From: Thauera aminoaromatica S2
GTDB lineage: Bacteria; Pseudomonadota; Gammaproteobacteria; Burkholderiales; Rhodocyclaceae
Direction: 5' to 3'
Assembly: GCF_000310185.1 (NCBI RefSeq)
Contig: NZ_AMXD01000002.1
Coordinates: forward strand, 1 to 64,000
DNA: 64,000 nucleotides
The notes under the pieces are model-generated. The model worked only from the letters and a program-made list of their open reading frames with translations. It ran no database searches and had not been told where the DNA came from. The position numbers and the translations under genes were made by a program. Shown here one piece after another: positions 1 to 64,000 of the stretch; positions within the stretch are counted from its first letter, which is position 1; the number at the start of each line of letters is the position of its first letter.

Positions 1-483
1 CGCGGGCGCCGCCACGGCGGCGCGTGGCGCGCCGCGCACGGGCCGCGCCGCTGGAGTCTCGATCGCCGCTGCAAGCGGTCGCGGGGCGGAGAGCTCGACC
101 GGATCGAGCAGGAAGGTGTATTCGCGCACCAGATTGCCGCCCGCCCAGTCGAGCTCGACGAGCAGGTCGACGAAGGGATCGTTGATCGGCCGGTCGCTGG
201 TGAGACGGACGACGGGACGCGCGGCGCGCGTATCCACGCTGACGCGGATCGTGCTCACCGCGGAGCCGTAGCTCAGGTTCGCACGCCGGAACGCGTCTGC
301 CGAGGCGATGCGGGCGCTCAGCGACTGCAGTTCCTGCGCGCTGGCGGAGATCTGGATCTCGGCGCGCAGCGGCTGACCCAATCCGCTGAGCACGTTGATC
401 TGACCGAGCCCGGCCGCCTGCACGGACAGCGGAAGCGCGGCGATGGAGAGGGCGAGCAGGGAAGCCCGGACCGATTTTGTCAT
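1..483 (-). CDS. fimV: FimV/HubP-family pilus assembly protein, N-terminal part
   Basis: The reading frame starts with ATG at 483 and runs off the left edge, so only about 161 N-terminal residues are present. It opens with a signal peptide (MTKSVRASLLALSIAALPL, cleavage near VQAA-GLG). The segment GLGQINVLSGLGQPLRAEI follows, the hallmark of the FimV N-terminal domain, and then a beta-rich stretch ending in a proline/alanine-rich region. FimV/HubP proteins are inner-membrane polar organisers that bind peptidoglycan and act in type IV pilus assembly and twitching. The position downstream of asd and the leu genes matches the usual betaproteobacterial order. The C-terminal part lies outside the window. 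Confidence 0.85.
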   Translation of the reverse strand, partial: MTKSVRASLLALSIAALPLSVQAAGLGQINVLSGLGQPLRAEIQISASAQELQSLSARIASADAFRRANLSYGSAVSTIRVSVDTRAARPVVRLTSDRPINDPFVDLLVELDWAGGNLVREYTFLLDPVELSAPRPLAAAIETPAARPVRGAPRAAVAAPA

Positions 484-647
484 TTTGGATCTCAAAACTC
501 GTTCCCCCGCAACGGAGCATCACGGTCGATTTCACCGCGTCTGGCCTAGGAATCTAGCATTTCCCGGCTTGCATCGCATTAGCCGGGCCTGATTCGTACC
601 CGTCCGGTGTGAAGAAATACCGCCTTTCGACACGAGTTCGCAACAAA

Positions 648-669
648 AAGGGGGGCTTTCGCCCCCCTT
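648..669 (-). terminator. Rho-independent terminator after asd
   Basis: A 9-bp stem (AAGGGGGGC / GCCCCCCTT) with a GAAA tetraloop on the minus strand is followed by TTTTTG. It sits 20 nt after the asd stop and separates the leu-asd genes from fimV. Confidence 0.85.
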
Positions 670-689
670 GCCAGACTGCCGCGAAACGC

Positions 690-1823
690 TCAGCGCTCAA
701 GCAGGATGCGCAGCATGCGGCGCAGCGGCTCGGCCGCCCCCCACAGCAGCTGGTCGCCGACGGTGAAGGCGCCAAGGTACTCGGGACCCATCGCCATCTT
801 GTGCAGGCGGCCGACCGGGACGGTGAGCGTGCCGGTGACGGCGGTCGGCGTGAGCTCGCGCTCGGTGATCTCGCGGTCGTTGGGCACCACCTTCACCCAC
901 GGGTTGGCACCGGCGATGATCTCGGTGATCTCGTCGAGCGGTACGTCCTTCTTGAGCTTGATGGTGAGCGCCTGCGAGTGGCAGCGCATCGCCCCGATGC
1001 GCACGCACAGGCCGTCGATCGGGATCGAGCCCGGGGTGCGGAAGGCCGGGTTGCCGAGGATCTTGTTGCACTCGGCGCCGCCCTTCCATTCTTCCTTGCT
1101 CTGGCCGTGCTCGACCGGGACGTCGATCCACGGGATGAGGCTGCCGGCGAGCGGGGTGTTGCGGAAGTTCTTCTTCGGGAAGGCGTCCGAGCGCATGGTT
1201 TCGGCAACCTTGCGGTCGATCTCGAGGATGGCCGAGGCCGGGTCGGCGAGCAGGTCCTTGACCGAGTCGTGGATGGTGCCCATCTGGCTGATGAGTTCGC
1301 GCATGTTCTGCGCGCCGGCGCCCGAGGCCGCCTGGTAGGTCATCGCCGAGATCCACTCCACCAGGCCGTGCCTGAACAGGCCGCCCAAGCCCATCAGCAT
1401 CAGCGACACGGTGCAGTTGCCGCCGATCCAGTTGCGCCCGCCCTTGGCGAGCGCGGCATCGATGACGTTGCGGTTGACCGGGTCGAGGATGATCACCGCG
1501 TCGTCGTTCATGCGCAGCGCCGAGGCGGCGTCGATCCAGTGGCCGTTCCAGCCGGTGGCGCGCAGCTTGGGGAAGACTTCCTTGGTGTAGTCGCCGCCTT
1601 GGCAGGTGATCACGATATCGCAGGACTTCAGTGCGTCGATGTTGCTGGCGTCCTGCAGCGGCGCGGCCGCTTCCTTGCCGCCGAAGGACGGCGCCTTGCC
1701 GCCGGCGTTCGAGGTGGAGAAATACACCGGCTCGATGAAGGCAAAGTCGCCCTCCTCCACCATCCGCTGCATCAGCACGGAACCGACCATGCCACGCCAG
1801 CCAACCAGACCGACTCGATTCAT
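690..1823 (-). CDS. asd: aspartate-semialdehyde dehydrogenase
   Basis: NADPH-dependent reduction of aspartyl-phosphate to aspartate semialdehyde, the branch step to lysine, threonine, methionine and diaminopimelate. The N-terminus [18 protein letters not shown] is the Rossmann nucleotide loop, and [12 protein letters not shown] carries the catalytic cysteine. The chosen start at 1823 (377 aa) has a GAGAG Shine-Dalgarno 8 nt upstream; ATGs at 1829 and 1841 are worse placed. It follows leuB by 54 nt in the same direction and is probably cotranscribed with it. Confidence 0.95.
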
Positions 1824-1877
1824 GTTCATCACTCTCAACAAAAACGTTCTTCGAAAAAGCCTTGCCAGCGCGCGAGC

Positions 1878-2942
1878 TTACAGCGCTGCGAGCACGGCGT
1901 CGCCCATCTCGCGGGTGCCGACGCGCTTCGTGCCCGGCTCGTAGATGTCGCCGGTACGATAGCCCTGGGCCAGCACCTTCTTGACCGCGCGCTCGATGCG
2001 CTGGGCAGCGGCCTCCTGGTTGAAGGTATAGCGCAGCATCATCGCCGCCGACAGGATGGTGGCGAGCGGGTTGGCGAGATCCTTGCCGGCGATGTCGGGC
2101 GCGGAGCCGTGCGAGGGCTCGTACATGCCCTTGTTGTCGGCGTTGAGCGAGGCCGAAGGCAGCATGCCGATCGAGCCGGTGAGCATCGAGGCCTCGTCGG
2201 ACAGGATGTCGCCGAACATGTTGCCGGTGACCATCACGTCGAACTGCTTGGGGTTGCGCACCAACTGCATCGCGGCGTTGTCGACCAGCATGTGGGTGAG
2301 CTCGACCTCGGGGAACTCCTTGCTCACCTCGATCGCGATGTCGCGCCACAGCTGGGTGGTCTCGAGCACGTTCATCTTGTCGACCGAGCACAGGCGCTTG
2401 CCGCGCTTCATCGCGGCCTCGAAGGCCACGCGCAGGATGCGGCGGATCTCGTACTCGGCATAGATCATGGTGTTCCAGCCGACGCGCTGCGATTCGCCAT
2501 TGACCTCGCGCAGCTCGATGCCGCGCGGCTGGCCGAAGTAGATGTCGCCGGTCAGTTCGCGCACGATCAGGATGTCCAGGCCGGCGACGATCTCGGGCTT
2601 GAGCGTCGAGGCGTTGGCCAGTTCCGGATACAGGATCGCGGGGCGCAGGTTGGCGAACAGGGCCAGCTCCTTGCGGATGCCGAGCAGACCGAGCTCGGGG
2701 CGCTGGTTGCGCGGGTGGCTGTCCCACTTCGGGCCGCCGACCGCGCCGAGCAGGATGGCGTCGGCTGCGCGCGCCAGCTGGAGGGTGGCCTCGGGCAGCG
2801 GATTGCCGGTGGCATCCACAGCGCAGCCGCCCACCAGGGCCTCTTCCATCTCGAACTGGAGATCGAGCGCGTTCAGCACGCGCACGGCCTGCGCCATGAT
2901 CTCGGGGCCGATGCCGTCACCCGGCAGCACGCAAATCTTCAT
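1878..2942 (-). CDS. leuB: 3-isopropylmalate dehydrogenase
   Basis: Oxidatively decarboxylates 3-isopropylmalate to 2-oxoisocaproate in leucine synthesis. The protein is 354 aa, normal for the family. It starts [16 protein letters not shown] (nucleotide and substrate region), and contains [20 protein letters not shown] and the metal/cofactor segment [18 protein letters not shown]. It lies 36 nt after leuD on the minus strand as the last leu gene, with asd next. Confidence 0.97.
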
Positions 2943-2978
2943 CGGATCGTTTTCCTCGGTTCGGTGAGCCAGGCCGGC

Positions 2979-3617
2979 TCAGGCAAAGTAATAAGGGTGT
3001 TGGGCGCGGCGCTGCTCTTCAAAGGCGCGGATCTTGTCGGCGTGGCGCAGCGTGAGGCCGATGTCGTCCCAGCCGTTCAGCAGGCATTCCTTGCGGAAGG
3101 GGTCGATGTCGAAGGCGATCGACTTGCCGTCCGGGCGGGTGATCGTCTGCGCGGCGAGGTCGACCTTCAGGCGGTAGCCCTCGCTGGCCTCGCACTGACG
3201 GAACAGCTCGTCGACCTCTGCGGCATCCAGCTTGATCGGCAGCAGGCCGTTCTTGAAGCTGTTGTTGAAGAAGATGTCGGCGAAGCTCGGCCCGATCAGC
3301 ACGCGAAAGCCGTAGTCCTCGAGCGCCCACGGCGCGTGCTCGCGCGAGCTGCCGCAACCGAAGTTGTCGCGGGTGAGGAGGATCTGCGCGCCCTGGTAGC
3401 GCGCCTGGTTGAGCACGAAGTCGGGGTTGAGCGGACGCTTGCTGTTGTCCGCGCCGGGCTGGCCGACGTCGAGGTAGCGCCACTCGTCGAAGGCGTTGGG
3501 GCCGAAGCCGCTGCGCTTGATCGACTTGAGGAACTGCTTGGGGATGATCGCGTCGGTATCGACGTTGGCGCGGTCGAGCGGCGCGACCAGCCCGTCGAGC
3601 TGGGTAAACGGCTTCAT
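2979..3617 (-). CDS. leuD: 3-isopropylmalate dehydratase small subunit
   Basis: Small swivelling-domain subunit of the isopropylmalate isomerase, which pairs with LeuC to interconvert 2- and 3-isopropylmalate. It has 212 aa and the family segment [15 protein letters not shown] (about residues 70-84). The start ATG overlaps by one base the stop codon of the small lipoprotein gene upstream (TAATG), so translation is probably coupled. Confidence 0.97.
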
Positions 3618-3745
3618 TATTTGACTGCCCTCTGGATGGCCTCGCCACCCCTTTCGATGTCCTTGCCGACGCCCTGCACGGTGTTGCAGGCCATGGAGAC
3701 GAAGCCGGCGACGAGCGCCGCGGCGATCAGTGCGAGTTTCTTCAT
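3617..3745 (-). CDS. entericidin-like small lipoprotein
   Basis: A 42-residue reading frame between leuC and leuD. It begins [20 protein letters not shown], a lipoprotein signal with cysteine after the A of the lipobox, followed by [18 protein letters not shown]. That tail is typical of the entericidin A/B family (small amphipathic envelope lipoproteins; in E. coli a toxin/antidote pair). An AAGGAG-like ribosome site (gAGGAGAAGGCA) precedes the start. Its TAA overlaps the leuD ATG by one base. Only one copy is seen, so a toxin/antidote role cannot be assumed. Confidence 0.85.
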
Positions 3746-3773
3746 TGCCTTCTCCTCTGTCCGGAACGCCCGC

Positions 3774-5180
3774 TCAGAGCGCGCGCACGTCGGTGAAGCG
3801 GCCGGTGACCGCGGCGGCCGCGGCCATCGCCGGGCTGACCAGGTGGGTGCGCCCCCCCGCGCCCTGGCGGCCCTCGAAGTTGCGGTTCGAGGTCGAGGCG
3901 CAGCGCTCGCCAGGCTCGAGGCGGTCGGCGTTCATCGCCAGGCACATCGAACAGCCCGGCTCGCGCCACTCGAAGCCGGCGGCGAGGAAGATCTCGTGCA
4001 GGCCCTCCGCCTCGGCCTGGCGCTTGACCAGGCCGGAGCCCGGCACCACCAGCACGCGCTTGACGCTGGCGGCCTTGCTGCGGCCCTTGGCCACCGCGGC
4101 AGCCTCACGCAAATCCTCGATGCGCGAGTTGGTGCACGAGCCGATGAAGACCTGGTCGACCGGGATGTCGGTGATCGGGGTGTTGGCCTCGAGGCCCATA
4201 TACTTGAGCGCGCGCTCGATGCCCTCGCGGCGCACCGGGTCGGTGACGGCGGCGGGATCGGGCACACGGCCGTCGACCGTGGTGACCATCTCGGGCGAGG
4301 TGCCCCAGGTGACCTGCGGCAGGATGTCTTCGGCCTTGATCTCCACGACCTTGTCGAACTCGGCGCCCTCGTCGCTGTGCAGGCTGCGCCAGTAGTCGAC
4401 CGCCTGCTCCCACTGCGCGCCCTTGGGCGAGAAGGGGCGATCCTTCAGGTATTCGATGGTGGTCTCGTCCACGCCGACCAGCCCGGCGCGCGCGCCCGCC
4501 TCGATCGCCATGTTGCAGATCGTCATGCGGCCTTCCATCGACAGCGCGCGGATGGCGCTGCCGCCGAACTCCATCGCGTAGCCGGTGCCGCCGGCGGTGC
4601 CGATCCTGCCGATGATGGCGAGCACCACGTCCTTGGCGGTGACGCCGCGGCCGAGCTGGCCGTCGACGCGGATCAGCAGGGTCCTGGACTTCTTCTGCAG
4701 CAGGCATTGGGTGGCGAGCACGTGCTCGACCTCGGAGGTGCCGATGCCGTGCGCAAGGCAGCCGAAGGCGCCGTGCGTGGAGGTGTGGGAGTCGCCGCAG
4801 ACGACGGTCATGCCCGGCAGCGTGGCGCCGTTCTCCGGCCCGATCACGTGCACGATGCCCTGGCGCGCGTCCTTGAACGGGAAATAGGCGAGCGAGCCGA
4901 CCTCGCGGATGTTGGCGTCCAGCGTCTCGACCTGCTGGCGCGACACCGGGTCCTGGATGCCCAGGTCCCAGTGGTCGGTGGGCGTGTTGTGGTCGGCGGT
5001 GGCGACGATGGAGCCGACGCGCCAGGGCTTGCGCCCGGCGAGCTTGAGGCCTTCGAAGGCCTGCGGGCTGGTCACTTCGTGCACCAGGTGGCGATCGATG
5101 TAGATCAGCGCCGTGCCGTCGGCCTCCTCGTGGACCACGTGGCTGGACCAGAGCTTTTCATACAGCGTTTGAGCTTTCAT
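3774..5180 (-). CDS. leuC: 3-isopropylmalate dehydratase large subunit
   Basis: Aconitase-type [4Fe-4S] subunit of isopropylmalate isomerase, 468 aa. It shows the family motifs [14 protein letters not shown] (about 130), [13 protein letters not shown] (about 345) and GCSMCLAMN (about 408); the cysteines in the last two are cluster ligands. It is the first leu gene, with the small lipoprotein gene, leuD and leuB following. No leucine-rich leader peptide is visible in the 76 nt separating it from the protease gene. Confidence 0.97.
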
Positions 5181-5256
5181 CCCGGAGTGTTCCGCGTCTG
5201 AAAAAGGAATCGATTATTTCACAAAGCCTGCAAAACTGTGTAGGCACGCCCCGCCC

Positions 5257-6072
5257 TCAGCGCCGCGCGCCCTCGTAGAGCGGGATCACGCGTGCGGCGT
5301 ACTCTGCCAGGTCGCGCTGCCGCGTCGCATGCGAGGGGTGGGTGGACAGCCACTGCGGCGGCGCGCCGGCCGACTGTCCGGCCATCTTGTTCCACAGCGT
5401 CACCGCGGCACGCGGATCGTAGCCGGCGCGTGCGGCGAGTTCCACGCCCATGCGGTCCGCCTCGGTCTCGTGCTCGCGCGAGTTGGGCAGCTCGAAGGTC
5501 ACCTTGGCAACCTGGCCCATGAGGTCCTGGCCGAGCTGGCCGACACCGAGCAGGGCGCCCGCGACCGAGATGCCCAGCCCGGTCGCCATCGACTTCGACA
5601 CCCGCTCGCGCGCGTGCTCACGCAGCGCATGCGCGATCTCGTGGCCCATCACCGCGGCGATCTCGTCGTCGGTGAGCGCGAGGCGCTCGATCAGCCCCGT
5701 GTAGATCGCCATCTTGCCGCCGGCCATGCACCAGGCGTTGAGCTCGCTCGAGCTGAACACATGCACCTCCCAGGACCACGACGGGGCATCGGTGCGGAAG
5801 GCGCCGGTCTGCGCGGCGAGCCGCGAGACGATGCGGCGCACGCGCTGCACGGTGGCGGGGTCGCGATCGAGCGCGTTCTTGCTCCGCGCCTCGGCGACCA
5901 TCTGCTGGTACTGCTGGTTCGAGGCCTGTTCGACCTCCTGCGCCGAGACCATCATCAGCTGCGAGCGCTGCACGCCGACCGCGCCGCCGTGCGTGGTCTG
6001 CACGGTCTGGCAGGCGGTGGCGATGGTGCCGGCGAGCAGCACCGGCAGGGCGATCTTGAAGATGGATTGCAT
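5257..6072 (-). CDS. M48-family metallopeptidase, probable lipoprotein
   Basis: 271 aa with a lipoprotein signal (MQSIFKIALPVLLAGTIATAC, lipobox ending in Cys21). The zinc motif HEIAH lies in MGHEIAHALREHARE (about residue 144), and a downstream EHETEAD (about 200) supplies the third ligand. This is the LoiP/YcaL/BepA-like group of periplasmic M48 proteases that clean up misfolded outer-membrane proteins. Its substrate cannot be told from sequence. It follows the MFS gene by 7 nt, suggesting an aroC-MFS-protease unit. Confidence 0.88.
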   Translation of the reverse strand: MQSIFKIALPVLLAGTIATACQTVQTTHGGAVGVQRSQLMMVSAQEVEQASNQQYQQMVAEARSKNALDRDPATVQRVRRIVSRLAAQTGAFRTDAPSWSWEVHVFSSSELNAWCMAGGKMAIYTGLIERLALTDDEIAAVMGHEIAHALREHARERVSKSMATGLGISVAGALLGVGQLGQDLMGQVAKVTFELPNSREHETEADRMGVELAARAGYDPRAAVTLWNKMAGQSAGAPPQWLSTHPSHATRQRDLAEYAARVIPLYEGARR

Positions 6073-6079
6073 GGGTCGA

Positions 6080-7258
6080 TTACCTCCTCGGTTCGTGGAG
6101 TGCGTGCGCGGGGCGGGGTTCCCCTTTCCAGCCCAGCAGCAACCAGAGCAGGCCGGCGAGCGCGAAGCCGGAGCCGATCGTATACGTCCACGCCGGCCCG
6201 ATGCCCTCCCAGGTGTAACCGCTCAGCAAGCCGCCCAGCATGCCGCCGGCCCCGAAGGAGATGCTGCCGTAGAGCGCCTGGCCGCGCGACTGCAGGCGGC
6301 CCGGAAACCACTCGTTGACCACCGCGATCGCCGCGGCGTGGTAGGCGCCGAAGGTGGCGCCGTGCAGAACCTGGGCGAGCAGCAGCAGCGCCAGGCTGTG
6401 CGCGCCCCAGCCGATCATCAGGAAGCGCGCCACCGCGCAGGCGAAGGAGAACAGCAGGATCGCACGCAGCGAAAAGCGCACCGAGATGCGCGGCATCCAC
6501 ATGAAGACCCCGATCTCGGCGAGCACCCCCAGCGTCCACATCCAGCCCACCACGCCCTTGTCGTAACCCATGCCGACCAGGTGGATCGAATAGAACACGT
6601 AGAGCGCGCCGTGTGCCGCCGACATCAGGAAGCAGGCGCCGAGCAGGGCACGCACCTCGGGACGGCGCAGGGTGTCGCCGAAGCTCGCGGCGTCGCGCTG
6701 CAGCGGCGGGCGCGGCGCCTCGGGGACGATGAAGCTGCACAGCACGATGCCGACGAGGATGGACATGGTGATCCACAGCACCGCCTCGATCGGCAGGCGG
6801 TCGAGCGAATGCCCGAGCGCGAGCACGGCGACGATGAAGCCGACCGAGCCCCATACGCGGATGCGGCCATAGCGGTGCGAAGCCTCGCCGAGGTGGGCGA
6901 AGGCGAGACCCTCGATCAGCGGCAGCACCGCGCTCCAGAAGAAGGCCATCAGCGCCATCGCGGCGAACAGCCCGGCGAACTCGGTAGTCAGGAAAAACAC
7001 CGAGAAGCCCGCCAGGCTGGCGAGCGCCGACAGACGCACGATCGCGATACGCATCCCCAGGCGTTCCGCCAGCCAGCCCCACAGGTTGGGAGCCAGCACG
7101 CGCATCAGCTGCATCAGCGACATCAGCAGCGCGATGTCGGTGGCCGACAGCGCGATCGACTGCAGGTAGAGCGTGAAGTAGGGCGAGAACGCGCCGACGA
7201 AGGCGAAGTAGAAGAAGTAGTACGCCGACAGGCGCCAGTAGGGAATCATCGCGCCCAC
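6080..7258 (-). CDS. MFS transporter, HcaT/MFS_1-like
   Basis: 392 aa with about 12 hydrophobic segments. The N-terminus IPYWRLSAYYFFYFAFVGAF and the loop GWLAERLGMRIAIVRLS resemble the MFS_1-like branch that includes E. coli HcaT, a putative phenylpropionate carrier. Substrate assignment from this resemblance is weak; maltose- and nucleoside-type carriers fall nearby. It sits between aroC and an M48 protease gene, a context that gives no substrate. Confidence 0.75.
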   Translation of the reverse strand: MGAMIPYWRLSAYYFFYFAFVGAFSPYFTLYLQSIALSATDIALLMSLMQLMRVLAPNLWGWLAERLGMRIAIVRLSALASLAGFSVFFLTTEFAGLFAAMALMAFFWSAVLPLIEGLAFAHLGEASHRYGRIRVWGSVGFIVAVLALGHSLDRLPIEAVLWITMSILVGIVLCSFIVPEAPRPPLQRDAASFGDTLRRPEVRALLGACFLMSAAHGALYVFYSIHLVGMGYDKGVVGWMWTLGVLAEIGVFMWMPRISVRFSLRAILLFSFACAVARFLMIGWGAHSLALLLLAQVLHGATFGAYHAAAIAVVNEWFPGRLQSRGQALYGSISFGAGGMLGGLLSGYTWEGIGPAWTYTIGSGFALAGLLWLLLGWKGEPRPAHALHEPRR

Positions 7259-7336
7259 TCCGGGTACGCGCGCTCACCCCCTCCAGCCCCTGCGTCCGGG
7301 CGGCGCCCCGCACCGCCCCGCCCTGCCCGCATCGCC

Positions 7337-8467
7337 TCAGCGCGGCGAAGGCAGGCGCTGGCTCCCTGCGGGCGCGAGCGCCGGGATGCGCGGGGTGTCG
7401 GTGCGCACGTCGCCGCACTGCGCGCGATGGCGCAGCGCGTGGTCGATCAGCACCAGTGCGAGCATGGATTCGGCGATCGGCGTCGCGCGGATGCCCACGC
7501 AGGGGTCGTGGCGACCCTCGGTGGCGACCATGACGGGATTGCCTGCGCGGTCGATCGAGCGACGCTCGAGGCGGATGCTCGAGGTCGGCTTGATCGCGAT
7601 GCTGGCGAGAATGTCCTGCCCGGTGGAGATGCCACCGAGCACGCCGCCCGCATGATTGGACAGGAAGCCCGCGGGCGTCATCTCGTCGCCGTGCTCGGTG
7701 CCGCGCTGCGCGACCGACTTGAACCCGGCGCCGATCTCCACGCCCTTGACCGCGTTGATGCCCATCATCGCATAGGCGATGTCGGCGTCCAGGCGGCCAT
7801 ACACCGGCTCGCCCCAGCCGACCGGGACGCCGCTGGCGACCACGTCGATGCGCGCGCCGATCGAGTCGCCCGACTTGCGCAGCGCGTCCATGAAGGCCTC
7901 GAGCTCGGGCACGATCGCGGCGTTGGGCGCGAAGAAGGGGTTGCCGTCGACCTCGTCCCAGGACACGAAGGGAATCTCGATCGGGCCGAGCGCACCCATG
8001 CAGGCGCGGATGACGATGCCGTGGCGCTCCTTCAGCCACTTCTTCGCGATCGCGCCGGCCGCCACCCGCACCGCGGTCTCGCGCGCCGACGAGCGCCCGC
8101 CGCCACGATGGTCGCGCAGGCCGTACTTCTGCAGGTAGGCGTAGTCGGCGTGGCCGGGGCGGAAGGTGTCGGCGATGTTGCCGTAGTCCTTGCTGCGCTG
8201 GTCCTGGTTGCGGATCAGCAGCGAGATCGGGGTGCCGGTGGTGACGCCCTCGAACACGCCGGAGAGGATCTCGACGGTGTCGGGCTCGCGGCGCTGGGTG
8301 ACGTGGCGCGAGGTGCCCGGCTTGCGGCGGTCGAGCTCGGCCTGGATGTCTGCCTCGCAGATCGCCAGTCCCGGCGGGCAGCCATCGACGATGCAGCCGA
8401 TCGCCGGGCCGTGGGATTCCCCGAAGGAGGTGACGGTGAAGAGCGTGCCGAGGGTGTTGCCGGACAT
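7337..8467 (-). CDS. aroC: chorismate synthase
   Basis: Final shikimate-pathway step, the FMNH2-dependent elimination of phosphate from EPSP to give chorismate. 376 aa starting [20 protein letters not shown]. Family signatures are [32 protein letters not shown] and [14 protein letters not shown] (about residues 125-138). A longer frame upstream exists, but the ATG at 8467 begins exactly at the conserved N-terminus. Confidence 0.97.
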
Positions 8468-8562
8468 GGATTTCCTGCCTGATCGCGATGACGGAACGGG
8501 GACGGGTCGCGAGTCTAGCACGCGTGCCGTCCCCTTCTGCTTGGGCGCCGGAGCGCCGCCCC

Positions 8563-8880
8563 TCAGTGGAAGAAGCCCTCCAGGCGCTCGAAGACCTCGT
8601 GCTCGGCGCCATGCCGGCGCACATTGAGCACGTCCTCGAGCTTCTCGAGCTGGCGCACCATCTGCTCGAGGCGCTGGTCCTCGAACACCAGCAGCCAGAT
8701 GCGCGAGCGCTTGCCGTCGGACACCGGCATGCACAGGATGCCCTCGACGTTGAACGCGCGACGCGCGAAGAGGTTGCAGATGTGGCTCATCACCCCGGGG
8801 TGGTTGTTCACATCCAGTTCCAGAACGACCTTGGCATAGCCGGCTTGCGGCAGCGGGTCGGAAACCTGTTCGATCATCAT
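8563..8880 (-). CDS. ilvN: acetohydroxyacid synthase small regulatory subunit, IlvN type
   Basis: 105 aa containing one ACT domain ([33 protein letters not shown]). The size and sequence match the short IlvN of AHAS I, not the ~160-residue IlvH of most betaproteobacteria. The subunit confers valine feedback on IlvB. Its ATG (8880) overlaps the ilvB TGA (ATGA), so translation is coupled. Confidence 0.93.
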
Positions 8881-10547
8881 CAGCCTCCGATCATCTCGGT
8901 GTTGGCGGCACCCGGCGGCACCATGGGGTAGACGAATTGTTCGCGGTCGATCGTCGCGTGGATCAGGCACGGACCGGGGCGGTGCAGCGCCTCGGCGAGC
9001 GCGGCGCGCGGATTGTCGGCGAGATCGAGATCCACCGCCGGCACGCCGAAGCCCTCGGCGATCTTCACGAAGTCGGGCTCGGTGCGGTACTTCGAAGCGA
9101 ACAGGCGCTGACCGTAGAACAGCGTCTGCTGCTGGTACACCAGGCCGAGCGCGTTGTTGTTCATCAGCACGATCTTGACGTTCAGACCCTCCTCGGCCAG
9201 CGTCGCAAGCTCCTGGATGTTCATCTTGAAACTGCCGTCGCCGGTGAAGCAGACCACGGTGCGCCCGGGCTCGGCGAGCGCGGCGCCGAGCGCGCTCGGC
9301 AGGCCGAAGCCCATCGTGCCCAGGCCGCCCGAGGTCAGCCACTGGCGCGGCCGGCGGAAGGGATAGGCCTGCGCCACCCACATCTGATGCTGGCCGACGT
9401 CGGTGGCGACGATGGCGCGGTCGTCGAGCGCGGCGGCGACCGCCTGGATGAGGCCGTAGTGGGTGCGCGGGTCGTCCTGGCCGGGGAACTGCATCGGGAA
9501 GCGCGTCTTCAGGCTGTCGACATGCGACAGCCAGCGCTTGCGCAGCGTCGCCTGCACGCGCGGCAGCAGCGCCTCGAGCGCGCACTTGACGTTGGCGTGG
9601 ATGGCGACGTGGGCGTTCTTGATCTTGTGCAGCTCGGAGCGGTCGATGTCGATGTGGACGATCTTCGCGTTCGGGCAGAACTGCGCGGCGCGGCCGATCG
9701 CGCGGTCGTCGAAGCGTGCGCCCACGCACACCAGCACATCGGCCTCCTCAAGCACGAAGTTGGTGTAGCGCGCGCCGTGCATGCCGAGCATGCCGATCGA
9801 CAGCGGGTGGTCCATCGGCATCGCACCGAGCGCCATCAGCGTCATCGTGGTGGGCAGGCCGGCCTGCTCGGCCAGCTGCACCGCCAGCGGCGCGGCGCCG
9901 GAGGCGACCACCCCGCCGCCGAGGTAGAGCACCGGCTGCTCGGCCTCGTTGATCATCTTCGCCGCCAGCTCCACCGCCGCCAGGTCGAGCTGCGGGGCCG
10001 GATCGGCGACCGCCGGGGCGGGAAACTCCGCGACGGCGACGAGCTGATTCTGCACGTCCTTGGGCACGTCGATCAGCACCGGGCCGGGACGGCCGGACAT
10101 GGCGATGCGGAAGGCGTCCGGAATGACCTCGAGCAGCTCCTGCGCCGAGCGCACGAGGAAGTTGTGCTTGGTGATCGGCACCGTGATGCCATAGATGTCG
10201 ACCTCCTGGAAGGCGTCGGTGCCGATCATCGCCTGCGGCACCTGCCCGGTGATGACGACCATCGGGATGGAATCCAGGCAGGCGTCGGCGATCGCGGTGA
10301 CCAGGTTGGTCGCGCCCGGACCGCTCGAGGCGATGCACACCTGCGGCACGCCCGAGACGCGCGCCATGCCCTGGGCGATGAAGCCCGCGCCCTGCTCGTG
10401 GCGGGCGAGCACGTGGTGGATGTGCTCGCTGCCCGAGAGCGCATCGTAGAAGGGCAGGATCGCGCCGCCGGGAATGCCGGCGACGGTGCGCACGCCCTGG
10501 CGCTCGAGAAGGCGCACCATCAGTTGCGCGCCGGTCATTTGCATCAT
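8880..10547 (-). CDS. ilvB: acetolactate/acetohydroxyacid synthase large subunit
   Basis: Thiamine-diphosphate enzyme condensing pyruvate with pyruvate or 2-oxobutyrate, the first common step to valine, leucine and isoleucine. 555 aa from ATG 10547, which has AAGGAG 8 nt upstream. Motifs: the TPP-activating glutamate region ([19 protein letters not shown]), the FAD/central domain, and [23 protein letters not shown] for ThDP/Mg binding near residue 440. A valine-rich leader peptide and an attenuator hairpin precede it. Confidence 0.95.
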
Positions 10548-10592
10548 GTTGCTCTCCTTGGCTTCGGGTTCGACGGCCGGACCGGCGGGCAC

Positions 10593-10634
10593 AAAAGCAA
10601 GACCCCCGCCGGGCTTGCGCGCCGACGGGGGTCT
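10593..10634 (-). terminator. transcription attenuator of ilvBN
   Basis: A 9-bp stem (AGACCCCCG / CGGGGGTCT) on the minus strand is followed by TGCTTTTG. It sits between the leader peptide stop (10666) and ilvB (10547), the expected place for a leader-controlled intrinsic terminator. Confidence 0.8.
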
Positions 10635-10665
10635 GGTATTCCTGATTCTCGAGTGTCCGGTCCCG

Positions 10666-10746
10666 TTACGTCGCGCGCATGCCTACGCCTACTACGCGTA
10701 CTACAACGACCAGCGACAGGAGCGAGGGACGGCCGGAAACGGACAT
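10666..10746 (-). CDS. ilvBN leader peptide (attenuation, IvbL-like)
   Basis: A 26-codon frame starting MSVSGRPSLLSL and continuing VVVVRVVGVGMRAT then TAA. Seven of ten consecutive residues are valine, and LL-L precedes them. It resembles the E. coli IvbL leader, which also contains VVVVRVV. Ribosome stalling at valine/leucine codons would be expected to prevent formation of the terminator at 10593-10634. The ribosome site is weak (no clear GGAG before the ATG), which is the main uncertainty. Confidence 0.82.
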   Translation of the reverse strand: MSVSGRPSLLSLVVVVRVVGVGMRAT

Positions 10747-10759
10747 TGGAACGGATCTG

Positions 10760-10846
10760 CAAGAAAGCGTAAACAACGTGACGGCGAGTTTAATCACGAA
10801 AAGCTGCACTGCACAAGAAAATTTTCGCGTGCCGGACCGCGCGCGC
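10760..10846 (-). promoter_or_regulatory. probable promoter region of the ilvBN leader
   Basis: On the minus strand TTGTGC and TAAACT are 18 nt apart upstream of the leader peptide, a loose sigma-70 match in an AT-rich stretch just after the fadD stop. No experimental-type support is visible. Confidence 0.3.
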
Positions 10847-12508
10847 TCACTTCGGCCGCAGCTCGCGGCGCAGGATCTTGCCGACGTTGCTCTTGGGCAG
10901 TTCGTCGCGGAACTCGACGTGGTGCGGCACCTTGTAGCCGGTGAGGTTCTCGCGGCAGAAGGCGATCAGGGCCTCGGCCGTCAGCTTCGGATCCTTGCGC
11001 ACCACGAAGACCTTCACCGCCTCGCCGCTGCGCTCGTCGGGTACGCCGATCGCGGCGACCTCGAGCACGCCCGGATGAGCGGCGACCACGTCCTCGACCT
11101 CGTTCGGGTACACGTTGAAGCCGGACACCAGGATCATGTCCTTCTTGCGATCGACCAGGCGCACGAAGCCGCGCTCGTCGACGGTGGCGATGTCGCCCGT
11201 GCGCAGGAAACCGTCGTGCGTGAAGATGCGCGCGGTCTCCTCGGGGCGCTGCCAGTAGCCCGGCGTGACCTGCGGACCGCGCACGCAGAGCTCGCCGCGC
11301 TGGCCGAGCGGCACCTCATGCCCGGCATCGTCGCGGATGCTGATCTCGGTGGAGGACACCGGCAGGCCGATCGAATGGTTGAACTCGGCGAGATCGAGCG
11401 GGTTGATCGTCACCGCCGGCGAGGTCTCGGTGAGGCCGTAGGCCTCGACCAGAGACACTCCGGTGACCTTCTTCCACTTCTCGGCGACCACCTGCTGCAC
11501 CGCCATGCCGCCGCCCAGGCTCACCCGCAGCGTGGAGAAGTCCAGCTTGGCGAACTCGGGGTTGTTGAGCAGTGCGTTGAACAGCGTGTTGACCCCGGTG
11601 ATCGCGGTGAAGCGGTGCTGACCGAGCTCCTTGATGAAGCCCGGGATGTCGCGCGGGTTGGGGATCAGCACGTTCTTGGCGCCGATCTTCAGGAAGGTGA
11701 GGCAGTTCGCGGTGAGCGAGAAGATGTGGTAGAGCGGCAGCGCGGTGATGATGATTTCCTTGCCCTCGCCCACGTAGGGGGCGATCCACGCATGCGCCTG
11801 CTGCAGGTTGGCGATGACGTTGCGATGAGTGAGCATGGCCCCCTTGGCCACTCCGGTCGTGCCGCCGGTGTATTGCAGGAAGGCGACGTCCTCATGGCCC
11901 ACCTGCGCCGGCTGCAGCTCGTGGGCAGCGCCGCGCTGCAAGGCCGTGGAAAAGCGCACGTGGCCGTCGAGCCGCCACGGCGGCACCAGCTTGCGCACCT
12001 TGCGCACGACGAAGTTCACGATCGCGCCCTTGACCAGGCCGAGCATCTCGCCCAGGCTGGTGACCACGATGTGGCGTATCGGCACCTGCGCCCGCACATG
12101 CTCGAGCGTGTGGGCGAAGTTCTCCAGGATCACGATGACCTCGGCGCCGGAGTCCTTCAACTGGTGCTCGAGCTCGCGCGCGGTGTAGAGCGGATTGACG
12201 TTGACCACCGTGTAGCCCGCGCGCAGCGTGCCGAAGAGCGCGATCGGGTACTGCAGCACGTTGGGCATCATCAGCGCGACGCGCGCACCGCGGGGCAGCT
12301 TCAGCGCGCCCTGCAGCCAGGCGCCGAAGCGCGCACTGAGCGCGTCGAGCTCCGCATAGGTGATCGACTTGCCCATGCAGTGATAGGCGGTCTTGTCCGC
12401 ATAGCGCGCCACGCTGCGCTCGAACAGGTCACCCAGGGAACGGAATTCGTCGACGTCGATTTCCGCCGGAATGCCCGGGGGGTAGCTCTTCAGCCAGATT
12501 TTTTCCAT
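10847..12508 (-). CDS. fadD: long-chain fatty-acid--CoA ligase
   Basis: AMP-forming ligase activating fatty acids to acyl-CoA. 553 aa from ATG 12508, preceded by a strong AAAGGAGGAGACC. ANL-superfamily motifs: the P-loop [18 protein letters not shown] (about 215), YGLTETSP (about 345), [23 protein letters not shown] (about 430) and the catalytic-lysine region [12 protein letters not shown] at the C-terminus. Overall similarity is to FadD rather than to benzoate- or acetyl-CoA ligases. It stands alone between the ilv leader and a CBS gene. Confidence 0.88.
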
Positions 12509-12721
12509 GGTCTCCTCCTTTTGCTGGAAATACCGCCGGAGCGCCGCGATGGCGCCCCGGCTCCGCCCTCCCAAGGCGTCGGACGGGCAAGCGGCCCTTC
12601 CGTTCATTCCAACCATGCCGCACCCGATCTTGGTGTGGGTGTCGACCGAACGGGCGCAGCCCGTTCCTGGAGGTGCGGCGGTTCGACCGCCGCTGCCGGG
12701 CGCGGGGCCCGGCGATGCTGC

Positions 12722-13171
12722 TTATTCCTCGCCCTCGCCCGCGGGCCAGTTGCGGATGTAGTTCTTGAGCATGCGGTTCTCGAAGCTCTGCTCCTCGAGC
12801 ACCGCCTTGGCGACGTCGTGGAAACTCACCACACCGAGCAGCGTGTTGCCGTCCATCACCGGCAGGTAGCGCTGGTGGTGCTCGACCATCAGCCGGCGCA
12901 GCTCGTCCATCTCCATGTCGGGCGCGGCCACGCGCGGCTCGCGCAGCATGACCGCCTCGACCTGCAGCGACTGCCAGTCCGCCCCGCCCTGCTGCACCGC
13001 CTGCAACACCTGCCGGAAGGTGAGCATGCCGACCATCTCGCCACGCGAGAACACGACCAGCGAGCCGACATCCTGCTCGTTCATGATCTCGACCGCCTCG
13101 GCGATGGGTCGGTTGGGGCCGATGGTGAATAACACCTTGCCCTTGATCGCGAGAATCTCGCTCACCAGCAT
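12722..13171 (-). CDS. CBS-domain pair protein
   Basis: 149 aa with two CBS motifs: roughly residues 10-65 (FTIGPNRPIAEAVEIMNEQDVGSLVVF) and 75-130 (MDELRRLMVEHHQRYLPVMDG-NTLLGVVSFHDVAKAVL). Such stand-alone proteins sense adenine nucleotides or related ligands; the partner is unknown. No other domain is present. Confidence 0.88.
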   Translation of the reverse strand: MLVSEILAIKGKVLFTIGPNRPIAEAVEIMNEQDVGSLVVFSRGEMVGMLTFRQVLQAVQQGGADWQSLQVEAVMLREPRVAAPDMEMDELRRLMVEHHQRYLPVMDGNTLLGVVSFHDVAKAVLEEQSFENRMLKNYIRNWPAGEGEE

Positions 13172-13263
13172 GTCGGTCTCCGTGCCGTTGCACTTACAGG
13201 TTTGATGACGCTCACCATCTTAGTGCATCGCCGCGTGCGCGCAAAGCCAGCCGCGGCGTGCCT

Positions 13264-13587
13264 TCAGCGCTTCAGCTCGCCGAGCTTGCCCTTGATGCGG
13301 GCCCAGTGGTCGGCATCCGGCAGAGGATCCTTGCGCTCGACGATCGGCTTCCATTGTTTGGCCAGTTCGGCGTTGAGCGCGATGTAACCCTTCTGGTCGT
13401 CCGGCACGTCGTCCTCGGAATAGATCGCCTCGACCGGACACTCGGCCACGCACAAGGTGCAGTCGATGCACTCCTCCGGATCGATGACAAGGAAGTTGGG
13501 CCCCTCGCGGAAACAGTCGACCGGACAGACGTCCACGCAGTCGGTGTATTTGCAGCGTATGCAGCGCTCGGTAACGACGTAGGTCAT
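13264..13587 (-). CDS. fdxA: 7Fe/8Fe ferredoxin, FdxA type
   Basis: 107 aa from ATG 13587. Two cluster regions lie near the N-terminus: [18 protein letters not shown] (spacing for a 3Fe-4S or 4Fe-4S site) and [16 protein letters not shown] (4Fe-4S). The C-terminal tail of about 50 residues ([17 protein letters not shown]) is typical of the FdxA family. It is a low-potential electron carrier; its partner is not indicated by the neighbours. Confidence 0.9.
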
Positions 13588-13961
13588 CTCGACTCTCCAG
13601 GCAGGATCGGCCGCCACCCGCTGCGGCTGGCCGAAGGGGGGACAATATAGACCAGCCCTTGGCTTTTTTGCCACGGCAAGCAGGCGCTTGCCCGTCCGCC
13701 AGCAGCGATTTCCTTGACGGCGCCCCCGGCATCGCATAAGTTTCGGAAAAATTTCTTTACGGAAGGCCTCTCCTTCCGCTGGATCGTCGTGCATCGCAGC
13801 AGCGCCTCCCGCTCGCGGCGAGATCGCAGGGGGTCCGCCCCTTCCCGCACGCAGCATCCGTTCGCATTACCCCGCAACACCCCATACCCCGCAGCACCCG
13901 TTACCCGGCAACGAGGGCTTCCGCCTTCGTCACCACCCCCTGCCAGCCTTAGTGAGGAATC
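13588..13961. other. divergent intergenic region fdxA / trxA
   Basis: 374 bp without a gene. It must hold the promoters of fdxA (minus) and trxA (plus). An AT-rich patch (tttcggaaaaatttcttt, 13740-13757) is the likeliest promoter area. The trxA-proximal part contains a 17-bp imperfect tandem repeat. No hairpin or RNA gene is recognised. Confidence 0.5.
13867..13916. repeat. 17-bp imperfect tandem repeat upstream of trxA
   Basis: Three copies beginning TACCCCGCAACACCC, TACCCCGCAGCACCC and TACCCGGCAAC start at 13868, 13885 and 13902, a period of 17 bp. They end about 45 bp before the trxA start. Confidence 0.6.
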
Positions 13962-14288
13962 ATGAGCGAGCACATCCACCATGTGACCGACGGCAACTTC
14001 GACGATGAAGTGCTGCAGTCCCAGACCCCTGTCCTGGTCGATTACTGGGCCGAGTGGTGCGGCCCCTGCAAGATGATCGCGCCGATCCTGGACGACGTCG
14101 CCAAGGACTACGCGGGCAAGCTCAAGGTCGCCAAGCTCAACATCGACGACAACCAGGAGACGCCCGCGAAGTACGGCATCCGCGGCATCCCGACGCTGAT
14201 GCTGTTCAAGGGCGGCAATGTCGAGGCGACCAAAGTGGGCGCCCTTTCCAAATCTCAACTGACCGCCTTCATTGACAGCAACATCTAA
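13962..14288 (+). CDS. trxA: thioredoxin 1
   Basis: 108-aa cytosolic dithiol oxidoreductase. Active site [13 protein letters not shown] (about residues 28-40), cis-proline loop [12 protein letters not shown] (about 73-84). GAGGAATC precedes the ATG. The last codons overlap the start of rho, the usual trxA-rho arrangement. Confidence 0.97.
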
Positions 14289-15726
14289 GCCGGACCAGGC
14301 TCCGGCCCGTTCCCGCGGTTCCTCGCGCGCCCGTCGCCGCGGCGCGCGCAACCGGGACGGCAATTCCCCCCAGAATCCGCAGACCGAAGACGATCTGTTC
14401 GACGTCGAGAACGGCGGCGAGGAAGGTTCTTCCACGCCGCGCGACCCCGACGCGCCCGCGCTCCACCTGTCCGAACTCAAGGCCCTGCACGTCAGCCAGC
14501 TGCTGCAGATGGCGATGGACGCCGGTGTCGAGGGCGCGAACAGGCTGCGCAAGCAGGAACTCGTCTTCGCGCTGCTGCGCAACCGTGCCCGCAGGGGCGA
14601 ACCGATCTGTGGCGACGGCGCACTCGAAGTGCTGCCTGACGGCTTCGGCTTCCTGCGCTCTCCCGACACCTCGTATCTCGCGGGGACGGACGACATCTAC
14701 GTGTCGCCCTCGCAGATCCGGCGCTTCAACCTGCGCACCGGCGACACCATCGAGGGCGAGATCCGCACGCCCAAGGACGGCGAGCGCTACTTCGCGTTGA
14801 CCAAGCTCGACAAGATCAACGGGCGGCCGCCGGAAGAGTGCAAGACCAAGATCCTCTTCGAGAACCTCACGCCCCTGCATCCGCAGGAGTGCCTGAAGCT
14901 CGAGCGCGAGGTCCGTGGCGAGGAGAACGTCACCAGCCGCATCATCGACATGATCGCGCCGATCGGCAAGGGCCAGCGCGGCCTGCTCGTCGCCCCGCCC
15001 AAGAGCGGCAAGACGGTCATGCTGCAGCACATCGCGCACGCGATCACGGCCAACCATCCCGACGTCAAGCTGATCGTGCTGCTGATCGACGAGCGCCCGG
15101 AGGAAGTGACCGAGATGCTGCGTTCGGTGAAGGGCGAGGTCGTGGCCTCCACCTTCGACGAGCCCGCCACCCGTCACGTGCAGGTCGCCGAGATGGTGAT
15201 CGAGAAGGCCAAGCGCCTGACCGAGCACAAGTACGACGTGGTGATCCTGCTCGACTCGCTGACCCGTCTGGCGCGCGCCTACAACACCGTGGTGCCGGCC
15301 TCCGGCAAGGTGCTCACCGGTGGTGTCGACGCCAACGCGCTGCAGAAGCCCAAGCGCTTCTTCGGTGCGGCGCGCAACATCGAGGAAGGCGGCTCGCTGA
15401 CCATCATCGCCACCACGCTGGTCGACACCGGCAGCCGCATGGACGACGTGATCTACGAGGAATTCAAGGGCACCGGCAACATGGAGCTCCACCTCGACCG
15501 CCGCATGGCGGAGAAGCGCGTGTATCCGGCGATCAACGTCAACCGCTCCGGCACCCGCCGCGAGGAGCTCCTGCTCAAGGCCGACGTGCTGCAGAAGGTG
15601 TGGATCCTGCGCAAGCTGCTGTACGGCATGGACGACATCGACGCGATGGAATTCCTCCTCGACAAGGTCAAGGCCACCAAGAGCAACGCCGAGTTCTTCG
15701 ACGCGATGCGCACCGGCCGCGGCTGA
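14272..15726 (+). CDS. rho: transcription termination factor Rho
   Basis: Hexameric RNA-dependent ATPase. The core starts at [15 protein letters not shown] (about residue 64). It has the RNA-binding cold-shock fold ([30 protein letters not shown]), Walker A ([12 protein letters not shown]), Walker B ([15 protein letters not shown]) and the R-loop. No ATG or GTG lies before the core, so the start is probably the TTG at 14272, inside trxA. This adds some 60 residues rich in Arg, Ser, Gly and acidic residues ahead of the usual start. Confidence 0.93.
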
Positions 15727-15742
15727 TTCCGCGCTCGACAGC

Positions 15743-15773
15743 AAAACGCCACCTTGGAGGTGGCGTTTTTTCT
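15743..15773. terminator. bidirectional terminator rho / hbd
   Basis: Stem AAAACGCCACC / GGTGGCGTTTT with loop TTGGA and flanking T-runs on both strands (TTTTTT on plus, TTTT on minus) lies between convergent rho and the dehydrogenase gene. Confidence 0.85.
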
Positions 15774-15802
15774 TGTGCGGCCGCGCCGTGCGCGGCCGAC
15801 GC

Positions 15803-16654
15803 TCACTTGTAGTCGTAGAAGCCCTTGCCGCTCTTGCGACCGAGGTAGCCCGCCTCGAGCATCTCGACCAGCAGCGGCGCCGGGCGGTACTTGGGGTCCT
15901 TGGTGCCTTCATAGAGGACCTGCATGACCGCGAGCTCGACGTCCAGGCCGATGAGGTCGCACAGCGCGAGCGGGCCGATGGGGTGGTTGCAGCCGAGCTT
16001 CATCGCCTCGTCGATCTCGGCTGCGGTCGCCAGGCCCTCGCCGAGCGCGAACACCGCCTCGTTGATCATCGGGCACAGCATGCGGTTGACCACGAAGCCC
16101 GGACTGTTCTTGACCTTGATCGGCGTCTTGCCGATCGCCTTCGCGACGTCCTCGACCGCGGAGTAGGTCGCCGCCGAGGTCTGCAGGCCGTTGATCAGCT
16201 CGACGAGCGCCATCACCGGCACCGGGTTGAAGAAGTGCATGCCGATCACCTGGCCGGGACGCTGGGTGCCGGCGGCCAGGCGGGTGATGGAGATCGACGA
16301 GGTGTTGCTGGCGAGAATCGCCTCCGGCTTCACGATACGGTCGAGGTCGGCGAAGATGCGCAGCTTGAGATCGACATTCTCGGTCGCCGCCTCGATCACT
16401 AGGTCGCAGTCGGCGAGCGCATCGAGCGAGCTCACGGTGGTGATGCAGGCCATCGCGGCGTCCTTCTGCGGCGCGCTCATCCTGTCCTTCTTGATGAGGC
16501 GGTCGAGGCTGGCCGAGATGGTCGCGAGCCCGCGCTGCACCTGCGCCTCGGCGACGTCCATCATCACCACCTTGCGCCCCGCGACCGCGAACGCCTGGGT
16601 GATGCCGTTACCCATCGTGCCCGCACCCACCACTCCGATCTTGCCGATACTCAT
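15803..16654 (-). CDS. 3-hydroxybutyryl-CoA dehydrogenase (PaaH/Hbd family)
   Basis: NAD(P)-dependent oxidation of short 3-hydroxyacyl-CoAs. 283 aa from ATG 16654: Rossmann motif VGAGTMGNGITQAFA (residues 8-22), then the substrate-side motifs SNTSSISIT and GMHFFNPVPVM (catalytic His), and the C-terminal domain with GFVVNRML. The single-domain size excludes the multifunctional FadB form. It could serve fatty-acid, PHA or aromatic degradation; the context does not decide. Confidence 0.9.
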   Translation of the reverse strand: MSIGKIGVVGAGTMGNGITQAFAVAGRKVVMMDVAEAQVQRGLATISASLDRLIKKDRMSAPQKDAAMACITTVSSLDALADCDLVIEAATENVDLKLRIFADLDRIVKPEAILASNTSSISITRLAAGTQRPGQVIGMHFFNPVPVMALVELINGLQTSAATYSAVEDVAKAIGKTPIKVKNSPGFVVNRMLCPMINEAVFALGEGLATAAEIDEAMKLGCNHPIGPLALCDLIGLDVELAVMQVLYEGTKDPKYRPAPLLVEMLEAGYLGRKSGKGFYDYK

Positions 16655-16955
16655 CGCCTTCGTTCTCCGCACAGGATTTTGGTCGACGCAACGGCCGCCG
16701 GACGACGGTCTCCATACCGCTGCGTATGCGCGGGGACTTTAGCGGATTCCGCGGGCGGGTGCCAGCGTCGCGCGGCCGCACAGCGGGAGGATCGAAAGGC
16801 GCTCCACCCAAGCGTTTCTCGATGCTCGGCAGCTCGGGCGAAGCGCTGCAAGCAAGCCGGCTTTTCGATCATTTCTCGATATTTTTCTTGTGAGTCCCCC
16901 GGGGCAGCGGCTACATTAGAGAGGCCTCCATCCGTCCCCCTTCCTCTCCAAGATC
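16655..16955. other. divergent intergenic region hbd / GntR-1
   Basis: 301 bp without a gene between divergently read genes. It holds the TTTCTCGATATTT motif (16872-16884), 71 bp before the GntR start. Otherwise nothing is recognised. Confidence 0.5.
16872..16884 (+). promoter_or_regulatory. putative GntR operator motif (copy 1)
   Basis: TTTCTCGATATTT, one of six related sequences in the aromatic island. It lies 71 bp before the GntR-1 ATG; the related copy 5' of GntR-2 has almost exactly the same offset and orientation. Confidence 0.5.
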
Positions 16956-17669
16956 ATGCTCCACACCTCGCCTCCCTACGCCGTCCGCCAAGAAACCGAG
17001 GTCGCCGAACCGAAGACGCTGGTCGAGGCGGCCTATCGCAGCCTGCGCCGCAACATCATCGAGGGCCGCCTGTCGCCGGGCGAGAAGCTGCGCATCGAGC
17101 ACATCAAGAACGACTACGGCGTGGGGGGCGCGACGCTGCGCGAGGCCCTCTCGCTGCTCACCTCGGATGCGCTCGTGGTGTCGCAGGGCCAGCGCGGCTT
17201 CCGCGTCGCCCCGGTCTCGCTCGAGGACCTCGCCGATATCACCGAGACGCGGGTGATGCTCGAGTGCAGCGCGTTGCGCCAGTCGATCACGCTCGGCGAC
17301 GAGGCCTGGGAGGCCGAGCTCACCGCCGCCTTCCACCGCCTCACGCGCGCGGAGGAGAAGCTCGCCGAAGGCAACAATCGCGAGCAGTGGGAAGAGCGCA
17401 ACCGCATCTTCCACGAGGTGCTGATCGCCGCCTGCCCCTCGCGCTGGACCAAGCACTTCCTGTCCATCCTCTATCACCAGGCCGAGCGCTACCGCCACCT
17501 CTCGCTGCGTCGCAGCGACGGTACGCGCCGGCTGCACGACGAGCACGCCGCCCTGTTCGAGGCCGCGATGGGGCGTGACGCCGAGACTGCCACCCGCCTG
17601 CTCGGCGAACACATCCGCCTGACGCTGCAGTCGGTCAGCCTCGACAAGGCCGCCACCGCCAGCCACTGA
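16956..17669 (+). CDS. GntR-family regulator, FCD subfamily (GntR-1)
   Basis: 237 aa. An N-terminal winged helix-turn-helix (about residues 20-88: YRSLRRNIIEGRLSPGEKLRIEHI, GGATLREALSLLTSDALVVSQGQRGFRV) is joined to a helical FCD ligand domain with the metal-site histidines spread over about 140-225 (NRIFHEVLIAA, GEHIRLTL). It is a close paralogue of the regulator at 42049-42768. It borders the end of the liv-hemerythrin operon and probably regulates aromatic or organic-acid genes. Confidence 0.88.
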   Translation: MLHTSPPYAVRQETEVAEPKTLVEAAYRSLRRNIIEGRLSPGEKLRIEHIKNDYGVGGATLREALSLLTSDALVVSQGQRGFRVAPVSLEDLADITETRVMLECSALRQSITLGDEAWEAELTAAFHRLTRAEEKLAEGNNREQWEERNRIFHEVLIAACPSRWTKHFLSILYHQAERYRHLSLRRSDGTRRLHDEHAALFEAAMGRDAETATRLLGEHIRLTLQSVSLDKAATASH

Positions 17670-17710
17670 GCCGGCCACCCGGGCTTGCCGCCGCACAGCG
17701 GCGAACAGTC

Positions 17711-17737
17711 AAAAAAATGGCCCGCCGAAGCGGGCCA
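17711..17737 (-). terminator. terminator of the hemerythrin/liv/meta operon
   Basis: Stem TGGCCCGC / GCGGGCCA with a TTCG loop on the minus strand is followed by seven T. It lies 134 nt after the hemerythrin stop and is the first clear terminator in the minus-strand operon that begins at 31369. Confidence 0.75.
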
Positions 17738-17871
17738 AACCCGAAATCACCTCTGCGCGGGCGCGCAGAAGGCAACCACGACGAACTGCTCGATTTCGGG
17801 GAGGGAGAGCCTGGGATGGAGAGGGCCGCGGGGCGCGCGAAGCCTGCGGCCATCTCCGCCGGAGCGTGTGC

Positions 17872-18447
17872 TCAACCGCCGCCCAGCCCGACCGGCGCCG
17901 GGGCGGTGTTGACGATGCGGGTGAACAGCGCCGCGTACTTGCCCGCCGGTCCCTGCCAGGGGTTGTCGTTGGCGAGGAAGGCGGCGTCGATGTGCGCCCA
18001 GTCCTCCGCGCTCAGGTGCTTCCGGGCGAGCGGGAAGATCAGGTGCTCCTCGGTGTTCATGTGCTGCCACTCGTGCTCGATGTAGGTCTTGAGCGCGCCC
18101 TGGAAGCCCGCCAGGCCGGATTCGCCTTCGCGCCGGTAGGCCTCGAGCGCCGCACGCAAGGTGGCCATGCGCGCATCGCCCTCGCGGTGCTCGGCCTCCA
18201 GGCGCTCGATGATCGGCAGCGCCTCCGCGCTGCGCTCGCGCAGGCGGGCGAAGAGGTAGCTGTCCTCCTTGGGGTGGTGCACCTTCTCCGGGACCATCTC
18301 GATGTACTCGATCATCGACGCCATCAGCTCGAAATCGGGCTTCAGCCGCCCCGCCTCGATCGAGGCGACGAGCCCGCGCAACCCGCTCAGCATCGCGGCG
18401 AGGGCGCGGTGCTCGTCATGGATGATGTCCAGCGACTTGTTGCTCAT
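17872..18447 (-). CDS. hemerythrin-domain protein
   Basis: 191 aa, a single HHE/hemerythrin four-helix domain: IIHDEHRAL (about 8-16), VHHPKED (about 55-61) and YIEHEWQHMNTEEHLIFPLA (about 125-145) carry the His/Glu ligands of a di-iron site. Such proteins bind O2 or protect against oxidative or nitrosative stress. The gene starts 20 nt after livF, so it looks like the last cistron of the meta-cleavage/liv operon. A link to O2 supply for the dioxygenases is inference only. Confidence 0.85.
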   Translation of the reverse strand: MSNKSLDIIHDEHRALAAMLSGLRGLVASIEAGRLKPDFELMASMIEYIEMVPEKVHHPKEDSYLFARLRERSAEALPIIERLEAEHREGDARMATLRAALEAYRREGESGLAGFQGALKTYIEHEWQHMNTEEHLIFPLARKHLSAEDWAHIDAAFLANDNPWQGPAGKYAALFTRIVNTAPAPVGLGGG

Positions 18448-18467
18448 GCTTGGTTTCCTCCTTGCTC

Positions 18468-19181
18468 TCAGACGCCGAGATGCTTCTGGATCAGCTCCGG
18501 CTGGGCGCGGATCTCGTCGCTGGTGCCGTCGAATACGACCTGCCCCTTGACCAGGATCATCGCGCGGTCGCAGATGCTGGTGACCGCGCCGTGGTTCTTG
18601 TCCACGATCACGGTGGCGATGCCGGTCTTGCGGATCTCCTTGACGATGCGCCAGATCTCCATCGCGATCAGCGGCGCGAGGCCCTCGGTGGCCTCGTCGA
18701 GGATCAGCAGATCGGGGTTGGTCATCAGCGCACGGCCAATGGTGAGCATCTGCTGCTCGCCGCCCGAGAGCTGCCAGCCGCCGTTGTTGATGCGTTCGCC
18801 CAGGCGCGGGAAGGTCTCCATCACGCGGTCGAAGGTCCACTCGCGGCGACCATCGACGCCGGCGCGCGCCGACATCAGCAGGTTCTCGCGCACGCTCAGG
18901 CTCTTGAAGATGCCGCGCCCTTCCGGCACGTAGGCGATGCCCTGCTGCGCGGTCTGGAACGTGCGCGCCCTGGTGTAGTCGTCGCCGCGCACGAGCACCC
19001 GACCGTGCCTGGGGCGGACGATCCCGAGCATGCTCTTGATCAGCGTGGACTTGCCCATGCCGTTACGGCCCATGAGGGCGATGCCCTCGCCTTCGCGGAT
19101 GTTGAAGTCGATGCCGTGCAGGATGTGACTCGCACCGTAGTAGGTGTGGATCTCCTTGGCTTCGAGCAGCATGTTAGACAT
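18468..19181 (-). CDS. livF: branched-chain-type ABC importer ATPase, LivF family
   Basis: 237 aa. Walker A GRNGMGKST (about 38-46), signature LSGGEQQMLTIGRAL (about 134), Walker B LLILDEATEGLAP. It overlaps livG by 8 nt. Together with livG, M, H and the binding protein it forms a complete HAAT-family importer; because it sits in an aromatic operon, uptake of benzoate-like acids is more likely than of leucine. Confidence 0.9.
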   Translation of the reverse strand: MSNMLLEAKEIHTYYGASHILHGIDFNIREGEGIALMGRNGMGKSTLIKSMLGIVRPRHGRVLVRGDDYTRARTFQTAQQGIAYVPEGRGIFKSLSVRENLLMSARAGVDGRREWTFDRVMETFPRLGERINNGGWQLSGGEQQMLTIGRALMTNPDLLILDEATEGLAPLIAMEIWRIVKEIRKTGIATVIVDKNHGAVTSICDRAMILVKGQVVFDGTSDEIRAQPELIQKHLGV

Positions 19182-19950
19182 GGAAGCTGTCCTCCGTACC
19201 CAGATAGGCCTGCTGGACGGCCACGCTGGCCTTGATCTGCGCGGGCGGCCCGCACTCCAGCAACTGCCCGTTGACCATCACCGTGATCATGTCGGCGACC
19301 GCGAACACCGCATCCATGTCGTGCTCCACGAGCAGGATGCCGCGCGTCTGGCGCAGGCGCTTGAGCACCTCGACCATGCTCGCCGACTCCTCCGAACCCA
19401 TGCCGGCGAGCGGCTCGTCGAGCAGCAGCACCTGCGCGTCGGTGGCCAGCACCATGGCGATCTCGAGCTGGCGCTGCTCGCCATGGCTGAGCACGCCCGA
19501 CACCCAGTCGACGCGCTTGCCCAGGCCGGCCTCCTCGATGCAGGCGCGCGCCTTCTCCAGCGCCCACTTCTGCTCCATCGCCTTGCTGAAGAGGCGCCAC
19601 GGTTGCTGGCGGCGCGACTGTGCGGCCAGGCGCACGTTCTCGAGCACGGTGAACTGCGGGAAGATGTTGGTGCGCTGGTAGCTGCGCCCGATCCCCACCT
19701 GCGAGCGCTGCGCCGCGGTAAGCGCCGTGATGTCCCTGCCGAGGTAGTGGATGCGCCCCTCGGACGGCGGCAGGTCGCCCGAAAGCATGTTGATGCAGGT
19801 CGACTTGCCGGCACCATTGGGGCCGAGCAGCACATGGATCATCTGCCGCTCGAGCGTCACGCTGATGTCCTGGTTCGCCACCAGACCGCCGAAGCGGCGG
19901 GTCAGCTTGTCCGCCTGCAGCAGGACTTCGTTCTTCGTCGTCACGCTCAT
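19174..19950 (-). CDS. livG: branched-chain-type ABC importer ATPase, LivG family
   Basis: 258 aa from ATG 19950. Walker A GPNGAGKSTCINMLSG (about 43), signature LSHGEQRQLEIAM (about 158), Walker B VLLLDEPLAGMGSEE. The first signature residues read LSHGE where LSGGE is usual, as in many LivG proteins. The start overlaps the livM stop by four bases (ATGA). Confidence 0.9.
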   Translation of the reverse strand: MSVTTKNEVLLQADKLTRRFGGLVANQDISVTLERQMIHVLLGPNGAGKSTCINMLSGDLPPSEGRIHYLGRDITALTAAQRSQVGIGRSYQRTNIFPQFTVLENVRLAAQSRRQQPWRLFSKAMEQKWALEKARACIEEAGLGKRVDWVSGVLSHGEQRQLEIAMVLATDAQVLLLDEPLAGMGSEESASMVEVLKRLRQTRGILLVEHDMDAVFAVADMITVMVNGQLLECGPPAQIKASVAVQQAYLGTEDSFHV

Positions 19951-20912
19951 TTGGCGTCTCCTCCCTGCAGGGCGCGCTTGATACGGCCCGGAACGCCGGC
20001 CAGGCCACCCGGCAGGAACAGCACGACCGCGACGATCACGCCACCCATCAGCAGCTGCCAGTACTTGGTGATGTCGGCGAAGATCTCGCGCATCGCCTCG
20101 AAGGCGAAGGCCCCCGCGATCGCGCCGGCGAGATTGCCCATGCCGCCCAGGATCACCATCAGCAGCACGTTGCCCGACTCGTGCCAGGACAGCAGCTCCG
20201 GGGTCACGAAGCCGGACAGCACGGCGTACAGAAAGCCCGCCAGCCCGCCGAGCGCGCCGGCCAGCGTGAAGGCGCCGAGCTTGTAGCGGAAGGTGTAGTA
20301 GCCGAGCGACTGCATGCGGTGCTCGTTGCTCTTGATGCCCACCAGCACGCGGCCGAAGGGCGACTGCAGCACGCGCGCCAGGAACAGATACACCAGCACC
20401 AGCACCGCGAGCACGAAATAGAACATGTGCACTTCGTTGGTGAGGTCGAACGGCTCCCAGCCGAAGATGGACGCAGAGGGCTTGTTGTTGAGGTACTTGC
20501 CGTCCGAACCGCCGCCGAGCGGGGTGTCGTGGAAGATGAAGTAGGCCATCTGCGCGAAGGCCAGCGTCACCATGATGAAATAGATGCCCTTGGTGCGCAG
20601 CACGAAGAGCCCGATCACGAAGGCGGCGAGCGCGGACAGGCCGACCGAGGCGGGCAGCACGTACCACAGGCTGGCCGCCTCGTACTCGGGGCTCAGGATC
20701 GCCACCGCGTAGGCGGCGATGCCGAAGTAGGCCGCATGGCCGAAGCTGACCAGGCCGGTGAAGCCCACCAGCAGGTCCAGGCTCATGGCGAAGATCGCCA
20801 TCACCAGCACCTTGCCGACCATCTCGATGTAGAAGGACTCGCCCGACAGCGGCACGCAGGCCACGATCGCGAGCGCGACCAGCTTGGGAATCAGGGAAGC
20901 ATTTGCGTTCAT
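19947..20912 (-). CDS. livM: branched-chain-type ABC importer permease, LivM family
   Basis: 321 aa with about nine hydrophobic segments. LivM-family features are LLVGFTGLVSFGHAAYFGIAAYAVAIL (about 45-72) and GNLAGAIAGAFAFEAMREIFADI near the C-terminus. It is spaced 4 nt from livH and overlaps livG. Confidence 0.9.
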   Translation of the reverse strand: MNANASLIPKLVALAIVACVPLSGESFYIEMVGKVLVMAIFAMSLDLLVGFTGLVSFGHAAYFGIAAYAVAILSPEYEAASLWYVLPASVGLSALAAFVIGLFVLRTKGIYFIMVTLAFAQMAYFIFHDTPLGGGSDGKYLNNKPSASIFGWEPFDLTNEVHMFYFVLAVLVLVYLFLARVLQSPFGRVLVGIKSNEHRMQSLGYYTFRYKLGAFTLAGALGGLAGFLYAVLSGFVTPELLSWHESGNVLLMVILGGMGNLAGAIAGAFAFEAMREIFADITKYWQLLMGGVIVAVVLFLPGGLAGVPGRIKRALQGGDAK

Positions 20913-20916
20913 GGTC

Positions 20917-21783
20917 TCAGCCCTTCTTCAGGATGCCTTCGGGGCGCCACAGCAGGACCACCGCCATGACCACATACACCACGATGCCGGAGAGCTCGGG
21001 GACCAGGACCTTGCCGAAGGTGTCGGCGAAGCCCACGATCAGCGCGGCGACGAGCGCGCCCCACACCGAGCCGATGCCGCCGATGACCACGATCACGAAG
21101 GAGATGATGAGCACGTGGCTGCCCATGTTCGGGAACACCGACGAGATCGGCGCGGCCAGCATGCCGGCGAGCGCGGCGAGCGCGACGCCGAGCGCGAACA
21201 CGACCCGGTAGATCATGTTGATGTTGATGCCGAGCGCCTCGACCATGCCGCGGTCGTCGTTGCCGGCGCGGATCATCATGCCCAGGCGGGTGCGCTGGAT
21301 CAGGTAGTAGAGCGCGACCGCGAGCACGATGCAGATCGCCGAGATGGCCAGCCGGTATACCGGATAGCTCATGACCTCGGTGAGCTGGATCGAGGCGTCG
21401 AGGAAGGCGGGAATCGCCACCCCGTGCACATCGTCGCCCACGAGCAGGCTGCGCAGCTGCTCGAAGATGAGAATGAGGCCGTAGGTGAGCAGCACCTGCT
21501 CGAGGTGGTCGCGCTTGTACAGGTGGGAAAACAGCGCCCACTCCAGGAAGGCGCCGAAGGCCAGCGCCAGCGGGATGCCGAGCACCACCGCCAGCACCAG
21601 GCTGCCGGTCGCGCTGGTGAGCACGAAGGCCAGGTAGGCGCCGATCATGTAGAAACTGCCGTGCGCCAGATTGATGATGCCCATGATGCCGAACACCAGC
21701 GTCAGTCCGCTTGCCACCAGAAAAAGCAGCAATCCGTACTGCAGCGAGTTCAGCGTCTGGATCAGGAAGCTTGCGAAATCCAT
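20917..21783 (-). CDS. livH: branched-chain-type ABC importer permease, LivH family
   Basis: 288 aa starting MDFASFLIQTLNSLQYG at ATG 21783, where the conserved LivH N-terminus begins; upstream codons in the frame are not conserved. Segments FGIMGIINLAHGSFYMIGAYLAF and GLILIFEQLRSL are typical. It is separated from the binding-protein gene by about 106 nt containing a hairpin. Confidence 0.9.
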   Translation of the reverse strand: MDFASFLIQTLNSLQYGLLLFLVASGLTLVFGIMGIINLAHGSFYMIGAYLAFVLTSATGSLVLAVVLGIPLALAFGAFLEWALFSHLYKRDHLEQVLLTYGLILIFEQLRSLLVGDDVHGVAIPAFLDASIQLTEVMSYPVYRLAISAICIVLAVALYYLIQRTRLGMMIRAGNDDRGMVEALGININMIYRVVFALGVALAALAGMLAAPISSVFPNMGSHVLIISFVIVVIGGIGSVWGALVAALIVGFADTFGKVLVPELSGIVVYVVMAVVLLWRPEGILKKG

Positions 21784-21851
21784 GACACTCCCCCTCCCGG
21801 CAGGCATGCGCCTGTCAGGATCGATCAGGGTTCAAGAAGGAACGGGATTGG

Positions 21852-21874
21852 GGGGCGGCCCGAGCGGCCGCCCC
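21852..21874 (-). other. intercistronic hairpin between livK-like gene and livH
   Basis: Stem GGGGCGGCC / GGCCGCCCC, 5-nt loop, no T-run. It directly follows the binding-protein gene and could stabilise the upstream transcript or reduce read-through to the permease. Confidence 0.6.
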
Positions 21875-21889
21875 TGCGAGGCTGAAGGC

Positions 21890-23062
21890 TTACATCTTGC
21901 AGCCGCGGGCGGGATCCTCGAGGCCCTTGGAGACGACCTCGAGCATCACGTTCTGATCACCCTTGACCTGGCGCATGTAGATGTCCTGCACCGGGTTGTG
22001 CGCCTTGGACAGCGTGAAGGCGCCGCGCGGGCTGTCGATCTTGGCGGACTCCATGCCCTTGATGATCTCTTCCTGCTTCTCCGGATCGCCGCCGGCGGCC
22101 TTCAGGCCGGCCTCGTACATCTGCGCGGCGTCGTAGCCCTGCACCGCATAGACGTCGGGCTGGAGCTTGTAGGTCGTGGCGTACTTGGTGCGGAAGGCCG
22201 CATCCTTGGCGTGGGTCAGGCCGTCGGCGTAGTGCAGTGTGGTGAGCAGGCCCTCGCCCGCTCCGCCCATCGCACCGAGGTTGCCGTCGGTGAGGAAGCC
22301 CGGGCCGTACAGCGGGATGCTGTTCTTGAGACCGGCCGCGGCATAGTCGGCGACGAACTTGGCGGCGCCGGCGCCGGCGAAGAAGACGAACACCGCATCG
22401 GGCTTGGCCGCGGCGATCTCGGTCAGGAAGGGCTGGAACTCGACGTTGGGGAACGGCAAGGTCATTTCCTTGACGAGCTTGCCGCCCCCCTTCTCGAAGG
22501 CTTCCTTGAAGCCGGCGACCGACTCCTCGCCGAAGGAGTACTTCCAGGTCACCGTGGCGACGTTCTTGATGCCCTTCTTCGCAAGCGCCTCGCCCATCGC
22601 GTAGGACGGCTGCCAGGCCGAGAAGGACGAGCGGAAGATGTAGGGCGAGCACAGCGGGCCGGTCAGCTCGTTGGCGCCGGCGTTGGGGACGATCATCAGG
22701 GTCTTGGTGTCGCGGGCCACCTTGGCCATGGCGAGCGCGACCCCGGAGTGGACGGTACCGACCAGCACGTCGACCTTGTCGCGCGAGACCAGCTTCTTGG
22801 CGTTCTCGGTCGCCTTGGCCGGGTTGGACTCGTCGTCGACGGTGAAGTATTCGACCTCGCGGCCGCCGAGCTTGCCGCCGTTCTCGTCGACGAACTGCTT
22901 GAAGCCGTTGGTGATCGCGGTGCCGAGCGCGGCGTAGGTGCCGGTGTAGGGCAGCATCAGGCCGACCTTGACCTTGTCGGCCGCGTTCGCGGCGCCGATG
23001 CCGGCAGCGGCCAGCGCGAGGGTCAGGGCGAGGTTGCCGGCGAGTTTGAACGTGCTCTTCAT
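21890..23062 (-). CDS. periplasmic substrate-binding protein of the Liv-type importer
   Basis: 390 aa from ATG 23062 with a Sec signal peptide (MKSTFKLAGNLALTLALAAA, cleavage near ANA-ADK). The Peripla_BP_6 fold begins KVGLMLPYTGTYAALGTAITNGFKQFVDENGG. The family includes binding proteins for branched-chain amino acids, amides and aromatic acids. Lying between aromatic-degradation genes and livHMGF, it probably supplies benzoate or a related acid; ligand residues cannot be assigned by eye. Confidence 0.88.
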   Translation of the reverse strand: MKSTFKLAGNLALTLALAAAGIGAANAADKVKVGLMLPYTGTYAALGTAITNGFKQFVDENGGKLGGREVEYFTVDDESNPAKATENAKKLVSRDKVDVLVGTVHSGVALAMAKVARDTKTLMIVPNAGANELTGPLCSPYIFRSSFSAWQPSYAMGEALAKKGIKNVATVTWKYSFGEESVAGFKEAFEKGGGKLVKEMTLPFPNVEFQPFLTEIAAAKPDAVFVFFAGAGAAKFVADYAAAGLKNSIPLYGPGFLTDGNLGAMGGAGEGLLTTLHYADGLTHAKDAAFRTKYATTYKLQPDVYAVQGYDAAQMYEAGLKAAGGDPEKQEEIIKGMESAKIDSPRGAFTLSKAHNPVQDIYMRQVKGDQNVMLEVVSKGLEDPARGCKM

Positions 23063-23134
23063 GATGTCTCTTCCTTGCAGGTGGGTTGGATTCGTGCGTC
23101 TTCTGGACGACGCATCGTCTTGCGGATTCGGTCG

Positions 23135-23197
23135 GCCCCGTCGCGGCACGGGCTGTGCCGCGACGGGGCTGGAAACGCGGCCGCCGAGGCGGCCGCG
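23135..23197 (-). other. two intercistronic hairpins between dmpH and the binding-protein gene
   Basis: A 15-bp perfect stem with a 5-nt loop (23135-23149 / 23155-23169) is followed by a 9-bp stem (23176-23184 / 23189-23197). No T-run follows either. They fill most of the 155-nt gap and could set relative expression of catabolic and transport cistrons. Confidence 0.65.
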
Positions 23198-23217
23198 CGC
23201 CGACGAGGGCGGAGGCC

Positions 23218-24006
23218 TCAGATGAAACGGGTGCTGACGCTGCCGAGCGACTGGATGCGCAGGTTGACGCTGTCGCCGGCCTGCACCGAGACCGCCTCGG
23301 TGACGCCGCCCGACAGGATCATGGTGCCCGCGGGGATCTCCTCGCCGCGCGCGCCGAGGTGGTTGGCCAGGGCCGCGATCGCCGCCGCCGGGTGACCGAG
23401 CACCGCGGCGCCGGCACCGACCGCCACCGGCTCGCCGTTCTTCTCGAGGACCACACCCAGGGTGCGCAGATCCAGGCCGGCGACCGGCGCCGCCTGGCCG
23501 CCGAGCACGAAGCGGGTCGACGAGCAGTTGTCGGCAATCACGCTCTTGAGGTCGAACTTGAAGTCCTTGTAGCGCGAATCGATGATCTCGATGCCGGGCA
23601 TGACGAAGTCGGTCGCCGCGAGCACCGCGCCGATGTGGCAGCCGGGGCCCTTGAGCGCGCGCTTGGTGACGAACACGATCTCGGGCTCGACCTTCGGGTG
23701 GATCAGCTCGCTGGTCTTGATCTCGCCACCGTCCGGCACGCTGAAGTAGTCGACGAGCCAGCCGAACACCGGGGTGTCGACGCCCATCTGCTTCATCTTG
23801 CCGCGCGAGGTCAGGCCGGCCTTGAGGCCGACCACGCGGTTGCCGCGCGCCAGCTTGCGGCGCAGGATCTCGGCCTGGATCGCGTAGGCGTCGTCCCAGT
23901 CCATGTCGGGATGGGCCTCGGTGATCTTCACCACTTCGAAGGCCTGCAGTTCGGCGTTCTCGAGGTGTTCGGCCAGTTGTTCGATGGTTTGCTGATTCAG
24001 TTTCAT
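23218..24006 (-). CDS. dmpH: 4-oxalocrotonate decarboxylase
   Basis: Decarboxylates 2-oxohex-3-enedioate to 2-hydroxypenta-2,4-dienoate in the dehydrogenase branch of catechol meta-cleavage. 262 aa, FAH-like fold shared with the hydratase beside it. KVEPEIVFV (about 105) and the GIEIIDSRYKDFKF segment (about 140) carry metal-site residues. DmpH/XylI normally forms a complex with DmpE/XylJ, the next gene upstream. Confidence 0.93.
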   Translation of the reverse strand: MKLNQQTIEQLAEHLENAELQAFEVVKITEAHPDMDWDDAYAIQAEILRRKLARGNRVVGLKAGLTSRGKMKQMGVDTPVFGWLVDYFSVPDGGEIKTSELIHPKVEPEIVFVTKRALKGPGCHIGAVLAATDFVMPGIEIIDSRYKDFKFDLKSVIADNCSSTRFVLGGQAAPVAGLDLRTLGVVLEKNGEPVAVGAGAAVLGHPAAAIAALANHLGARGEEIPAGTMILSGGVTEAVSVQAGDSVNLRIQSLGSVSTRFI

Positions 24007-24035
24007 TGGAAGTTTCCTGTTGGATTGGGGGCGGG

Positions 24036-24818
24036 TCAGACGAAGCGCACCGAGCAGCCGCCGATGCCGCCGATCGTCATGCGCAGGTTGTCGCCGCGCG
24101 CCACCGGGACCATGGCGCCCATGGCACCCGAGAGCACGATGTCGCCGGCCTTGAGCGCGATGCCGAGCGAGCCGAGCATGTTGGCCAGCCACACCATGGC
24201 GTTGACCGGATGGGCCATGGTGGCCGCGCCGGCGCCGGTGACGACGATCTCGCCGTTCTTCTCCAGCACCATGCCGGCGAGCGCGAGGTCGAGGTCGGCG
24301 ATGTCGACCAGCTGGTCGCCGAGCACGAACACGCCGCACGAGGCGTTGTCGGCCACGGTGTCCTGGATCTTGATCTTCCAGTCCTGGATGCGCGAATCGA
24401 CGATCTCGAAGCAGGCCATCACGCCTTCGGTGGCAGCGAGCACGTCGGCCGCGGTGACGCCCGGGCCCTGCAGGTCCTTCTTGAGCAGGAAGGCGATCTC
24501 GCCCTCGGCCTTGGGCTGGATGAGCGTGTCCATGTCGACCGACTCGCCCTCGTTGAAGACCATGCTGTCGAGCAGGTAGCCGAAGTCGGGCTGATGCACG
24601 CCCAGCATGTTCATCACCGCCTTGCTGGTGACGCCGATCTTCTTGCCGATGACGCGGTCGCCCTTCTCGAGGCGGCGCGCGATCATGCGCTGCTGCACGT
24701 GGTAGGCGTCCTCGATCGTCATGTCGGGATGCGCGGCGCTCAGCGGCGCGATCGGCGTGCGCGCGACGAGCGCGTCGTAGAGCGAATCGCCCAGGGCTTC
24801 GATGGTTTTCTGGTCCAT
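24036..24818 (-). CDS. dmpE: 2-oxopent-4-enoate hydratase
   Basis: Adds water to 2-hydroxypenta-2,4-dienoate to give 4-hydroxy-2-oxovalerate. 260 aa. Motifs KAEGEIAFLLKKDLQGPGVTAADVL (about 100-124) and FEIVDSRIQDWKIKIQDTVADNASCG (about 137-162) are family-typical. It is visibly homologous to dmpH, 29 nt apart, and precedes it in the operon. Confidence 0.93.
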   Translation of the reverse strand: MDQKTIEALGDSLYDALVARTPIAPLSAAHPDMTIEDAYHVQQRMIARRLEKGDRVIGKKIGVTSKAVMNMLGVHQPDFGYLLDSMVFNEGESVDMDTLIQPKAEGEIAFLLKKDLQGPGVTAADVLAATEGVMACFEIVDSRIQDWKIKIQDTVADNASCGVFVLGDQLVDIADLDLALAGMVLEKNGEIVVTGAGAATMAHPVNAMVWLANMLGSLGIALKAGDIVLSGAMGAMVPVARGDNLRMTIGGIGGCSVRFV

Positions 24819-24832
24819 GTACGATCTTCCTA

Positions 24833-26293
24833 TTACAGCTTGATGCAGACGTTCTTGAGGTCGGTGTAGAACTCGAGCGAGTGCACGCCGCCTTCACGGC
24901 CGATGCCCGACTGCTTGGAGCCACCGAAGGGGGTGCGCAGGTCGCGCAGGAACCAGCTGTTCACCCACGAGATGCCCACTTCCATCTTCTGCGCGACGCG
25001 GTGGGCGCGCGAGACGTCCTGCGTCCAGATCGCGCAGGCCAGGCCGTACTTGTTGTCGTTGGCCTTCTCCAGCACTTCCTCCTCGGTATCGAAGGGGGCG
25101 ATGTGGCAGCACGGCCCGAAGATCTCTTCCTTGATCACGCGGGCGGTTTCCGGCAGGCCGGTCCAGATGGTCGGCTGCACCCAGCAGCCATCGGCGAGTT
25201 CGCCCGGCATCTGGGGCACGCCGCCACCGGTCACCACGGTCGCACCTTCTTCCACGGCGACCTTGTAGTAGGACAGCACCTTCTCCTGATGCTTCTTGCT
25301 GACCAGCGGGCCGAAGTTGGCGGCCGGATCGTCCGGCACGCCGATCTTCATGCCTTCGGCGCCGGCCTTCAGGGCGGCGACGAACTTGTCGAAGATCGGG
25401 CGCTCGACATAGACGCGCTCGGTGCCCAGGCAGACCTGGCCGCAGTTCAGGAAGACGGAGCGCAGGGTGCCTTCGATGGCCTTGTCGAAGTCGCAGTCGG
25501 CGAACACGATCGCGGCGTTCTTGCCGCCCATTTCCAGCGACACCGGGCGCGAGCCGTTGGCCGCCGCCTTCATGATGACCTCGCCGGTGCGGGTCTCGCC
25601 GGTGAAGGTGAGCGCGTCGACGTCCGGGTGGGCGGTCAGGAAGGCGCCGGCGGAGTTGGCGCCGAAGCCGTTGACCACGTTGTAGACCCCCTTGGGGATG
25701 CCGACCTTGTTCATCACCTCGCCGAGCAGCGCGGCGGTGCGCGGGGTGTCTTCCGAGGGCTTGACGACCACGGTGTTGCCGCAGGCCAGCGCCGGGCCGA
25801 CCTTCCAGGTCATCAGCAGCAGCGGCAGGTTCCACGGGCAGATCACGCCGACCACGCCGACCGGACGGCGATAGCCGTAGTTGATCGCCTTGCCGCCGTC
25901 GGGCGTCGTCATCTCGAAGAACTCGGTCGGAACGTTCTTGACCATGTCCGCGAAGACCTTGAAGTTGGCCGCACCGCGCGGGATGTCCACATGCGAGGCC
26001 ATGCTCTTGGGCTTGCCGGTGTCGGCGCACTCGGCCTCGAGGAAGTCGTCGAAGCGGTTGTTGATCTCGACCACCAGGGCCTCGAGCAACTCGATGCGCT
26101 TCTGCAGCGACATCGAACCCCAGGGGCCCTTCAGCGCGGCCTTGGCGGCCTTGACGGCGGCGTCGACTTCCTTCTCGCCGGCTTCGGCGACCATGCCGAT
26201 CACCTTGTTGTTGATCGGGTTGCGGTTCTCGTACCACTTGTCGGTGGCGACGTATTCGCCGTCGATGAAGTTGAGGATCTTGTCAGCGATCAT
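24833..26293 (-). CDS. dmpC: 2-hydroxymuconic semialdehyde dehydrogenase
   Basis: NAD-dependent oxidation of the ring-cleavage product 2-hydroxymuconate semialdehyde to 2-hydroxymuconate. 486-aa aldehyde dehydrogenase fold: PWNLPLLLMTWK (about 153), FTGETRTGE, SLEMGGKNAAIV with the general-base Glu (about 255), and FLNCGQVCLGTERVYV with the catalytic Cys (about 289). This is the only copy in the window. Confidence 0.95.
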   Translation of the reverse strand: MIADKILNFIDGEYVATDKWYENRNPINNKVIGMVAEAGEKEVDAAVKAAKAALKGPWGSMSLQKRIELLEALVVEINNRFDDFLEAECADTGKPKSMASHVDIPRGAANFKVFADMVKNVPTEFFEMTTPDGGKAINYGYRRPVGVVGVICPWNLPLLLMTWKVGPALACGNTVVVKPSEDTPRTAALLGEVMNKVGIPKGVYNVVNGFGANSAGAFLTAHPDVDALTFTGETRTGEVIMKAAANGSRPVSLEMGGKNAAIVFADCDFDKAIEGTLRSVFLNCGQVCLGTERVYVERPIFDKFVAALKAGAEGMKIGVPDDPAANFGPLVSKKHQEKVLSYYKVAVEEGATVVTGGGVPQMPGELADGCWVQPTIWTGLPETARVIKEEIFGPCCHIAPFDTEEEVLEKANDNKYGLACAIWTQDVSRAHRVAQKMEVGISWVNSWFLRDLRTPFGGSKQSGIGREGGVHSLEFYTDLKNVCIKL

Positions 26294-26400
26294 GATTTCT
26301 CCCGTTACGTTTTCGAACGTTGCTGGATTGTGTTGCCGCTTTTCGTCGTGGCCTCGTCGGGCGGGCGGCGTCGGGGATGGGGTCGGGGGGTGCGTCCTGG

Positions 26401-26431
26401 CGCATGCCCGGCGCGATGCGCCGGGCATGCG
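26401..26431 (-). other. intercistronic hairpin between dmpB and dmpC
   Basis: A 14-bp perfect stem (26401-26414 / 26418-26431) with a 3-nt loop follows the catechol dioxygenase stop by 8 nt. No T-run follows, so mRNA stabilisation or processing is more likely than termination. Confidence 0.65.
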
Positions 26432-26438
26432 GACCAGG

Positions 26439-27368
26439 TCAGGTCACGACGGTCAGGAAGCGCTCGTTGAGCTTGCGGTCGTGGTAGAAGATGCCGGCGC
26501 CGACCTCGTCGAAGGTCCAGGTGATCGGCGCGTGGTCGGGATAGGTCTCGTAGCCGCCGCAGAAGGTCTCGAAGCGGTTGCCCGAGGGGTCGAAGGCGTA
26601 GATCGTCGAGCCGCGGGTGATGCCGTGGCGGGTCGGGCCGATGTCGATCGACACCCGGTTCATCGACATGATGTCGGCCGCGCGCAGCACCTTCTCCCAG
26701 CTGTCGAGCAGGAAGGACAGGTGGTGCAGCTTGCCCGGCTCGGGGTGGGCGACGAAGGCCAGGTCGTGCGCCTTGTGCGAGCAGGAAATGAAGGTGGCGA
26801 GCAGGGACTTGCCGTCTTCGAGCAGCACGCGCTCGACGAGGTGGAAGCCGAGCACCTCGGTGAACAGCTTGAGGTTCTCCTCGAGGTTCGGGCCGTAGAG
26901 CAGGCAATGGTCGAAGCGGTGCGGAGCGATGCCGTGCTCGGAGGCGGCGATCCACGGATCCGGGTTGGTGTAGGGCTGGCCGTTGCCGACGTCGGTCTTT
27001 TCGGCATACAGCTCCATGACGTGGCCGGTCGGGATGGTGAAGCGCACGCGCTCGCCGGTCTCGAGCAGTTCGCCGGCCGGGATGCGCTCGGTGGCGACGC
27101 CGTAGGCCTGCAGGTCCTTGTCGAGTTGCTCGAGCGTCGCCTTGTCCTTGACCTTGAAGCCGATCAGGTCCACGCCGGCACGGTCGGCCTGGCGCAGGAT
27201 CACGCTATTGTGGTCGCGCTCGTCCCAGGCCTTGAAATACACACGGCCGGCTGCATCGCGGCCGGTCTCGACGAGCCCGAGCACGTCCTTGTAAAAGGCC
27301 ACGCTTTCATCCAGATCCAGCACGCGCAGCTGGATGTGGCCAGGACGCATCACTCCGGTAGTTGCCAT
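26439..27368 (-). CDS. dmpB: catechol 2,3-dioxygenase (copy 1)
   Basis: Extradiol Fe(II) enzyme cleaving catechol next to the diol to 2-hydroxymuconate semialdehyde. 309 aa, two vicinal-oxygen-chelate domains. Iron ligands are recognisable in FDHCLLYGP (His, about 153), GKLHHLSF (His, about 214) and NRFETFCGGY (Glu, about 265). The start at ATG 27368 matches the conserved MATTGVMRPGHIQLRV. A second copy lies at 42856-43785, about three quarters identical by eye. Confidence 0.96.
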   Translation of the reverse strand: MATTGVMRPGHIQLRVLDLDESVAFYKDVLGLVETGRDAAGRVYFKAWDERDHNSVILRQADRAGVDLIGFKVKDKATLEQLDKDLQAYGVATERIPAGELLETGERVRFTIPTGHVMELYAEKTDVGNGQPYTNPDPWIAASEHGIAPHRFDHCLLYGPNLEENLKLFTEVLGFHLVERVLLEDGKSLLATFISCSHKAHDLAFVAHPEPGKLHHLSFLLDSWEKVLRAADIMSMNRVSIDIGPTRHGITRGSTIYAFDPSGNRFETFCGGYETYPDHAPITWTFDEVGAGIFYHDRKLNERFLTVVT

Positions 27369-27465
27369 CTTGCATCTCCTCTCAGGGGTCACGGACGGGG
27401 TTGCGGGCGCCTCGTGCGACCCGCGCTCCCCGGGTTCTCATGCGGCGGGTCGCGCCCGCCTGTTT

Positions 27466-27825
27466 CTACGACTGCCTTGCGTCCGCGGCCGCCGCTGACG
27501 GCGTCGCGCACACGTTCTTCTTCATCTTGCCGAGCACCGCCAGGCGGAGGTCCGACAGCGGCTTCACGCGGCAGGCGAGGACGATGCCGGCGGCCTCCTC
27601 CTCGGCACTGACGTAGGCCCGGCTCATCACGCGCTTGCTGTACTCGCCGGCCTCGACCTGCACCTTGCACACGCCGCAACCGCCGCCGCGACAGCCCACC
27701 GGGATGCCGCGCTTGCCAAGCCGCTCCATGCCCGCGAGCAGGGTCTCGTCCTCACGGCAGCGGTAAACCTCGCCGGTCTCGACGATGGTCACCTGGTGGA
27801 AGACCTTCGGCGCGGGGGCGTTCAT
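27466..27825 (-). CDS. xylT: XylT/DmpQ-like [2Fe-2S] ferredoxin
   Basis: 119 aa, plant-type ferredoxin with CRGGGCGVCKVQV (three Cys, about 45-57) and LACRVKPLSDL (fourth Cys). In TOL-type pathways XylT re-reduces catechol 2,3-dioxygenase whose iron has been oxidised by substituted catechols. It sits immediately before dmpB, as in dmp/xyl operons, and one base after the stop of the large ferredoxin oxidoreductase gene. The C-terminal tail is longer than usual. Confidence 0.9.
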   Translation of the reverse strand: MNAPAPKVFHQVTIVETGEVYRCREDETLLAGMERLGKRGIPVGCRGGGCGVCKVQVEAGEYSKRVMSRAYVSAEEEAAGIVLACRVKPLSDLRLAVLGKMKKNVCATPSAAAADARQS

Positions 27826-27826
27826 G

Positions 27827-30800
27827 TCAGGCCACCTGCCGTTCCTGCTGCGCCTCGTTGAAGGCCTTCAGGCGCGCAGCCTGCAGTTCGCGGGCCGCGG
27901 CGAGGTTCTTCTCCTTGACGTGGCCGAAACCGCGGATCTCGTCGGGCACGCTCGCCAGCGCCACCGCCGCAGCGTGATTCACCGGGTTGAGCCTGGCGAG
28001 GATCTGGTCGAGCAGCTGGATGTACTCCTCGATCAGCTTGCGCTCGGTCTGGCGCTCTTCGGTCTTGCCGAAGACATCGAGCGCGCTGCCACGGAAGCGC
28101 TTCAGGCCGGACAAGCGCTTGAAGGCCTTGAACATCCACTCGCCGTACTGCTTCTTCTGCGGGTGGCCGGTGACCGGATCGGTCTTGGAGAGCAGCGGAG
28201 GCGCAAGGTTGTACTTCACCGAGTAGCCATGCGGGAACTGCGCATCGAGCTCGGCGAGGAAGGCCGGGTCGGTGTGCAGGCGGGCGACCTCGAACTCGTC
28301 CTTGTAGGCCATCAGCTTGTACAGGTAGCGGGCGGCCGCCTCGGCGAGCGCGGAGGAGGAAACCGCCTTCTGCTCGCCCGCAACCACGCGCTTGATCACC
28401 TCGGCGTAGCGCCTGGCGTAGGCCTCGTCCTGGAAGGCGATGAGCTCGGGCACGCGGATCTCGACCAGGCGCTTGACCTCGCCGCTGGCGCCGATCGAAT
28501 CGACGATCGCACGCGCAGCCGGCGACAGCTGCGGCGCCTTGTTCAGCACGACCACCTGGCCACCGGTCTTCTGGCGCGCGACCTCGGCCTCGACGAAGGC
28601 GCGATCGACCACCGCCATGCGGCCCCAGCGGAAGGCGGCCAGACTCATGTCCACCGCGACGCCGGACTGGCGGATGGCGTCCTCGATCGACTCGGCCCGG
28701 AGCGGGATCGTGCCGGCCTGGAAGGCCACGCCGACCATGAAGTTGTTGGTCGCCATCGCATCGCCGAACAGGCCCGCCGCCAGCGCCTCACCGTCGAGGA
28801 ACACGTTGTGCTCCTTGCGGGTGACGCGGTCGATGCCGCCGGTGAGGCCGCTGGTGGCCGGGAACAGCGCCTTGCGGTTGGTCACCATCTGACCGGTCGG
28901 GGTCTGGGTGGTGGACACGATCGCGATGGTGCGCTCCGGATTGCACTTGTCGAGGTTCTTCGGGTCGGTGGCGTTGAGGATGTCGAAGCCCAGATACAGG
29001 TCGGCACGGCCGTCGGAGATCTTGTTCGAACCCTTGAACGGGGCGTGGGTGATCTTGATGTCGGAGATCACCGCGCCGCCCTTCTGCGCCAGACCGGTCT
29101 GGTCGAGGCCGATCACGTGCTTGCCTTCGAGGCGGGCGGCACGCGCCAGCGTCGCCACGACGGTCACCGAGCCGGTGCCGCCGATGCCCATGACGTGGAT
29201 GCCGAAGCCCAGGCTGTCATCGACCTTCTTGACCGGCGGCGGCAGCTCGCGCTCGAGCGCCGGGATGCGACCCTTTTTCTTCTTGGGCGCGCCATCGGCG
29301 GCCGGGGCCGGATGCGGGGTGATGGTCAGGAAGGACGGGCAGAAGCCCTTCACGCAGCTGAAGTCCTTGTTGCACGAGGACTGGTGGATGCGGGTCTTGC
29401 GACCGAACTCGGTCTGCACCGGCTCGACCGACATGCAGTTCGACTTCTCGCCGCAGTCGCCGCAGCCTTCGCAGACGCGCTCGTTGATGACGGTGACCTC
29501 GACCGGCTCGTCGGCCTTGCCGCGGCTGCGCGCACGGCGCAGCTCGGCGGCACACTCCTGGTCGTGCAGCAGCACGGTGCAGCCCGGGGTGGCGGCAAGC
29601 TCGCGCTGCGCCTCCTCGATGCGGTCGCGGTGCCAGACCTCGGTGCCACCGGGCAGCTGCACGCCGTTGAAGCGCGAGGGGTCGTCGGTGGTGACGATGA
29701 TCTTCTTGACGCCGTTGGCGAGGAGGTCGGAGACCATGTTGGTCACCGGGACCTCGCCCTGGATGGCCTGGCCGCCGGTCATCGAGGTGTGCGCGTTGCG
29801 CAGCAGCTTGAAGGTGATGTTCACCCCGGTCGAAGCCGCATAGCGGATCGCCAGGCTGCCCGAGTGCGCGTAGGTGCCGTCGCCCATGTTCTGGAAGATG
29901 TGCTGCGCCTCGGTGAAGGGCGCCATGCCGATCCACTGCGTGCCCTCGGCGCCCATGTGGGTGCCCATGACCACGTTGCGGCCCATCCACATCGCCATGG
30001 TGTGGCAGCCGATGCCGGCCGACACGATGCTGCCGTCGGGGGCCTGGGTCGAGGAGTTGTGCGGACAGCCCGAGCAGAACCAGGCGGTGCGCACCGCGGT
30101 CGGCAGCTTGTTGCGCGAGTGGATCTCGTCCAGGCGCTTGAGCCAGTTCTCGGCCGACTCGATGCGGGTCTTGCGCGACAGGCGCTTCAGCAGCGCGCGC
30201 ACGATGACGTCGGACTCGAACTCGCCGTAGTGCGGCAGCAGCTCCTTCTCTTCCTCGTCGAACTTGCCGACGATGCGCGGCGCGTTGGCCATGCCGTAGA
30301 GCACCTGCTTGGCGAACATCTCCAGGAAGGGACGCTTTTCCTCGATGACGAAGATCTCTTCCAGTCCCTGCGCGAACTCGCGCACGATGCTCGGCTCCAT
30401 CGGGAACAGCATGCCCATCTTGAGGATGCGGATGCCGTAGCGGCGCAGCGCGGCATCGTCCAGGCCCATCTCGAGGAAGGCCTGGTTGAGGTCGTTGTAG
30501 GTCTTGCCCGCGGTGAGGATGCCGATCCAGGCGTCGGGGTTGGGGAAGACGACGTTGTTGAGGTTGTTGGCGCGGGCGTAGCGCTTCACCACCTCGAGGC
30601 GGCGGGTGTACAGCGACTGCTCCATCTCCAGCGCCTCGACGCGCACGTTCATGCCCAGGTTCATGTTGGGCGTGAACAGCTTGCCATCGAACTCGAGGTC
30701 GGGGGTGACGAAGTTCAGGCGCTCGGGCGACACGCTGGCGGTGCCGGTGCCGTCGGCGACGTTGGTGACGATCTTCATGCCCATCCACACGCCCGCCAGA

Positions 30801-31369
30801 CGCGACATCTGGTAGCCGTGCAGGCCGTAGTCGAGGATCTCCTGCACGTTGCCCGGGTACAGCGAGGGGATGCCGACGTGGAACAGCATGGGCTCGGACT
30901 GCGAGCACAGCGAGGAGCTCTTGCAGCTCGGGTCGTCGCCCGCGATCGCGAGCACGCCGCCGTTCTTGGCGATGCCGGTGTAGTTGGCGTGCTTGAGCGC
31001 GTCACCGGAGCGGTCCACGCCCGGCGCCTTGCCGTACCACATGCCGGTGACGCCGTCGAACTTCTGCTTGCCGACGGTGTGCAGCATCTGCGTGCCCCAC
31101 ACCGCGGTGGCGGCGAGATCCTCGTTGATGCCGTCCACGAAGTGGATGTGGTTCTGCACCAGCAGCTTCTGCTGCTTGATCAGCGCGGCGTCGAGCATGC
31201 CGACGGGAGAGCCGCGGTAGCCGGAGACGAACATGCCCGTCTTGAGCCCGCGACGGGCGTCGGTGCGCACCTGATCGAGGGTCAGACGGACGATCGCGTC
31301 GATGCCGCCGAGGTGGATGTCTCCTTCTTCCTGGGTGAACGTGTTGGAGATTTGCTTGCCGGATGACAT
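27827..31369 (-). CDS. indolepyruvate:ferredoxin oxidoreductase-type fusion protein (IorAB-like)
   Basis: 1180 aa combining what archaeal IorA and IorB do separately. The N-terminal half is a thiamine-diphosphate oxidoreductase (GDDPSCKSSSLCSQSE, about 143; FCSGCPHNSSTQAP and GIGCHTMAMWMGRN, about 430-460). Next is a ferredoxin-like cluster region (CEGCGDCGEKSNC, about 630, and later SCVKGFCPSF), a gamma domain starting GIGGTGSVTVVATLARAA (about 722), and a conserved C-terminal region. The family oxidises arylpyruvates or other 2-oxoacids to acyl-CoA with ferredoxin. It is the first gene of the meta-cleavage operon, which is unusual; its substrate here is unknown. Confidence 0.88.
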   Translation of the reverse strand: MSSGKQISNTFTQEEGDIHLGGIDAIVRLTLDQVRTDARRGLKTGMFVSGYRGSPVGMLDAALIKQQKLLVQNHIHFVDGINEDLAATAVWGTQMLHTVGKQKFDGVTGMWYGKAPGVDRSGDALKHANYTGIAKNGGVLAIAGDDPSCKSSSLCSQSEPMLFHVGIPSLYPGNVQEILDYGLHGYQMSRLAGVWMGMKIVTNVADGTGTASVSPERLNFVTPDLEFDGKLFTPNMNLGMNVRVEALEMEQSLYTRRLEVVKRYARANNLNNVVFPNPDAWIGILTAGKTYNDLNQAFLEMGLDDAALRRYGIRILKMGMLFPMEPSIVREFAQGLEEIFVIEEKRPFLEMFAKQVLYGMANAPRIVGKFDEEEKELLPHYGEFESDVIVRALLKRLSRKTRIESAENWLKRLDEIHSRNKLPTAVRTAWFCSGCPHNSSTQAPDGSIVSAGIGCHTMAMWMGRNVVMGTHMGAEGTQWIGMAPFTEAQHIFQNMGDGTYAHSGSLAIRYAASTGVNITFKLLRNAHTSMTGGQAIQGEVPVTNMVSDLLANGVKKIIVTTDDPSRFNGVQLPGGTEVWHRDRIEEAQRELAATPGCTVLLHDQECAAELRRARSRGKADEPVEVTVINERVCEGCGDCGEKSNCMSVEPVQTEFGRKTRIHQSSCNKDFSCVKGFCPSFLTITPHPAPAADGAPKKKKGRIPALERELPPPVKKVDDSLGFGIHVMGIGGTGSVTVVATLARAARLEGKHVIGLDQTGLAQKGGAVISDIKITHAPFKGSNKISDGRADLYLGFDILNATDPKNLDKCNPERTIAIVSTTQTPTGQMVTNRKALFPATSGLTGGIDRVTRKEHNVFLDGEALAAGLFGDAMATNNFMVGVAFQAGTIPLRAESIEDAIRQSGVAVDMSLAAFRWGRMAVVDRAFVEAEVARQKTGGQVVVLNKAPQLSPAARAIVDSIGASGEVKRLVEIRVPELIAFQDEAYARRYAEVIKRVVAGEQKAVSSSALAEAAARYLYKLMAYKDEFEVARLHTDPAFLAELDAQFPHGYSVKYNLAPPLLSKTDPVTGHPQKKQYGEWMFKAFKRLSGLKRFRGSALDVFGKTEERQTERKLIEEYIQLLDQILARLNPVNHAAAVALASVPDEIRGFGHVKEKNLAAARELQAARLKAFNEAQQERQVA

Positions 31370-31462
31370 GAGTGTCCTTCCCCTTTTATCAGCCCGTCTC
31401 CGGGCGTTTTGTCCGTCTCGTCCCCCACGCGCCGGGCGGCATGGCGGAACGATCTGGGGCGC

Positions 31463-31526
31463 AGATTAGGGGGAGCGGCCATACGGCAATATCCACTTCG
31501 TGCACAACCGCTATCCGCTTTGTGCA
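31463..31526 (-). promoter_or_regulatory. XylS/BenR-type activator sites and promoter for the meta operon
   Basis: On the minus strand two TGCA-N6-GGATA elements occupy 31526-31512 and 31504-31490, 22 bp apart. A -10-like TAATCT lies at 31468-31463, about 21 nt beyond the proximal element. This is the layout of Pm-type promoters, where an AraC/XylS regulator binds tandem TGCAN6GGNTA boxes next to the -35 region. The promoter reads toward the ferredoxin oxidoreductase gene. Confidence 0.75.
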
Positions 31527-31539
31527 GCCGGGACCACCC

Positions 31540-31602
31540 TGCAGAGAGTGGATACTGATGTTGCAAGAACTGGATATTTCGCGCCTTTTGACCTCCCTAC
31601 GA
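31540..31602 (+). promoter_or_regulatory. XylS/BenR-type activator sites and promoter for benABCD
   Basis: Two TGCA-N6-GGATA elements at 31540-31554 and 31562-31576, 22 bp apart, are followed by a -10-like TACGAT at 31597-31602. This is the mirror image of the pair serving the opposite operon. The benR-like gene downstream of benD is the obvious candidate activator. Confidence 0.78.
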
Positions 31603-31642
31603 TGCGAACTCCGCGCATCAGACAACACAGGAGACTCTGGCG

Positions 31643-32977
31643 ATGATCACCACGGAATATCTGGACTCACTCATCGAAAAGGACAAGGAAAAGGGCCTTT
31701 TCCGCTGCAAGCGTGAGATGTTCACCAACAGGGAGCTGTTCGACCTCGAGATGGAACACATCTTCGAGGGCAACTGGATCTACCTCGCCCACGAGAGCCA
31801 GCTGCCGAAGATCAACGACTACTACACGACCAAGATCGGTCGTCAGCCAGTGTTCATCACCCGCAACAAGGACAACCAGCTCAACTGTTTCATCAACGCC
31901 TGCGCCCACCGCGGCGCCACGCTGGCACGCTTCAAGCACGGCAACAAGGCCACCTACACCTGCCCGTTCCACGGCTGGACCTTCAACAACTCGGGCAAGC
32001 TGCTGAAGATCAAGGACCCGTCCGAGACCGGCTACCCCGAGAGCTTCAACTGCGAGGGCTCGCACGATCTCAAGAAGATCGCGCGCTTCGAGTCCTACCG
32101 CGGCTTCCTGTTCGGCAGCCTGAAGGCCGACGTGCAGCCGCTGGAAGACTTCCTCGGCGAGTCGAAGAAGATCATCGACATGGTCGTCGACCAGTCGCCC
32201 GAGGGCCTGGAAGTGCTGCGCGGCTCCTCGACCTACGTCTATGAAGGCAACTGGAAGCTGCAGGCCGAGAACGGCGCCGACGGCTACCACGTCACCGCCA
32301 CGCACTGGAACTACGCCGCCACCCAGGCGCAGCGCAAGAGCCGCGACGCCGGCGACGACATCAAGGCCATGAGCGCCGGCGGCTGGGCCAAGAAGGGCGG
32401 CGGCTCGTACTCGTTCGAGAACGGCCACCTGCTGCTGTGGACGCGCTGGGACAACCCCGAAGACCGTCCGCTGATGGAACAGCGCGACCGTCTGGTCAAG
32501 GAATTCGGCGAAGCCAAGGCCGATTGGATGATCGGCAATTCGCGCAACCTGTGCCTGTACCCGAACGTGTACCTGATGGACCAGTTCAGCTCGCAGATCC
32601 GCGTGTTCCGCCCGCTCGACGTCAACCGCACCGAAGTCACCATCTACTGCATCGCGCCCAAGGGCGAGTCGGCCGAGGCGCGTGCCCGCCGCATCCGCCA
32701 GTACGAGGACTTCTTCAACGCCTCGGGCATGGCCACGCCGGACGACCTCGAAGAATTCCGCGCCTGCCAGGAAGGCTTCATGGGCCGTGCGCTGGAGTGG
32801 AACGACATGTCGCGCGGCGCCACGCACTGGGTCGAAGGCCCGGACGAAGAAGCGGACAAGATCGACCTCAAGCCCATCCTGTCGGGCGTGAAGACCGAGG
32901 ACGAGGGCCTCTACGTCGCCCAGCACACCTACTGGCTTGAAGAGATTCGCAAGGCTGCCGCGGCCAAGAACGCATAA
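31643..32977 (+). CDS. benA: benzoate/toluate 1,2-dioxygenase large (alpha) subunit
   Basis: Ring-hydroxylating dioxygenase converting benzoate to the 1,2-cis-diol carboxylate. 444 aa. Rieske [2Fe-2S] motif [11 protein letters not shown] ... CPFHGWTF (about 90-115) and mononuclear-iron facial triad near [16 protein letters not shown] (about 212-227). CAGGAGAC precedes the ATG. Substrate could include toluates; BenA and XylX are not distinguishable by eye. First gene of benABCD. Confidence 0.95.
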
Positions 32978-32992
32978 CCGGAGACCCAAGAG

Positions 32993-33481
32993 ATGAGCCT
33001 TTCCTACGAGAACCTGTGCGCCTTCCTGTACCGCGAAGCCCGTCACCTCGACGACCGCGAGTGGGACGAGTGGCTGGCGATGTACGACGAGAACTGCACC
33101 TTCTGGATGCCCGCCTGGGACGATGACGGCGAGCTGACCGAGGACCCGCAGACCGAGATCTCGCTGATCTGGTACGGCCGCCGCGCCGGCCTGGAAGACC
33201 GCGTGTTCCGCATCCGCACCGAGCGCTCGAGCGCGACCATCCCCGACACCCGCACGAACCACCACATCAGCAACGTCGAGGTGGTCGAGCAGAACGACAA
33301 GACGGTCAAGCTGCGCTTCAACTGGCACACCATGAGCGTGCGCTACAACCACACCGACCACTTCTGCGGCACCAGCTTCTACACCCTGGACGTGTCCGGT
33401 GCGAGCCCGCTGATCAAGGAAAAGAAGGTCGTCCTGAAGACCGACTACATCCGCCACGTCATCGACGTTTACCACGTCTGA
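32993..33481 (+). CDS. benB: benzoate/toluate 1,2-dioxygenase small (beta) subunit
   Basis: 162 aa structural subunit of the alpha3-beta3 oxygenase, SnoaL/NTF2-like fold (FLYREARHLDDREWDEWLAMYDENCTFWMP at residues 11-40). It lies 15 nt after benA. The 68-nt gap to benC contains a strong hairpin. Confidence 0.95.
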   Translation: MSLSYENLCAFLYREARHLDDREWDEWLAMYDENCTFWMPAWDDDGELTEDPQTEISLIWYGRRAGLEDRVFRIRTERSSATIPDTRTNHHISNVEVVEQNDKTVKLRFNWHTMSVRYNHTDHFCGTSFYTLDVSGASPLIKEKKVVLKTDYIRHVIDVYHV

Positions 33482-33487
33482 CAACGA

Positions 33488-33531
33488 GGGCGGGGCACCG
33501 CGCGCCGGCAACGGCGCGGGCGACCCCGCCC
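33488..33531 (+). other. intercistronic hairpin between benB and benC
   Basis: Outer stem GGGCGGGG / CCCCGCCC and inner stem CGCGCCG / CGGCGCG, no T-run. It immediately follows the oxygenase subunits and precedes the reductase, which is normally needed in smaller amounts. Confidence 0.6.
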
Positions 33532-33549
33532 CAACCGGGAGAGACAACC

Positions 33550-34560
33550 ATGACATTCAAGATCGCGCTGAACTTCGAGGACGGCGTCACCCGCTTCATC
33601 GACTGCAACGCCACCGAGACCGTGGCCGACGCGGCCTACCGCCAGGGCGTGAACGTGCCCATCGATTGCCGCGACGGTGCCTGTGGCGCCTGCAAGTGCA
33701 AGGCCGAGTCGGGCAAGTACGAGCTCGGCTTCTACATCGACGACGCCATGAGCGCGGAAGAGGCCAAGCTCGGCTACGTCCTCACCTGCCAGATGCACCC
33801 CAAGAGCGACTGCGTCGTGAACGTGCCCGCCTCGTCCGAGGTGTGCAAGATCAAGCACGCCACCCTCACCGCCACCGTGGCCGAGGTGCGCCAGCTCTCG
33901 CCGAGCACGCTCTCGCTCGTGCTGCAGGGCGAAGGCATCGGCAAGCTCGCCTTCCTGCCCGGCCAGTACGCCAACCTCACCGTGCCCGGCACCGAGCAGA
34001 CGCGCGCCTACTCGTTCAGCTCCATGCCCACCGACAGCCAGGTGAGCTTCCTCATCCGCAACGTGCCCAACGGCCTGATGAGCGGCTACCTCACCGGCGC
34101 AGCCAAGGCCGGCGACACCATCAAGCTCGCCGGCCCGATCGGCAGCTTCTACCTGCGCGACGTCGCCCGCCCGGTGCTGATGCTCGCCGGCGGCACCGGT
34201 CTCGCGCCCTTCCTCGCCATGCTCGACAAGCTCGTCGCGGCCGGTGGAAGCGCGCACCCGGTGCACCTGATCTACGGCGTGAACACCGATGCCGACGTGG
34301 TCGAGCTCCAGCGCCTGGACGCCTTCAAGGCCGCACTGCCCAACTTCACCTACGACGTCTGCGTGGTGGCCGACGACAGCAGCTGGCCGAAGAAGGGCTA
34401 TGTCACCGCCCACATCGAGCCCGCCCACCTCAACGAAGGCAACGTGGACATCTACCTGTGCGGCCCCCCGCCCATGGTCGAGGCCGTCGCCCACGACCTG
34501 CGCGAGCGCAAGGTCGAACCGAACAGCTTCCATTACGAGAAGTTCGCCGCCAGCGTCTGA
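33550..34560 (+). CDS. benC: benzoate dioxygenase reductase
   Basis: 336 aa electron-transfer protein from NADH to BenAB. The N-terminal plant-type [2Fe-2S] domain has CRDGACGACKCKAESG (about 40-55) and LTCQM (about 78). Then come an FAD domain (RAYSFSSMPTD, about 150) and an NAD domain (LAGGTGLAPFLAML, about 215; YLCGPPPMVEAV, about 302). Confidence 0.95.
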   Translation: MTFKIALNFEDGVTRFIDCNATETVADAAYRQGVNVPIDCRDGACGACKCKAESGKYELGFYIDDAMSAEEAKLGYVLTCQMHPKSDCVVNVPASSEVCKIKHATLTATVAEVRQLSPSTLSLVLQGEGIGKLAFLPGQYANLTVPGTEQTRAYSFSSMPTDSQVSFLIRNVPNGLMSGYLTGAAKAGDTIKLAGPIGSFYLRDVARPVLMLAGGTGLAPFLAMLDKLVAAGGSAHPVHLIYGVNTDADVVELQRLDAFKAALPNFTYDVCVVADDSSWPKKGYVTAHIEPAHLNEGNVDIYLCGPPPMVEAVAHDLRERKVEPNSFHYEKFAASV

Positions 34561-34587
34561 GCGCTGCCCATCCCGTCAGGAGCGACA

Positions 34588-35364
34588 ATGGCAAACCGTT
34601 TCAAGAAGAAAGTGGCCGTCATCACCGGCGCCGCGCAGGGCATCGGCAAGCGCGTCGCCGAGAAGATGGCCAAGGAGAAGGGCACCCTGGTGCTGGTCGA
34701 CCGCTCCGAGCTCGTGCATGAGGTGGCCAAGGAGCTGTCCGGCAAGGTCGACGTCCTCAGCCTCACCGCCGACCTGGAGAAGTTCGCCGACTGCAAGCGG
34801 GTCATGGAGGCCGCGGTCGAGAAGTTCGGCCGCATCGACATCCTGATCAACAACGTCGGCGGCACGATCTGGACCAAGCCCTTCGAGCACTACGAGGAGG
34901 ACGAGATCGAGGCCGAGGTGCGGCGCTCGCTCTTCCCCACGCTGTGGTGCTGCCGCGCCGCCCTGCCCTACATGCAGGAACAGGGCAAGGGTGCGATCGT
35001 GAACGTGTCCTCGATCGCCACCCGCGGCGTCAACCGCGTGCCCTACGGCGCGGCCAAGGGCGGCGTCAATGCGCTCACCGCCTGCCTGGCGTTCGAGAAC
35101 GCCGAGCGCGGCATCCGCGTCAATGCCACCGCGCCCGGCGCCACCGAGGCCCCGCCGCGTCTGATCCCGCGCAACACCAAGGAACAGAGCGAGCAGGAGA
35201 AGCTCTGGTACAAGCAGATCTACACCCAGTCGATCGACAGCAGCCTGATGAAGCGCTACGGCACGCTCGACGAGCAGGCCGACCCGATCCTGTTCCTCGC
35301 CTCCGACGACGCCGCCTACATCACCGGCACCATCGTGCCGGTGGGCGGTGGCGACCTGGGCTGA
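34588..35364 (+). CDS. benD: 1,2-dihydroxycyclohexa-3,5-diene-1-carboxylate dehydrogenase
   Basis: Short-chain dehydrogenase rearomatising the benzoate cis-diol to catechol with loss of CO2. 258 aa: cofactor motif VITGAAQGIGKRVA (about 11-24), INNVGG (about 90), catalytic VSSIATRGVNRVPYGAAKGG (Ser/Tyr/Lys, about 140-160). Last gene before a strong terminator. Confidence 0.94.
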   Translation: MANRFKKKVAVITGAAQGIGKRVAEKMAKEKGTLVLVDRSELVHEVAKELSGKVDVLSLTADLEKFADCKRVMEAAVEKFGRIDILINNVGGTIWTKPFEHYEEDEIEAEVRRSLFPTLWCCRAALPYMQEQGKGAIVNVSSIATRGVNRVPYGAAKGGVNALTACLAFENAERGIRVNATAPGATEAPPRLIPRNTKEQSEQEKLWYKQIYTQSIDSSLMKRYGTLDEQADPILFLASDDAAYITGTIVPVGGGDLG

Positions 35365-35400
35365 TTTTCCCGCGTCCTCTCCCTCCCCTCGGACGCCTCG

Positions 35401-35433
35401 GCCGCGCTGCAGCGATGCAGCGCGGCTTTTTTT
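35401..35433 (+). terminator. terminator of benABCD
   Basis: A perfect 11-bp stem GCCGCGCTGCA / TGCAGCGCGGC with GCGA loop is followed by seven T, 36 nt after the benD stop. Confidence 0.92.
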
Positions 35434-35512
35434 CGTCCCCCTGTCTTGCGGCCTCAGAATTAAAAAACTTTATCCATAGAACCATAGACAGCGCTTTTGC
35501 TTCCCAATAAAA

Positions 35513-35539
35513 TCGAGATTCTTAAGTTTCTCGAAGAAT
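35513..35539 (+). promoter_or_regulatory. TCGAGA-N10-TCTCGA inverted repeat before benR
   Basis: TCGAGA (35513-35518) and TCTCGA (35529-35534) form a 6-bp dyad with 10-bp spacing. The right arm, TTTCTCGAAGAAT, resembles the putative GntR motif. It lies in the AT-rich upstream region of the AraC regulator, about 130 bp before its start. Confidence 0.45.
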
Positions 35540-35670
35540 GGCCGATCAAGAAGCCGACTTCGTCCGACAGAGAGCGAGACAGCCTGCACGCCAGGCGGAG
35601 AGGAGAAGCGCATGAGCAAGGAACGCCGGTTTCAGACGCACGTGAGCAAACCCGAATGGAGGACCGCGTG

Positions 35671-36642
35671 ATGCCCATCCGCTTCCTCAACGGCCAGAGC
35701 AATGTCTTCGCCGCCGCCAACCCCTTCGAGGTCTCCGAGTACGTGCGCGCCAACGTGGGTTCGCACAGCCTGCGCCTGCCGCGCGCCAGCGACGCCAGCG
35801 CCTCGCTCAGCCACCGCCGCGCCGGCACGCTGGATCTTTGCCGTCTCAGCTACGGCGCGCAGGCCCGCGTGCTGTCCGAGAGCCTCGGCGACATCTACCA
35901 CGCCCAGTTCATCCTGCAAGGCTATTGCAGCTACACGCTCGCCAACCGCACGCTCGACCTGCCCGCCGGCCACGTGCTGGTGCTCAACCCGGACGAGCCG
36001 GTGGACCTCACCTACTCGGACAACTGCGAGAAGTTCATCGTCCGCATCCCCTCGGCGATGCTCGACGACGCCTGCACCGAGCACCGCTGGTTCAAGCCCA
36101 ACGAGCGCATCAAGTTCAGCCCCGAGCCGCAGCGTTTCGAGGACATCGACAGCCTGCTGCTGCTGTTGCGCCTGCTCTGCGAGGAGGCCGAATCCGAGCT
36201 GGCGACGCCGCAGATGCTGCAGCACTACTGTCGCGTGGTCACCACCAAGCTGATGGTGATGCTCAAGCACAACGTCAGCATGGTCGCCCCCACCCGGCAC
36301 GCGCCCAGCTTCGAGCGCCTGGTGAACTACATCGAGCGCAACATCAAGCTCGATCTCAGCGCCGAGGATCTCGCCCACTACGCCGGGCTGAGCCTGCGCT
36401 CGCTCTACCTGCTGTTCGAGAAGAACGTGAAGACGACGCCGAAGAACTTCGTGCGCCAGAAGAAGCTCGAGAAGGTGCATTCGATCCTGAGCGACCCGGG
36501 CCAGGCCTGTCCGAACGTCACCGCGGTCGCGCTCGAGTACGGCTTCTCGCACCTGGGCCGCTTCTCCGAACTTTACAAATCCACCTACGGCGTGCTGCCC
36601 TCGCAGTCGATCCGCTGCCGCCAGCCCCAGGCCGGGCGCTGA
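35671..36642 (+). CDS. benR: AraC/XylS-family regulator, BenR-like
   Basis: 323 aa. N-terminal effector/dimer domain of the AraC_binding_2 type (LGDIYHAQFILQGYC...LPAGHVLVLNPDEP, about 75-115) and C-terminal pair of helix-turn-helices (DLSAEDLAHYAGLSLRSLYLLFEKNVKTTPKNFVRQKKLEK, about 228-270; VTAVALEYGFSHLGRFSELYKSTYG, about 285-310). The start at 35671 has GGAGG 8 nt upstream; longer versions lack one. It is the expected activator of the two promoters with TGCA-N6-GGATA sites. Confidence 0.88.
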   Translation: MPIRFLNGQSNVFAAANPFEVSEYVRANVGSHSLRLPRASDASASLSHRRAGTLDLCRLSYGAQARVLSESLGDIYHAQFILQGYCSYTLANRTLDLPAGHVLVLNPDEPVDLTYSDNCEKFIVRIPSAMLDDACTEHRWFKPNERIKFSPEPQRFEDIDSLLLLLRLLCEEAESELATPQMLQHYCRVVTTKLMVMLKHNVSMVAPTRHAPSFERLVNYIERNIKLDLSAEDLAHYAGLSLRSLYLLFEKNVKTTPKNFVRQKKLEKVHSILSDPGQACPNVTAVALEYGFSHLGRFSELYKSTYGVLPSQSIRCRQPQAGR

Positions 36643-36747
36643 ACAGCGACCGGCGCCCGCAGCCGGGCGCCGCATCTTCCGTACCCCACCCTGCCCCGCC
36701 CTCCTCCGGGCGGGGCAGGGTCACGACCCCACCTGGAGAAATGCGCC

Positions 36748-37146
36748 ATGGAACGCATCGCGATCAATCCCCCCGAGCTCTTCAGCGGCAAGGCCTTCAG
36801 CCAGACCTTCTCGATCAGCACGCCGCAACGGCTGATCTTCGTGTCCGGCCAGGTCGACTGCGACCGCGAGGGCAAGGTGCGCAACCCCGACGACCTCGAG
36901 GCGCAACTGAAAGGCACGCTCGACAACCTCGAGATCGCACTGCGCGCGCAAGGCGCGAGCATGCGCGACCTGGTGCAGGTGACGATCTACGTCGTCGGGC
37001 TGCGCCCCGAGGACACCACGCGCATCCGCGAGATCCGCTCCGCCTACTTCGACGCCGAGCGCCCGCCGGCGGTCACCCTGCTCGGCATCGAGCGCCTCGC
37101 CTTCCCCGGGCTGCGCGTCGAGATCGACATCATCGCGGCGCAGTGA
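36748..37146 (+). CDS. RidA/YjgF-family protein
   Basis: 132 aa. RidA fold with TPQRLIFVSGQVDCDREGKV (about 25-45), NLEIALRAQGASMRDLVQVTIYV (about 65-88) and RPPAVTLLGIERLAFPGLRVEIDIIA at the C-terminus. Family members hydrolyse reactive enamines/imines, and some act on ring-cleavage intermediates (aminomuconate deaminase relatives). Following benR by about 105 nt suggests a role with the ben genes, but none is established. Confidence 0.85.
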   Translation: MERIAINPPELFSGKAFSQTFSISTPQRLIFVSGQVDCDREGKVRNPDDLEAQLKGTLDNLEIALRAQGASMRDLVQVTIYVVGLRPEDTTRIREIRSAYFDAERPPAVTLLGIERLAFPGLRVEIDIIAAQ

Positions 37147-37217
37147 CGCAAAGGCCCGGCGCGCCGCGCTCCGGCGCCGCCGGGCAGGCAGGGCACGCGC
37201 GTGCCGTCGGCGCGCGA

Positions 37218-37784
37218 TCAGCCCTTGCGCGGCGGATTCAGGAAGCCGCGCATCAGGCGGGTGAGGCGCGGCATCACCACCCAGGTCATCGTCACCACGA
37301 TCAGCGCAGTGAGCACCGCGGTGCGCGGCAGGAAGGGCAGCGGCTGGATCCACGGCAGCACGAACCACAGGAAGAAGGACACGGTGGGGAAGATCCCCAG
37401 CCAGGTCACCACCGCCATGCGCACGCGCGGCGGATGCATCGTCGCGGGCACCACCGCGGGCTCGAACCAGGCTTCGAGCCCGCTCAGCTTGCGGAATTCA
37501 GGCTCGCCCTCGGCCACCGCCTTCATGCGCTCGAGCAGCTCGTGTCGTGCCTCGCTCATGTCCCAGGCCTGCAACTCGGCCTCCGAGGCGAAGCGGATCA
37601 CGAGCTGATACTCCTCGCCCGCCGCCTCGGGCGGAATCAGATCGCCGCCCAGAAAACCCTTGTGCTCGCGCATCTTGGCGAGCATTTCACGCAGCATCAC
37701 TTCGTACTCGGCCTCATGCCCCGGGCGCGCGCGGCGGCGGGCGATGCGGGTGATGCGGGCGGGAGCGGCGGCAGGTGCATTCAT
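37218..37784 (-). CDS. ABM-domain protein with two membrane segments
   Basis: 188 aa. Residues 10-105 resemble the dimeric alpha/beta-barrel antibiotic-biosynthesis-monooxygenase fold (RPGHEAEYEVMLREMLAKMREHKGFLGGDLI; EEYQLVIRFASEAELQAW). Two hydrophobic helices follow (about 122-145 and 153-172), then a basic tail. This combination occurs as a conserved hypothetical family; function unknown. It stands alone on the minus strand between ridA and the outer-membrane gene, with a TTCTCGAGATTT motif 78 bp upstream. Confidence 0.7.
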   Translation of the reverse strand: MNAPAAAPARITRIARRRARPGHEAEYEVMLREMLAKMREHKGFLGGDLIPPEAAGEEYQLVIRFASEAELQAWDMSEARHELLERMKAVAEGEPEFRKLSGLEAWFEPAVVPATMHPPRVRMAVVTWLGIFPTVSFFLWFVLPWIQPLPFLPRTAVLTALIVVTMTWVVMPRLTRLMRGFLNPPRKG

Positions 37785-37862
37785 CGAGGACTCTCCTGTT
37801 CTGACGGGGCGGTGAAGCCGGATTGCGCATCACCGCGGGTAGAGCTCTACTCTAACGCATAA

Positions 37863-37874
37863 TTCTCGAGATTT
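37863..37874 (-). promoter_or_regulatory. putative GntR operator motif
   Basis: TTCTCGAGATTT lies in a short AT-rich intergenic patch upstream of the ABM-domain gene and is followed by ATAAATAATCG. The copy at 49893 is also followed by ATAATCG at a similar distance. Confidence 0.45.
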
Positions 37875-37939
37875 TTATAAATAATCGTGATTAATATTTT
37901 GCATGGTCACGATCGGCCGCTCCGCGCACACGGCAGACG

Positions 37940-37974
37940 AAAAACCCCGGCCACCAGGACGGTGTGCCGGGGTT
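37940..37974 (-). terminator. terminator after the outer-membrane gene
   Basis: Stem AACCCCGGC / GCCGGGGTT on the minus strand is followed by a T-run. It is 35 nt after the stop and ends the dmpFGI-outer-membrane unit. Confidence 0.85.
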
Positions 37975-38008
37975 GTGCGCGCAGCTCCGGGAAAGGCCCC
38001 GCCGCCTC

Positions 38009-38938
38009 TTACAGCGGCATGATCAGCTTGAGGATGAACTTGTCGCCCTCGAAGCGGTTCTCCGCGCCCGTTTCACGGTTCCACTGGCCAGTGAAATGCA
38101 CGCCGCCCTTGGTCGTGTAGCTGACGGTGGGGCCGATGGCGAAGACCTCACCCTTGCGTCCGTCCGACCACGGTCCAAGCGCGGACGAGATCGTCTGTCC
38201 ATTGAGCTTGTCATTGCCCGTCTGCTTCAGGTAGTAACCGGACAGCCCCACGCCCCACGGCCCGAATCGCTTGCCGACGAGATAGTCGAAGTGGAACTCG
38301 TCACCCGACTCATACTTCATCTTGGGCGCGCCGAGGGCGGGACGGAAATCACTGTTCGACGTCTTGATGTTGTACATGATCTTGGACGACACCTCCCAGC
38401 CGGTGTCTCCCATGTAGCTGAACGCGAACAGCGGCTCGAAGCTCCAGTAGTTGGCGCCGATGCTCTGGCGCGGCTCACCCGATTTGTAGGCTCCCACCGG
38501 CAGATTGATGTCGAGCCCGATCGCCCAGTGCCAGTTCTTGGAATGCCAGGAGACGATGAAGGGGTCGATGGTGATGTCGCCAAGACCGAACTTGGACTCC
38601 GAGCCCGCACCCAGCGCCACGTCCTGATGCACCAGCGGCACGATCACGTGCCAACCCCAGTTGCCACCCAGGATCTTGTACTCGCTGGTGTGCACGAAGC
38701 GGAAGGCGTTGAACCAGGCATCGACGCCGGCGCCCGCGACCTTGTTGCCGCCACCGTCGACCAGATCCCCGCTGTAATAGCCGAAGTAGTTGATGAAATA
38801 GTTCCCCGGCGGCGGCACCGCGCCGGCCAGCCAGGTCTCGGCCCCGTTCGGATACTGGTCACCGCCTTCCTTGGCGTGGGCGCCGCCGATCGCGAGCGCA
38901 CCGAGCGCGACCGCAGCCGCAATCTTGCTGATGTTCAT
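38009..38938 (-). CDS. outer-membrane protein, Phenol_MetA_deg/SphA family
   Basis: 309 aa with a signal peptide (MNISKIAAAVALGALAIGGAHA-KEGG) and a beta-rich body with repeated aromatic strand ends (YFINYFGYYSGDLVDGG; FHFDYLVGKRFGPWGVGLSGYY). The C-terminus is hydrophobic-alternating (FILKLIMPL). The family is found in meta-pathway clusters and thought to form an outer-membrane channel for aromatic substrates. It follows dmpI, consistent with substrate entry for this module. Confidence 0.82.
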   Translation of the reverse strand: MNISKIAAAVALGALAIGGAHAKEGGDQYPNGAETWLAGAVPPPGNYFINYFGYYSGDLVDGGGNKVAGAGVDAWFNAFRFVHTSEYKILGGNWGWHVIVPLVHQDVALGAGSESKFGLGDITIDPFIVSWHSKNWHWAIGLDINLPVGAYKSGEPRQSIGANYWSFEPLFAFSYMGDTGWEVSSKIMYNIKTSNSDFRPALGAPKMKYESGDEFHFDYLVGKRFGPWGVGLSGYYLKQTGNDKLNGQTISSALGPWSDGRKGEVFAIGPTVSYTTKGGVHFTGQWNRETGAENRFEGDKFILKLIMPL

Positions 38939-39042
38939 CCCTTGAATTCCTCCTTGATTGGTCTTGCGACGAGTGTGTTGCTCCTGGACCGGCGCCCTCT
39001 GCGGAGCGCTCGGTGAATCTCATTCTCGCGGGTGCACGACCG

Positions 39043-39234
39043 TCAGCGCCCGAGGTCCTTCGCCGACACCCCGCCGATGCCCCAGTTGGTCTTGGGCACC
39101 TCGCGGATGACGACGCGCACGCTCTCGATCGGAGCGCCGACGGCCTCGACGATCGCCTGGGTCACCTTCTGGATCACTGCGCGCTTCTGGTCTTCGGTAC
39201 GGCCTTCCATCATGGTGATTTCTGCCAGCGGCAT
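39043..39234 (-). CDS. dmpI: 4-oxalocrotonate tautomerase
   Basis: 63 aa including the initiator. Pro-1 after Met removal (MPLAEITMMEGRTEDQKRAVI) is the catalytic base of the tautomerase superfamily. Arg residues in VRVVIREVPKTNWGIGG match the substrate site. It isomerises 2-hydroxymuconate to 2-oxohex-3-enedioate, the substrate of the decarboxylase encoded 15 kb away in module 1. Confidence 0.93.
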   Translation of the reverse strand: MPLAEITMMEGRTEDQKRAVIQKVTQAIVEAVGAPIESVRVVIREVPKTNWGIGGVSAKDLGR

Positions 39235-39332
39235 GGTCTCTTCCTCCGGTTGTCGAACTATTGCGAGCCGGCGCCCCCGGCGTCCGGCCCGCGGAAAACG
39301 ACCGGTGCGGCCCGCGCCGCACCGGCGGCGAC

Positions 39333-40370
39333 TCACACCGCCAGGCCGCGCGCCTTGGCGAGGTTGAGCGCGGTGTCCTCGATCATGTCTTCCTGGCCGC
39401 CGACCATGCCGCGCTTGCCCATCTCGACCAGGATCTCGCGCGCCGGCACGCCGTACTTCTTCTCGGCGCGCTTGGCGAACAGCAGGAAGGAGCCGTACAC
39501 CCCGGCGTAGCCGAGCGTGAGCGCATCGCGGTCGATGCGGATCGGGAAGTCCATGATCGGCACCACCAGGTCTTCGGCCACGTCCTGGATCTTGAACACA
39601 TCCACGCCGGTCTCGATGCCCATCAGGTCGCACACCGCGATGAAGACCTCCAGCGGGGTGTTGCCCGCGCCGGCACCCAGGCCCGCGGCGGCCGCGTCGA
39701 TGCGGGTGGCACCCACTTCCAGCGCGGCCAGGCTGTTGGCCACGCCCATGGCGAGGTTGTGGTGGCCGTGGAAGCCGAGTTCGGTCTCGGGCTTGAGCGC
39801 GTCACGCACCGCGGACAGGCGTGCCTTCACCGTGTCGGGCAGCAGGTGGCCGGCCGAGTCGGTGACGTAGATGCAGTTGGCGCCGTAGCTCTCCATCAGC
39901 CTGGCCTGCGTGACCAGGCCTTCGGGGCTGTTCATGTGCGCCATCATCAGGAAGCCGACGGTGTCCATGCCCAGCTTGCGCGCCATGCCGATGTGCTGCT
40001 CGGAGACGTCGGCCTCGGTGCAGTGGGTGGCGACGCGGATGGTGGACACGCCGAGCTCGTGCGCCATCTTGAGGTGATCGACGGTGCCGATGCCCGGCAG
40101 CAGCAGCGCCGAGACCTTGGCCTGCTTCATCAGCGGGATCACGGTGCCGAGGTATTCCTCGTCGCTGTGCGCCGGGAAGCCGTAATTGACCGAGCTGCCA
40201 CCGAGGCCGTCGCCGTGGGTGACCTCGATCAGCGGTACGCCCGCCGCATCGAGCCCGGTGGCGATCGATTTCATCTGCTCGAGCGTCATCAGGTGGCGCT
40301 TGGGGTGCATGCCGTCCCGCAGGGTCATGTCGTGGACGGTGATCTTCTTGCCGCGAAGTTCCATGTTCAT
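39333..40370 (-). CDS. dmpG: 4-hydroxy-2-oxovalerate aldolase
   Basis: 345 aa class II aldolase giving pyruvate and acetaldehyde. TIM-barrel start [19 protein letters not shown] (about 7-25), with the metal-binding HGHHN (about 200) and C-terminal communication domain for channelling acetaldehyde to DmpF. It starts 18 nt after the dmpF stop. Confidence 0.95.
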
Positions 40371-40388
40371 CTCCTTGTGCCGGGGCGC

Positions 40389-41312
40389 TCAGGCCACCAT
40401 CGTGGCGCGGTTGGATTCGAGCTGCAGACGCCCGGCGAGGATCTCCTCGGCGAACATCTCGGCGGTGCGCGCGCCGGCCGCAGTCATGATGTCGAGGTTG
40501 CCGGCGTACTTGGGCAGGTAGTCGCCCAGGCCTTCGACTTCCAGGAAGACGGAGACGCGGTTGCCGTCGAACACCGGGCCATTGACCAGGCGGTAGCCGG
40601 GCACGTACTTCTGCACTTCCTGGATCATGGCGTGGATCGAGGCGGTGATCTTCTCGCGGTCGGGTTCGGTTTCGGTGAGGCAATGCACCGTGTCGCGCAT
40701 GATCAGCGGCGGTTCGGCCGGATTCAGGATGATGATGGCCTTGCCCTTCCTGGCGCCGCCCACCTTCTCGACCGCGCCGGCAGTGGTGCGGGTGAATTCG
40801 TCGATGTTCTTGCGCGTGCCGGGCCCGGCACTCTTGGAGGACACGGTGGCGACGATCTCGCCGTAGGCCACCGGCTGCACGCGCGACACCGCCGCGACCA
40901 TCGGGATCGTGGCCTGGCCACCGCAGGTGACCATGTTCACGTTCATCTCACCCTTGCCGACGTGCTCGACGAGGTTCACCGGCGGCACGCAGAAGGGGCC
41001 GATCGCGGCCGGGGTGAGGTCGATCATCAGCACGCCGAGCTCGTTGAGCTTGCGGCTGTTCTCGGCATGCACATAGGCCGAGGTGGCGTCGAAGGCGATC
41101 TGCACGCCGTCGGCCTTCACATGCGGCAGCAGCCCGTCGACGCCGTCGGCGGTGGTCTTGAGGCCGAGCTCGCGCGCGCGCGCGAGGCCTTCGGAGGTGG
41201 CGTCGATGCCCACCATCCACACCGGCTCGAGCACCGGGCTACGCTTGAGCTTGTAGAGCAGGTCGGTGCCGATGTTGCCCGGTCCGATCAGCGCACACTT
41301 GATCTTGTTCAT
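40389..41312 (-). CDS. dmpF: acetaldehyde dehydrogenase (acylating)
   Basis: 307 aa from ATG 41312. Rossmann motif [16 protein letters not shown] (about 6-21). [13 protein letters not shown] (about 128) carries the catalytic Cys. It converts acetaldehyde channelled from DmpG to acetyl-CoA with NAD and CoA. Confidence 0.95.
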
Positions 41313-41450
41313 GCCTGTCTTCCTTTGGGGTTGAGTCGTTTCCAGGAATGCAGGCCGCGCGACGGTCCGGGGAGAGGGGAGAGAGACGGACCGCCGCACG
41401 ACTGCAACCGGGAGATGCCCGCAGTGCGGACGAAAAAAAGAACTCGCCGC

Positions 41451-41888
41451 TCAGGGCTCGACGTCGTCGGCGCCGATCGCGAGCAGCCCTGCGCGTGCGC
41501 AGATGCCATCCTGGTCCTCGGAGGCACCCGAGACGCCGATGCCGCCGACCAGCTCGCCGCCGACGCGGATCGGCAGGCCGCCGCCGAACACGACCAGCCG
41601 CGGCTGTGCCGAGAAGCCCAGCTTCATGCCCTCGTTGCCGGCGCACACGTCCATCCACTTCCCGGTCGGGAAGCCGAAGCCGCCGGCGGTGTAGGCCTTG
41701 TCGATGGCGATCGCGATCGACTGCGGGAAGGCGCCGGGCATGCGCAGGAAAGCGACGAGGTTGCCGGAGGCGTCGGCAACACCGACGTTGATCCGCACCC
41801 CGAGCGCCTCGGCCTTCTCGACCGCGGCGGCGACGGCGGCATGTGCCGCCTCCCAGCTGATGGTGGCCTGAGGAACAGCGACTTTCAT
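41451..41888 (-). CDS. GlcG/HbpS-like protein (DUF336)
   Basis: 145 aa. Typical features are AEALGVRINVGVADASGNLVAFLRMPGAF (about 28-56), SIAIAIDKAYTAGGF and the glycine-rich GGGLPIRVGGELVGGIGVSGAS near the C-terminus. Relatives bind haem or cobalamin-type ligands, or are of unknown role in glycolate and aromatic clusters. First gene of the unit GlcG-dmpF-dmpG-dmpI-OMP, divergent from GntR-2. Confidence 0.85.
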   Translation of the reverse strand: MKVAVPQATISWEAAHAAVAAAVEKAEALGVRINVGVADASGNLVAFLRMPGAFPQSIAIAIDKAYTAGGFGFPTGKWMDVCAGNEGMKLGFSAQPRLVVFGGGLPIRVGGELVGGIGVSGASEDQDGICARAGLLAIGADDVEP

Positions 41889-41965
41889 CGGGTGAGCTCC
41901 TGTGGTTCAGGTTTGATTTGTAATGTTTTTGAAGATAGGCCAGGGCAATGTCGACGTCAAGGATT

Positions 41966-41978
41966 TTTCTCGAGATTT
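41966..41978 (+). promoter_or_regulatory. putative GntR operator motif between GlcG-dmpFGI and GntR-2
   Basis: TTTCTCGAGATTT, 70 bp before the GntR-2 ATG and 77 bp before the divergent GlcG-like gene, well placed to control both. Confidence 0.55.
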
Positions 41979-42048
41979 ATAGAAGAAGCTAATTCCATCC
42001 CGCTCGGATAGAATCGGGAACCGGGGTGTTTCCAACATTTTCGCAATC

Positions 42049-42768
42049 ATGAACGAAGCCGTTCCGCAAAGAACACCGGAGGCCGTCGAGCCCAAGACCC
42101 TCGTCGAGGGGGCCTACCAGCGCCTGCGCCGGGACATCATCGAGGGCGTTCACCCGCCCGGCGAGAAACTTCGCGTCGAACATCTCAAGGACCGCTACGA
42201 GGTCGGCGCCGGCACCCTGCGCGAGGCCCTCCTCCTGCTCGTCACCGACGCCCTGGTGGTCGCCCAGGGACAACGCGGCTTCCGCGTCTCGCCGATTTCC
42301 ATCGAGGACTTCGAGGACATCACCCGCACCCGCCTGCTGCTCGAGACCGAAGCCCTGCGCCAGTCGCTGCAGCTCGGCGGCGAGGACTGGGAGGCCTCCG
42401 TGGTCGCGGCTTTCCACCGCCTCTCTCGCGCCGAGCAAAAGCTCGGCGACCACGACTCGCTGGCCGCCGAGGAGTGGGAGCGGCGCAACCGCGCCTTCCA
42501 CGAGGCACTGATTGCCGCGTCGCCCTCGCGCTGGATCCGTCATTTCCAGCACATCCTCTACCAGCAGTCCGAGCGCTACCGGCGCCTGAGCCTGTTCAGC
42601 CATCCGATCCCGCGCGACATCCACGCCGAGCACCAGGCCTTGTTCAACGCCAGCCTGGCACGCGACACCACGCGCGCGACCTCCATCCTCACCGAGCACG
42701 TGCTGCGCACGCTCGACGCGGTAAAGCTGCTTCCGGCGGAGTTCTTCGCCGGCAAGCACAAGTCCTGA
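42049..42768 (+). CDS. GntR-family regulator, FCD subfamily (GntR-2)
   Basis: 239 aa with the same plan as GntR-1: winged HTH (AYQRLRRDIIEGVHPPGEKLRVEHL; AGTLREALLLLVTDALVVAQGQRGFRVSPISIEDF) and FCD domain (NRAFHEALIAASPSRWIRHFQHILYQQSERYRRL). The two share long identical stretches across their lengths. Inserted between the dmpB2 and dmpF gene groups of module 2. Ligand unknown; a pathway acid is plausible. Confidence 0.88.
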   Translation: MNEAVPQRTPEAVEPKTLVEGAYQRLRRDIIEGVHPPGEKLRVEHLKDRYEVGAGTLREALLLLVTDALVVAQGQRGFRVSPISIEDFEDITRTRLLLETEALRQSLQLGGEDWEASVVAAFHRLSRAEQKLGDHDSLAAEEWERRNRAFHEALIAASPSRWIRHFQHILYQQSERYRRLSLFSHPIPRDIHAEHQALFNASLARDTTRATSILTEHVLRTLDAVKLLPAEFFAGKHKS

Positions 42769-42810
42769 GTTCGCCGGACGCACGCCCCGTTCAACCTGCC
42801 TGCGCGCCCA

Positions 42811-42844
42811 CCGGCGCCCCTGCCCGATCGGCAGGGAGCGCCGG
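42811..42844 (-). other. hairpin after dmpB copy 2
   Basis: Interrupted stem CCGGCGC/GCGCCGG plus CCTGCC/GGCAGG just below the dioxygenase stop. No T-run is present, but it is the last element of the dmpKLMNOP-D-B unit and may act as a 3' end stabiliser. Confidence 0.5.
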
Positions 42845-42855
42845 CGCGGCCGCGG

Positions 42856-43785
42856 TCAGGACACCACGCTCAGGAAGCGCTCGTTGAGCTTGCGGTCGTG
42901 ATAGAAGATCCCGGCGCCCACCTCGTCCCAGGTCCACGTGATGGTCTTGTAGTCGGGGTAGGTGTCGTAGCCGCCGCAGAAGGTCTCGAAGCGGTTGCCC
43001 GAGGGGTCGAAGGCATAGATCGTGGTGCCGCGGGTGATGCCGTGGCGGGTCGGGCCGATGTCGATCGAGATGCGGTTCATCGACATGATGTCGGCCGCGC
43101 GCAGCACCTTCTCCCAGCTGTCGAGCTTGAACGAGATGTGGTGCAGCTTGCCCGGCTCGGGGTGGCGCACGAAGGCGATGTCGTGGGCCTTGGTCGAGCA
43201 CGACAGCCAGATCGCCAGGTCCGTCTTGCCGTCTTCCATCACCACGTGCTCGACGAGGTAGAAGCCGAGCACCTTCTCGAAGATCTCCTGCACCTTCTCG
43301 ATGTCCGGCCCGTACAGCAGGCAGTGGTCCATGCGCGAGGGCGCGATGCCACGCTCGGCATCCGGGATCCACGGGTCCGGGTTCACATAGGACTGGCCGT
43401 TGCCGATGTCGGTCTTCTCGGCATAGAGCTCGATCAGGTGGCCCGACGGCACCTCGAAGCGCACGCGCTCGCCGGTCTCGAGCATCTCGCCGGCGGGTAT
43501 GCGCTCGGTCTTCAGGCCGAAGGCCTGCAGGTCGGCGTCGAGCTTGTCGAGCGTCGCCTTGTCGGCGACCTTGAAGGCGAAGAAGTCCACGCCGGCGCTC
43601 TCGGCCTCGCGGATCAGTACGCTGTTGTGCTCGCGCTCGTCCCAGGCCTTGAAGTAGACGCGGCCCTGGCCGTCGCGGCCGGTTTCGACCAGGCCGAGGG
43701 TGTTCTTGTAGAAGTTGATGCCTTCCTCGAGGTCGAGGACACGCAGGGAGATGTGTCCCGGACGAAGTACGCCTGTCATTGCCAT
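42856..43785 (-). CDS. dmpB: catechol 2,3-dioxygenase (copy 2)
   Basis: 309 aa, same length and motifs as copy 1: MDHCLLYGPDIEK, GKLHHISF, NRFETFCGGYDTYPD carry the Fe(II) ligands. Divergence is concentrated in residues 165-200 and other surface stretches. It lies after dmpD in the phenol operon, without its own XylT-type ferredoxin. The two copies probably serve catechols arising from different peripheral routes. Confidence 0.96.
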   Translation of the reverse strand: MAMTGVLRPGHISLRVLDLEEGINFYKNTLGLVETGRDGQGRVYFKAWDEREHNSVLIREAESAGVDFFAFKVADKATLDKLDADLQAFGLKTERIPAGEMLETGERVRFEVPSGHLIELYAEKTDIGNGQSYVNPDPWIPDAERGIAPSRMDHCLLYGPDIEKVQEIFEKVLGFYLVEHVVMEDGKTDLAIWLSCSTKAHDIAFVRHPEPGKLHHISFKLDSWEKVLRAADIMSMNRISIDIGPTRHGITRGTTIYAFDPSGNRFETFCGGYDTYPDYKTITWTWDEVGAGIFYHDRKLNERFLSVVS

Positions 43786-43851
43786 GTTGTCTGCTCCTCT
43801 CTTGATATGCCCGGGACGGCACGCCCGCCCGGGTCGGTTTGCTCGATCTTC

Positions 43852-43869
43852 ATCCGTCGTTCGACGGAT
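43852..43869 (-). other. small intercistronic hairpin between dmpD and dmpB copy 2
   Basis: ATCCGTCG / CGACGGAT with only TT between, in the 129-nt gap between the two cistrons. Confidence 0.45.
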
Positions 43870-43914
43870 CCTGCCGTGGCCCGTGCCGCCCTGCGGGCGC
43901 GCGCCACGAAGCCT

Positions 43915-44829
43915 TCAAGTACCGCCTTCAGCCCGCCCTGCCGCCGGCCAGGCTCGGCGCTCGCCCTCCTCGCAGAGGAAGTCGCCGACCAGACGCACGA
44001 AGCGCGTGGAGTGCTCGATCTGCGTCCAGTGCCCGCAGCGGCCGAACACGTGAAGTTGTGCGCGCTCGATCCAGCGTAGCAGGGTCTCCGAGGTCTGCAG
44101 CGGAATCACCTGGTCGTCGCGGCCATGGATGATCAGGGTCTCGTGCGGCAGCGCGCGGATGTCCTCCTCGCGACTGGCGAGCGCATCGACCCAGCGCTGG
44201 CGCGGCGCGGGGAACATGCTCGCGAAGGACTCCTGGAAGCCCGGGCGGACGCTGGCGCGGTAGCGCAGTTCGGCGAGCTCGTCGTTCACCAGGCTGCGGT
44301 CCCAGGCGAAGCAGTCCATGATCCGGCGCATGTTCTCGAACGAGGGTGTGTAGCCCCACACCGCGTCCAGCCCCGGCGTGATCGGAAAGTGCACGCCCAC
44401 GCTGCCCATCAGCACCAGCCGGCGCACGCGCTGCGGGTGGCGGATCGCCAGCGCCAACGCGAGCGCGCCGCCGAAGGAGTTGCCCACCACGTCTGCCCGC
44501 TCCAGCCCGAGCGCATCCATCAGCCCGAGCGCCTGCGCGACCCAGGTGTCGATGTCGTAGCGCAGGTCGGCACGCCGCTCGGTGAAGCCGAAGCCCGCCA
44601 TGTCGGGCGCGATCACCCGCATGCGCTGCGCGAGCGGCGCCAGCACCAGGCGCCAGTTGGCCCAGGCGGAGACGCCGGGACCCGAGCCGTGGATGAAGAG
44701 CGCGGGAAAGCCCTCGCCGAGGTCGTGGTAGTTGGTCAGGATGCCGGCCGCGTGGATGCTGCGGCCGATCTCCGGATCGTCCGCAGCGGTCGCTGGCGCC
44801 GCCGGTTGCGCGCTGGACATGATGCTCAT
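43915..44829 (-). CDS. dmpD: 2-hydroxymuconate semialdehyde hydrolase
   Basis: 304-aa alpha/beta hydrolase cleaving meta-cleavage products to 2-hydroxypentadienoate and a carboxylic acid (formate from the catechol product). Oxyanion region LFIHGSGPGVSAWANWR (about 48-64), nucleophile elbow GNSFGGALAL (about 116), Asp in IIHGRDDQVIPL and His in GRCGHWTQIEH. ATG 44829 or 44820 may be used. It represents the hydrolytic branch, absent from module 1. Confidence 0.9.
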   Translation of the reverse strand: MSIMSSAQPAAPATAADDPEIGRSIHAAGILTNYHDLGEGFPALFIHGSGPGVSAWANWRLVLAPLAQRMRVIAPDMAGFGFTERRADLRYDIDTWVAQALGLMDALGLERADVVGNSFGGALALALAIRHPQRVRRLVLMGSVGVHFPITPGLDAVWGYTPSFENMRRIMDCFAWDRSLVNDELAELRYRASVRPGFQESFASMFPAPRQRWVDALASREEDIRALPHETLIIHGRDDQVIPLQTSETLLRWIERAQLHVFGRCGHWTQIEHSTRFVRLVGDFLCEEGERRAWPAAGRAEGGT

Positions 44830-44848
44830 CCGTCCGTCCTCGCCCGTC

Positions 44849-45904
44849 TCAGATCTTCTTGAACAGCGGGCTGCGTACCTGCTGCACGTCCGCCGCGGAG
44901 AAGAACTTCTCCATGTAGATGTCGCGCTCGAACAGGCGTCCCTGCATCAGCGCGGTGATGCAGGCGTCGATCATCAGCGGCGGGCCGCACAGGTAGGCCT
45001 TGTGGCCGCGGAAGTCGTTGTCGAAGTGTGCCGTCGCCGCCTCGTGCACATAGCCGCGGAAGCCTTCCCAGCCCGAATCCGCGGGCTCGTCGGACAGCGC
45101 CGGCACGTAGGTGAAGTTGGAGTGCTTCGCCGCGAGGGCGAGGAATTCGTCGTGGTAGTAGAGCTCGGCGCGGTTGCGCTGGCCGTACACCAGGGTCATC
45201 TGCCGTGTGTCGCCGGCCTCGAGCAGGTCGAGGATCATCGAGCGCGGGCTCGACAGACCCGAGCCCCCGGCCATGAACAGCAGCGCCTCGGGCGCCGACT
45301 TGCGCACGAAGAAGCGTCCGTAGGGACCGGACAGGCGCACGCGCTCACCGACCTGAAGCTGCTCGTGGACCCAGGTCGTGCCGCGGCCGCCGGGCACGAT
45401 GCGGATGTTGAGCTCGACCTCGCGGCCGGTGGACGGCGGGTTGGCGAGCGAGAAGGCGCGGCTGTATTCCCCGCCCTCGAGGAAGAAGTTGATGTACTGG
45501 CCGGCCTGGAAATGCATCGGCTCGTCGGTCTCGATGAAGACCGCCTTGATCGTCGGCGTCAGCGCCTCGATCCGCGTCACGGTGCCGGGGAAGTCGCGCA
45601 CCGGGATCGACTCGGCGTCGGGATCTTCTTCGATCTCGGCCTCGATGGTCACGTCGGACTCGAGGCGGGCGCAACAGGCCAGCGTCTTGCCCTCGTCGCG
45701 CTCGAAGTCCATCAGCGCGAAGCTGGAGGCCTCGCCGTGGTCGATCTCGCCGTCGAGCACCTGCACCTTGCAGGTGGCGCACAGGCCGTGGCAGCAGGCG
45801 TGGGGCAGCCAGATCCCCGCGCGCAGGGCGGCGTCGAGGATGGTCTGGCCCTCCTCCACCTCGATCGTCTGGCCGATCGGTTCAATCGTCAGTTCGTAGC
45901 TCAT
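44849..45904 (-). CDS. dmpP: phenol hydroxylase reductase component
   Basis: 351 aa. N-terminal [2Fe-2S] domain (CCHGLCATCKVQVLDGE, about 38-54; LACCARLES), FAD domain (YSRAFSLANPPSTGREVELN, about 160) and NAD domain (LFMAGGSGLSSPRSMILDLLEAG, about 235; AYLCGPPLMIDACI). Transfers electrons from NADH to the di-iron hydroxylase DmpLNO. Confidence 0.95.
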   Translation of the reverse strand: MSYELTIEPIGQTIEVEEGQTILDAALRAGIWLPHACCHGLCATCKVQVLDGEIDHGEASSFALMDFERDEGKTLACCARLESDVTIEAEIEEDPDAESIPVRDFPGTVTRIEALTPTIKAVFIETDEPMHFQAGQYINFFLEGGEYSRAFSLANPPSTGREVELNIRIVPGGRGTTWVHEQLQVGERVRLSGPYGRFFVRKSAPEALLFMAGGSGLSSPRSMILDLLEAGDTRQMTLVYGQRNRAELYYHDEFLALAAKHSNFTYVPALSDEPADSGWEGFRGYVHEAATAHFDNDFRGHKAYLCGPPLMIDACITALMQGRLFERDIYMEKFFSAADVQQVRSPLFKKI

Positions 45905-45943
45905 GGTGCGCTTCCGTTCTTGTGCGTTCTCTGGCGGGGTGCG

Positions 45944-45969
45944 CGGGGTGCGGCGCGCGCCGCACCCCG
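45944..45969 (-). other. intercistronic palindrome between dmpO and dmpP
   Basis: A 13-bp perfect dyad (CGGGGTGCGGCGC and its complement) lies in the 75-nt gap before the reductase gene. No T-run. Confidence 0.6.
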
Positions 45970-45979
45970 TGGGGGGCGA

Positions 45980-46339
45980 TCAGCTGCAGGAGCCCTTGAT
46001 GCCGGTGAGGCCGGGCGTGCGGAAGCGGATCACGTCCTTGTGCCTGAGCCCGTTCTCGGCCAGCGACTTGTCGAAGTCGGGCGCGAACGGCTTGCCCGAC
46101 TTGAACCACTCGGCCTTCGCCCAGTCGATCTGCGCGTAGTCGGGGTGGTAGCCGAAGGCGGCCTGCATCGGCCCGGCGACGACGTCGCCGAAGCGCATGG
46201 TCGGCGGGAAGGGGAAGGCGAAGGGCGCGCAGAACAGCAGGTGGTCTTCCCAGCCGATGTACAGCAGCTGGGCGCCGTGGAACTTGTCCTGGGTGTCGGC
46301 GGCGGGGAAATCGTAGGCCTTGAGGGCGGCAACGCTCAT
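45980..46339 (-). CDS. dmpO: phenol hydroxylase P4 (gamma) subunit
   Basis: 119 aa, MSVAALKAYDFPAADTQDKFHGAQLLYIGWEDHLLFCAPFAFPF. Smallest structural subunit of the (LNO)2 hydroxylase. It lies 62 nt after dmpN, separated by a hairpin. Confidence 0.93.
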   Translation of the reverse strand: MSVAALKAYDFPAADTQDKFHGAQLLYIGWEDHLLFCAPFAFPFPPTMRFGDVVAGPMQAAFGYHPDYAQIDWAKAEWFKSGKPFAPDFDKSLAENGLRHKDVIRFRTPGLTGIKGSCS

Positions 46340-46366
46340 GTCTTGTCTCCTGGTGTCTTGTCGAAG

Positions 46367-46392
46367 GCCGCGGGCCGGAGCCGGCCCGCGGC
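46367..46392 (-). other. intercistronic hairpin between dmpN and dmpO
   Basis: A 12-bp arm GCCGCGGGCCGG (46367-46378) faces its exact complement (46381-46392) with only two bases between. It directly follows the catalytic subunit gene. Confidence 0.6.
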
Positions 46393-46401
46393 ACCGCTGG
46401 C

Positions 46402-47955
46402 TCAGATGTTCTTCGTGGCCTGGCCGCGCCACTCGGCGAAGTTCTTCTTGTCCTCGGACACGTCGAAGTCGAGGTTGTCGCGACCGTGCTCGAGCTTGTA
46501 GTACTCCAGCACCGCGGCGAGCGGATCGAAGCCCTCCACCGTCGGGTCGGTGCCCTCGGGGAAGCAGTTGCCCTGGTAGATCTGGTGCACCGGCAGCCAG
46601 GCCTGGACGTACTTCTCCGGCTCGTGCTCGAAGATCTCCTTGCAGTGGTCGGAGCAGAAGTGGTACTTGTCGCCCTTGTAATCGACCTCGCGGTAGCAGA
46701 TCTTGGTCGCGTCGCCCGGCTCGGTGAAGATCATCGGGATCTGGCAGGTCTGGCACAGCATGGGCAGCGTCTTGTTGTAGAAACGGTTGCCCTTGGCGGC
46801 CTGCTCGCGCCAGAACTCGTAGCGCGGACGGTAGTGCTTGTCGAAGCTCGCCGGATACTTCGCCGCCAGCCACGCCATCTCGTCCTCGTCCGGCATCCAG
46901 GTGTGGAAGTTGGCGGCCGCGGCGTAGTTGTAGAAGGTGCTCCAGGCCTGGTGCGACAGGTGATCCTTCTCCAGGGCGATCTGCTCGGCGCATTTGGGCA
47001 TCTTGATGCCGTAGCGCGCGAGATCCTTGAACAGCGCGCCGCCGTTCTCCTCGAAATACACCTCCCAGGCCTCCTTCCAGCTCATCGTGCGCTTGGGCAG
47101 CATGTAGTCCATCATCATCGCGACCAGCGTCAGCACGCGGTAGCCGCGCCAGGTCCACTTGTCGATCCAGCGCTGCACGATCGGAACGTTGGCCGGGTCT
47201 TGCTCGAGGATGAACTTGATCACCTCCAGGCCCAGCGTCATGTGGCGCGCCTCGTCGGACTGCGCCGAGAAGCCGAAGGTCATCGTGCCCATGTCGCCGT
47301 TGTAGGCCGCGCCCGAGACGAAGGGCACGAACAGCAGGTTGGTGAGCACGTACTCGAACGAGAAGCCGATCGAGACCATGAACTCGAAGGGGCCGGCGGT
47401 GATCGCGTCGTCGAAGAAGCTCTTGGGCACCGACAGGAACCACACGCGGTCGTGCGCCTGGTGGAAGTCGTGCATGCCGTTGTAGTACTTGTTGTAGTTC
47501 GAGATCGAGTGCACCTGCGTCTGCGCATGGCGGATCTCGTCGAGCGACTGCATCAGGCAGGCGACGCGCGGCCCCGGGCCCGGGAAGGCGCGGCCGGCGT
47601 GGGCGAAGCCGCGGTGGGCGACGTACTCGAGCGGGCTGATGCCGCTGATGAAGAGCTTGATGGTGTTGATGTAGCGCGCGTCGGTGACGTTGAGGTGGCC
47701 GTTGTTCTGATTGAAGGCGTCGATGATCGCGTACAGCTTGCGCTCCTTCTCGGCCTGGTACTTCCAGTACGCGTCCATGGTCAGGCGGAAGGGGTCTTCC
47801 CACTTGTCCCAGTCGTGGATCTTGATCCCCTCGTAGGCGATGTAGGGGTAGATGTCTTCCATCTTCTGGTAGGACGGGGTCCAGTCCAGGCCCCGCGTCA
47901 TCACGGCATAGCGCTCTTTCAGGCCGAGCTTCTTCTTGGCGACTTGCATGTCCAT
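46402..47955 (-). CDS. dmpN: phenol hydroxylase P3 (alpha, catalytic) subunit
   Basis: 517 aa bacterial multicomponent monooxygenase subunit with a carboxylate-bridged di-iron centre. The two EX2H-type motifs are DEIRHAQTQ (about 138) and DEARHMTLGLEV (about 235). A CQTCQIPMIF / CSDHC zinc-like region lies near residues 400-440. It hydroxylates phenol and methylphenols to catechols. Confidence 0.96.
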   Translation of the reverse strand: MDMQVAKKKLGLKERYAVMTRGLDWTPSYQKMEDIYPYIAYEGIKIHDWDKWEDPFRLTMDAYWKYQAEKERKLYAIIDAFNQNNGHLNVTDARYINTIKLFISGISPLEYVAHRGFAHAGRAFPGPGPRVACLMQSLDEIRHAQTQVHSISNYNKYYNGMHDFHQAHDRVWFLSVPKSFFDDAITAGPFEFMVSIGFSFEYVLTNLLFVPFVSGAAYNGDMGTMTFGFSAQSDEARHMTLGLEVIKFILEQDPANVPIVQRWIDKWTWRGYRVLTLVAMMMDYMLPKRTMSWKEAWEVYFEENGGALFKDLARYGIKMPKCAEQIALEKDHLSHQAWSTFYNYAAAANFHTWMPDEDEMAWLAAKYPASFDKHYRPRYEFWREQAAKGNRFYNKTLPMLCQTCQIPMIFTEPGDATKICYREVDYKGDKYHFCSDHCKEIFEHEPEKYVQAWLPVHQIYQGNCFPEGTDPTVEGFDPLAAVLEYYKLEHGRDNLDFDVSEDKKNFAEWRGQATKNI

Positions 47956-47975
47956 TTTCGTGTCTCCTCGGGGTC

Positions 47976-48245
47976 TCAGGATTTCCAGAACAGGGTGATT
48001 TCGTCGTCGGTCTGATCGAGGTTGCCCGACATGGTGATCATGTTGACCTGCAGCTCCTGCAGGTCGTAGTCGCGGCCGATGAGCTCCTCGATGGTCTCGC
48101 GACGCACGACGAGGCGGCCGTCGGCGTTGATCTTCACCATCGCCGGCTGCTCATCCACGACGGCGCCGGGGTTGTCCTGCAGGATCGCCTCGATGATCGG
48201 GCGGGTGTCTTCGTTGGTCTGCAATGCGAGAAATACGGTCGACAT
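47976..48245 (-). CDS. dmpM: phenol hydroxylase P2 regulatory protein
   Basis: 89-aa cofactorless effector (MSTVFLALQTNEDTRPIIEAIL) that binds the hydroxylase and enables turnover. 20 nt before dmpN, 12 nt after dmpL. Confidence 0.95.
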   Translation of the reverse strand: MSTVFLALQTNEDTRPIIEAILQDNPGAVVDEQPAMVKINADGRLVVRRETIEELIGRDYDLQELQVNMITMSGNLDQTDDEITLFWKS

Positions 48246-48257
48246 TGAATGCTCCGC

Positions 48258-49253
48258 TCAGAGGGCGACGCCGGCCTTGGCCATGCGCGCGTTGAATTGC
48301 TGGACGACTTCGCCGAGGACTTCGTCCGAGCGGTCGCCGAGGGCGATGCGCGCGACCGGCAGCAGCGCTGCGGCCGAGCGATCACGCCACTGGCTCAGCC
48401 AGCGCGCCATGACTTCCTTGTTCTCGGGCGACTCGGCCGCGGCGATCTTCACCGTGGCGTCGACCCACTTCCGGGTCTCGGTGAACCAGTCGGTCATGAA
48501 CTGGGTGAGCATCGCCACCGGCGTGCCCCCCTGGGACGACAGCACGTCGTCGATGATGGTTTCGTACACCAGCGGGTAGAGCAGGCCGTCGAGCGCGACG
48601 TTCTGCGCCACGAAGAGCTCCACCGGGTCCTTGATCACGAAGGAATCCTCGACGTAGCGGCGCAGGCCCTGCCAGGCGTCATCGTCCATCCAGGCGCGCT
48701 TGGCCTCGTCCAGCGACTCGACGTCGCCGAGCAGCAGGCCGACGCGGGTGAGGTACTGGGCGATCCCGAGCTGGTCCATCGCCTGGTAGATGTGCGGCTG
48801 CGAGAAGCCCGTGCCGTAGCTGTAGGCACAGACGCTCGCGTTGTTCATGTTCGAGCCCCAGGCCACGTGGCGCAGCGGCAGCAGCAGCTCGAGCACGGTC
48901 TTGCGCACCGACTCGGGCAGGGTTGCGGCCAGGCCGCGATTCTCTACGAAGTCGAAGTTGGCCTCGGCGGTGTCCTGCTGCTTGGCGCGCGCCAGGGTGT
49001 AGGCGCCGTAGTAGAACTGACGCGGATCCTTGAAGGCGTACCAGTCGGCCATCTTGATCGCGGTGCGCGAGGCATCGTAGATGTCGTGCTCGGGATCCCA
49101 GGTCGGGCGGTAATGGAAGTTCGCCGTCTGCTGCATGTCCAGCGTGCCTTCCTGGTAGCGCGACGCGGGCTTGTCCGCGCCGATGCGCCGGGCGATGTTG
49201 TCGAACGTCTGCCGCAGCGGCTTGATGGTGACGGTGCGCAAATCGATCTGCAT
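48258..49253 (-). CDS. dmpL: phenol hydroxylase P1 (beta) subunit
   Basis: 331 aa, begins MQIDLRTVTIKPLRQTFDNIARRIGADKPASRYQEGTLD. Ferritin-like helical fold homologous to dmpN but without iron ligands. Structural part of the (LNO)2 complex. 33 nt after dmpK. Confidence 0.95.
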   Translation of the reverse strand: MQIDLRTVTIKPLRQTFDNIARRIGADKPASRYQEGTLDMQQTANFHYRPTWDPEHDIYDASRTAIKMADWYAFKDPRQFYYGAYTLARAKQQDTAEANFDFVENRGLAATLPESVRKTVLELLLPLRHVAWGSNMNNASVCAYSYGTGFSQPHIYQAMDQLGIAQYLTRVGLLLGDVESLDEAKRAWMDDDAWQGLRRYVEDSFVIKDPVELFVAQNVALDGLLYPLVYETIIDDVLSSQGGTPVAMLTQFMTDWFTETRKWVDATVKIAAAESPENKEVMARWLSQWRDRSAAALLPVARIALGDRSDEVLGEVVQQFNARMAKAGVAL

Positions 49254-49286
49254 GGAATCTCCTCCTGTGTACTCGTCTGTCGGCGC

Positions 49287-49556
49287 TCAGCGGAAGCGCT
49301 GGTGGGTGGCTTGATGCAGGTTCCAGTTCCAGTCCCCGGACTCGTCCTCGCCCTTCGTTTCCTCCACGCGGGGCTCCAGGAAGACGACGTGGTTCGACTG
49401 GCAAAAGGAGTCGTAGGCGTCGGACGGCAGCAACATCTCCGCGAACAGCTCGGGGTCGCCGATGGCGAACTCGAATTCCACGAAACCGTCCGGACGACGC
49501 TCGATCAGACGGACGAACTTCCGGTTCAGGTCCACCGCCGGTTCGCTGTTCTTCAT
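49287..49556 (-). CDS. dmpK: phenol hydroxylase P0 assembly protein
   Basis: 89 aa starting at ATG 49556 (MKNSEPAVDLNRKFVRLIERRPDGFVEFEFAIGDPELFAEML). DmpK is thought to help place iron in the apo-hydroxylase. First cistron of dmpKLMNOP, directly downstream of the sigma-54-type promoter. Confidence 0.93.
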   Translation of the reverse strand: MKNSEPAVDLNRKFVRLIERRPDGFVEFEFAIGDPELFAEMLLPSDAYDSFCQSNHVVFLEPRVEETKGEDESGDWNWNLHQATHQRFR

Positions 49557-49608
49557 GGCCCACACTCCTTCGGATTGATCAACACGGGCTGGCCGCAGGG
49601 GACTACCT

Positions 49609-49625
49609 AACAAGTTCCGTGCCAA
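49609..49625 (-). promoter_or_regulatory. sigma-54-type promoter of dmpKLMNOP
   Basis: The minus strand reads TTGGCACGGAACTTGTT. GG and GT are 10 bp apart, with a full TTGGCAC -24 block. The -12 block has TTGT instead of the usual TTGC, a deviation to note. It lies 53 bp before dmpK. Confidence 0.72.
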
Positions 49626-49633
49626 TTTCAGAA

Positions 49634-49656
49634 AAATCCGGCTTATGGCCGGATTT
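49634..49656. repeat. inverted repeat just upstream of the sigma-54 promoter
   Basis: AAATCCGGC / GCCGGATTT with a 5-bp centre, between the -24 element and the upstream activator sites. Function unknown. Confidence 0.55.
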
Positions 49657-49662
49657 AGCCCC

Positions 49663-49675
49663 TTTCTCGATATTC
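49663..49675 (+). promoter_or_regulatory. putative GntR operator motif in the dmpK upstream region
   Basis: TTTCTCGATATTC, matching the GntR-1 copy at 11 of 13 leading positions, lies between the sigma-54 promoter and the activator sites. Confidence 0.4.
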
Positions 49676-49701
49676 GCCCTACCGAAGCAAGGATTTCCGG
49701 C

Positions 49702-49746
49702 TTCATCAAATGATCAAACCCAGTGTCTGGTTGATTATTTGATTCA
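49702..49746 (-). promoter_or_regulatory. tandem DmpR/XylR upstream activator sites
   Basis: On the minus strand TTGATCATTTGATGAA (49717-49702) matches the XylR/DmpR consensus TTGATCAATTGATCAA at 13-14 of 16 bases. The second, TTGATTATTTGATTCA (49731-49746 on plus), is weaker. Their centres are 29 bp apart, about three helical turns, and roughly 85-115 bp upstream of the -24 element, as in Po/Pu-type promoters. Confidence 0.75.
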
Positions 49747-49892
49747 GTCTATTTATTGCTGCGCAGCATTCGCCCTCGCTTGCGCATCCTCCCGCCCCGG
49801 GCGGTGATGGACGCCGGACCCGACGCGCGTGGATGAGCGACAAGATCGGCTGGATGATGAAAGGTCCGCTTGATTCCCGCAGCCCATTCCTT

Positions 49893-49905
49893 TTTCTCGA
49901 GATTT
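49893..49905 (+). promoter_or_regulatory. putative GntR operator motif upstream of dmpR
   Basis: TTTCTCGAGATTT, identical over 13 bases to the copy before GntR-2, followed by CCACATAATCG. It may act in the dmpR promoter. Confidence 0.5.
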
Positions 49906-50041
49906 TCCACATAATCGTTGGAATTCCTCGCCACCCGAAGCGCAGCCGCGTGAGGTAACCTGTGCGCTTCGCCCGGCCACCACGACGATCCCGGACACCA
50001 ACCGCCGCAGAGCGGGAGCGAAACCAGCCTGGAGGAGACCC

Positions 50042-51709
50042 TTGGCCAGCATCCAATACCCGGAGAACGCCGACCTGCGCAGCCTGCTGCGCTTCGCCGC
50101 GGAGGACGGCCTCATCTGGCTCGGCGAGCACCGCATGCTGCTGCTGCACGCCGGCGCGATGGCCGAGCTGCGCAAGGAGCTGATCGAATCGGTCGGCCGC
50201 GAGCAGGCGCGCCGCATCCTCACCCGCATGGGCTTCGCCTCGGGCATGCGCGACGCCGAACTCGCACGCAAGACGCGCAGCGCAAGCGGCCTGGCCGACG
50301 CTTTCGTGATGGGACCGCAGCTGCACATGCTCGAGGGCTGTGCCCGCGTCGAGCCCGTACGGCTGGAGTTCGGCGGTGCGGACAACGGCTTCTACGCCGA
50401 ATTCCTGTGGGAGAACGCCTGGGAGGCAGAAGCGCACGTGCAGGCCTTCGGCGAGTCCGCCGAGCCGGTGTGCTGGATGATGATCGGCTACGCTTCCGGC
50501 TACACCAGCGCCTTCACCGGACGCTTCATCCTCTTCCGCGAGACCGAATGCGCCGCGACCGGGCACGAGCACTGCCGCATCGTCGGCCGGCCGGCCGAGG
50601 ACTGGCCGGACGCGGACACCCTCCTGCCCTACTTCCAGGCCGACTCGATCGTCGGCCGCCTGCTCGAGCTGCGTGAGGAGATCGAGGCCATGCGCCGCAC
50701 GATCTCCTGTCCGCGCCGCACCCCCGACCTCATCGGCAGCTCCGCCGCCTTCCTGCACGCCTACGACCTCATCGGTCGCGCCGCGTCCACGAACGTGTCG
50801 GTGTTGCTGCTCGGCGAGACCGGCGTCGGCAAGGAGCGCTTCGCCCGTACCCTGCACGAGATGAGCGCGCGCAAGGACGAGGCCTTCGTCGCGGTCAACT
50901 GCGCCGCGCTGCCCGACGAGCTGATCGAATCCGAGCTCTTCGGCGTCGAACGCGGCGCCTTCACCGGCGCGCACACCTCGCGCGCGGGCAAGTTCGAACG
51001 CGCGCATGGCGGCACCCTCTTCCTCGACGAGGTCGGCGAGCTGCCGCTGCCCGCGCAGGCCAAATTGCTGCGCGCGCTGCAGGAAGGCGAGATCGAGCGC
51101 CTCGGCGACGAGCGCACGCGCAAGGTCAACGTCCGCCTCGTCGCCGCGACCAACGTCGACCTGCAGAAGGCGGTCAATGCCGGCACTTTCCGGCGCGACC
51201 TGTACTACCGCCTCAACGTCTATCCGGTCACCATCCCGCCGCTGCGCGAGCGCACCGGCGACATTCCCGCACTGGTCGAGGCCATGGTGCGCCGCTTCGA
51301 AACCCTGCACGGCAAGCGCATCGCCGGCCTCAGCGACAAGGCGATGCACGCACTCAAGCTGCACGCCTGGCCGGGCAACGTGCGCGAGCTCGAGAACGTG
51401 CTCGAGCGCGGCGTGATCCTCGCGCCCCAGAACGGCCAGATCGAGGTCGAGCACCTCTTCATCGGCACGCTCGACGAGCACGCCCGCGAGCACTCGCTCA
51501 GCGCCCAGGGCGGGCTCGAAACCGCGCGACGCGCGCAGCAGGATCTCGCCGCGGCTGTACTCGACTCGGGGATGTCGCTCGACGCCTTCGAGCAGCGCCT
51601 GCTGCAGCACGCGGTCGAGCGCGCCAACGGCAACCTGTCGGCGGCGGCGCGACTGCTGGGCATGACGCGGCCGCAGCTGAACTACCGCATCAAGAAGCAG
51701 GGGGCGTAA
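50042..51709 (+). CDS. dmpR: sigma-54-dependent phenol-responsive activator, DmpR/XylR family
   Basis: 555 aa with TTG start preceded by GGAGGAG. Domains: XylR_N effector domain with IWLGEHRMLLLHAGAMAELRKELIE (about 21-45), V4R segment (ASGYTSAFTGRFILFRETECAATGHEHCRIVGRP, about 155-190), linker, AAA+ domain with GETGVGKERFA (about 259), GAFTGA (about 305), a Walker B (GTLFLDEVGELPL, about 324) and a C-terminal Fis-type HTH (NLSAAARLLGMTRPQLNYRIKK). It directly binds phenols and drives the divergent dmpK promoter. Confidence 0.95.
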   Translation: MASIQYPENADLRSLLRFAAEDGLIWLGEHRMLLLHAGAMAELRKELIESVGREQARRILTRMGFASGMRDAELARKTRSASGLADAFVMGPQLHMLEGCARVEPVRLEFGGADNGFYAEFLWENAWEAEAHVQAFGESAEPVCWMMIGYASGYTSAFTGRFILFRETECAATGHEHCRIVGRPAEDWPDADTLLPYFQADSIVGRLLELREEIEAMRRTISCPRRTPDLIGSSAAFLHAYDLIGRAASTNVSVLLLGETGVGKERFARTLHEMSARKDEAFVAVNCAALPDELIESELFGVERGAFTGAHTSRAGKFERAHGGTLFLDEVGELPLPAQAKLLRALQEGEIERLGDERTRKVNVRLVAATNVDLQKAVNAGTFRRDLYYRLNVYPVTIPPLRERTGDIPALVEAMVRRFETLHGKRIAGLSDKAMHALKLHAWPGNVRELENVLERGVILAPQNGQIEVEHLFIGTLDEHAREHSLSAQGGLETARRAQQDLAAAVLDSGMSLDAFEQRLLQHAVERANGNLSAAARLLGMTRPQLNYRIKKQGA

Positions 51710-51781
51710 GGCGCGAGGAGGGGCGCATGCGGGCCCCTCCCCTAGGACCAACGGAAGCATGCCCGTTGCGGCCGCAGACGG

Positions 51782-51820
51782 AAAAAAGCCACCGCACGGA
51801 AACCGTACGGTGGCTTTTTT
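51782..51820. terminator. bidirectional terminator dmpR / tRNA cluster
   Basis: AAAAAAGCCACCG / CGGTGGCTTTTTT, with an extended imperfect inner stem, lies between dmpR (plus) and the tRNA-Asp gene (minus). Confidence 0.9.
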
Positions 51821-51822
51821 GG

Positions 51823-51899
51823 TGGCGGAGTGGACGGGACTCGAACCCGCGACCCCCGGCGTGACAGGCCGGTATTCTAACCGACTGAACTACCACTCC
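51823..51899 (-). tRNA. tRNA-Asp (GTC), copy 1
   Basis: 77 nt including encoded CCA. Acceptor GGAGTGG / CCACTCC with G discriminator, anticodon GTC in CCTGTCACG, T-loop GGTTCGAGTCC. The last gene of the second repeat unit on the minus strand. Confidence 0.97.
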
Positions 51900-51958
51900 G
51901 CGCTGACCTGCTCCGGCTTTCGCCGGTTGCGACCCGAGCAACATCGGACCGCCTTTTC

Positions 51959-52034
51959 TGGCGTCCCCACGGGGATTCGAACCCCGGTTATCGCCGTGAA
52001 AGGGCGGTGTCCTAGGCCTCTAGACGATGGGGAC
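51959..52034 (-). tRNA. tRNA-Glu (TTC), copy 1
   Basis: 76 nt with encoded CCA. Acceptor GTCCCCA / TGGGGAC, anticodon TTC in CCCTTTCACGG, T-loop GGTTCGAATCC. Confidence 0.97.
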
Positions 52035-52062
52035 TGCAAGCCTATCTACTGCAAAAAACCTT

Positions 52063-52138
<76 letters not shown>

Positions 52139-52237
52139 ACAACGAGTCGGCGATTATAGCTTCTGAAAAAGCCCACCGCAACTGCCCCGGAGCGTCACTT
52201 CCGAAACATCGCAAGGCCGAAGCCCTGCTCTTGAAAC

Positions 52238-52314
52238 TGGCGGAGTGGACGGGACTCGAACCCGCGACCCCCGGCGTGACAGGCCGGTATTCTAACCGAC
52301 TGAACTACCACTCC
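52238..52314 (-). tRNA. tRNA-Asp (GTC), copy 2
   Basis: Identical over the tRNA to the gene at 51823-51899. Part of the duplicated cassette. Confidence 0.97.
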
Positions 52315-52374
52315 GCGCTGACCTGCCCGGCTTTCACCGGCTTGCTTTCCAGCCATTGGCCGGACCGCCTTGTA

Positions 52375-52450
52375 TGGCGTCCCCACGGGGATTCGAACCC
52401 CGGTTATCGCCGTGAAAGGGCGGTGTCCTAGGCCTCTAGACGATGGGGAC
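52375..52450 (-). tRNA. tRNA-Glu (TTC), copy 2
   Basis: Identical over the tRNA to the gene at 51959-52034. Confidence 0.97.
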
Positions 52451-52464
52451 TGCATTCTTCAGTT

Positions 52465-52540
<76 letters not shown>

Positions 52541-52603
52541 GGCACCAAAGAGCGCGCATTATAGGTCGCTCCCCGGGACCTGTAAACCCCCTCTCCGAAC
52601 TTT

Positions 52604-54013
52604 CTACAGCACCTTGCCCGGATTCATCAAACCGGCCGGATCGAAGGCCTGCTTCACCCGCCGCATCAGCTCCATCTCGAGCGCCGGCTTGTAGCGCAGC
52701 ACCTCCTCGCGCTTGAGCTGGCCGAGACCGTGCTCGGCAGAGATCGAGCCACCGAGTTCGCAAACCAGGTCGTGCACGATGCCATTGACCTCTGCGGTGC
52801 GTGCAATGAAGGTGGCGTTGTCGTCGGCCACCGCCTTGGACAGGTTGTAGTGCAGGTTGCCGTCGCCGATGTGCCCGAAGGCCACCACGCGAATGTCCGG
52901 CCAGCGCGCGGCAAGCGCCGCGCCGGCGCGTTCGAGGAACTCGGGGATGCGGCTGACCGGCACCGAGACGTCGTGCTTGATGCTGACGCCCTCGATGCGC
53001 TGCGCCTCGGAGATGTCCTCGCGCAGCGCCCACAAGGCCCGCGCCTGCGCCACGCTCGCCGCCACCGCGGCGTCGCTGGCCAGGCCCTGCGCGACGGCCT
53101 CGCCCAGCACCGCCTCGAGTTGGGCCTCGAGCGGCGCATCGACGGCCGGATCGGAGAGCTCGACCAGCACCGTCCACGCCGGCGCACCGGCGAGCGGATC
53201 GCGCGCGCCCGGGATGTGCCGGAGCACGAGCCCGAGCGCCGTGCGGCCGACAATCTCGAACGCGCTCACGCGGTCGCCGCAGGCTGCCCGCAAGAGCCCG
53301 AGCAGGCGCACCGCCGCGCGCGGGTCGGCCACCGCCACCCAGGCCGTGGCGCGAGTGCGGATGGCCGGGAAGAGCTTCAGCACCGCGGCGGTGACGATGC
53401 CCAGGGTGCCCTCGGCGCCGATGAAGAGCTGCTTGAGGTCGTAGCCGGTGTTGTCCTTGCGCAGAGCACGCAGCCCGTCCCAGACCCGGCCGTCGGGCAG
53501 CACCGCCTCGAGCCCGAGCACCAGGTCGCGCGTGTTGCCGTAGCGCAGCACCTGCACGCCGCCGGCGTTGGTCGACAGGTTGCCACCGATCAGGCAGCTG
53601 CCCTCCGAGGCGAGCGAGAGCGGGAACAGGCGCCCGGCGGCCTGCGCCGCCTCCTGTACCGCGGCGAGCGTGCAACCGGCCTCGACGGTGAGCGTGTCGT
53701 TGTCGGGGTCGAGCGCACGAACACGGTCCAGGCGCGCGAGACTGATCACCACCGCCGCGCCATCGGCGAGCGGGGTCGCGCCGCCGCACAGGCCGGTGTT
53801 GCCGCCCTGCGGCACCATCGCCACGCCCGCCTGCGCGCAGGCGGCGACCACCGCGGCCACCTCGGCGGTATCGCGCGGACGCACCACCGCGCGCGCGCGG
53901 CCGTGGTAGCGCCCGCGCCAGTCGCTCAGGAAGGGTGCCATGTCGGTTTCGCCGTCGAGCACGTTGGCCGCGCCGACGATCGCGCGCAGGCGCGCATTCA
54001 GTTCATCGCTCAT
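52604..54013 (-). CDS. FAD-linked oxidoreductase, D-2-hydroxyacid dehydrogenase family
   Basis: 469 aa. FAD_binding_4 domain (VVRPRDTAEVAAVVAACAQAG; MVPQGGNTGLCGGATP, about 70-85; GSCLIGGNLSTNAGGVQVLRYGNTRD, about 131-156; GAEGTLGIVTAAVLKLFP) and a FAD-oxidase_C domain ending HGLGQLKREEVLRYKP. The family covers D-lactate dehydrogenase (cytochrome), glycolate oxidase GlcD and D-2-hydroxyglutarate dehydrogenase; the substrate cannot be fixed by eye. It is eight bases after the patatin gene. Confidence 0.85.
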   Translation of the reverse strand: MSDELNARLRAIVGAANVLDGETDMAPFLSDWRGRYHGRARAVVRPRDTAEVAAVVAACAQAGVAMVPQGGNTGLCGGATPLADGAAVVISLARLDRVRALDPDNDTLTVEAGCTLAAVQEAAQAAGRLFPLSLASEGSCLIGGNLSTNAGGVQVLRYGNTRDLVLGLEAVLPDGRVWDGLRALRKDNTGYDLKQLFIGAEGTLGIVTAAVLKLFPAIRTRATAWVAVADPRAAVRLLGLLRAACGDRVSAFEIVGRTALGLVLRHIPGARDPLAGAPAWTVLVELSDPAVDAPLEAQLEAVLGEAVAQGLASDAAVAASVAQARALWALREDISEAQRIEGVSIKHDVSVPVSRIPEFLERAGAALAARWPDIRVVAFGHIGDGNLHYNLSKAVADDNATFIARTAEVNGIVHDLVCELGGSISAEHGLGQLKREEVLRYKPALEMELMRRVKQAFDPAGLMNPGKVL

Positions 54014-54020
54014 CCGATCC

Positions 54021-54995
54021 TCACTCGTTGGCGCCGCCGAGCAGCTCGCGCAACAACGGGCGCACCCGCGCCACCGCCGCGACGCCCTCGGCGATCGCCT
54101 CGTCGGCGCGGTGATAGTCCATCAAGCCGAGCTGGCTCACCCGCGGCGACACCAGCAGGTCCGCGGGCTCGCCGGCGAGGCGGCTGCGCGCGATGCGCAC
54201 CTGCATGATGTTGATGCTGGAGCTGATCACCGAGACCAGCGAGGGAAGGCTGTCGGCCGCAGCCAGGGGCCGCGAGGGCATGCCGGACTCGGCTTCGGCG
54301 GCGAAGCCGAAGCGCGCGAGCAGGCGCTCGGTCCACCCCGCCTCGGTCTCCTCGACCGGCGCAGGCTCGACCGCCGAGCGCCGGAAGGCGCGCCCCACCA
54401 TGTCCGAGCCGAGATCCACCGCGATCACGACGTCGGCCCCCATCGCGCGGCACAGCGACACCGGCACCGGATTGACCAGGCCGCCATCGACCAACATGCG
54501 GCCCTGGTGCAGCACCGGCGTCATCAGCCCGGGGAGCGCGATCGACGCACGCACCGCGGCCGACACGCTGCCCTCGTGCAGCCAGATCTCGCGTCCGGTG
54601 GAGAGTTCGGTGGCAACGCAGGCGAAGCGCTGGTCGAGCTCGGTGAAGTCGCGGTCGACGAAGTTGCGCTCGAAGAAGTCGATCAGCTTCTGGCCCTTGA
54701 TGAGCCCCCCGCGCAGCGACACGTCGAGCAGCGACACCACGTCCTGCCACTTGAGGGTCTCGGCCCAGCGCACCAGCTTGTCGAGGTCGCCCGAGGCCGC
54801 GGCGGCGCCCACGAAGGCACCGATCGAGCAGCCGGTGATGATCTGCGGCACCACGCCTTCACGCGCGAGTTCGAGCAACACGCCCAGGTGCGCCCAGCCG
54901 CGCGCGGCACCGCTGCCGAGCGCCAGGCCGATCACCGGCCCGCCACCCGAGGGCTCGGCGCAGGCCAGCCCGACAGAGCCCGCCCCGCTCAGCAC
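54021..54995 (-). CDS. patatin-like phospholipase, RssA type
   Basis: 324 aa. Patatin oxyanion block LGSGAARGWAHLGVL (about 27-41), nucleophile GCSIGAFVG (about 55), catalytic Asp in VDGGLVNPVPV (about 170). The catalytic dyad is complete, so lipid acyl hydrolase activity is expected. Substrate unknown. The first ~20 residues are poorly conserved; an internal start is possible. Confidence 0.85.
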   Translation of the reverse strand: MLSGAGSVGLACAEPSGGGPVIGLALGSGAARGWAHLGVLLELAREGVVPQIITGCSIGAFVGAAAASGDLDKLVRWAETLKWQDVVSLLDVSLRGGLIKGQKLIDFFERNFVDRDFTELDQRFACVATELSTGREIWLHEGSVSAAVRASIALPGLMTPVLHQGRMLVDGGLVNPVPVSLCRAMGADVVIAVDLGSDMVGRAFRRSAVEPAPVEETEAGWTERLLARFGFAAEAESGMPSRPLAAADSLPSLVSVISSSINIMQVRIARSRLAGEPADLLVSPRVSQLGLMDYHRADEAIAEGVAAVARVRPLLRELLGGANE

Positions 54996-55025
54996 GGCGA
55001 GGGCTCCGGCACGGAAATGCCGGCC

Positions 55026-56357
55026 TTACTCGATGCGCTCGGCGTAGAGGTCGTGCACATCGCAGTCGGTGATGCGCACCCGCACGAAGTCGCCCGGCGC
55101 GAGGCCGTCGCCCTCGGGGATGACGACCAGGCCGTCGATCTCGGGCGCGTCGCCCGGCGAGCGCGCGAGCGCGCCCTCCTCGTCGACCTCGTCGACCAGC
55201 ACGGTCATCTCGCGGTCGATCTTGGCCTCGAGGCGCTGGGTGGAGATGTCCTCCTGGAAGTCCATCAGGCGCGCGCGGCGTTCCTCGCGCACCTCGTCCG
55301 GCACCGCGCCGGGCAGCTCGTTGGCGGTCGCGCCCTCGACCGGCGAATAGGCGAAGGCGCCGACGCGGTCGAGCTGGGCCTCTTCGAGGAAGTTCAGCAG
55401 CATCTCGAAGTCTTCCTCCGTCTCGCCGGGGAAGCCGGTGATGAAGGTCGAGCGGATGGTCAGCTCGGGGCAGATGCTGCGCCACTTGCGCACGCGCTCG
55501 AGCACGTTCTCGGCATTGGCCGGGCGCTTCATGGCCTTGAGGATACGCGGGCTGGCGTGCTGGAAGGGCACGTCGAGGTAGGGCAGGATCTTGCCTTCGG
55601 CCATCAGCGGGATGAGATCATCCACGCTCGGATACGGATACACGTAATGCAGCCGGATCCAGATGCCGAGTTCGCCGAGCGCCTTCGCCAGGTCGAGCAG
55701 GCGCGTCTTCACCGGGCGCCCGCCCCAGAAGCCGGTGCGGTACTTGACGTCCACGCCATAGGCCGAGGTGTCCTGCGAGATCACCAGCAGTTCCTTGACG
55801 CCCGCGTCGGCGAGCGCCTCGGCCTCGCGCATGACCTCGTGGATCGGACGGCTGACGAGGTCGCCGCGCATCGACGGGATGATGCAGAAGCTGCAGCGGT
55901 GGTTGCAGCCCTCGGAGATCTTGAGATAGGCGTAATGCTGCGGTGTCAGGCGGATGCCTTGCGGCGGCACGAGGTCGGTGAACGGGTCGTGCGGCTTGGG
56001 CAGGTGGCGATGCACCGCGTGCATGACCTCCTCGGTGGCGTGCGGGCCGGTGACCGCGAGCACCTGCGGATGCGCGGCGAGGATCACATCGTCCTTGGCG
56101 CCGAGGCAGCCGGTGACGATGACCTTCCCGTTCTCGGCGAGCGCCTCGCCGATCGCGTCGAGCGATTCCTCGACCGCGGCATCGATGAAGCCGCAGGTAT
56201 TGACGACGACCAGGTCGGCGTCGTCGTAACTGCCCGAGATCGCATAGCCCTCTGCACGCAGCCGGGTAAGGATGTGCTCGGAGTCGACCGTCGCCTTGGG
56301 GCAGCCGAGGGAAACGAAGCCGACGCGCGGCAGGTCGGAAGTCTTGAAGGTGGTCAT
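55026..56357 (-). CDS. rimO: ribosomal protein S12 methylthiotransferase
   Basis: 443 aa radical-SAM enzyme adding a methylthio group to an aspartate of S12. N-terminal UPF0004 domain ([19 protein letters not shown], about 12-30; [12 protein letters not shown]), radical-SAM CxxxCxxC in [18 protein letters not shown] (about 150-167), C-terminal TRAM domain ([24 protein letters not shown]). The sequence is RimO rather than MiaB ([10 protein letters not shown]). Confidence 0.95.
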
Positions 56358-56411
56358 GCAAAGAACCTGTCGGGTCGGGGCGGCGGCGGCCTCAGCGGCG
56401 CGCGGCGCCGC

Positions 56412-57005
56412 TCACTTCTTGCCGTCGCCCTTGAGCGCGGCGGGCGCGGCGGATTCGGCGTCCTCGGGACGGACGTAGCCCGGGAACTGGAAGCCGGTGA
56501 ACATGTTGCGCGTCTGGCTCTCGAGCTGCGTCTGCATCTGCTCGAACATCTTCTTCGACTGGTCGACGTAGGCGCCCATCATGCTCTGCAGCGCGGGCCC
56601 CTGGAAGTTGAGGAACTGCGCCCACAGGTCCTGGCCCACCGGGCTGTTCTCGCCATAGATCGCGCGCGCCTGGTCCTGGAGCTTGACCTGCATCTCGGTG
56701 AAGGCCTTGATGTTGCTCTCGAGGTACTTGCCCATCATGCCCTGCATGGCATTGCCGTAGAAGCGGATCATGTGCGCGAGCAGGTCGCTGGTGAACATCG
56801 GCGCGCCCCCCGCCTCTTCCTCGAGGATGATCTGGAGCAGGATGCTGCGCGTCAGGTCCTCGCCGGTCTTCGCATCGACCACCTGGAAGTGCTCGTGACC
56901 GAGCACCAAGTCCTTGACGTCGGCCAGGGTGATGTAGGAACTGGTCCGCGTGTCGTACAGACGGCGGTTCGGGTACTTCTTGATCAGTCGCTGCTGTTCC
57001 GGCAT
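56412..57005 (-). CDS. phaR: polyhydroxyalkanoate synthesis repressor
   Basis: 197 aa. PHB_acc_N DNA-binding segment RLIKKYPNRRLYDTRTSSYITLADVKDLV (about 5-34), then PHB_acc repeats (TSDLLAHMIRFYGNAMQGMMGKYLE; FLNFQGPALQSMMGAYVDQSKKMFEQMQ) that sense PHB granules. Regulates phasin and its own gene in related bacteria. Confidence 0.95.
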   Translation of the reverse strand: MPEQQRLIKKYPNRRLYDTRTSSYITLADVKDLVLGHEHFQVVDAKTGEDLTRSILLQIILEEEAGGAPMFTSDLLAHMIRFYGNAMQGMMGKYLESNIKAFTEMQVKLQDQARAIYGENSPVGQDLWAQFLNFQGPALQSMMGAYVDQSKKMFEQMQTQLESQTRNMFTGFQFPGYVRPEDAESAAPAALKGDGKK

Positions 57006-57078
57006 TTCTCCGTCTCCTCGGCGGCGGTGTCTTCGCTCTGTGCGAAAAAATTATATCGCGCTGCGACATCGAAACCAC

Positions 57079-57105
57079 GAAAAAACCCCGTCTTTCGACG
57101 GGGTT
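57079..57105 (-). terminator. terminator after phaB (copy 1)
   Basis: Stem AACCCCGTC / GACGGGGTT with GAAA loop and TTTTTT on the minus strand, 31 nt after the stop. Confidence 0.9.
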
Positions 57106-57135
57106 GCGTGATTTCGCGCATGACACGGCGCAACA

Positions 57136-57876
57136 TCAGCACATGTGCAGGCCACCGTTGATGTTGATGGTCGCCCCGGTGATGTAGGCAGCCTTGTCGG
57201 AGGCGAGGTAGGCGCACAGGTCGCCGATCTCGTCCGGACGGCCGAGGCGCTTCATCGGCACGGTGTCGATGATGCCCTGGCGGATGTCTTCGCGGATCGC
57301 CATCACCATGTCGGTACCGATGTAGCCCGGGGCGATCGCGTTGACCGTCACACCCTTGGTCGCCAGCTCGGCGGCGAGCGCCTTGGTGAAGCCCAGCACG
57401 CCGGCCTTGGCGGTCGAGTAGTTGGTCTGGCCCGCCTGACCCTTGACGCCATTGACCGAAGAGATGTTGATGATGCGACCCCAGCCGCGCTCGGCCATCT
57501 TCGCAGAGACGTGGTGGGTGACGTTGAACAGGCTGTTCAGATTGGTGTTGATCACCGCATCCCACTGGCCCTTCTCCATCTTGGGGAAGAACTTGTCGCG
57601 GGTGATGCCGGCGTTGTTCACCAGCACATCGATCGGACCGACGTCGGCTTCGATCTTGGCGACCATCGCCGCGCACGACTCGTAGTTCGACACGTCGCCT
57701 TCGGCGGCGGCGAAGTCGAAGCCGAGGTCGCGCTGGGCGGACAGCCAGGCGTCCTTTAGCTCGAAGTTCGGCAGGCAGTTGGCCACGACCTTGAAGCCGT
57801 CCTTGGCAAGCGACTGGCAGATCGCCGTACCGAGACCACCCATGGCGCCGGTGACAAGAGCGATTTTCTTGGACAT
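57136..57876 (-). CDS. phaB: acetoacetyl-CoA reductase (copy 1)
   Basis: 246 aa from ATG 57876. NADPH-dependent short-chain reductase making (R)-3-hydroxybutyryl-CoA for PHB. VTGAMGGLGTAICQSL (about 8-23), VNNAGITRDKFF, catalytic ISSVNGVKGQAGQTNYSTAKAG (about 138-159), and INGGLHMC at the end. More divergent in residues 30-65 from copy 2. Confidence 0.93.
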   Translation of the reverse strand: MSKKIALVTGAMGGLGTAICQSLAKDGFKVVANCLPNFELKDAWLSAQRDLGFDFAAAEGDVSNYESCAAMVAKIEADVGPIDVLVNNAGITRDKFFPKMEKGQWDAVINTNLNSLFNVTHHVSAKMAERGWGRIINISSVNGVKGQAGQTNYSTAKAGVLGFTKALAAELATKGVTVNAIAPGYIGTDMVMAIREDIRQGIIDTVPMKRLGRPDEIGDLCAYLASDKAAYITGATININGGLHMC

Positions 57877-58052
57877 CTTGAAATCCTTCAGGAGCATTTG
57901 TAGAAACCGAGGCCGCCTGCGGGCCAGTACAGCCGGCACGCGCTTCGGTCGTGGATGCGGCAGCGCATCAGCCACCTCACGCGCGGATTATAGCCCCTGT
58001 TTCACAACTCATGTTGCGATGCAATAGCCCCATTCCCGCGCCCCGCGAGCAC

Positions 58053-58081
58053 AAAAAAAAGCGCGCTCCACCGGAGCGCGC
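58053..58081 (-). terminator. terminator after phaB (copy 2)
   Basis: Stem GCGCGCTCC / GGAGCGCGC on the minus strand is followed by eight T. It separates the phaC-phaB unit from phaB copy 1. Confidence 0.93.
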
Positions 58082-58114
58082 CACGTTGCGGAGCCGGAAC
58101 CGGCCGCCGACGGG

Positions 58115-58855
58115 TCAGAACATGTGCTGGCCGCCGTTGATCGAGATGTTGGCACCGGTCACGAAGGCCGCCTCGTCGGAGGACAGGTAGGCCACCAGGC
58201 CGGCGATCTCTTCCGGCTTGCCCAGGCGAGACACCGGGATCTGCGGCAGGATCTTGGAGTCGAGGATCTCCTGCGGGATCGCCATCACCATCTTGGTGCC
58301 GATGTAGCCCGGCGAGATGGTGTTGACGGTGACGCCGTTACGCGCCACTTCCAGCGCCAGCGCCTTGGTGAAACCGTGCATGCCGGCCTTGGCCGCGGCG
58401 TAGTTGGTCTGGCCGAAGGCGCCCTTCTGGCCGTTGACCGAGGACACGTTGATCACGCGGCCCCACTTGCGCTCGACCATGCCGTCCATGACCTGCTTGG
58501 TCATGTTGAAGGCGGAGTCGAGGTTGGTGCTGATGACCGCATCCCAGTCGGCCTTGGTCATCTTCTTGAAGGTCATGTCGCGGGTGATGCCGGCGTTGTT
58601 GACCAGCACGTCGACCGGACCGACCTCCTTGACCACTTGCTCGACGCAGGCCTTGCACGAGTCGAAATCCGCCACGTCGCAGGGAACGGCCTTGAAGCCG
58701 TAGCCCATGTTGTTCATGGTCTGCAGCCACTCCTGGGCCTTGGTGTTGCCCGGGGAATGGGTCGTCACCACCTTGTAGCCGAGCGCGGCCAGCTTGATGC
58801 AGATCGCCTCGCCGAGACCGCCCATGCCGCCGGTTACCAGTGCAACTCTTGCCAT
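58115..58855 (-). CDS. phaB: acetoacetyl-CoA reductase (copy 2)
   Basis: 246 aa. VTGGMGGLGEAICIKLAALGYKV (about 6-28), VNNAGITRDMTFKKM, catalytic VSSVNGQKGAFGQTNYAAAKAG, end INGGQHMF. About half to 55% identical to copy 1 by eye. 115 nt after phaC and closer to canonical PhaB, so probably the main PHB reductase. Confidence 0.94.
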   Translation of the reverse strand: MARVALVTGGMGGLGEAICIKLAALGYKVVTTHSPGNTKAQEWLQTMNNMGYGFKAVPCDVADFDSCKACVEQVVKEVGPVDVLVNNAGITRDMTFKKMTKADWDAVISTNLDSAFNMTKQVMDGMVERKWGRVINVSSVNGQKGAFGQTNYAAAKAGMHGFTKALALEVARNGVTVNTISPGYIGTKMVMAIPQEILDSKILPQIPVSRLGKPEEIAGLVAYLSSDEAAFVTGANISINGGQHMF

Positions 58856-58970
58856 CTTCTTCTCCTCTCCCTATGCGGGGTACTTTCGTAGTGCTGGACG
58901 GACCTTGAACACGACGGCAGCGACCGCCCGATCCGCTGCCGTCGAACACTGAAAACCTCCTCGTTCCGGG

Positions 58971-60716
58971 TCAGGAACGCTCCTTGACGTAGCGCCCCGG
59001 CGCCGGCTCGATCGGCTCGTACTTCGTGCTGCCCAGGCGTCCGCGCGCGGCCACCTCCTTGCCGCCATGGCCGCGCAGCCACTCGGCCCAGTGCAGCCAC
59101 CAGCTGCCCTTGTGCTCGGCGGCGCTCTCGAACCATTCGTCGGGGTCGGCCGGGCGCACATCGGCGGTCCAGTAGCTGCGGCGATTCTTCGACGCCGGGT
59201 TGATCGCGCCGGCGATGTGGCCGCTTGCGCCGAGCACGAAGGTGGTGTCGCCGCCCAGCACGTTGCGCGCCAGGTAGGCGCTCTTCCACGGCACGATGTG
59301 GTCCTCGCGCGCCGCCATCAGGTAGGCCGGCACGTCGACCTTGCCGAGGTCGACCTTGTGCCCGAGCATCCTGAGCTTGCCCGGCACGCGCAGGTTGTTC
59401 TCGAGGTACATGTTGCGCAGGTACCAGGTGAGGAAGGGCCCCGGCAGGTTGGTCGAATCGGAGTTCCAGTACAGCAGGTCGAAGGCGACCGGCTTGTTGC
59501 CCTTGAGGTAGTTGCCGACCACGTATTGCCACACCAGGTCGTTGGCGCGCAGGAAGGAAAACACGTTGGCGAGTTCCTGCCCCTTGAGCACCCCGCCCTT
59601 GCCGATCGCGGCCTCGCGCGCGGTGACGCTCGCCTCGTCGACCAGGCAGCCGAGCTCGCCGGCGTCGGAGAAATCCAGCAGCGTGGTCATCAAGGTGAGG
59701 CTCGCCACCGGCTCCTCGCCGCGCGCGCGCGCCACCGCGAGCGCCGAGGTGAGGATGGTGCCGCCGACACAGAAGCCGAGCACGTTGGGCTTCTTGACGC
59801 GGGTGATCGAGCGCACCACCTCGAGCGCCGCGAGCGGTCCCTTGTCGAGGTAGTCGTCCCAGGTGTAATGGCCGCCGGTGTCGGGACGGGGGTTCTTCCA
59901 CGACACCAGGAAGACCGTGAAGCCCTGCTCGACGACGAAGCGCACGAGCGAGTTCTCGGGCTGCAGGTCCATGATGTAGAACTTGTTGATGCACGGCGGC
60001 ACGATCAACAGCGGCGTCTGCGCGACCTTCTCGGTCAGCGGCGCGTACTGGATCAGCTGCATCAGCTCGTTCTCGTAGACCACCGAACCCGGGGTCAGCG
60101 CGAGGTTACGGCCGATCTCGAAGGCCGCGTCGTCGGTCATCGAGATGCGCCCCTTCTCGAGGTCGCCGAGCAGGTTCTGGATGCCGCGCGCGATGCTCTC
60201 GCCCTTGGTCTCGACCGCGGTCTTGATGAACTCGGGGTTGGTCGCCGCGAAGTTGCTCGGCGACAGCGCATCGATGTACTGGCGGGTGAGGAACTGCATG
60301 CGCGCCTTGGCGCGGCCGTCGGCGATCGGCATCGCGTCCGCCATCTGGCGCAGGAAGCCGGCGTTGAGCAGGTAGGCTTGGCGCATGTAGTCGAACACCG
60401 GGCTCTCGGACCACTCCGGCGCCGCGAAGCGCTTGTCGCCCGGCTCGGGCTGCACCACCGCGGGGCCTGCCGCCCCCGGCGTGCGCGCAAGCATGGACGA
60501 CCACAGTTCGGCGTGCTTCTCGGCGAAGACCTTCTGCAGCGAGGCCATCACCTCGGTCTCGGGCATCGGCAGCTTCTGCGCCGCCACCCCCGAGGAATCC
60601 TGCATCGCCACATGCTGGCGTGCGAGCGCATCGAAGAAACCCTGCGCCATCGCCTGTCCCGCGGCGAGGATCGCCTGCATTCCCGGCGGCACCTGCTTGC
60701 CCGTCGTATCCGACAT
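58971..60716 (-). CDS. phaC: class I polyhydroxyalkanoate synthase
   Basis: 581 aa. PhaC N-terminal domain and alpha/beta hydrolase core with the lipase-like box GFCVGGTI (catalytic Cys, about 316). Asp lies in AREDHIVPWKSAY (about 470) and His in GASGHIAGAINP (about 500). Single-chain size indicates class I (short-chain monomers). Next genes are phaB copy 2, phaB copy 1 and phaR. Confidence 0.95.
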   Translation of the reverse strand: MSDTTGKQVPPGMQAILAAGQAMAQGFFDALARQHVAMQDSSGVAAQKLPMPETEVMASLQKVFAEKHAELWSSMLARTPGAAGPAVVQPEPGDKRFAAPEWSESPVFDYMRQAYLLNAGFLRQMADAMPIADGRAKARMQFLTRQYIDALSPSNFAATNPEFIKTAVETKGESIARGIQNLLGDLEKGRISMTDDAAFEIGRNLALTPGSVVYENELMQLIQYAPLTEKVAQTPLLIVPPCINKFYIMDLQPENSLVRFVVEQGFTVFLVSWKNPRPDTGGHYTWDDYLDKGPLAALEVVRSITRVKKPNVLGFCVGGTILTSALAVARARGEEPVASLTLMTTLLDFSDAGELGCLVDEASVTAREAAIGKGGVLKGQELANVFSFLRANDLVWQYVVGNYLKGNKPVAFDLLYWNSDSTNLPGPFLTWYLRNMYLENNLRVPGKLRMLGHKVDLGKVDVPAYLMAAREDHIVPWKSAYLARNVLGGDTTFVLGASGHIAGAINPASKNRRSYWTADVRPADPDEWFESAAEHKGSWWLHWAEWLRGHGGKEVAARGRLGSTKYEPIEPAPGRYVKERS

Positions 60717-60822
60717 CCCTTTCTCCTGAGGCCGCGTCCGCCCGCTCCGGGCCGGGGCCGCGGTTTCCTGCCCTGTCCGTGATCCTCCGGCGCCGGCTCG
60801 CGGCGCGCGCTAGAATCCACCC

Positions 60823-61044
60823 ATGTATCTGATCCCGATCGCCTGGCTCTACGTCGTCGTCCTCGTCGCCGCGGCGGAGGATTCGATCGTTGCCGCCGTC
60901 CTGACCTTCGTGTTCTGGGGGCTCGCGCCCCTGGCCTTGTTTCTTTGGCTGTTCGGCACCCCGGCCCGCCGACGTCGCCGCCTGCAGCAGGAGCGAGAAG
61001 CACTCGAACGCAACGATAGAGCCGAAACTGACGCCGATCAATAG
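60823..61044 (+). CDS. small two-TM membrane protein, unknown
   Basis: 73 aa. Two hydrophobic segments (MYLIPIAWLYVVVLVAA, about 1-18; VAAVLTFVFWGLAPLALFLWLFG, about 23-46) and a strongly basic/charged tail (PARRRRRLQQEREALERND). The start is near the left edge of a divergent gap with phaC. Not recognised as a named family. Confidence 0.7.
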   Translation: MYLIPIAWLYVVVLVAAAEDSIVAAVLTFVFWGLAPLALFLWLFGTPARRRRRLQQEREALERNDRAETDADQ

Positions 61045-61093
61045 CCGCAATCCCTAAGACGGTCATGCGAGACGGATCGCGGCAACGCCGCGC

Positions 61094-61876
61094 TCACGCG
61101 ATCGCGCCGGGCCGCCCCTCCTCCAGCCAGATCAGCGCGGCGAAACGCCCGGTCGTCCCATCACGCCGGTAAGAATAGAAATGCGCCGGATCGGCCACGG
61201 TGCACACGCTGCCGCCGTCGATCCGCTCCACGCCCGCAAGCGTGAGCCGTCGACGCGCGAGCGCGCAGAGATCCGCCAGCCACTTCCCGGGCACGCCACC
61301 CGCGACGAAGGCGGCGGTCGCGCCCGGGTCCGCGCCGACGAAGGCCGCGCGCACCTCGTCCCCGACCTCGAAGGCCGTCGGCCCGATCGCGGGCCCGAGC
61401 CACGCGCGCACACGCCCCGGCGTCACGCCCATGCGCTCCACGGTGCGCTCCAGCACCCCGGCGGCCAGGCCGCGCCAGCCAGCGTGGGCGGCGGCGACCA
61501 CGGTGGCGTCGTCGTCGCAGAAAAGCACTGGCAGGCAGTCGGCGATCATGACCGCACACGCCCGCCCGCGCATGCGCGCCACGGCCGCATCGGCCTCGGG
61601 CACTCCGGCCGCGCGATCGGCGTCCGCCACCGCGCAGCCATGCACCTGCTCGAGCCACACCGGCTCGGCGCCGATCGCCGCACCCAGGCGTGCGCGGTTG
61701 GCCGCCACCGCGCGCGCATCATCGCCAACATGGCTGCCGAGGTTGAAGCTCGCCCACGGCGGCAAGCTTGCGCCGCCCTCGCGGGTGCTCACCACGGCCC
61801 GTACCCCGGGCGGCAGGCTCCACTGCGGGCACAGCAGGCCAGGGGCGAAAAAGCGGTAGCCGGGCGGCAGGCTCAT
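61094..61876 (-). CDS. pgeF: multicopper-oxidase-like purine nucleoside phosphorylase (YfiH/PgeF)
   Basis: 260 aa from ATG 61876, which overlaps the rluD stop by four bases. Family motifs STREGGASLPPWASFNLGSHVGDD (about 29-52), QVHG, ADCLPVLFCD (about 112), AAAHAGWRGLAAGVLE (about 124-139) hold the zinc/substrate residues. In E. coli YfiH edits peptidoglycan precursors and the family has purine nucleoside phosphorylase activity. Confidence 0.93.
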   Translation of the reverse strand: MSLPPGYRFFAPGLLCPQWSLPPGVRAVVSTREGGASLPPWASFNLGSHVGDDARAVAANRARLGAAIGAEPVWLEQVHGCAVADADRAAGVPEADAAVARMRGRACAVMIADCLPVLFCDDDATVVAAAHAGWRGLAAGVLERTVERMGVTPGRVRAWLGPAIGPTAFEVGDEVRAAFVGADPGATAAFVAGGVPGKWLADLCALARRRLTLAGVERIDGGSVCTVADPAHFYSYRRDGTTGRFAALIWLEEGRPGAIA

Positions 61877-62856
61877 CGCGGCGCTCCATGCAGCTCGTCC
61901 AGCAGCGCGGCGAAATCCGCCGCCAGCGGCACCTCCCAACGCATCGCCTCGCCGCTGCGCGGATGCGTGAGCCCCAGCCGGAAGGCATGCAGGGCCTGGC
62001 GCGGGAACGCATCGAGGCGCACATCGCCGCAGCGGCGCGCCCCATAAAGCGGATCGCCGACCAGCGCATGGCCGATGTGCGCCATGTGGACGCGGATCTG
62101 GTGGGTACGCCCGGTCTCCAGACGACATTCGACCAGGGTCGCACGCGGGAAACGCTCGGTGACGCGGTAATGCGTGACCGCCGGACGGCCGTTGCCGACG
62201 ACTGCCATGCGCGTGCGCTGCGTAGGGTGACGCCCGATCGGCGCATCGACCGTGCCGCCGGCCGTCAGCGCGCCCTGCACCAGCGCGCGGTAGTGGCGCC
62301 CGACCGTGCGCGCCTGGAGCTGACGCACGAGCTCGGTCTGCGCGGCCAGCGTCTTCGCCACCACCATCAGCCCGCTGGTGTCCTTGTCGAGCCGGTGCAC
62401 GATACCGGCCCGCGGCACCCCGGCGAGCGCGGGGTTGCGGTGCAGCAAGGCGTTGAGCAGGGTCCCGCTCCAGTTGCCGCTGCCGGGATGCACGACGAGG
62501 CCGACGGGCTTGTCGATCACCAGCAGGTCCTCGTCCTCGTAGACCACCGCGAGCGGGATGTCCTCGGGCAGCGCGGCGGTGACCTCGGGCGGCGGCAGCG
62601 CGTCGATCTCGACGCACTCCCCGCCGCACACCTTGCGGCGCGCATCGGGGCTCGCGCCATCGACGCGGATCCAGCCCTCCTTGAGCCAGCCCTGCAGGCG
62701 GCTGCGCGAATGTTGGGGGAGAAGCCGTGCCAGGGCCTGATCGAGGCGCAGCCCACCCAGTTCGACGGGAATCGTCAGCGCCTCCCACGCATCGGCGTCG
62801 TCGGCGGGAAGATCGGCTGGGAGGGCGGCTGGGATATAATCGGCGTGTTCATTCAC
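61873..62856 (-). CDS. rluD: 23S rRNA pseudouridine synthase
   Basis: 327 aa from GTG 62856; a longer in-frame ATG at 63009 would lie antisense inside bamD and is not favoured. N-terminal S4 domain (RLDQALARLLPQHSRSRLQGWLKEGWIRVDG) and catalytic domain with GIVHRLDKDTSGLMVVAK (Asp, about 145-162). RluD modifies helix 69 of 23S rRNA. Divergent with bamD. Confidence 0.92.
   Translation of the reverse strand: MNEHADYIPAALPADLPADDADAWEALTIPVELGGLRLDQALARLLPQHSRSRLQGWLKEGWIRVDGASPDARRKVCGGECVEIDALPPPEVTAALPEDIPLAVVYEDEDLLVIDKPVGLVVHPGSGNWSGTLLNALLHRNPALAGVPRAGIVHRLDKDTSGLMVVAKTLAAQTELVRQLQARTVGRHYRALVQGALTAGGTVDAPIGRHPTQRTRMAVVGNGRPAVTHYRVTERFPRATLVECRLETGRTHQIRVHMAHIGHALVGDPLYGARRCGDVRLDAFPRQALHAFRLGLTHPRSGEAMRWEVPLAADFAALLDELHGAPR
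62835..62840 (+). promoter_or_regulatory. -10 element of bamD
   Basis: A perfect TATAAT lies 29 bp before the bamD ATG (62870). No strong -35 is seen. It overlaps the start of rluD. Confidence 0.6.
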
Positions 62857-62869
62857 GCGAGTGTCTTCG

Positions 62870-63679
62870 ATGGCCAGGTTCACCCCCGGAAGTTTAACGG
62901 CAAAAGCCGCGCTGATTGGCGCCTTGCTGCTCGGCGGCTGCGGCCTCCTGCCCGAGCAGGTCGACGAGACCGCCGGCTGGAACGCACAAAAGCTGTATTC
63001 CGAGGCCAAGGCCTCGATGAGCGAGGGCGGCTACGATCGCGCGGTGACGCTATTCGAGAAGCTCGAGGCACGCTATCCCTACGGCCGCTTCGCCCAGCAG
63101 GCCCAGCTTGAGGTGGCCTACGCGTACTACAAGCAGGGCGAGCAGGCGCTCGCGCTCGCCGCGGCCGACCGCTTCATCAAGCTCCATCCCAATCACCCGA
63201 ACGTCGACTACGCCTACTACCTCAAGGGCCTGGTCAACTTCAACGAAGACCTCGGCCTGCTCGCCGGCCTGTCGCGCCAGGATCTCTCCGAGCGCGACCC
63301 CAAGGGCGCACGCGAGGCCTTCGACGGCTTCCGCGAACTGGTCGAGCGCTTCCCCGAGAGCCGCTACGCCGACGACTCGCGGGCGCGCATGCAGTACCTG
63401 ATCAACTCGCTCGCCTCGCACGAGGTGCATGTCTCGCGCTACTACTACAACCGCGGCGCCTACGTCGCGGCGATCAACCGCGCGCAGACCGCGGTGAATA
63501 ACTTCCCGCAGGCACCGGCGATCGAGGAGGCGCTGTTCCTGATGGTCATGAGCTACGACAAGCTCGGCATGGCGCAGCTGCGCGACGACGCCGACCGCGT
63601 CATGCGCAAGAACTTCCCCGACAGCGTGTATTTCCGCGGTGGCCCGGAAGACACGCGGCCGTGGTGGCAGCTGTGGTGA
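62870..63679 (+). CDS. bamD: outer membrane assembly lipoprotein BamD
   Basis: 269 aa from ATG 62870 (a GTG at 62861 is also possible). Lipoprotein signal with lipobox LLGGCGLLPEQ. Tetratricopeptide repeats follow: LYSEAKASMSEGGYDRAVTLFEKLEARYPYG (about 40-70), QLEVAYAYYKQGEQALALAAADRFIKLHP and later units. Subunit of the BAM complex. Confidence 0.95.
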   Translation: MARFTPGSLTAKAALIGALLLGGCGLLPEQVDETAGWNAQKLYSEAKASMSEGGYDRAVTLFEKLEARYPYGRFAQQAQLEVAYAYYKQGEQALALAAADRFIKLHPNHPNVDYAYYLKGLVNFNEDLGLLAGLSRQDLSERDPKGAREAFDGFRELVERFPESRYADDSRARMQYLINSLASHEVHVSRYYYNRGAYVAAINRAQTAVNNFPQAPAIEEALFLMVMSYDKLGMAQLRDDADRVMRKNFPDSVYFRGGPEDTRPWWQLW

Positions 63680-63722
63680 GGGTCTGATCCCCCGATCATG
63701 CAGATCGGGCGGAGCAAGATGT

Positions 63723-63750
63723 AAAAAGGCGCCCTGCGAGGCGCCTTTTT
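63723..63750 (+). terminator. terminator of bamD
   Basis: AAAAAGGCGCC / GGCGCCTTTTT with a 6-nt loop, 43 nt after the stop; also T-rich on the minus strand. Confidence 0.9.
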
Positions 63751-63803
63751 ACATTTCCAGTGCCGTCGCCGCGATGCACGCGTGCAGCTCTCCATCGCCG
63801 GAT

Positions 63804-63851
63804 CGCGAGTCGCGTCGCTCCTGCAGGAGCACAGGAGCGACGCGACTCGCG
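63804..63851. repeat. 20-bp perfect inverted repeat
   Basis: Two perfectly complementary 20-bp arms (63804-63823 and 63832-63851) with an 8-bp centre. No T-run on the minus strand. It lies 17 bp beyond the stop of the gene at the right edge. REP-like element or factor-dependent 3' end are possible. Confidence 0.7.
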
Positions 63852-63868
63852 CCGAGCGTGGACGACGC

Positions 63869-64000
63869 TCAGGCGCCGACCTTGGCCTTGAACTGCTGGC
63901 GATAGCGGTGCAGCAGCGGCTCGGTGTAGCCGCTCGGCTGGGCGCAGCCCTCGAAGATCAGCGCGCGCGCGGCCTGGTAGGCCACCGAGTCGTCGAAGTT
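63869..64000 (-). CDS. glcB: probable malate synthase G, C-terminal end
   Basis: Partial frame entering from the right edge and ending TGA at 63869. The 43 visible residues end in [39 protein letters not shown]. The phrase [15 protein letters not shown] near the end is characteristic of malate synthase G. Identification rests on this short tail only. Confidence 0.55.

Follow-up and report, generated by a model that had tools for sequence, protein, structure and literature searches.

A 2-oxoacid:ferredoxin oxidoreductase proposed to replace the aldolase step in catechol meta-cleavage operons of Thauera and related bacteria

A thiamine-type ferredoxin enzyme is encoded in the benzoate/catechol breakdown operon of Thauera aminoaromatica S2, and in about 75 related gene clusters it generally appears where the last two enzymes of the textbook pathway would be expected, suggesting that it probably converts the pathway's last five-carbon acid directly to a four-carbon CoA compound, a possible building block of bioplastic. 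To follow up a first-pass annotation of a 64,000-nt stretch of this genome (contig NZ_AMXD01000002.1, positions 1 to 64,000; hereafter, the window), we examined the fused, indolepyruvate-type 2-oxoacid:ferredoxin oxidoreductase (IOR) that it had placed at the head of a minus-strand meta-cleavage operon, one base from a XylT-like ferredoxin. This observation was correct. The operon reads IOR-xylT-catechol 2,3-dioxygenase-dmpC-dmpE-dmpH (Table 1), and the junction of the first two genes is GGCC-TGA-C-ATG, i.e., a gap of exactly one base. The divergent benABCD genes lie across a 273-bp gap. Since the order IOR-xylT-catechol 2,3-dioxygenase beside benA recurs in six other genomes of the genus, as well as in named Thauera, Azoarcus and Dechloromonas loci, it is not due to chance. 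Control is also shared, as all four exact BenR/XylS-type boxes in the whole window (0.59 expected) lie in the divergent gap, two facing each way, and this arrangement is conserved in related loci.

Table 1. Coordinates of the features in and around the IOR operon, with supporting evidence.
Position	Strand	Feature	Evidence
15803..16672	-	3-hydroxybutyryl-CoA dehydrogenase (not counted as an operon member)	
18468..23149	-	Branched-chain/urea-type ABC transporter (binding protein, permeases, ATPase), likely aromatic acid uptake; same strand, downstream	
23218..24006	-	4-oxalocrotonate decarboxylase (DmpH)	TIGR03218, 482 bits
24036..24818	-	2-oxopent-4-enoate hydratase (DmpE)	TIGR03220, 468 bits (cut-off 408.8)
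24833..26293	-	2-hydroxymuconic semialdehyde dehydrogenase (DmpC; likely ATG 26293)	TIGR03216, 904 bits
26439..27368	-	Catechol 2,3-dioxygenase (likely ATG at 27368; longest ORF starts GTG 27392)	TIGR03211, 461 bits
27466..27825	-	XylT-like [2Fe-2S] ferredoxin	Pfam Fer2, E 1.4e-17
27827..31369	-	Fused 2-oxoacid (IOR-type) ferredoxin oxidoreductase, 1180 aa	NCBIfam PRK13030, 1635 bits (cut-off 816), residues 4-1177; POR gamma domain, DUF6537, partial TPP_enzyme_C
31490..31526	-	Two direct-repeat BenR/XylS-type boxes, TGCAN6GGNTA, facing the IOR operon	Conserved in 9 related loci, one with a single box on this side
31540..31576	+	Two direct-repeat BenR/XylS-type boxes facing benA	Conserved in related loci
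31643..35364	+	Divergent benABCD (benzoate 1,2-dioxygenase and diol dehydrogenase)	TIGR03229, TIGR03232, NF040810, NF040811
35497..36642	+	AraC-family regulator, candidate BenR	Pfam AraC_binding_2 and HTH_18
39333..41399	-	DmpG and DmpF of the neighbouring phenol operon, the only copies over cut-off in this genome	TIGR03217, 562 bits; TIGR03215, 477 bits

Membership of the fused IOR family (PRK13030) was supported by the full-length profile score and by conserved cofactor-binding residues. The TPP motif (GDG at 496-498 and N525) and the Fe-S cysteines (CxxCxxC...C...C...C...C) are invariant with the paralogues. An AF2 model (pLDDT 75) was used for the fold only, since it is too uncertain around the active site to read substrate contacts; the best Foldseek hits of this model were all PFOR (E about 5e-14), albeit with a low TM attributable to uncertain domain packing, whereas a sequence search against solved structures returned no match. 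On the tree of IOR sequences, the enzyme falls in a sharply separated clade (75 loci in all; a single 64-row clade with 100% support) that has its own residues beside the TPP motif, N[AS]HTSMTGGQ as opposed to NDAVAMTGGQ in most compared paralogues. A search for plasmid-borne copies, performed to assess plasmid spread, found none of this clade (best 46.5%).

The first-pass annotation had offered three interpretations, i.e., that the IOR supplies electrons from a 2-oxoacid to XylT to keep the dioxygenase iron reduced, that it oxidises a pathway 2-oxoacid such as pyruvate or 2-oxopentenoate, or that it handles arylpyruvates and shares control by historical chance. Taken together, our results supported these interpretations only in part. 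As an electron source for XylT, the IOR would account for the one-base junction and the co-regulation seen in the window, and reduced ferredoxin is an expected product of this enzyme class. However, XylT was the immediate downstream neighbour in only 7 of 75 clade loci, all in one derived arrangement, and XylT's own steady partner is catechol 2,3-dioxygenase, which follows 24 of 28 xylT genes. Moreover, the IOR persists in pathways whose ring-cleavage dioxygenase is of another type (MhpB or 3-hydroxyanthranilate dioxygenase) and that have no XylT nearby, and an electron-donor role does not explain the loss of dmpFG or the gain of MaoC and PhaC genes. Absence of the IOR-xylT pairing from every other genome had been named beforehand as grounds for refutation; the pairing does exist elsewhere, but it is not the conserved feature. 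Therefore, electron donation to XylT is not supported as the primary role and we consider it very unlikely, although reduced ferredoxin from the IOR could still reach XylT.

The usual neighbours of the IOR are instead dmpH/dmpI and a MaoC enoyl-CoA hydratase, sometimes followed by PHA synthase, and what sets these operons apart from the canonical dmp/xyl/aph lower meta pathway, with which the window's operon shares catechol 2,3-dioxygenase, DmpC, DmpE, DmpH and XylT, is the presence of the IOR and the absence of 4-hydroxy-2-oxovalerate aldolase (DmpG) and acylating acetaldehyde dehydrogenase (DmpF). Among 46 DmpE loci in 61 genomes, 0 of 19 IOR-linked loci had DmpF/G within 5 kb, as compared to 20 of 27 unlinked loci; since the loci are related, a Fisher test overstates their independence. 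Of 44 clade loci with full flanks, DmpE was present in 37, DmpH in 36, DmpF in 0 and DmpG in 1, the last being in the neighbouring operon. Two MAG loci (L088 and L101; L and G denote our numbering of loci and genomes) nevertheless have DmpF/G in the same run as the IOR, and the window's own genome encodes both 8 kb away, so that obligatory replacement can be rejected there. Four genomes with the IOR operon had neither DmpF nor DmpG over cut-off, namely G451/G052 (L097), G473 (L129), and the isolates Curvibacter lanceolatus (L131) and C. gracilis (L147).

Three unrelated upstream pathways were found to end in this IOR: catechol, hca/mhp phenylpropionate (L092, L114, L115) and 3-hydroxyanthranilate (L131, L147, L149). 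These share only 2-hydroxypentadienoate/4-hydroxy-2-oxovalerate, and at least five switches of pathway context are needed on the IOR tree. Considering this repeated linkage and the clade's own near-TPP residues, a role in the oxidation of arylpyruvates, retained in the operon by history, is unlikely, even though the family name and the annotation of paralogues as indolepyruvate enzymes would favor it. Pyruvate from the aldolase is likewise an improbable substrate, since genomes with the IOR operon and no DmpG make no pyruvate by this route. The immediate downstream gene was a MaoC hydratase in 25 of 75 loci, while PhaC lay nearby in 10 (703 bits, cut-off 622, for L117) and phasin in 5, pointing to a short acyl-CoA product.

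With reasonable confidence, we therefore propose that the IOR is a CoA-forming 2-oxoacid:ferredoxin oxidoreductase that ends the meta-cleavage pathway in place of DmpG and DmpF, the most likely reaction being 4-hydroxy-2-oxovalerate + CoA + oxidised ferredoxin -> 3-hydroxybutyryl-CoA + CO2 + reduced ferredoxin. Of the earlier interpretations, oxidation of a pathway 2-oxoacid is thus the supported one, but as a replacement for the DmpG/DmpF step, which had not been proposed. The C4-CoA would then enter acetoacetyl-CoA/acetyl-CoA metabolism or, where MaoC, phasin and PhaC genes follow, polyhydroxybutyrate. The sequences themselves establish the enzyme class, the clade, operon membership, the BenR-type boxes, the linkage to DmpE, DmpH, MaoC and PhaC, and, with the exceptions given above, the absence of DmpF/DmpG from IOR operons; in contrast, catalytic activity, substrate, product and electron acceptor are inferred from gene context, as is the notion that both routes run in the window's genome. 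A less likely alternative is that the substrate is the unhydrated 2-oxopent-4-enoate (2-hydroxypenta-2,4-dienoate) and the product butenoyl/crotonyl-CoA, which the adjacent MaoC protein would hydrate. In keeping with this, MaoC often lies directly downstream and L092 reads MhpB-MhpC-IOR-MaoC with no hydratase between; the absence of a hydratase adjacent to MhpB-MhpC-IOR fits 2-oxopent-4-enoate as substrate. However, the DmpE hydratase is kept in most full-flank loci, including most MaoC-PhaC operons. Some clade loci (Rugosibacter, Acidocella, L113) have the IOR without DmpE nearby, and in the L113 genome no DmpE relative was found, so another substrate is possible there.

The operon itself has been noted previously. 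Suvorova and Gelfand (2019; PMC6449761) described a BenR-regulated COG4231 operon in Thauera sp. MZ1T and Dechloromonas aromatica RCB with the same gene set and layout, i.e., a 2-ketoacid ferredoxin oxidoreductase, aphQ (xylT, Thauera only), aphBCEH and an ABC transporter, divergent from benABCD. To our reading, they assigned no role to the oxidoreductase and did not describe the absence of dmpFG, the MaoC/PhaC link, or the mhp/nba contexts, and our literature searches, confined to open-licence papers, found no role for an IOR in catechol pathways. A mechanistic precedent is EdcC of estrogen degraders (Ibero et al., 2020; PMC7793797), a member of the same family that acts after an extradiol dioxygenase on a 2-oxoacid, is needed in vivo to process an estrogen meta-cleavage product, and is proposed to yield a CoA ester, with MaoC genes nearby; it acts directly on the ring-cleavage product of steroid ring A. 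Linkage of an IOR-family gene to an extradiol dioxygenase was likewise found here. The decarboxylation of 4-hydroxy-2-oxopentanoate to 3-hydroxybutyryl-CoA has also been considered in the fungus Aspergillus terreus, where a branched-chain 2-oxoacid dehydrogenase was suggested, although the authors left this unclear (PMC7842363).

The end of the meta pathway (hydratase, aldolase, and acylating acetaldehyde dehydrogenase, giving pyruvate and acetyl-CoA) is treated as common to catechol, biphenyl, phenylpropionate and related pathways. It is conceivable, and in our estimation slightly more likely than not, that a further kind of ending exists in many Burkholderiales and some other Proteobacteria, in which a dedicated ferredoxin-dependent oxidoreductase makes 3-hydroxybutyryl-CoA (3-hydroxyvaleryl-CoA from methylcatechols) directly from the pathway's C5/C6 2-oxoacid, replaces the aldolase/aldehyde-dehydrogenase pair in at least three pathways, and routes ring carbon as an intact C4 unit into PHB. 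Such a widespread alternative would change flux models of Thauera, Zoogloea, Paraburkholderia and Variovorax in wastewater and polluted soil, would avoid free acetaldehyde, supply low-potential ferredoxin in aerobes, and link pollutant breakdown to bioplastic. It would also give a substrate to one clade of a large family now named only "indolepyruvate ferredoxin oxidoreductase".

Two sets of genes downstream of the operon in the window were also considered. The 3-hydroxybutyryl-CoA dehydrogenase gene was not counted as an operon member, since a plus-strand GntR gene lies between and the dehydrogenase was not found in the other loci. The ABC transporter genes follow in the same order in related loci, and the corresponding system was called a benzoate ABC transporter by Suvorova and Gelfand (PMC6449761).

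In the window, the 1180-codon ORF scored 1635 bits to PRK13030, the fused indolepyruvate ferredoxin oxidoreductase (IOR) family (cut-off 816), with a POR gamma domain and DUF6537, and only one base separates its stop codon from the start of the XylT-like [2Fe-2S] ferredoxin gene. These genes are followed by those for catechol 2,3-dioxygenase (C23O), 2-hydroxymuconic semialdehyde dehydrogenase (DmpC), 2-oxopent-4-enoate hydratase (DmpE), 4-oxalocrotonate decarboxylase (DmpH) and an ABC transporter, while benABCD is divergent across 273 bp. To look for shared control, we searched the 64 kb for exact matches to the XylS/BenR consensus, TGCAN6GGNTA, and found only four (0.59 expected), all within the divergent gap, two facing each way 22 bp apart. 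Of nine related ben-divergent loci, eight have both pairs and one (locus L077) lacks one IOR-facing box. Therefore, the operon is real and probably induced with the benzoate dioxygenase. This divergon has already been described under BenR in Thauera sp. MZ1T and Dechloromonas aromatica by Suvorova and Gelfand (PMC6449761), who called the enzyme a 2-ketoacid ferredoxin oxidoreductase; no role for it was found in that account.

Coordinates of the features discussed, in the window and at two related loci
Sequence	Coordinates	Strand	Feature
Window	16956-17669	+	GntR-family regulator (CsiR-like)
Window	27466-27825	-	XylT-like [2Fe-2S] ferredoxin
Window	27827-31369	-	fused IOR-type oxidoreductase
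Window	38009-50042		second, phenol-type meta operon
Window	42049-42768	+	GntR-family regulator (CsiR-like)
Window	56412-60716	-	PHA cluster: class I PHA synthase (718 bits), two acetoacetyl-CoA reductases and PhaR
L131 (Curvibacter lanceolatus locus)	8684-17597		3-hydroxyanthranilate (nba-type) cluster with IOR and MaoC
L113 (Bradyrhizobiaceae chromosome)	8684-12820		IOR-MaoC

To determine whether the enzyme is distinct from other members of its family, we scanned 84,980 species genomes with a core alignment. Results showed 75 loci at 77% core identity or more, while the next best were at 57%. These loci span Thauera, Azoarcus, Dechloromonas, Zoogloea, Rhodocyclus, Rugosibacter, Rhodoferax, Variovorax, Ottowia, Curvibacter, Paraburkholderia, Cupriavidus, Acidocella and several MAGs, and their 64 full-length rows form one clade at 100% local support (FastTree) on a long stem. 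Residues beside the TPP motif are N[AS]HTSMTGGQ in the clade and NDAVAMTGGQ in most of the compared paralogues. The window's genome also holds an ordinary paralogue at 44% identity. An AlphaFold2 model gave a pLDDT of 75 with low confidence around the active site, and its best Foldseek matches were pyruvate:ferredoxin oxidoreductases (E about 5e-14), supporting the predicted class but not the substrate.

The immediate upstream neighbor of the IOR is DmpH in 25 loci and DmpI in 13, while the immediate downstream neighbor is a MaoC-domain hydratase in 25 and XylT in 7. In the 44 loci with full flanks, DmpE is present in 37, DmpH in 36, DmpC in 35, XylT in 23, DmpF in 0 and DmpG in 1, the last in a neighboring operon. 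The usual order is xylT-C23O-dmpC-dmpE-dmpH-IOR, whereas the window's order, with the IOR first and beside xylT, belongs to a derived subclade. In fact, XylT follows its own partner, since 24 of 28 xylT genes are directly followed by C23O. The pairing of IOR and xylT flagged in the first-pass annotation is real but partly known. Its interpretation was only partly supported, as the XylT side, proposed there as a recipient of electrons from the enzyme, appears incidental, while oxidation of a pathway 2-oxoacid, also suggested there, agrees with the reading we favor.

To investigate what the enzyme might replace, we located every strong DmpE, DmpF and DmpG in 61 genomes. Of 19 DmpE loci within 5 kb of this IOR, none has DmpF or DmpG within 5 kb, whereas 20 of 27 others do (Fisher P = 2.5e-7, overstated because the loci are related). 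Two exceptions, the loci L088 and L101, have DmpF and DmpG in the same gene run as the IOR. Four genomes have the IOR operon and neither DmpF nor DmpG over cut-off, namely those of loci L097 (the same genome as our G052) and L129, and the isolates C. lanceolatus and C. gracilis. Draft assemblies can miss genes; however, the four cases agree. Most other genomes, including the window's, keep DmpFG in another operon.

Besides catechol operons, the IOR follows 3-phenylpropionate/cinnamate genes (HcaE, MhpA, MhpB, MhpD- or MhpC-like proteins; loci L092, L114 and L115) and lies with 3-hydroxyanthranilate genes (NbaC, a DmpC-like dehydrogenase, Rid, hydratase, decarboxylase; L131, L147 and L149), the latter in clusters with MaoC but with no aldolase or acetaldehyde dehydrogenase found nearby. 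At least five context changes are needed on the IOR tree. These pathways use different ring-cleavage enzymes and converge only at 2-hydroxypenta-2,4-dienoate, which the hydratase turns into 4-hydroxy-2-oxovalerate, the substrate of the missing aldolase. Considering these results together, the enzyme most likely substitutes for DmpG/DmpF. Its class, its clade, the co-regulation signal, its neighbors and the mutual exclusion with DmpF/DmpG were observed directly in the sequences, while the substrate, product and electron acceptor are inferred. At L113, no DmpE, DmpF or DmpG was found over cut-off in the genome, and the enzyme's substrate there is unexplained.

Downstream genes for MaoC (PF01575), phasin (TIGR01841) and class I PHA synthase (TIGR01838, 703 bits) point to a short acyl-CoA as the product, and the window itself carries a PHA cluster 27 kb from the IOR. 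Oxidative decarboxylation of 4-hydroxy-2-oxovalerate by this enzyme class would give 3-hydroxybutyryl-CoA, while that of unhydrated 2-oxopentenoate would give butenoyl/crotonyl-CoA. Retention of DmpE favors the first; however, the MaoC gene and the hydratase-free L092 leave the second possible. Since the (S)-alcohol made by DmpE would give (S)-3-hydroxybutyryl-CoA, entry into PHB would need dehydration and (R)-specific hydration, a job for the MaoC protein. A precedent exists in EdcC, an IOR-family protein that is needed in vivo for the estrogen meta-cleavage product and is proposed to form a CoA ester (PMC7793797; reviewed in PMC12507874). The reaction from 4-hydroxy-2-oxopentanoate to 3-hydroxybutyryl-CoA was raised and left open for Aspergillus terreus (PMC7842363), and no paper found in a search that mostly excluded subscription journals assigns it to this enzyme.

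The window's second meta operon encodes phenol hydroxylase, another C23O, a DmpD-like hydrolase, DmpF, DmpG and DmpI but no DmpC, DmpE or DmpH, while the IOR operon has exactly those three; the two operons complement each other. Each of the two catabolic regions also contains one of the two GntR-family regulators, and the second of these (42049-42768) may be the AphS-type phenol regulator.
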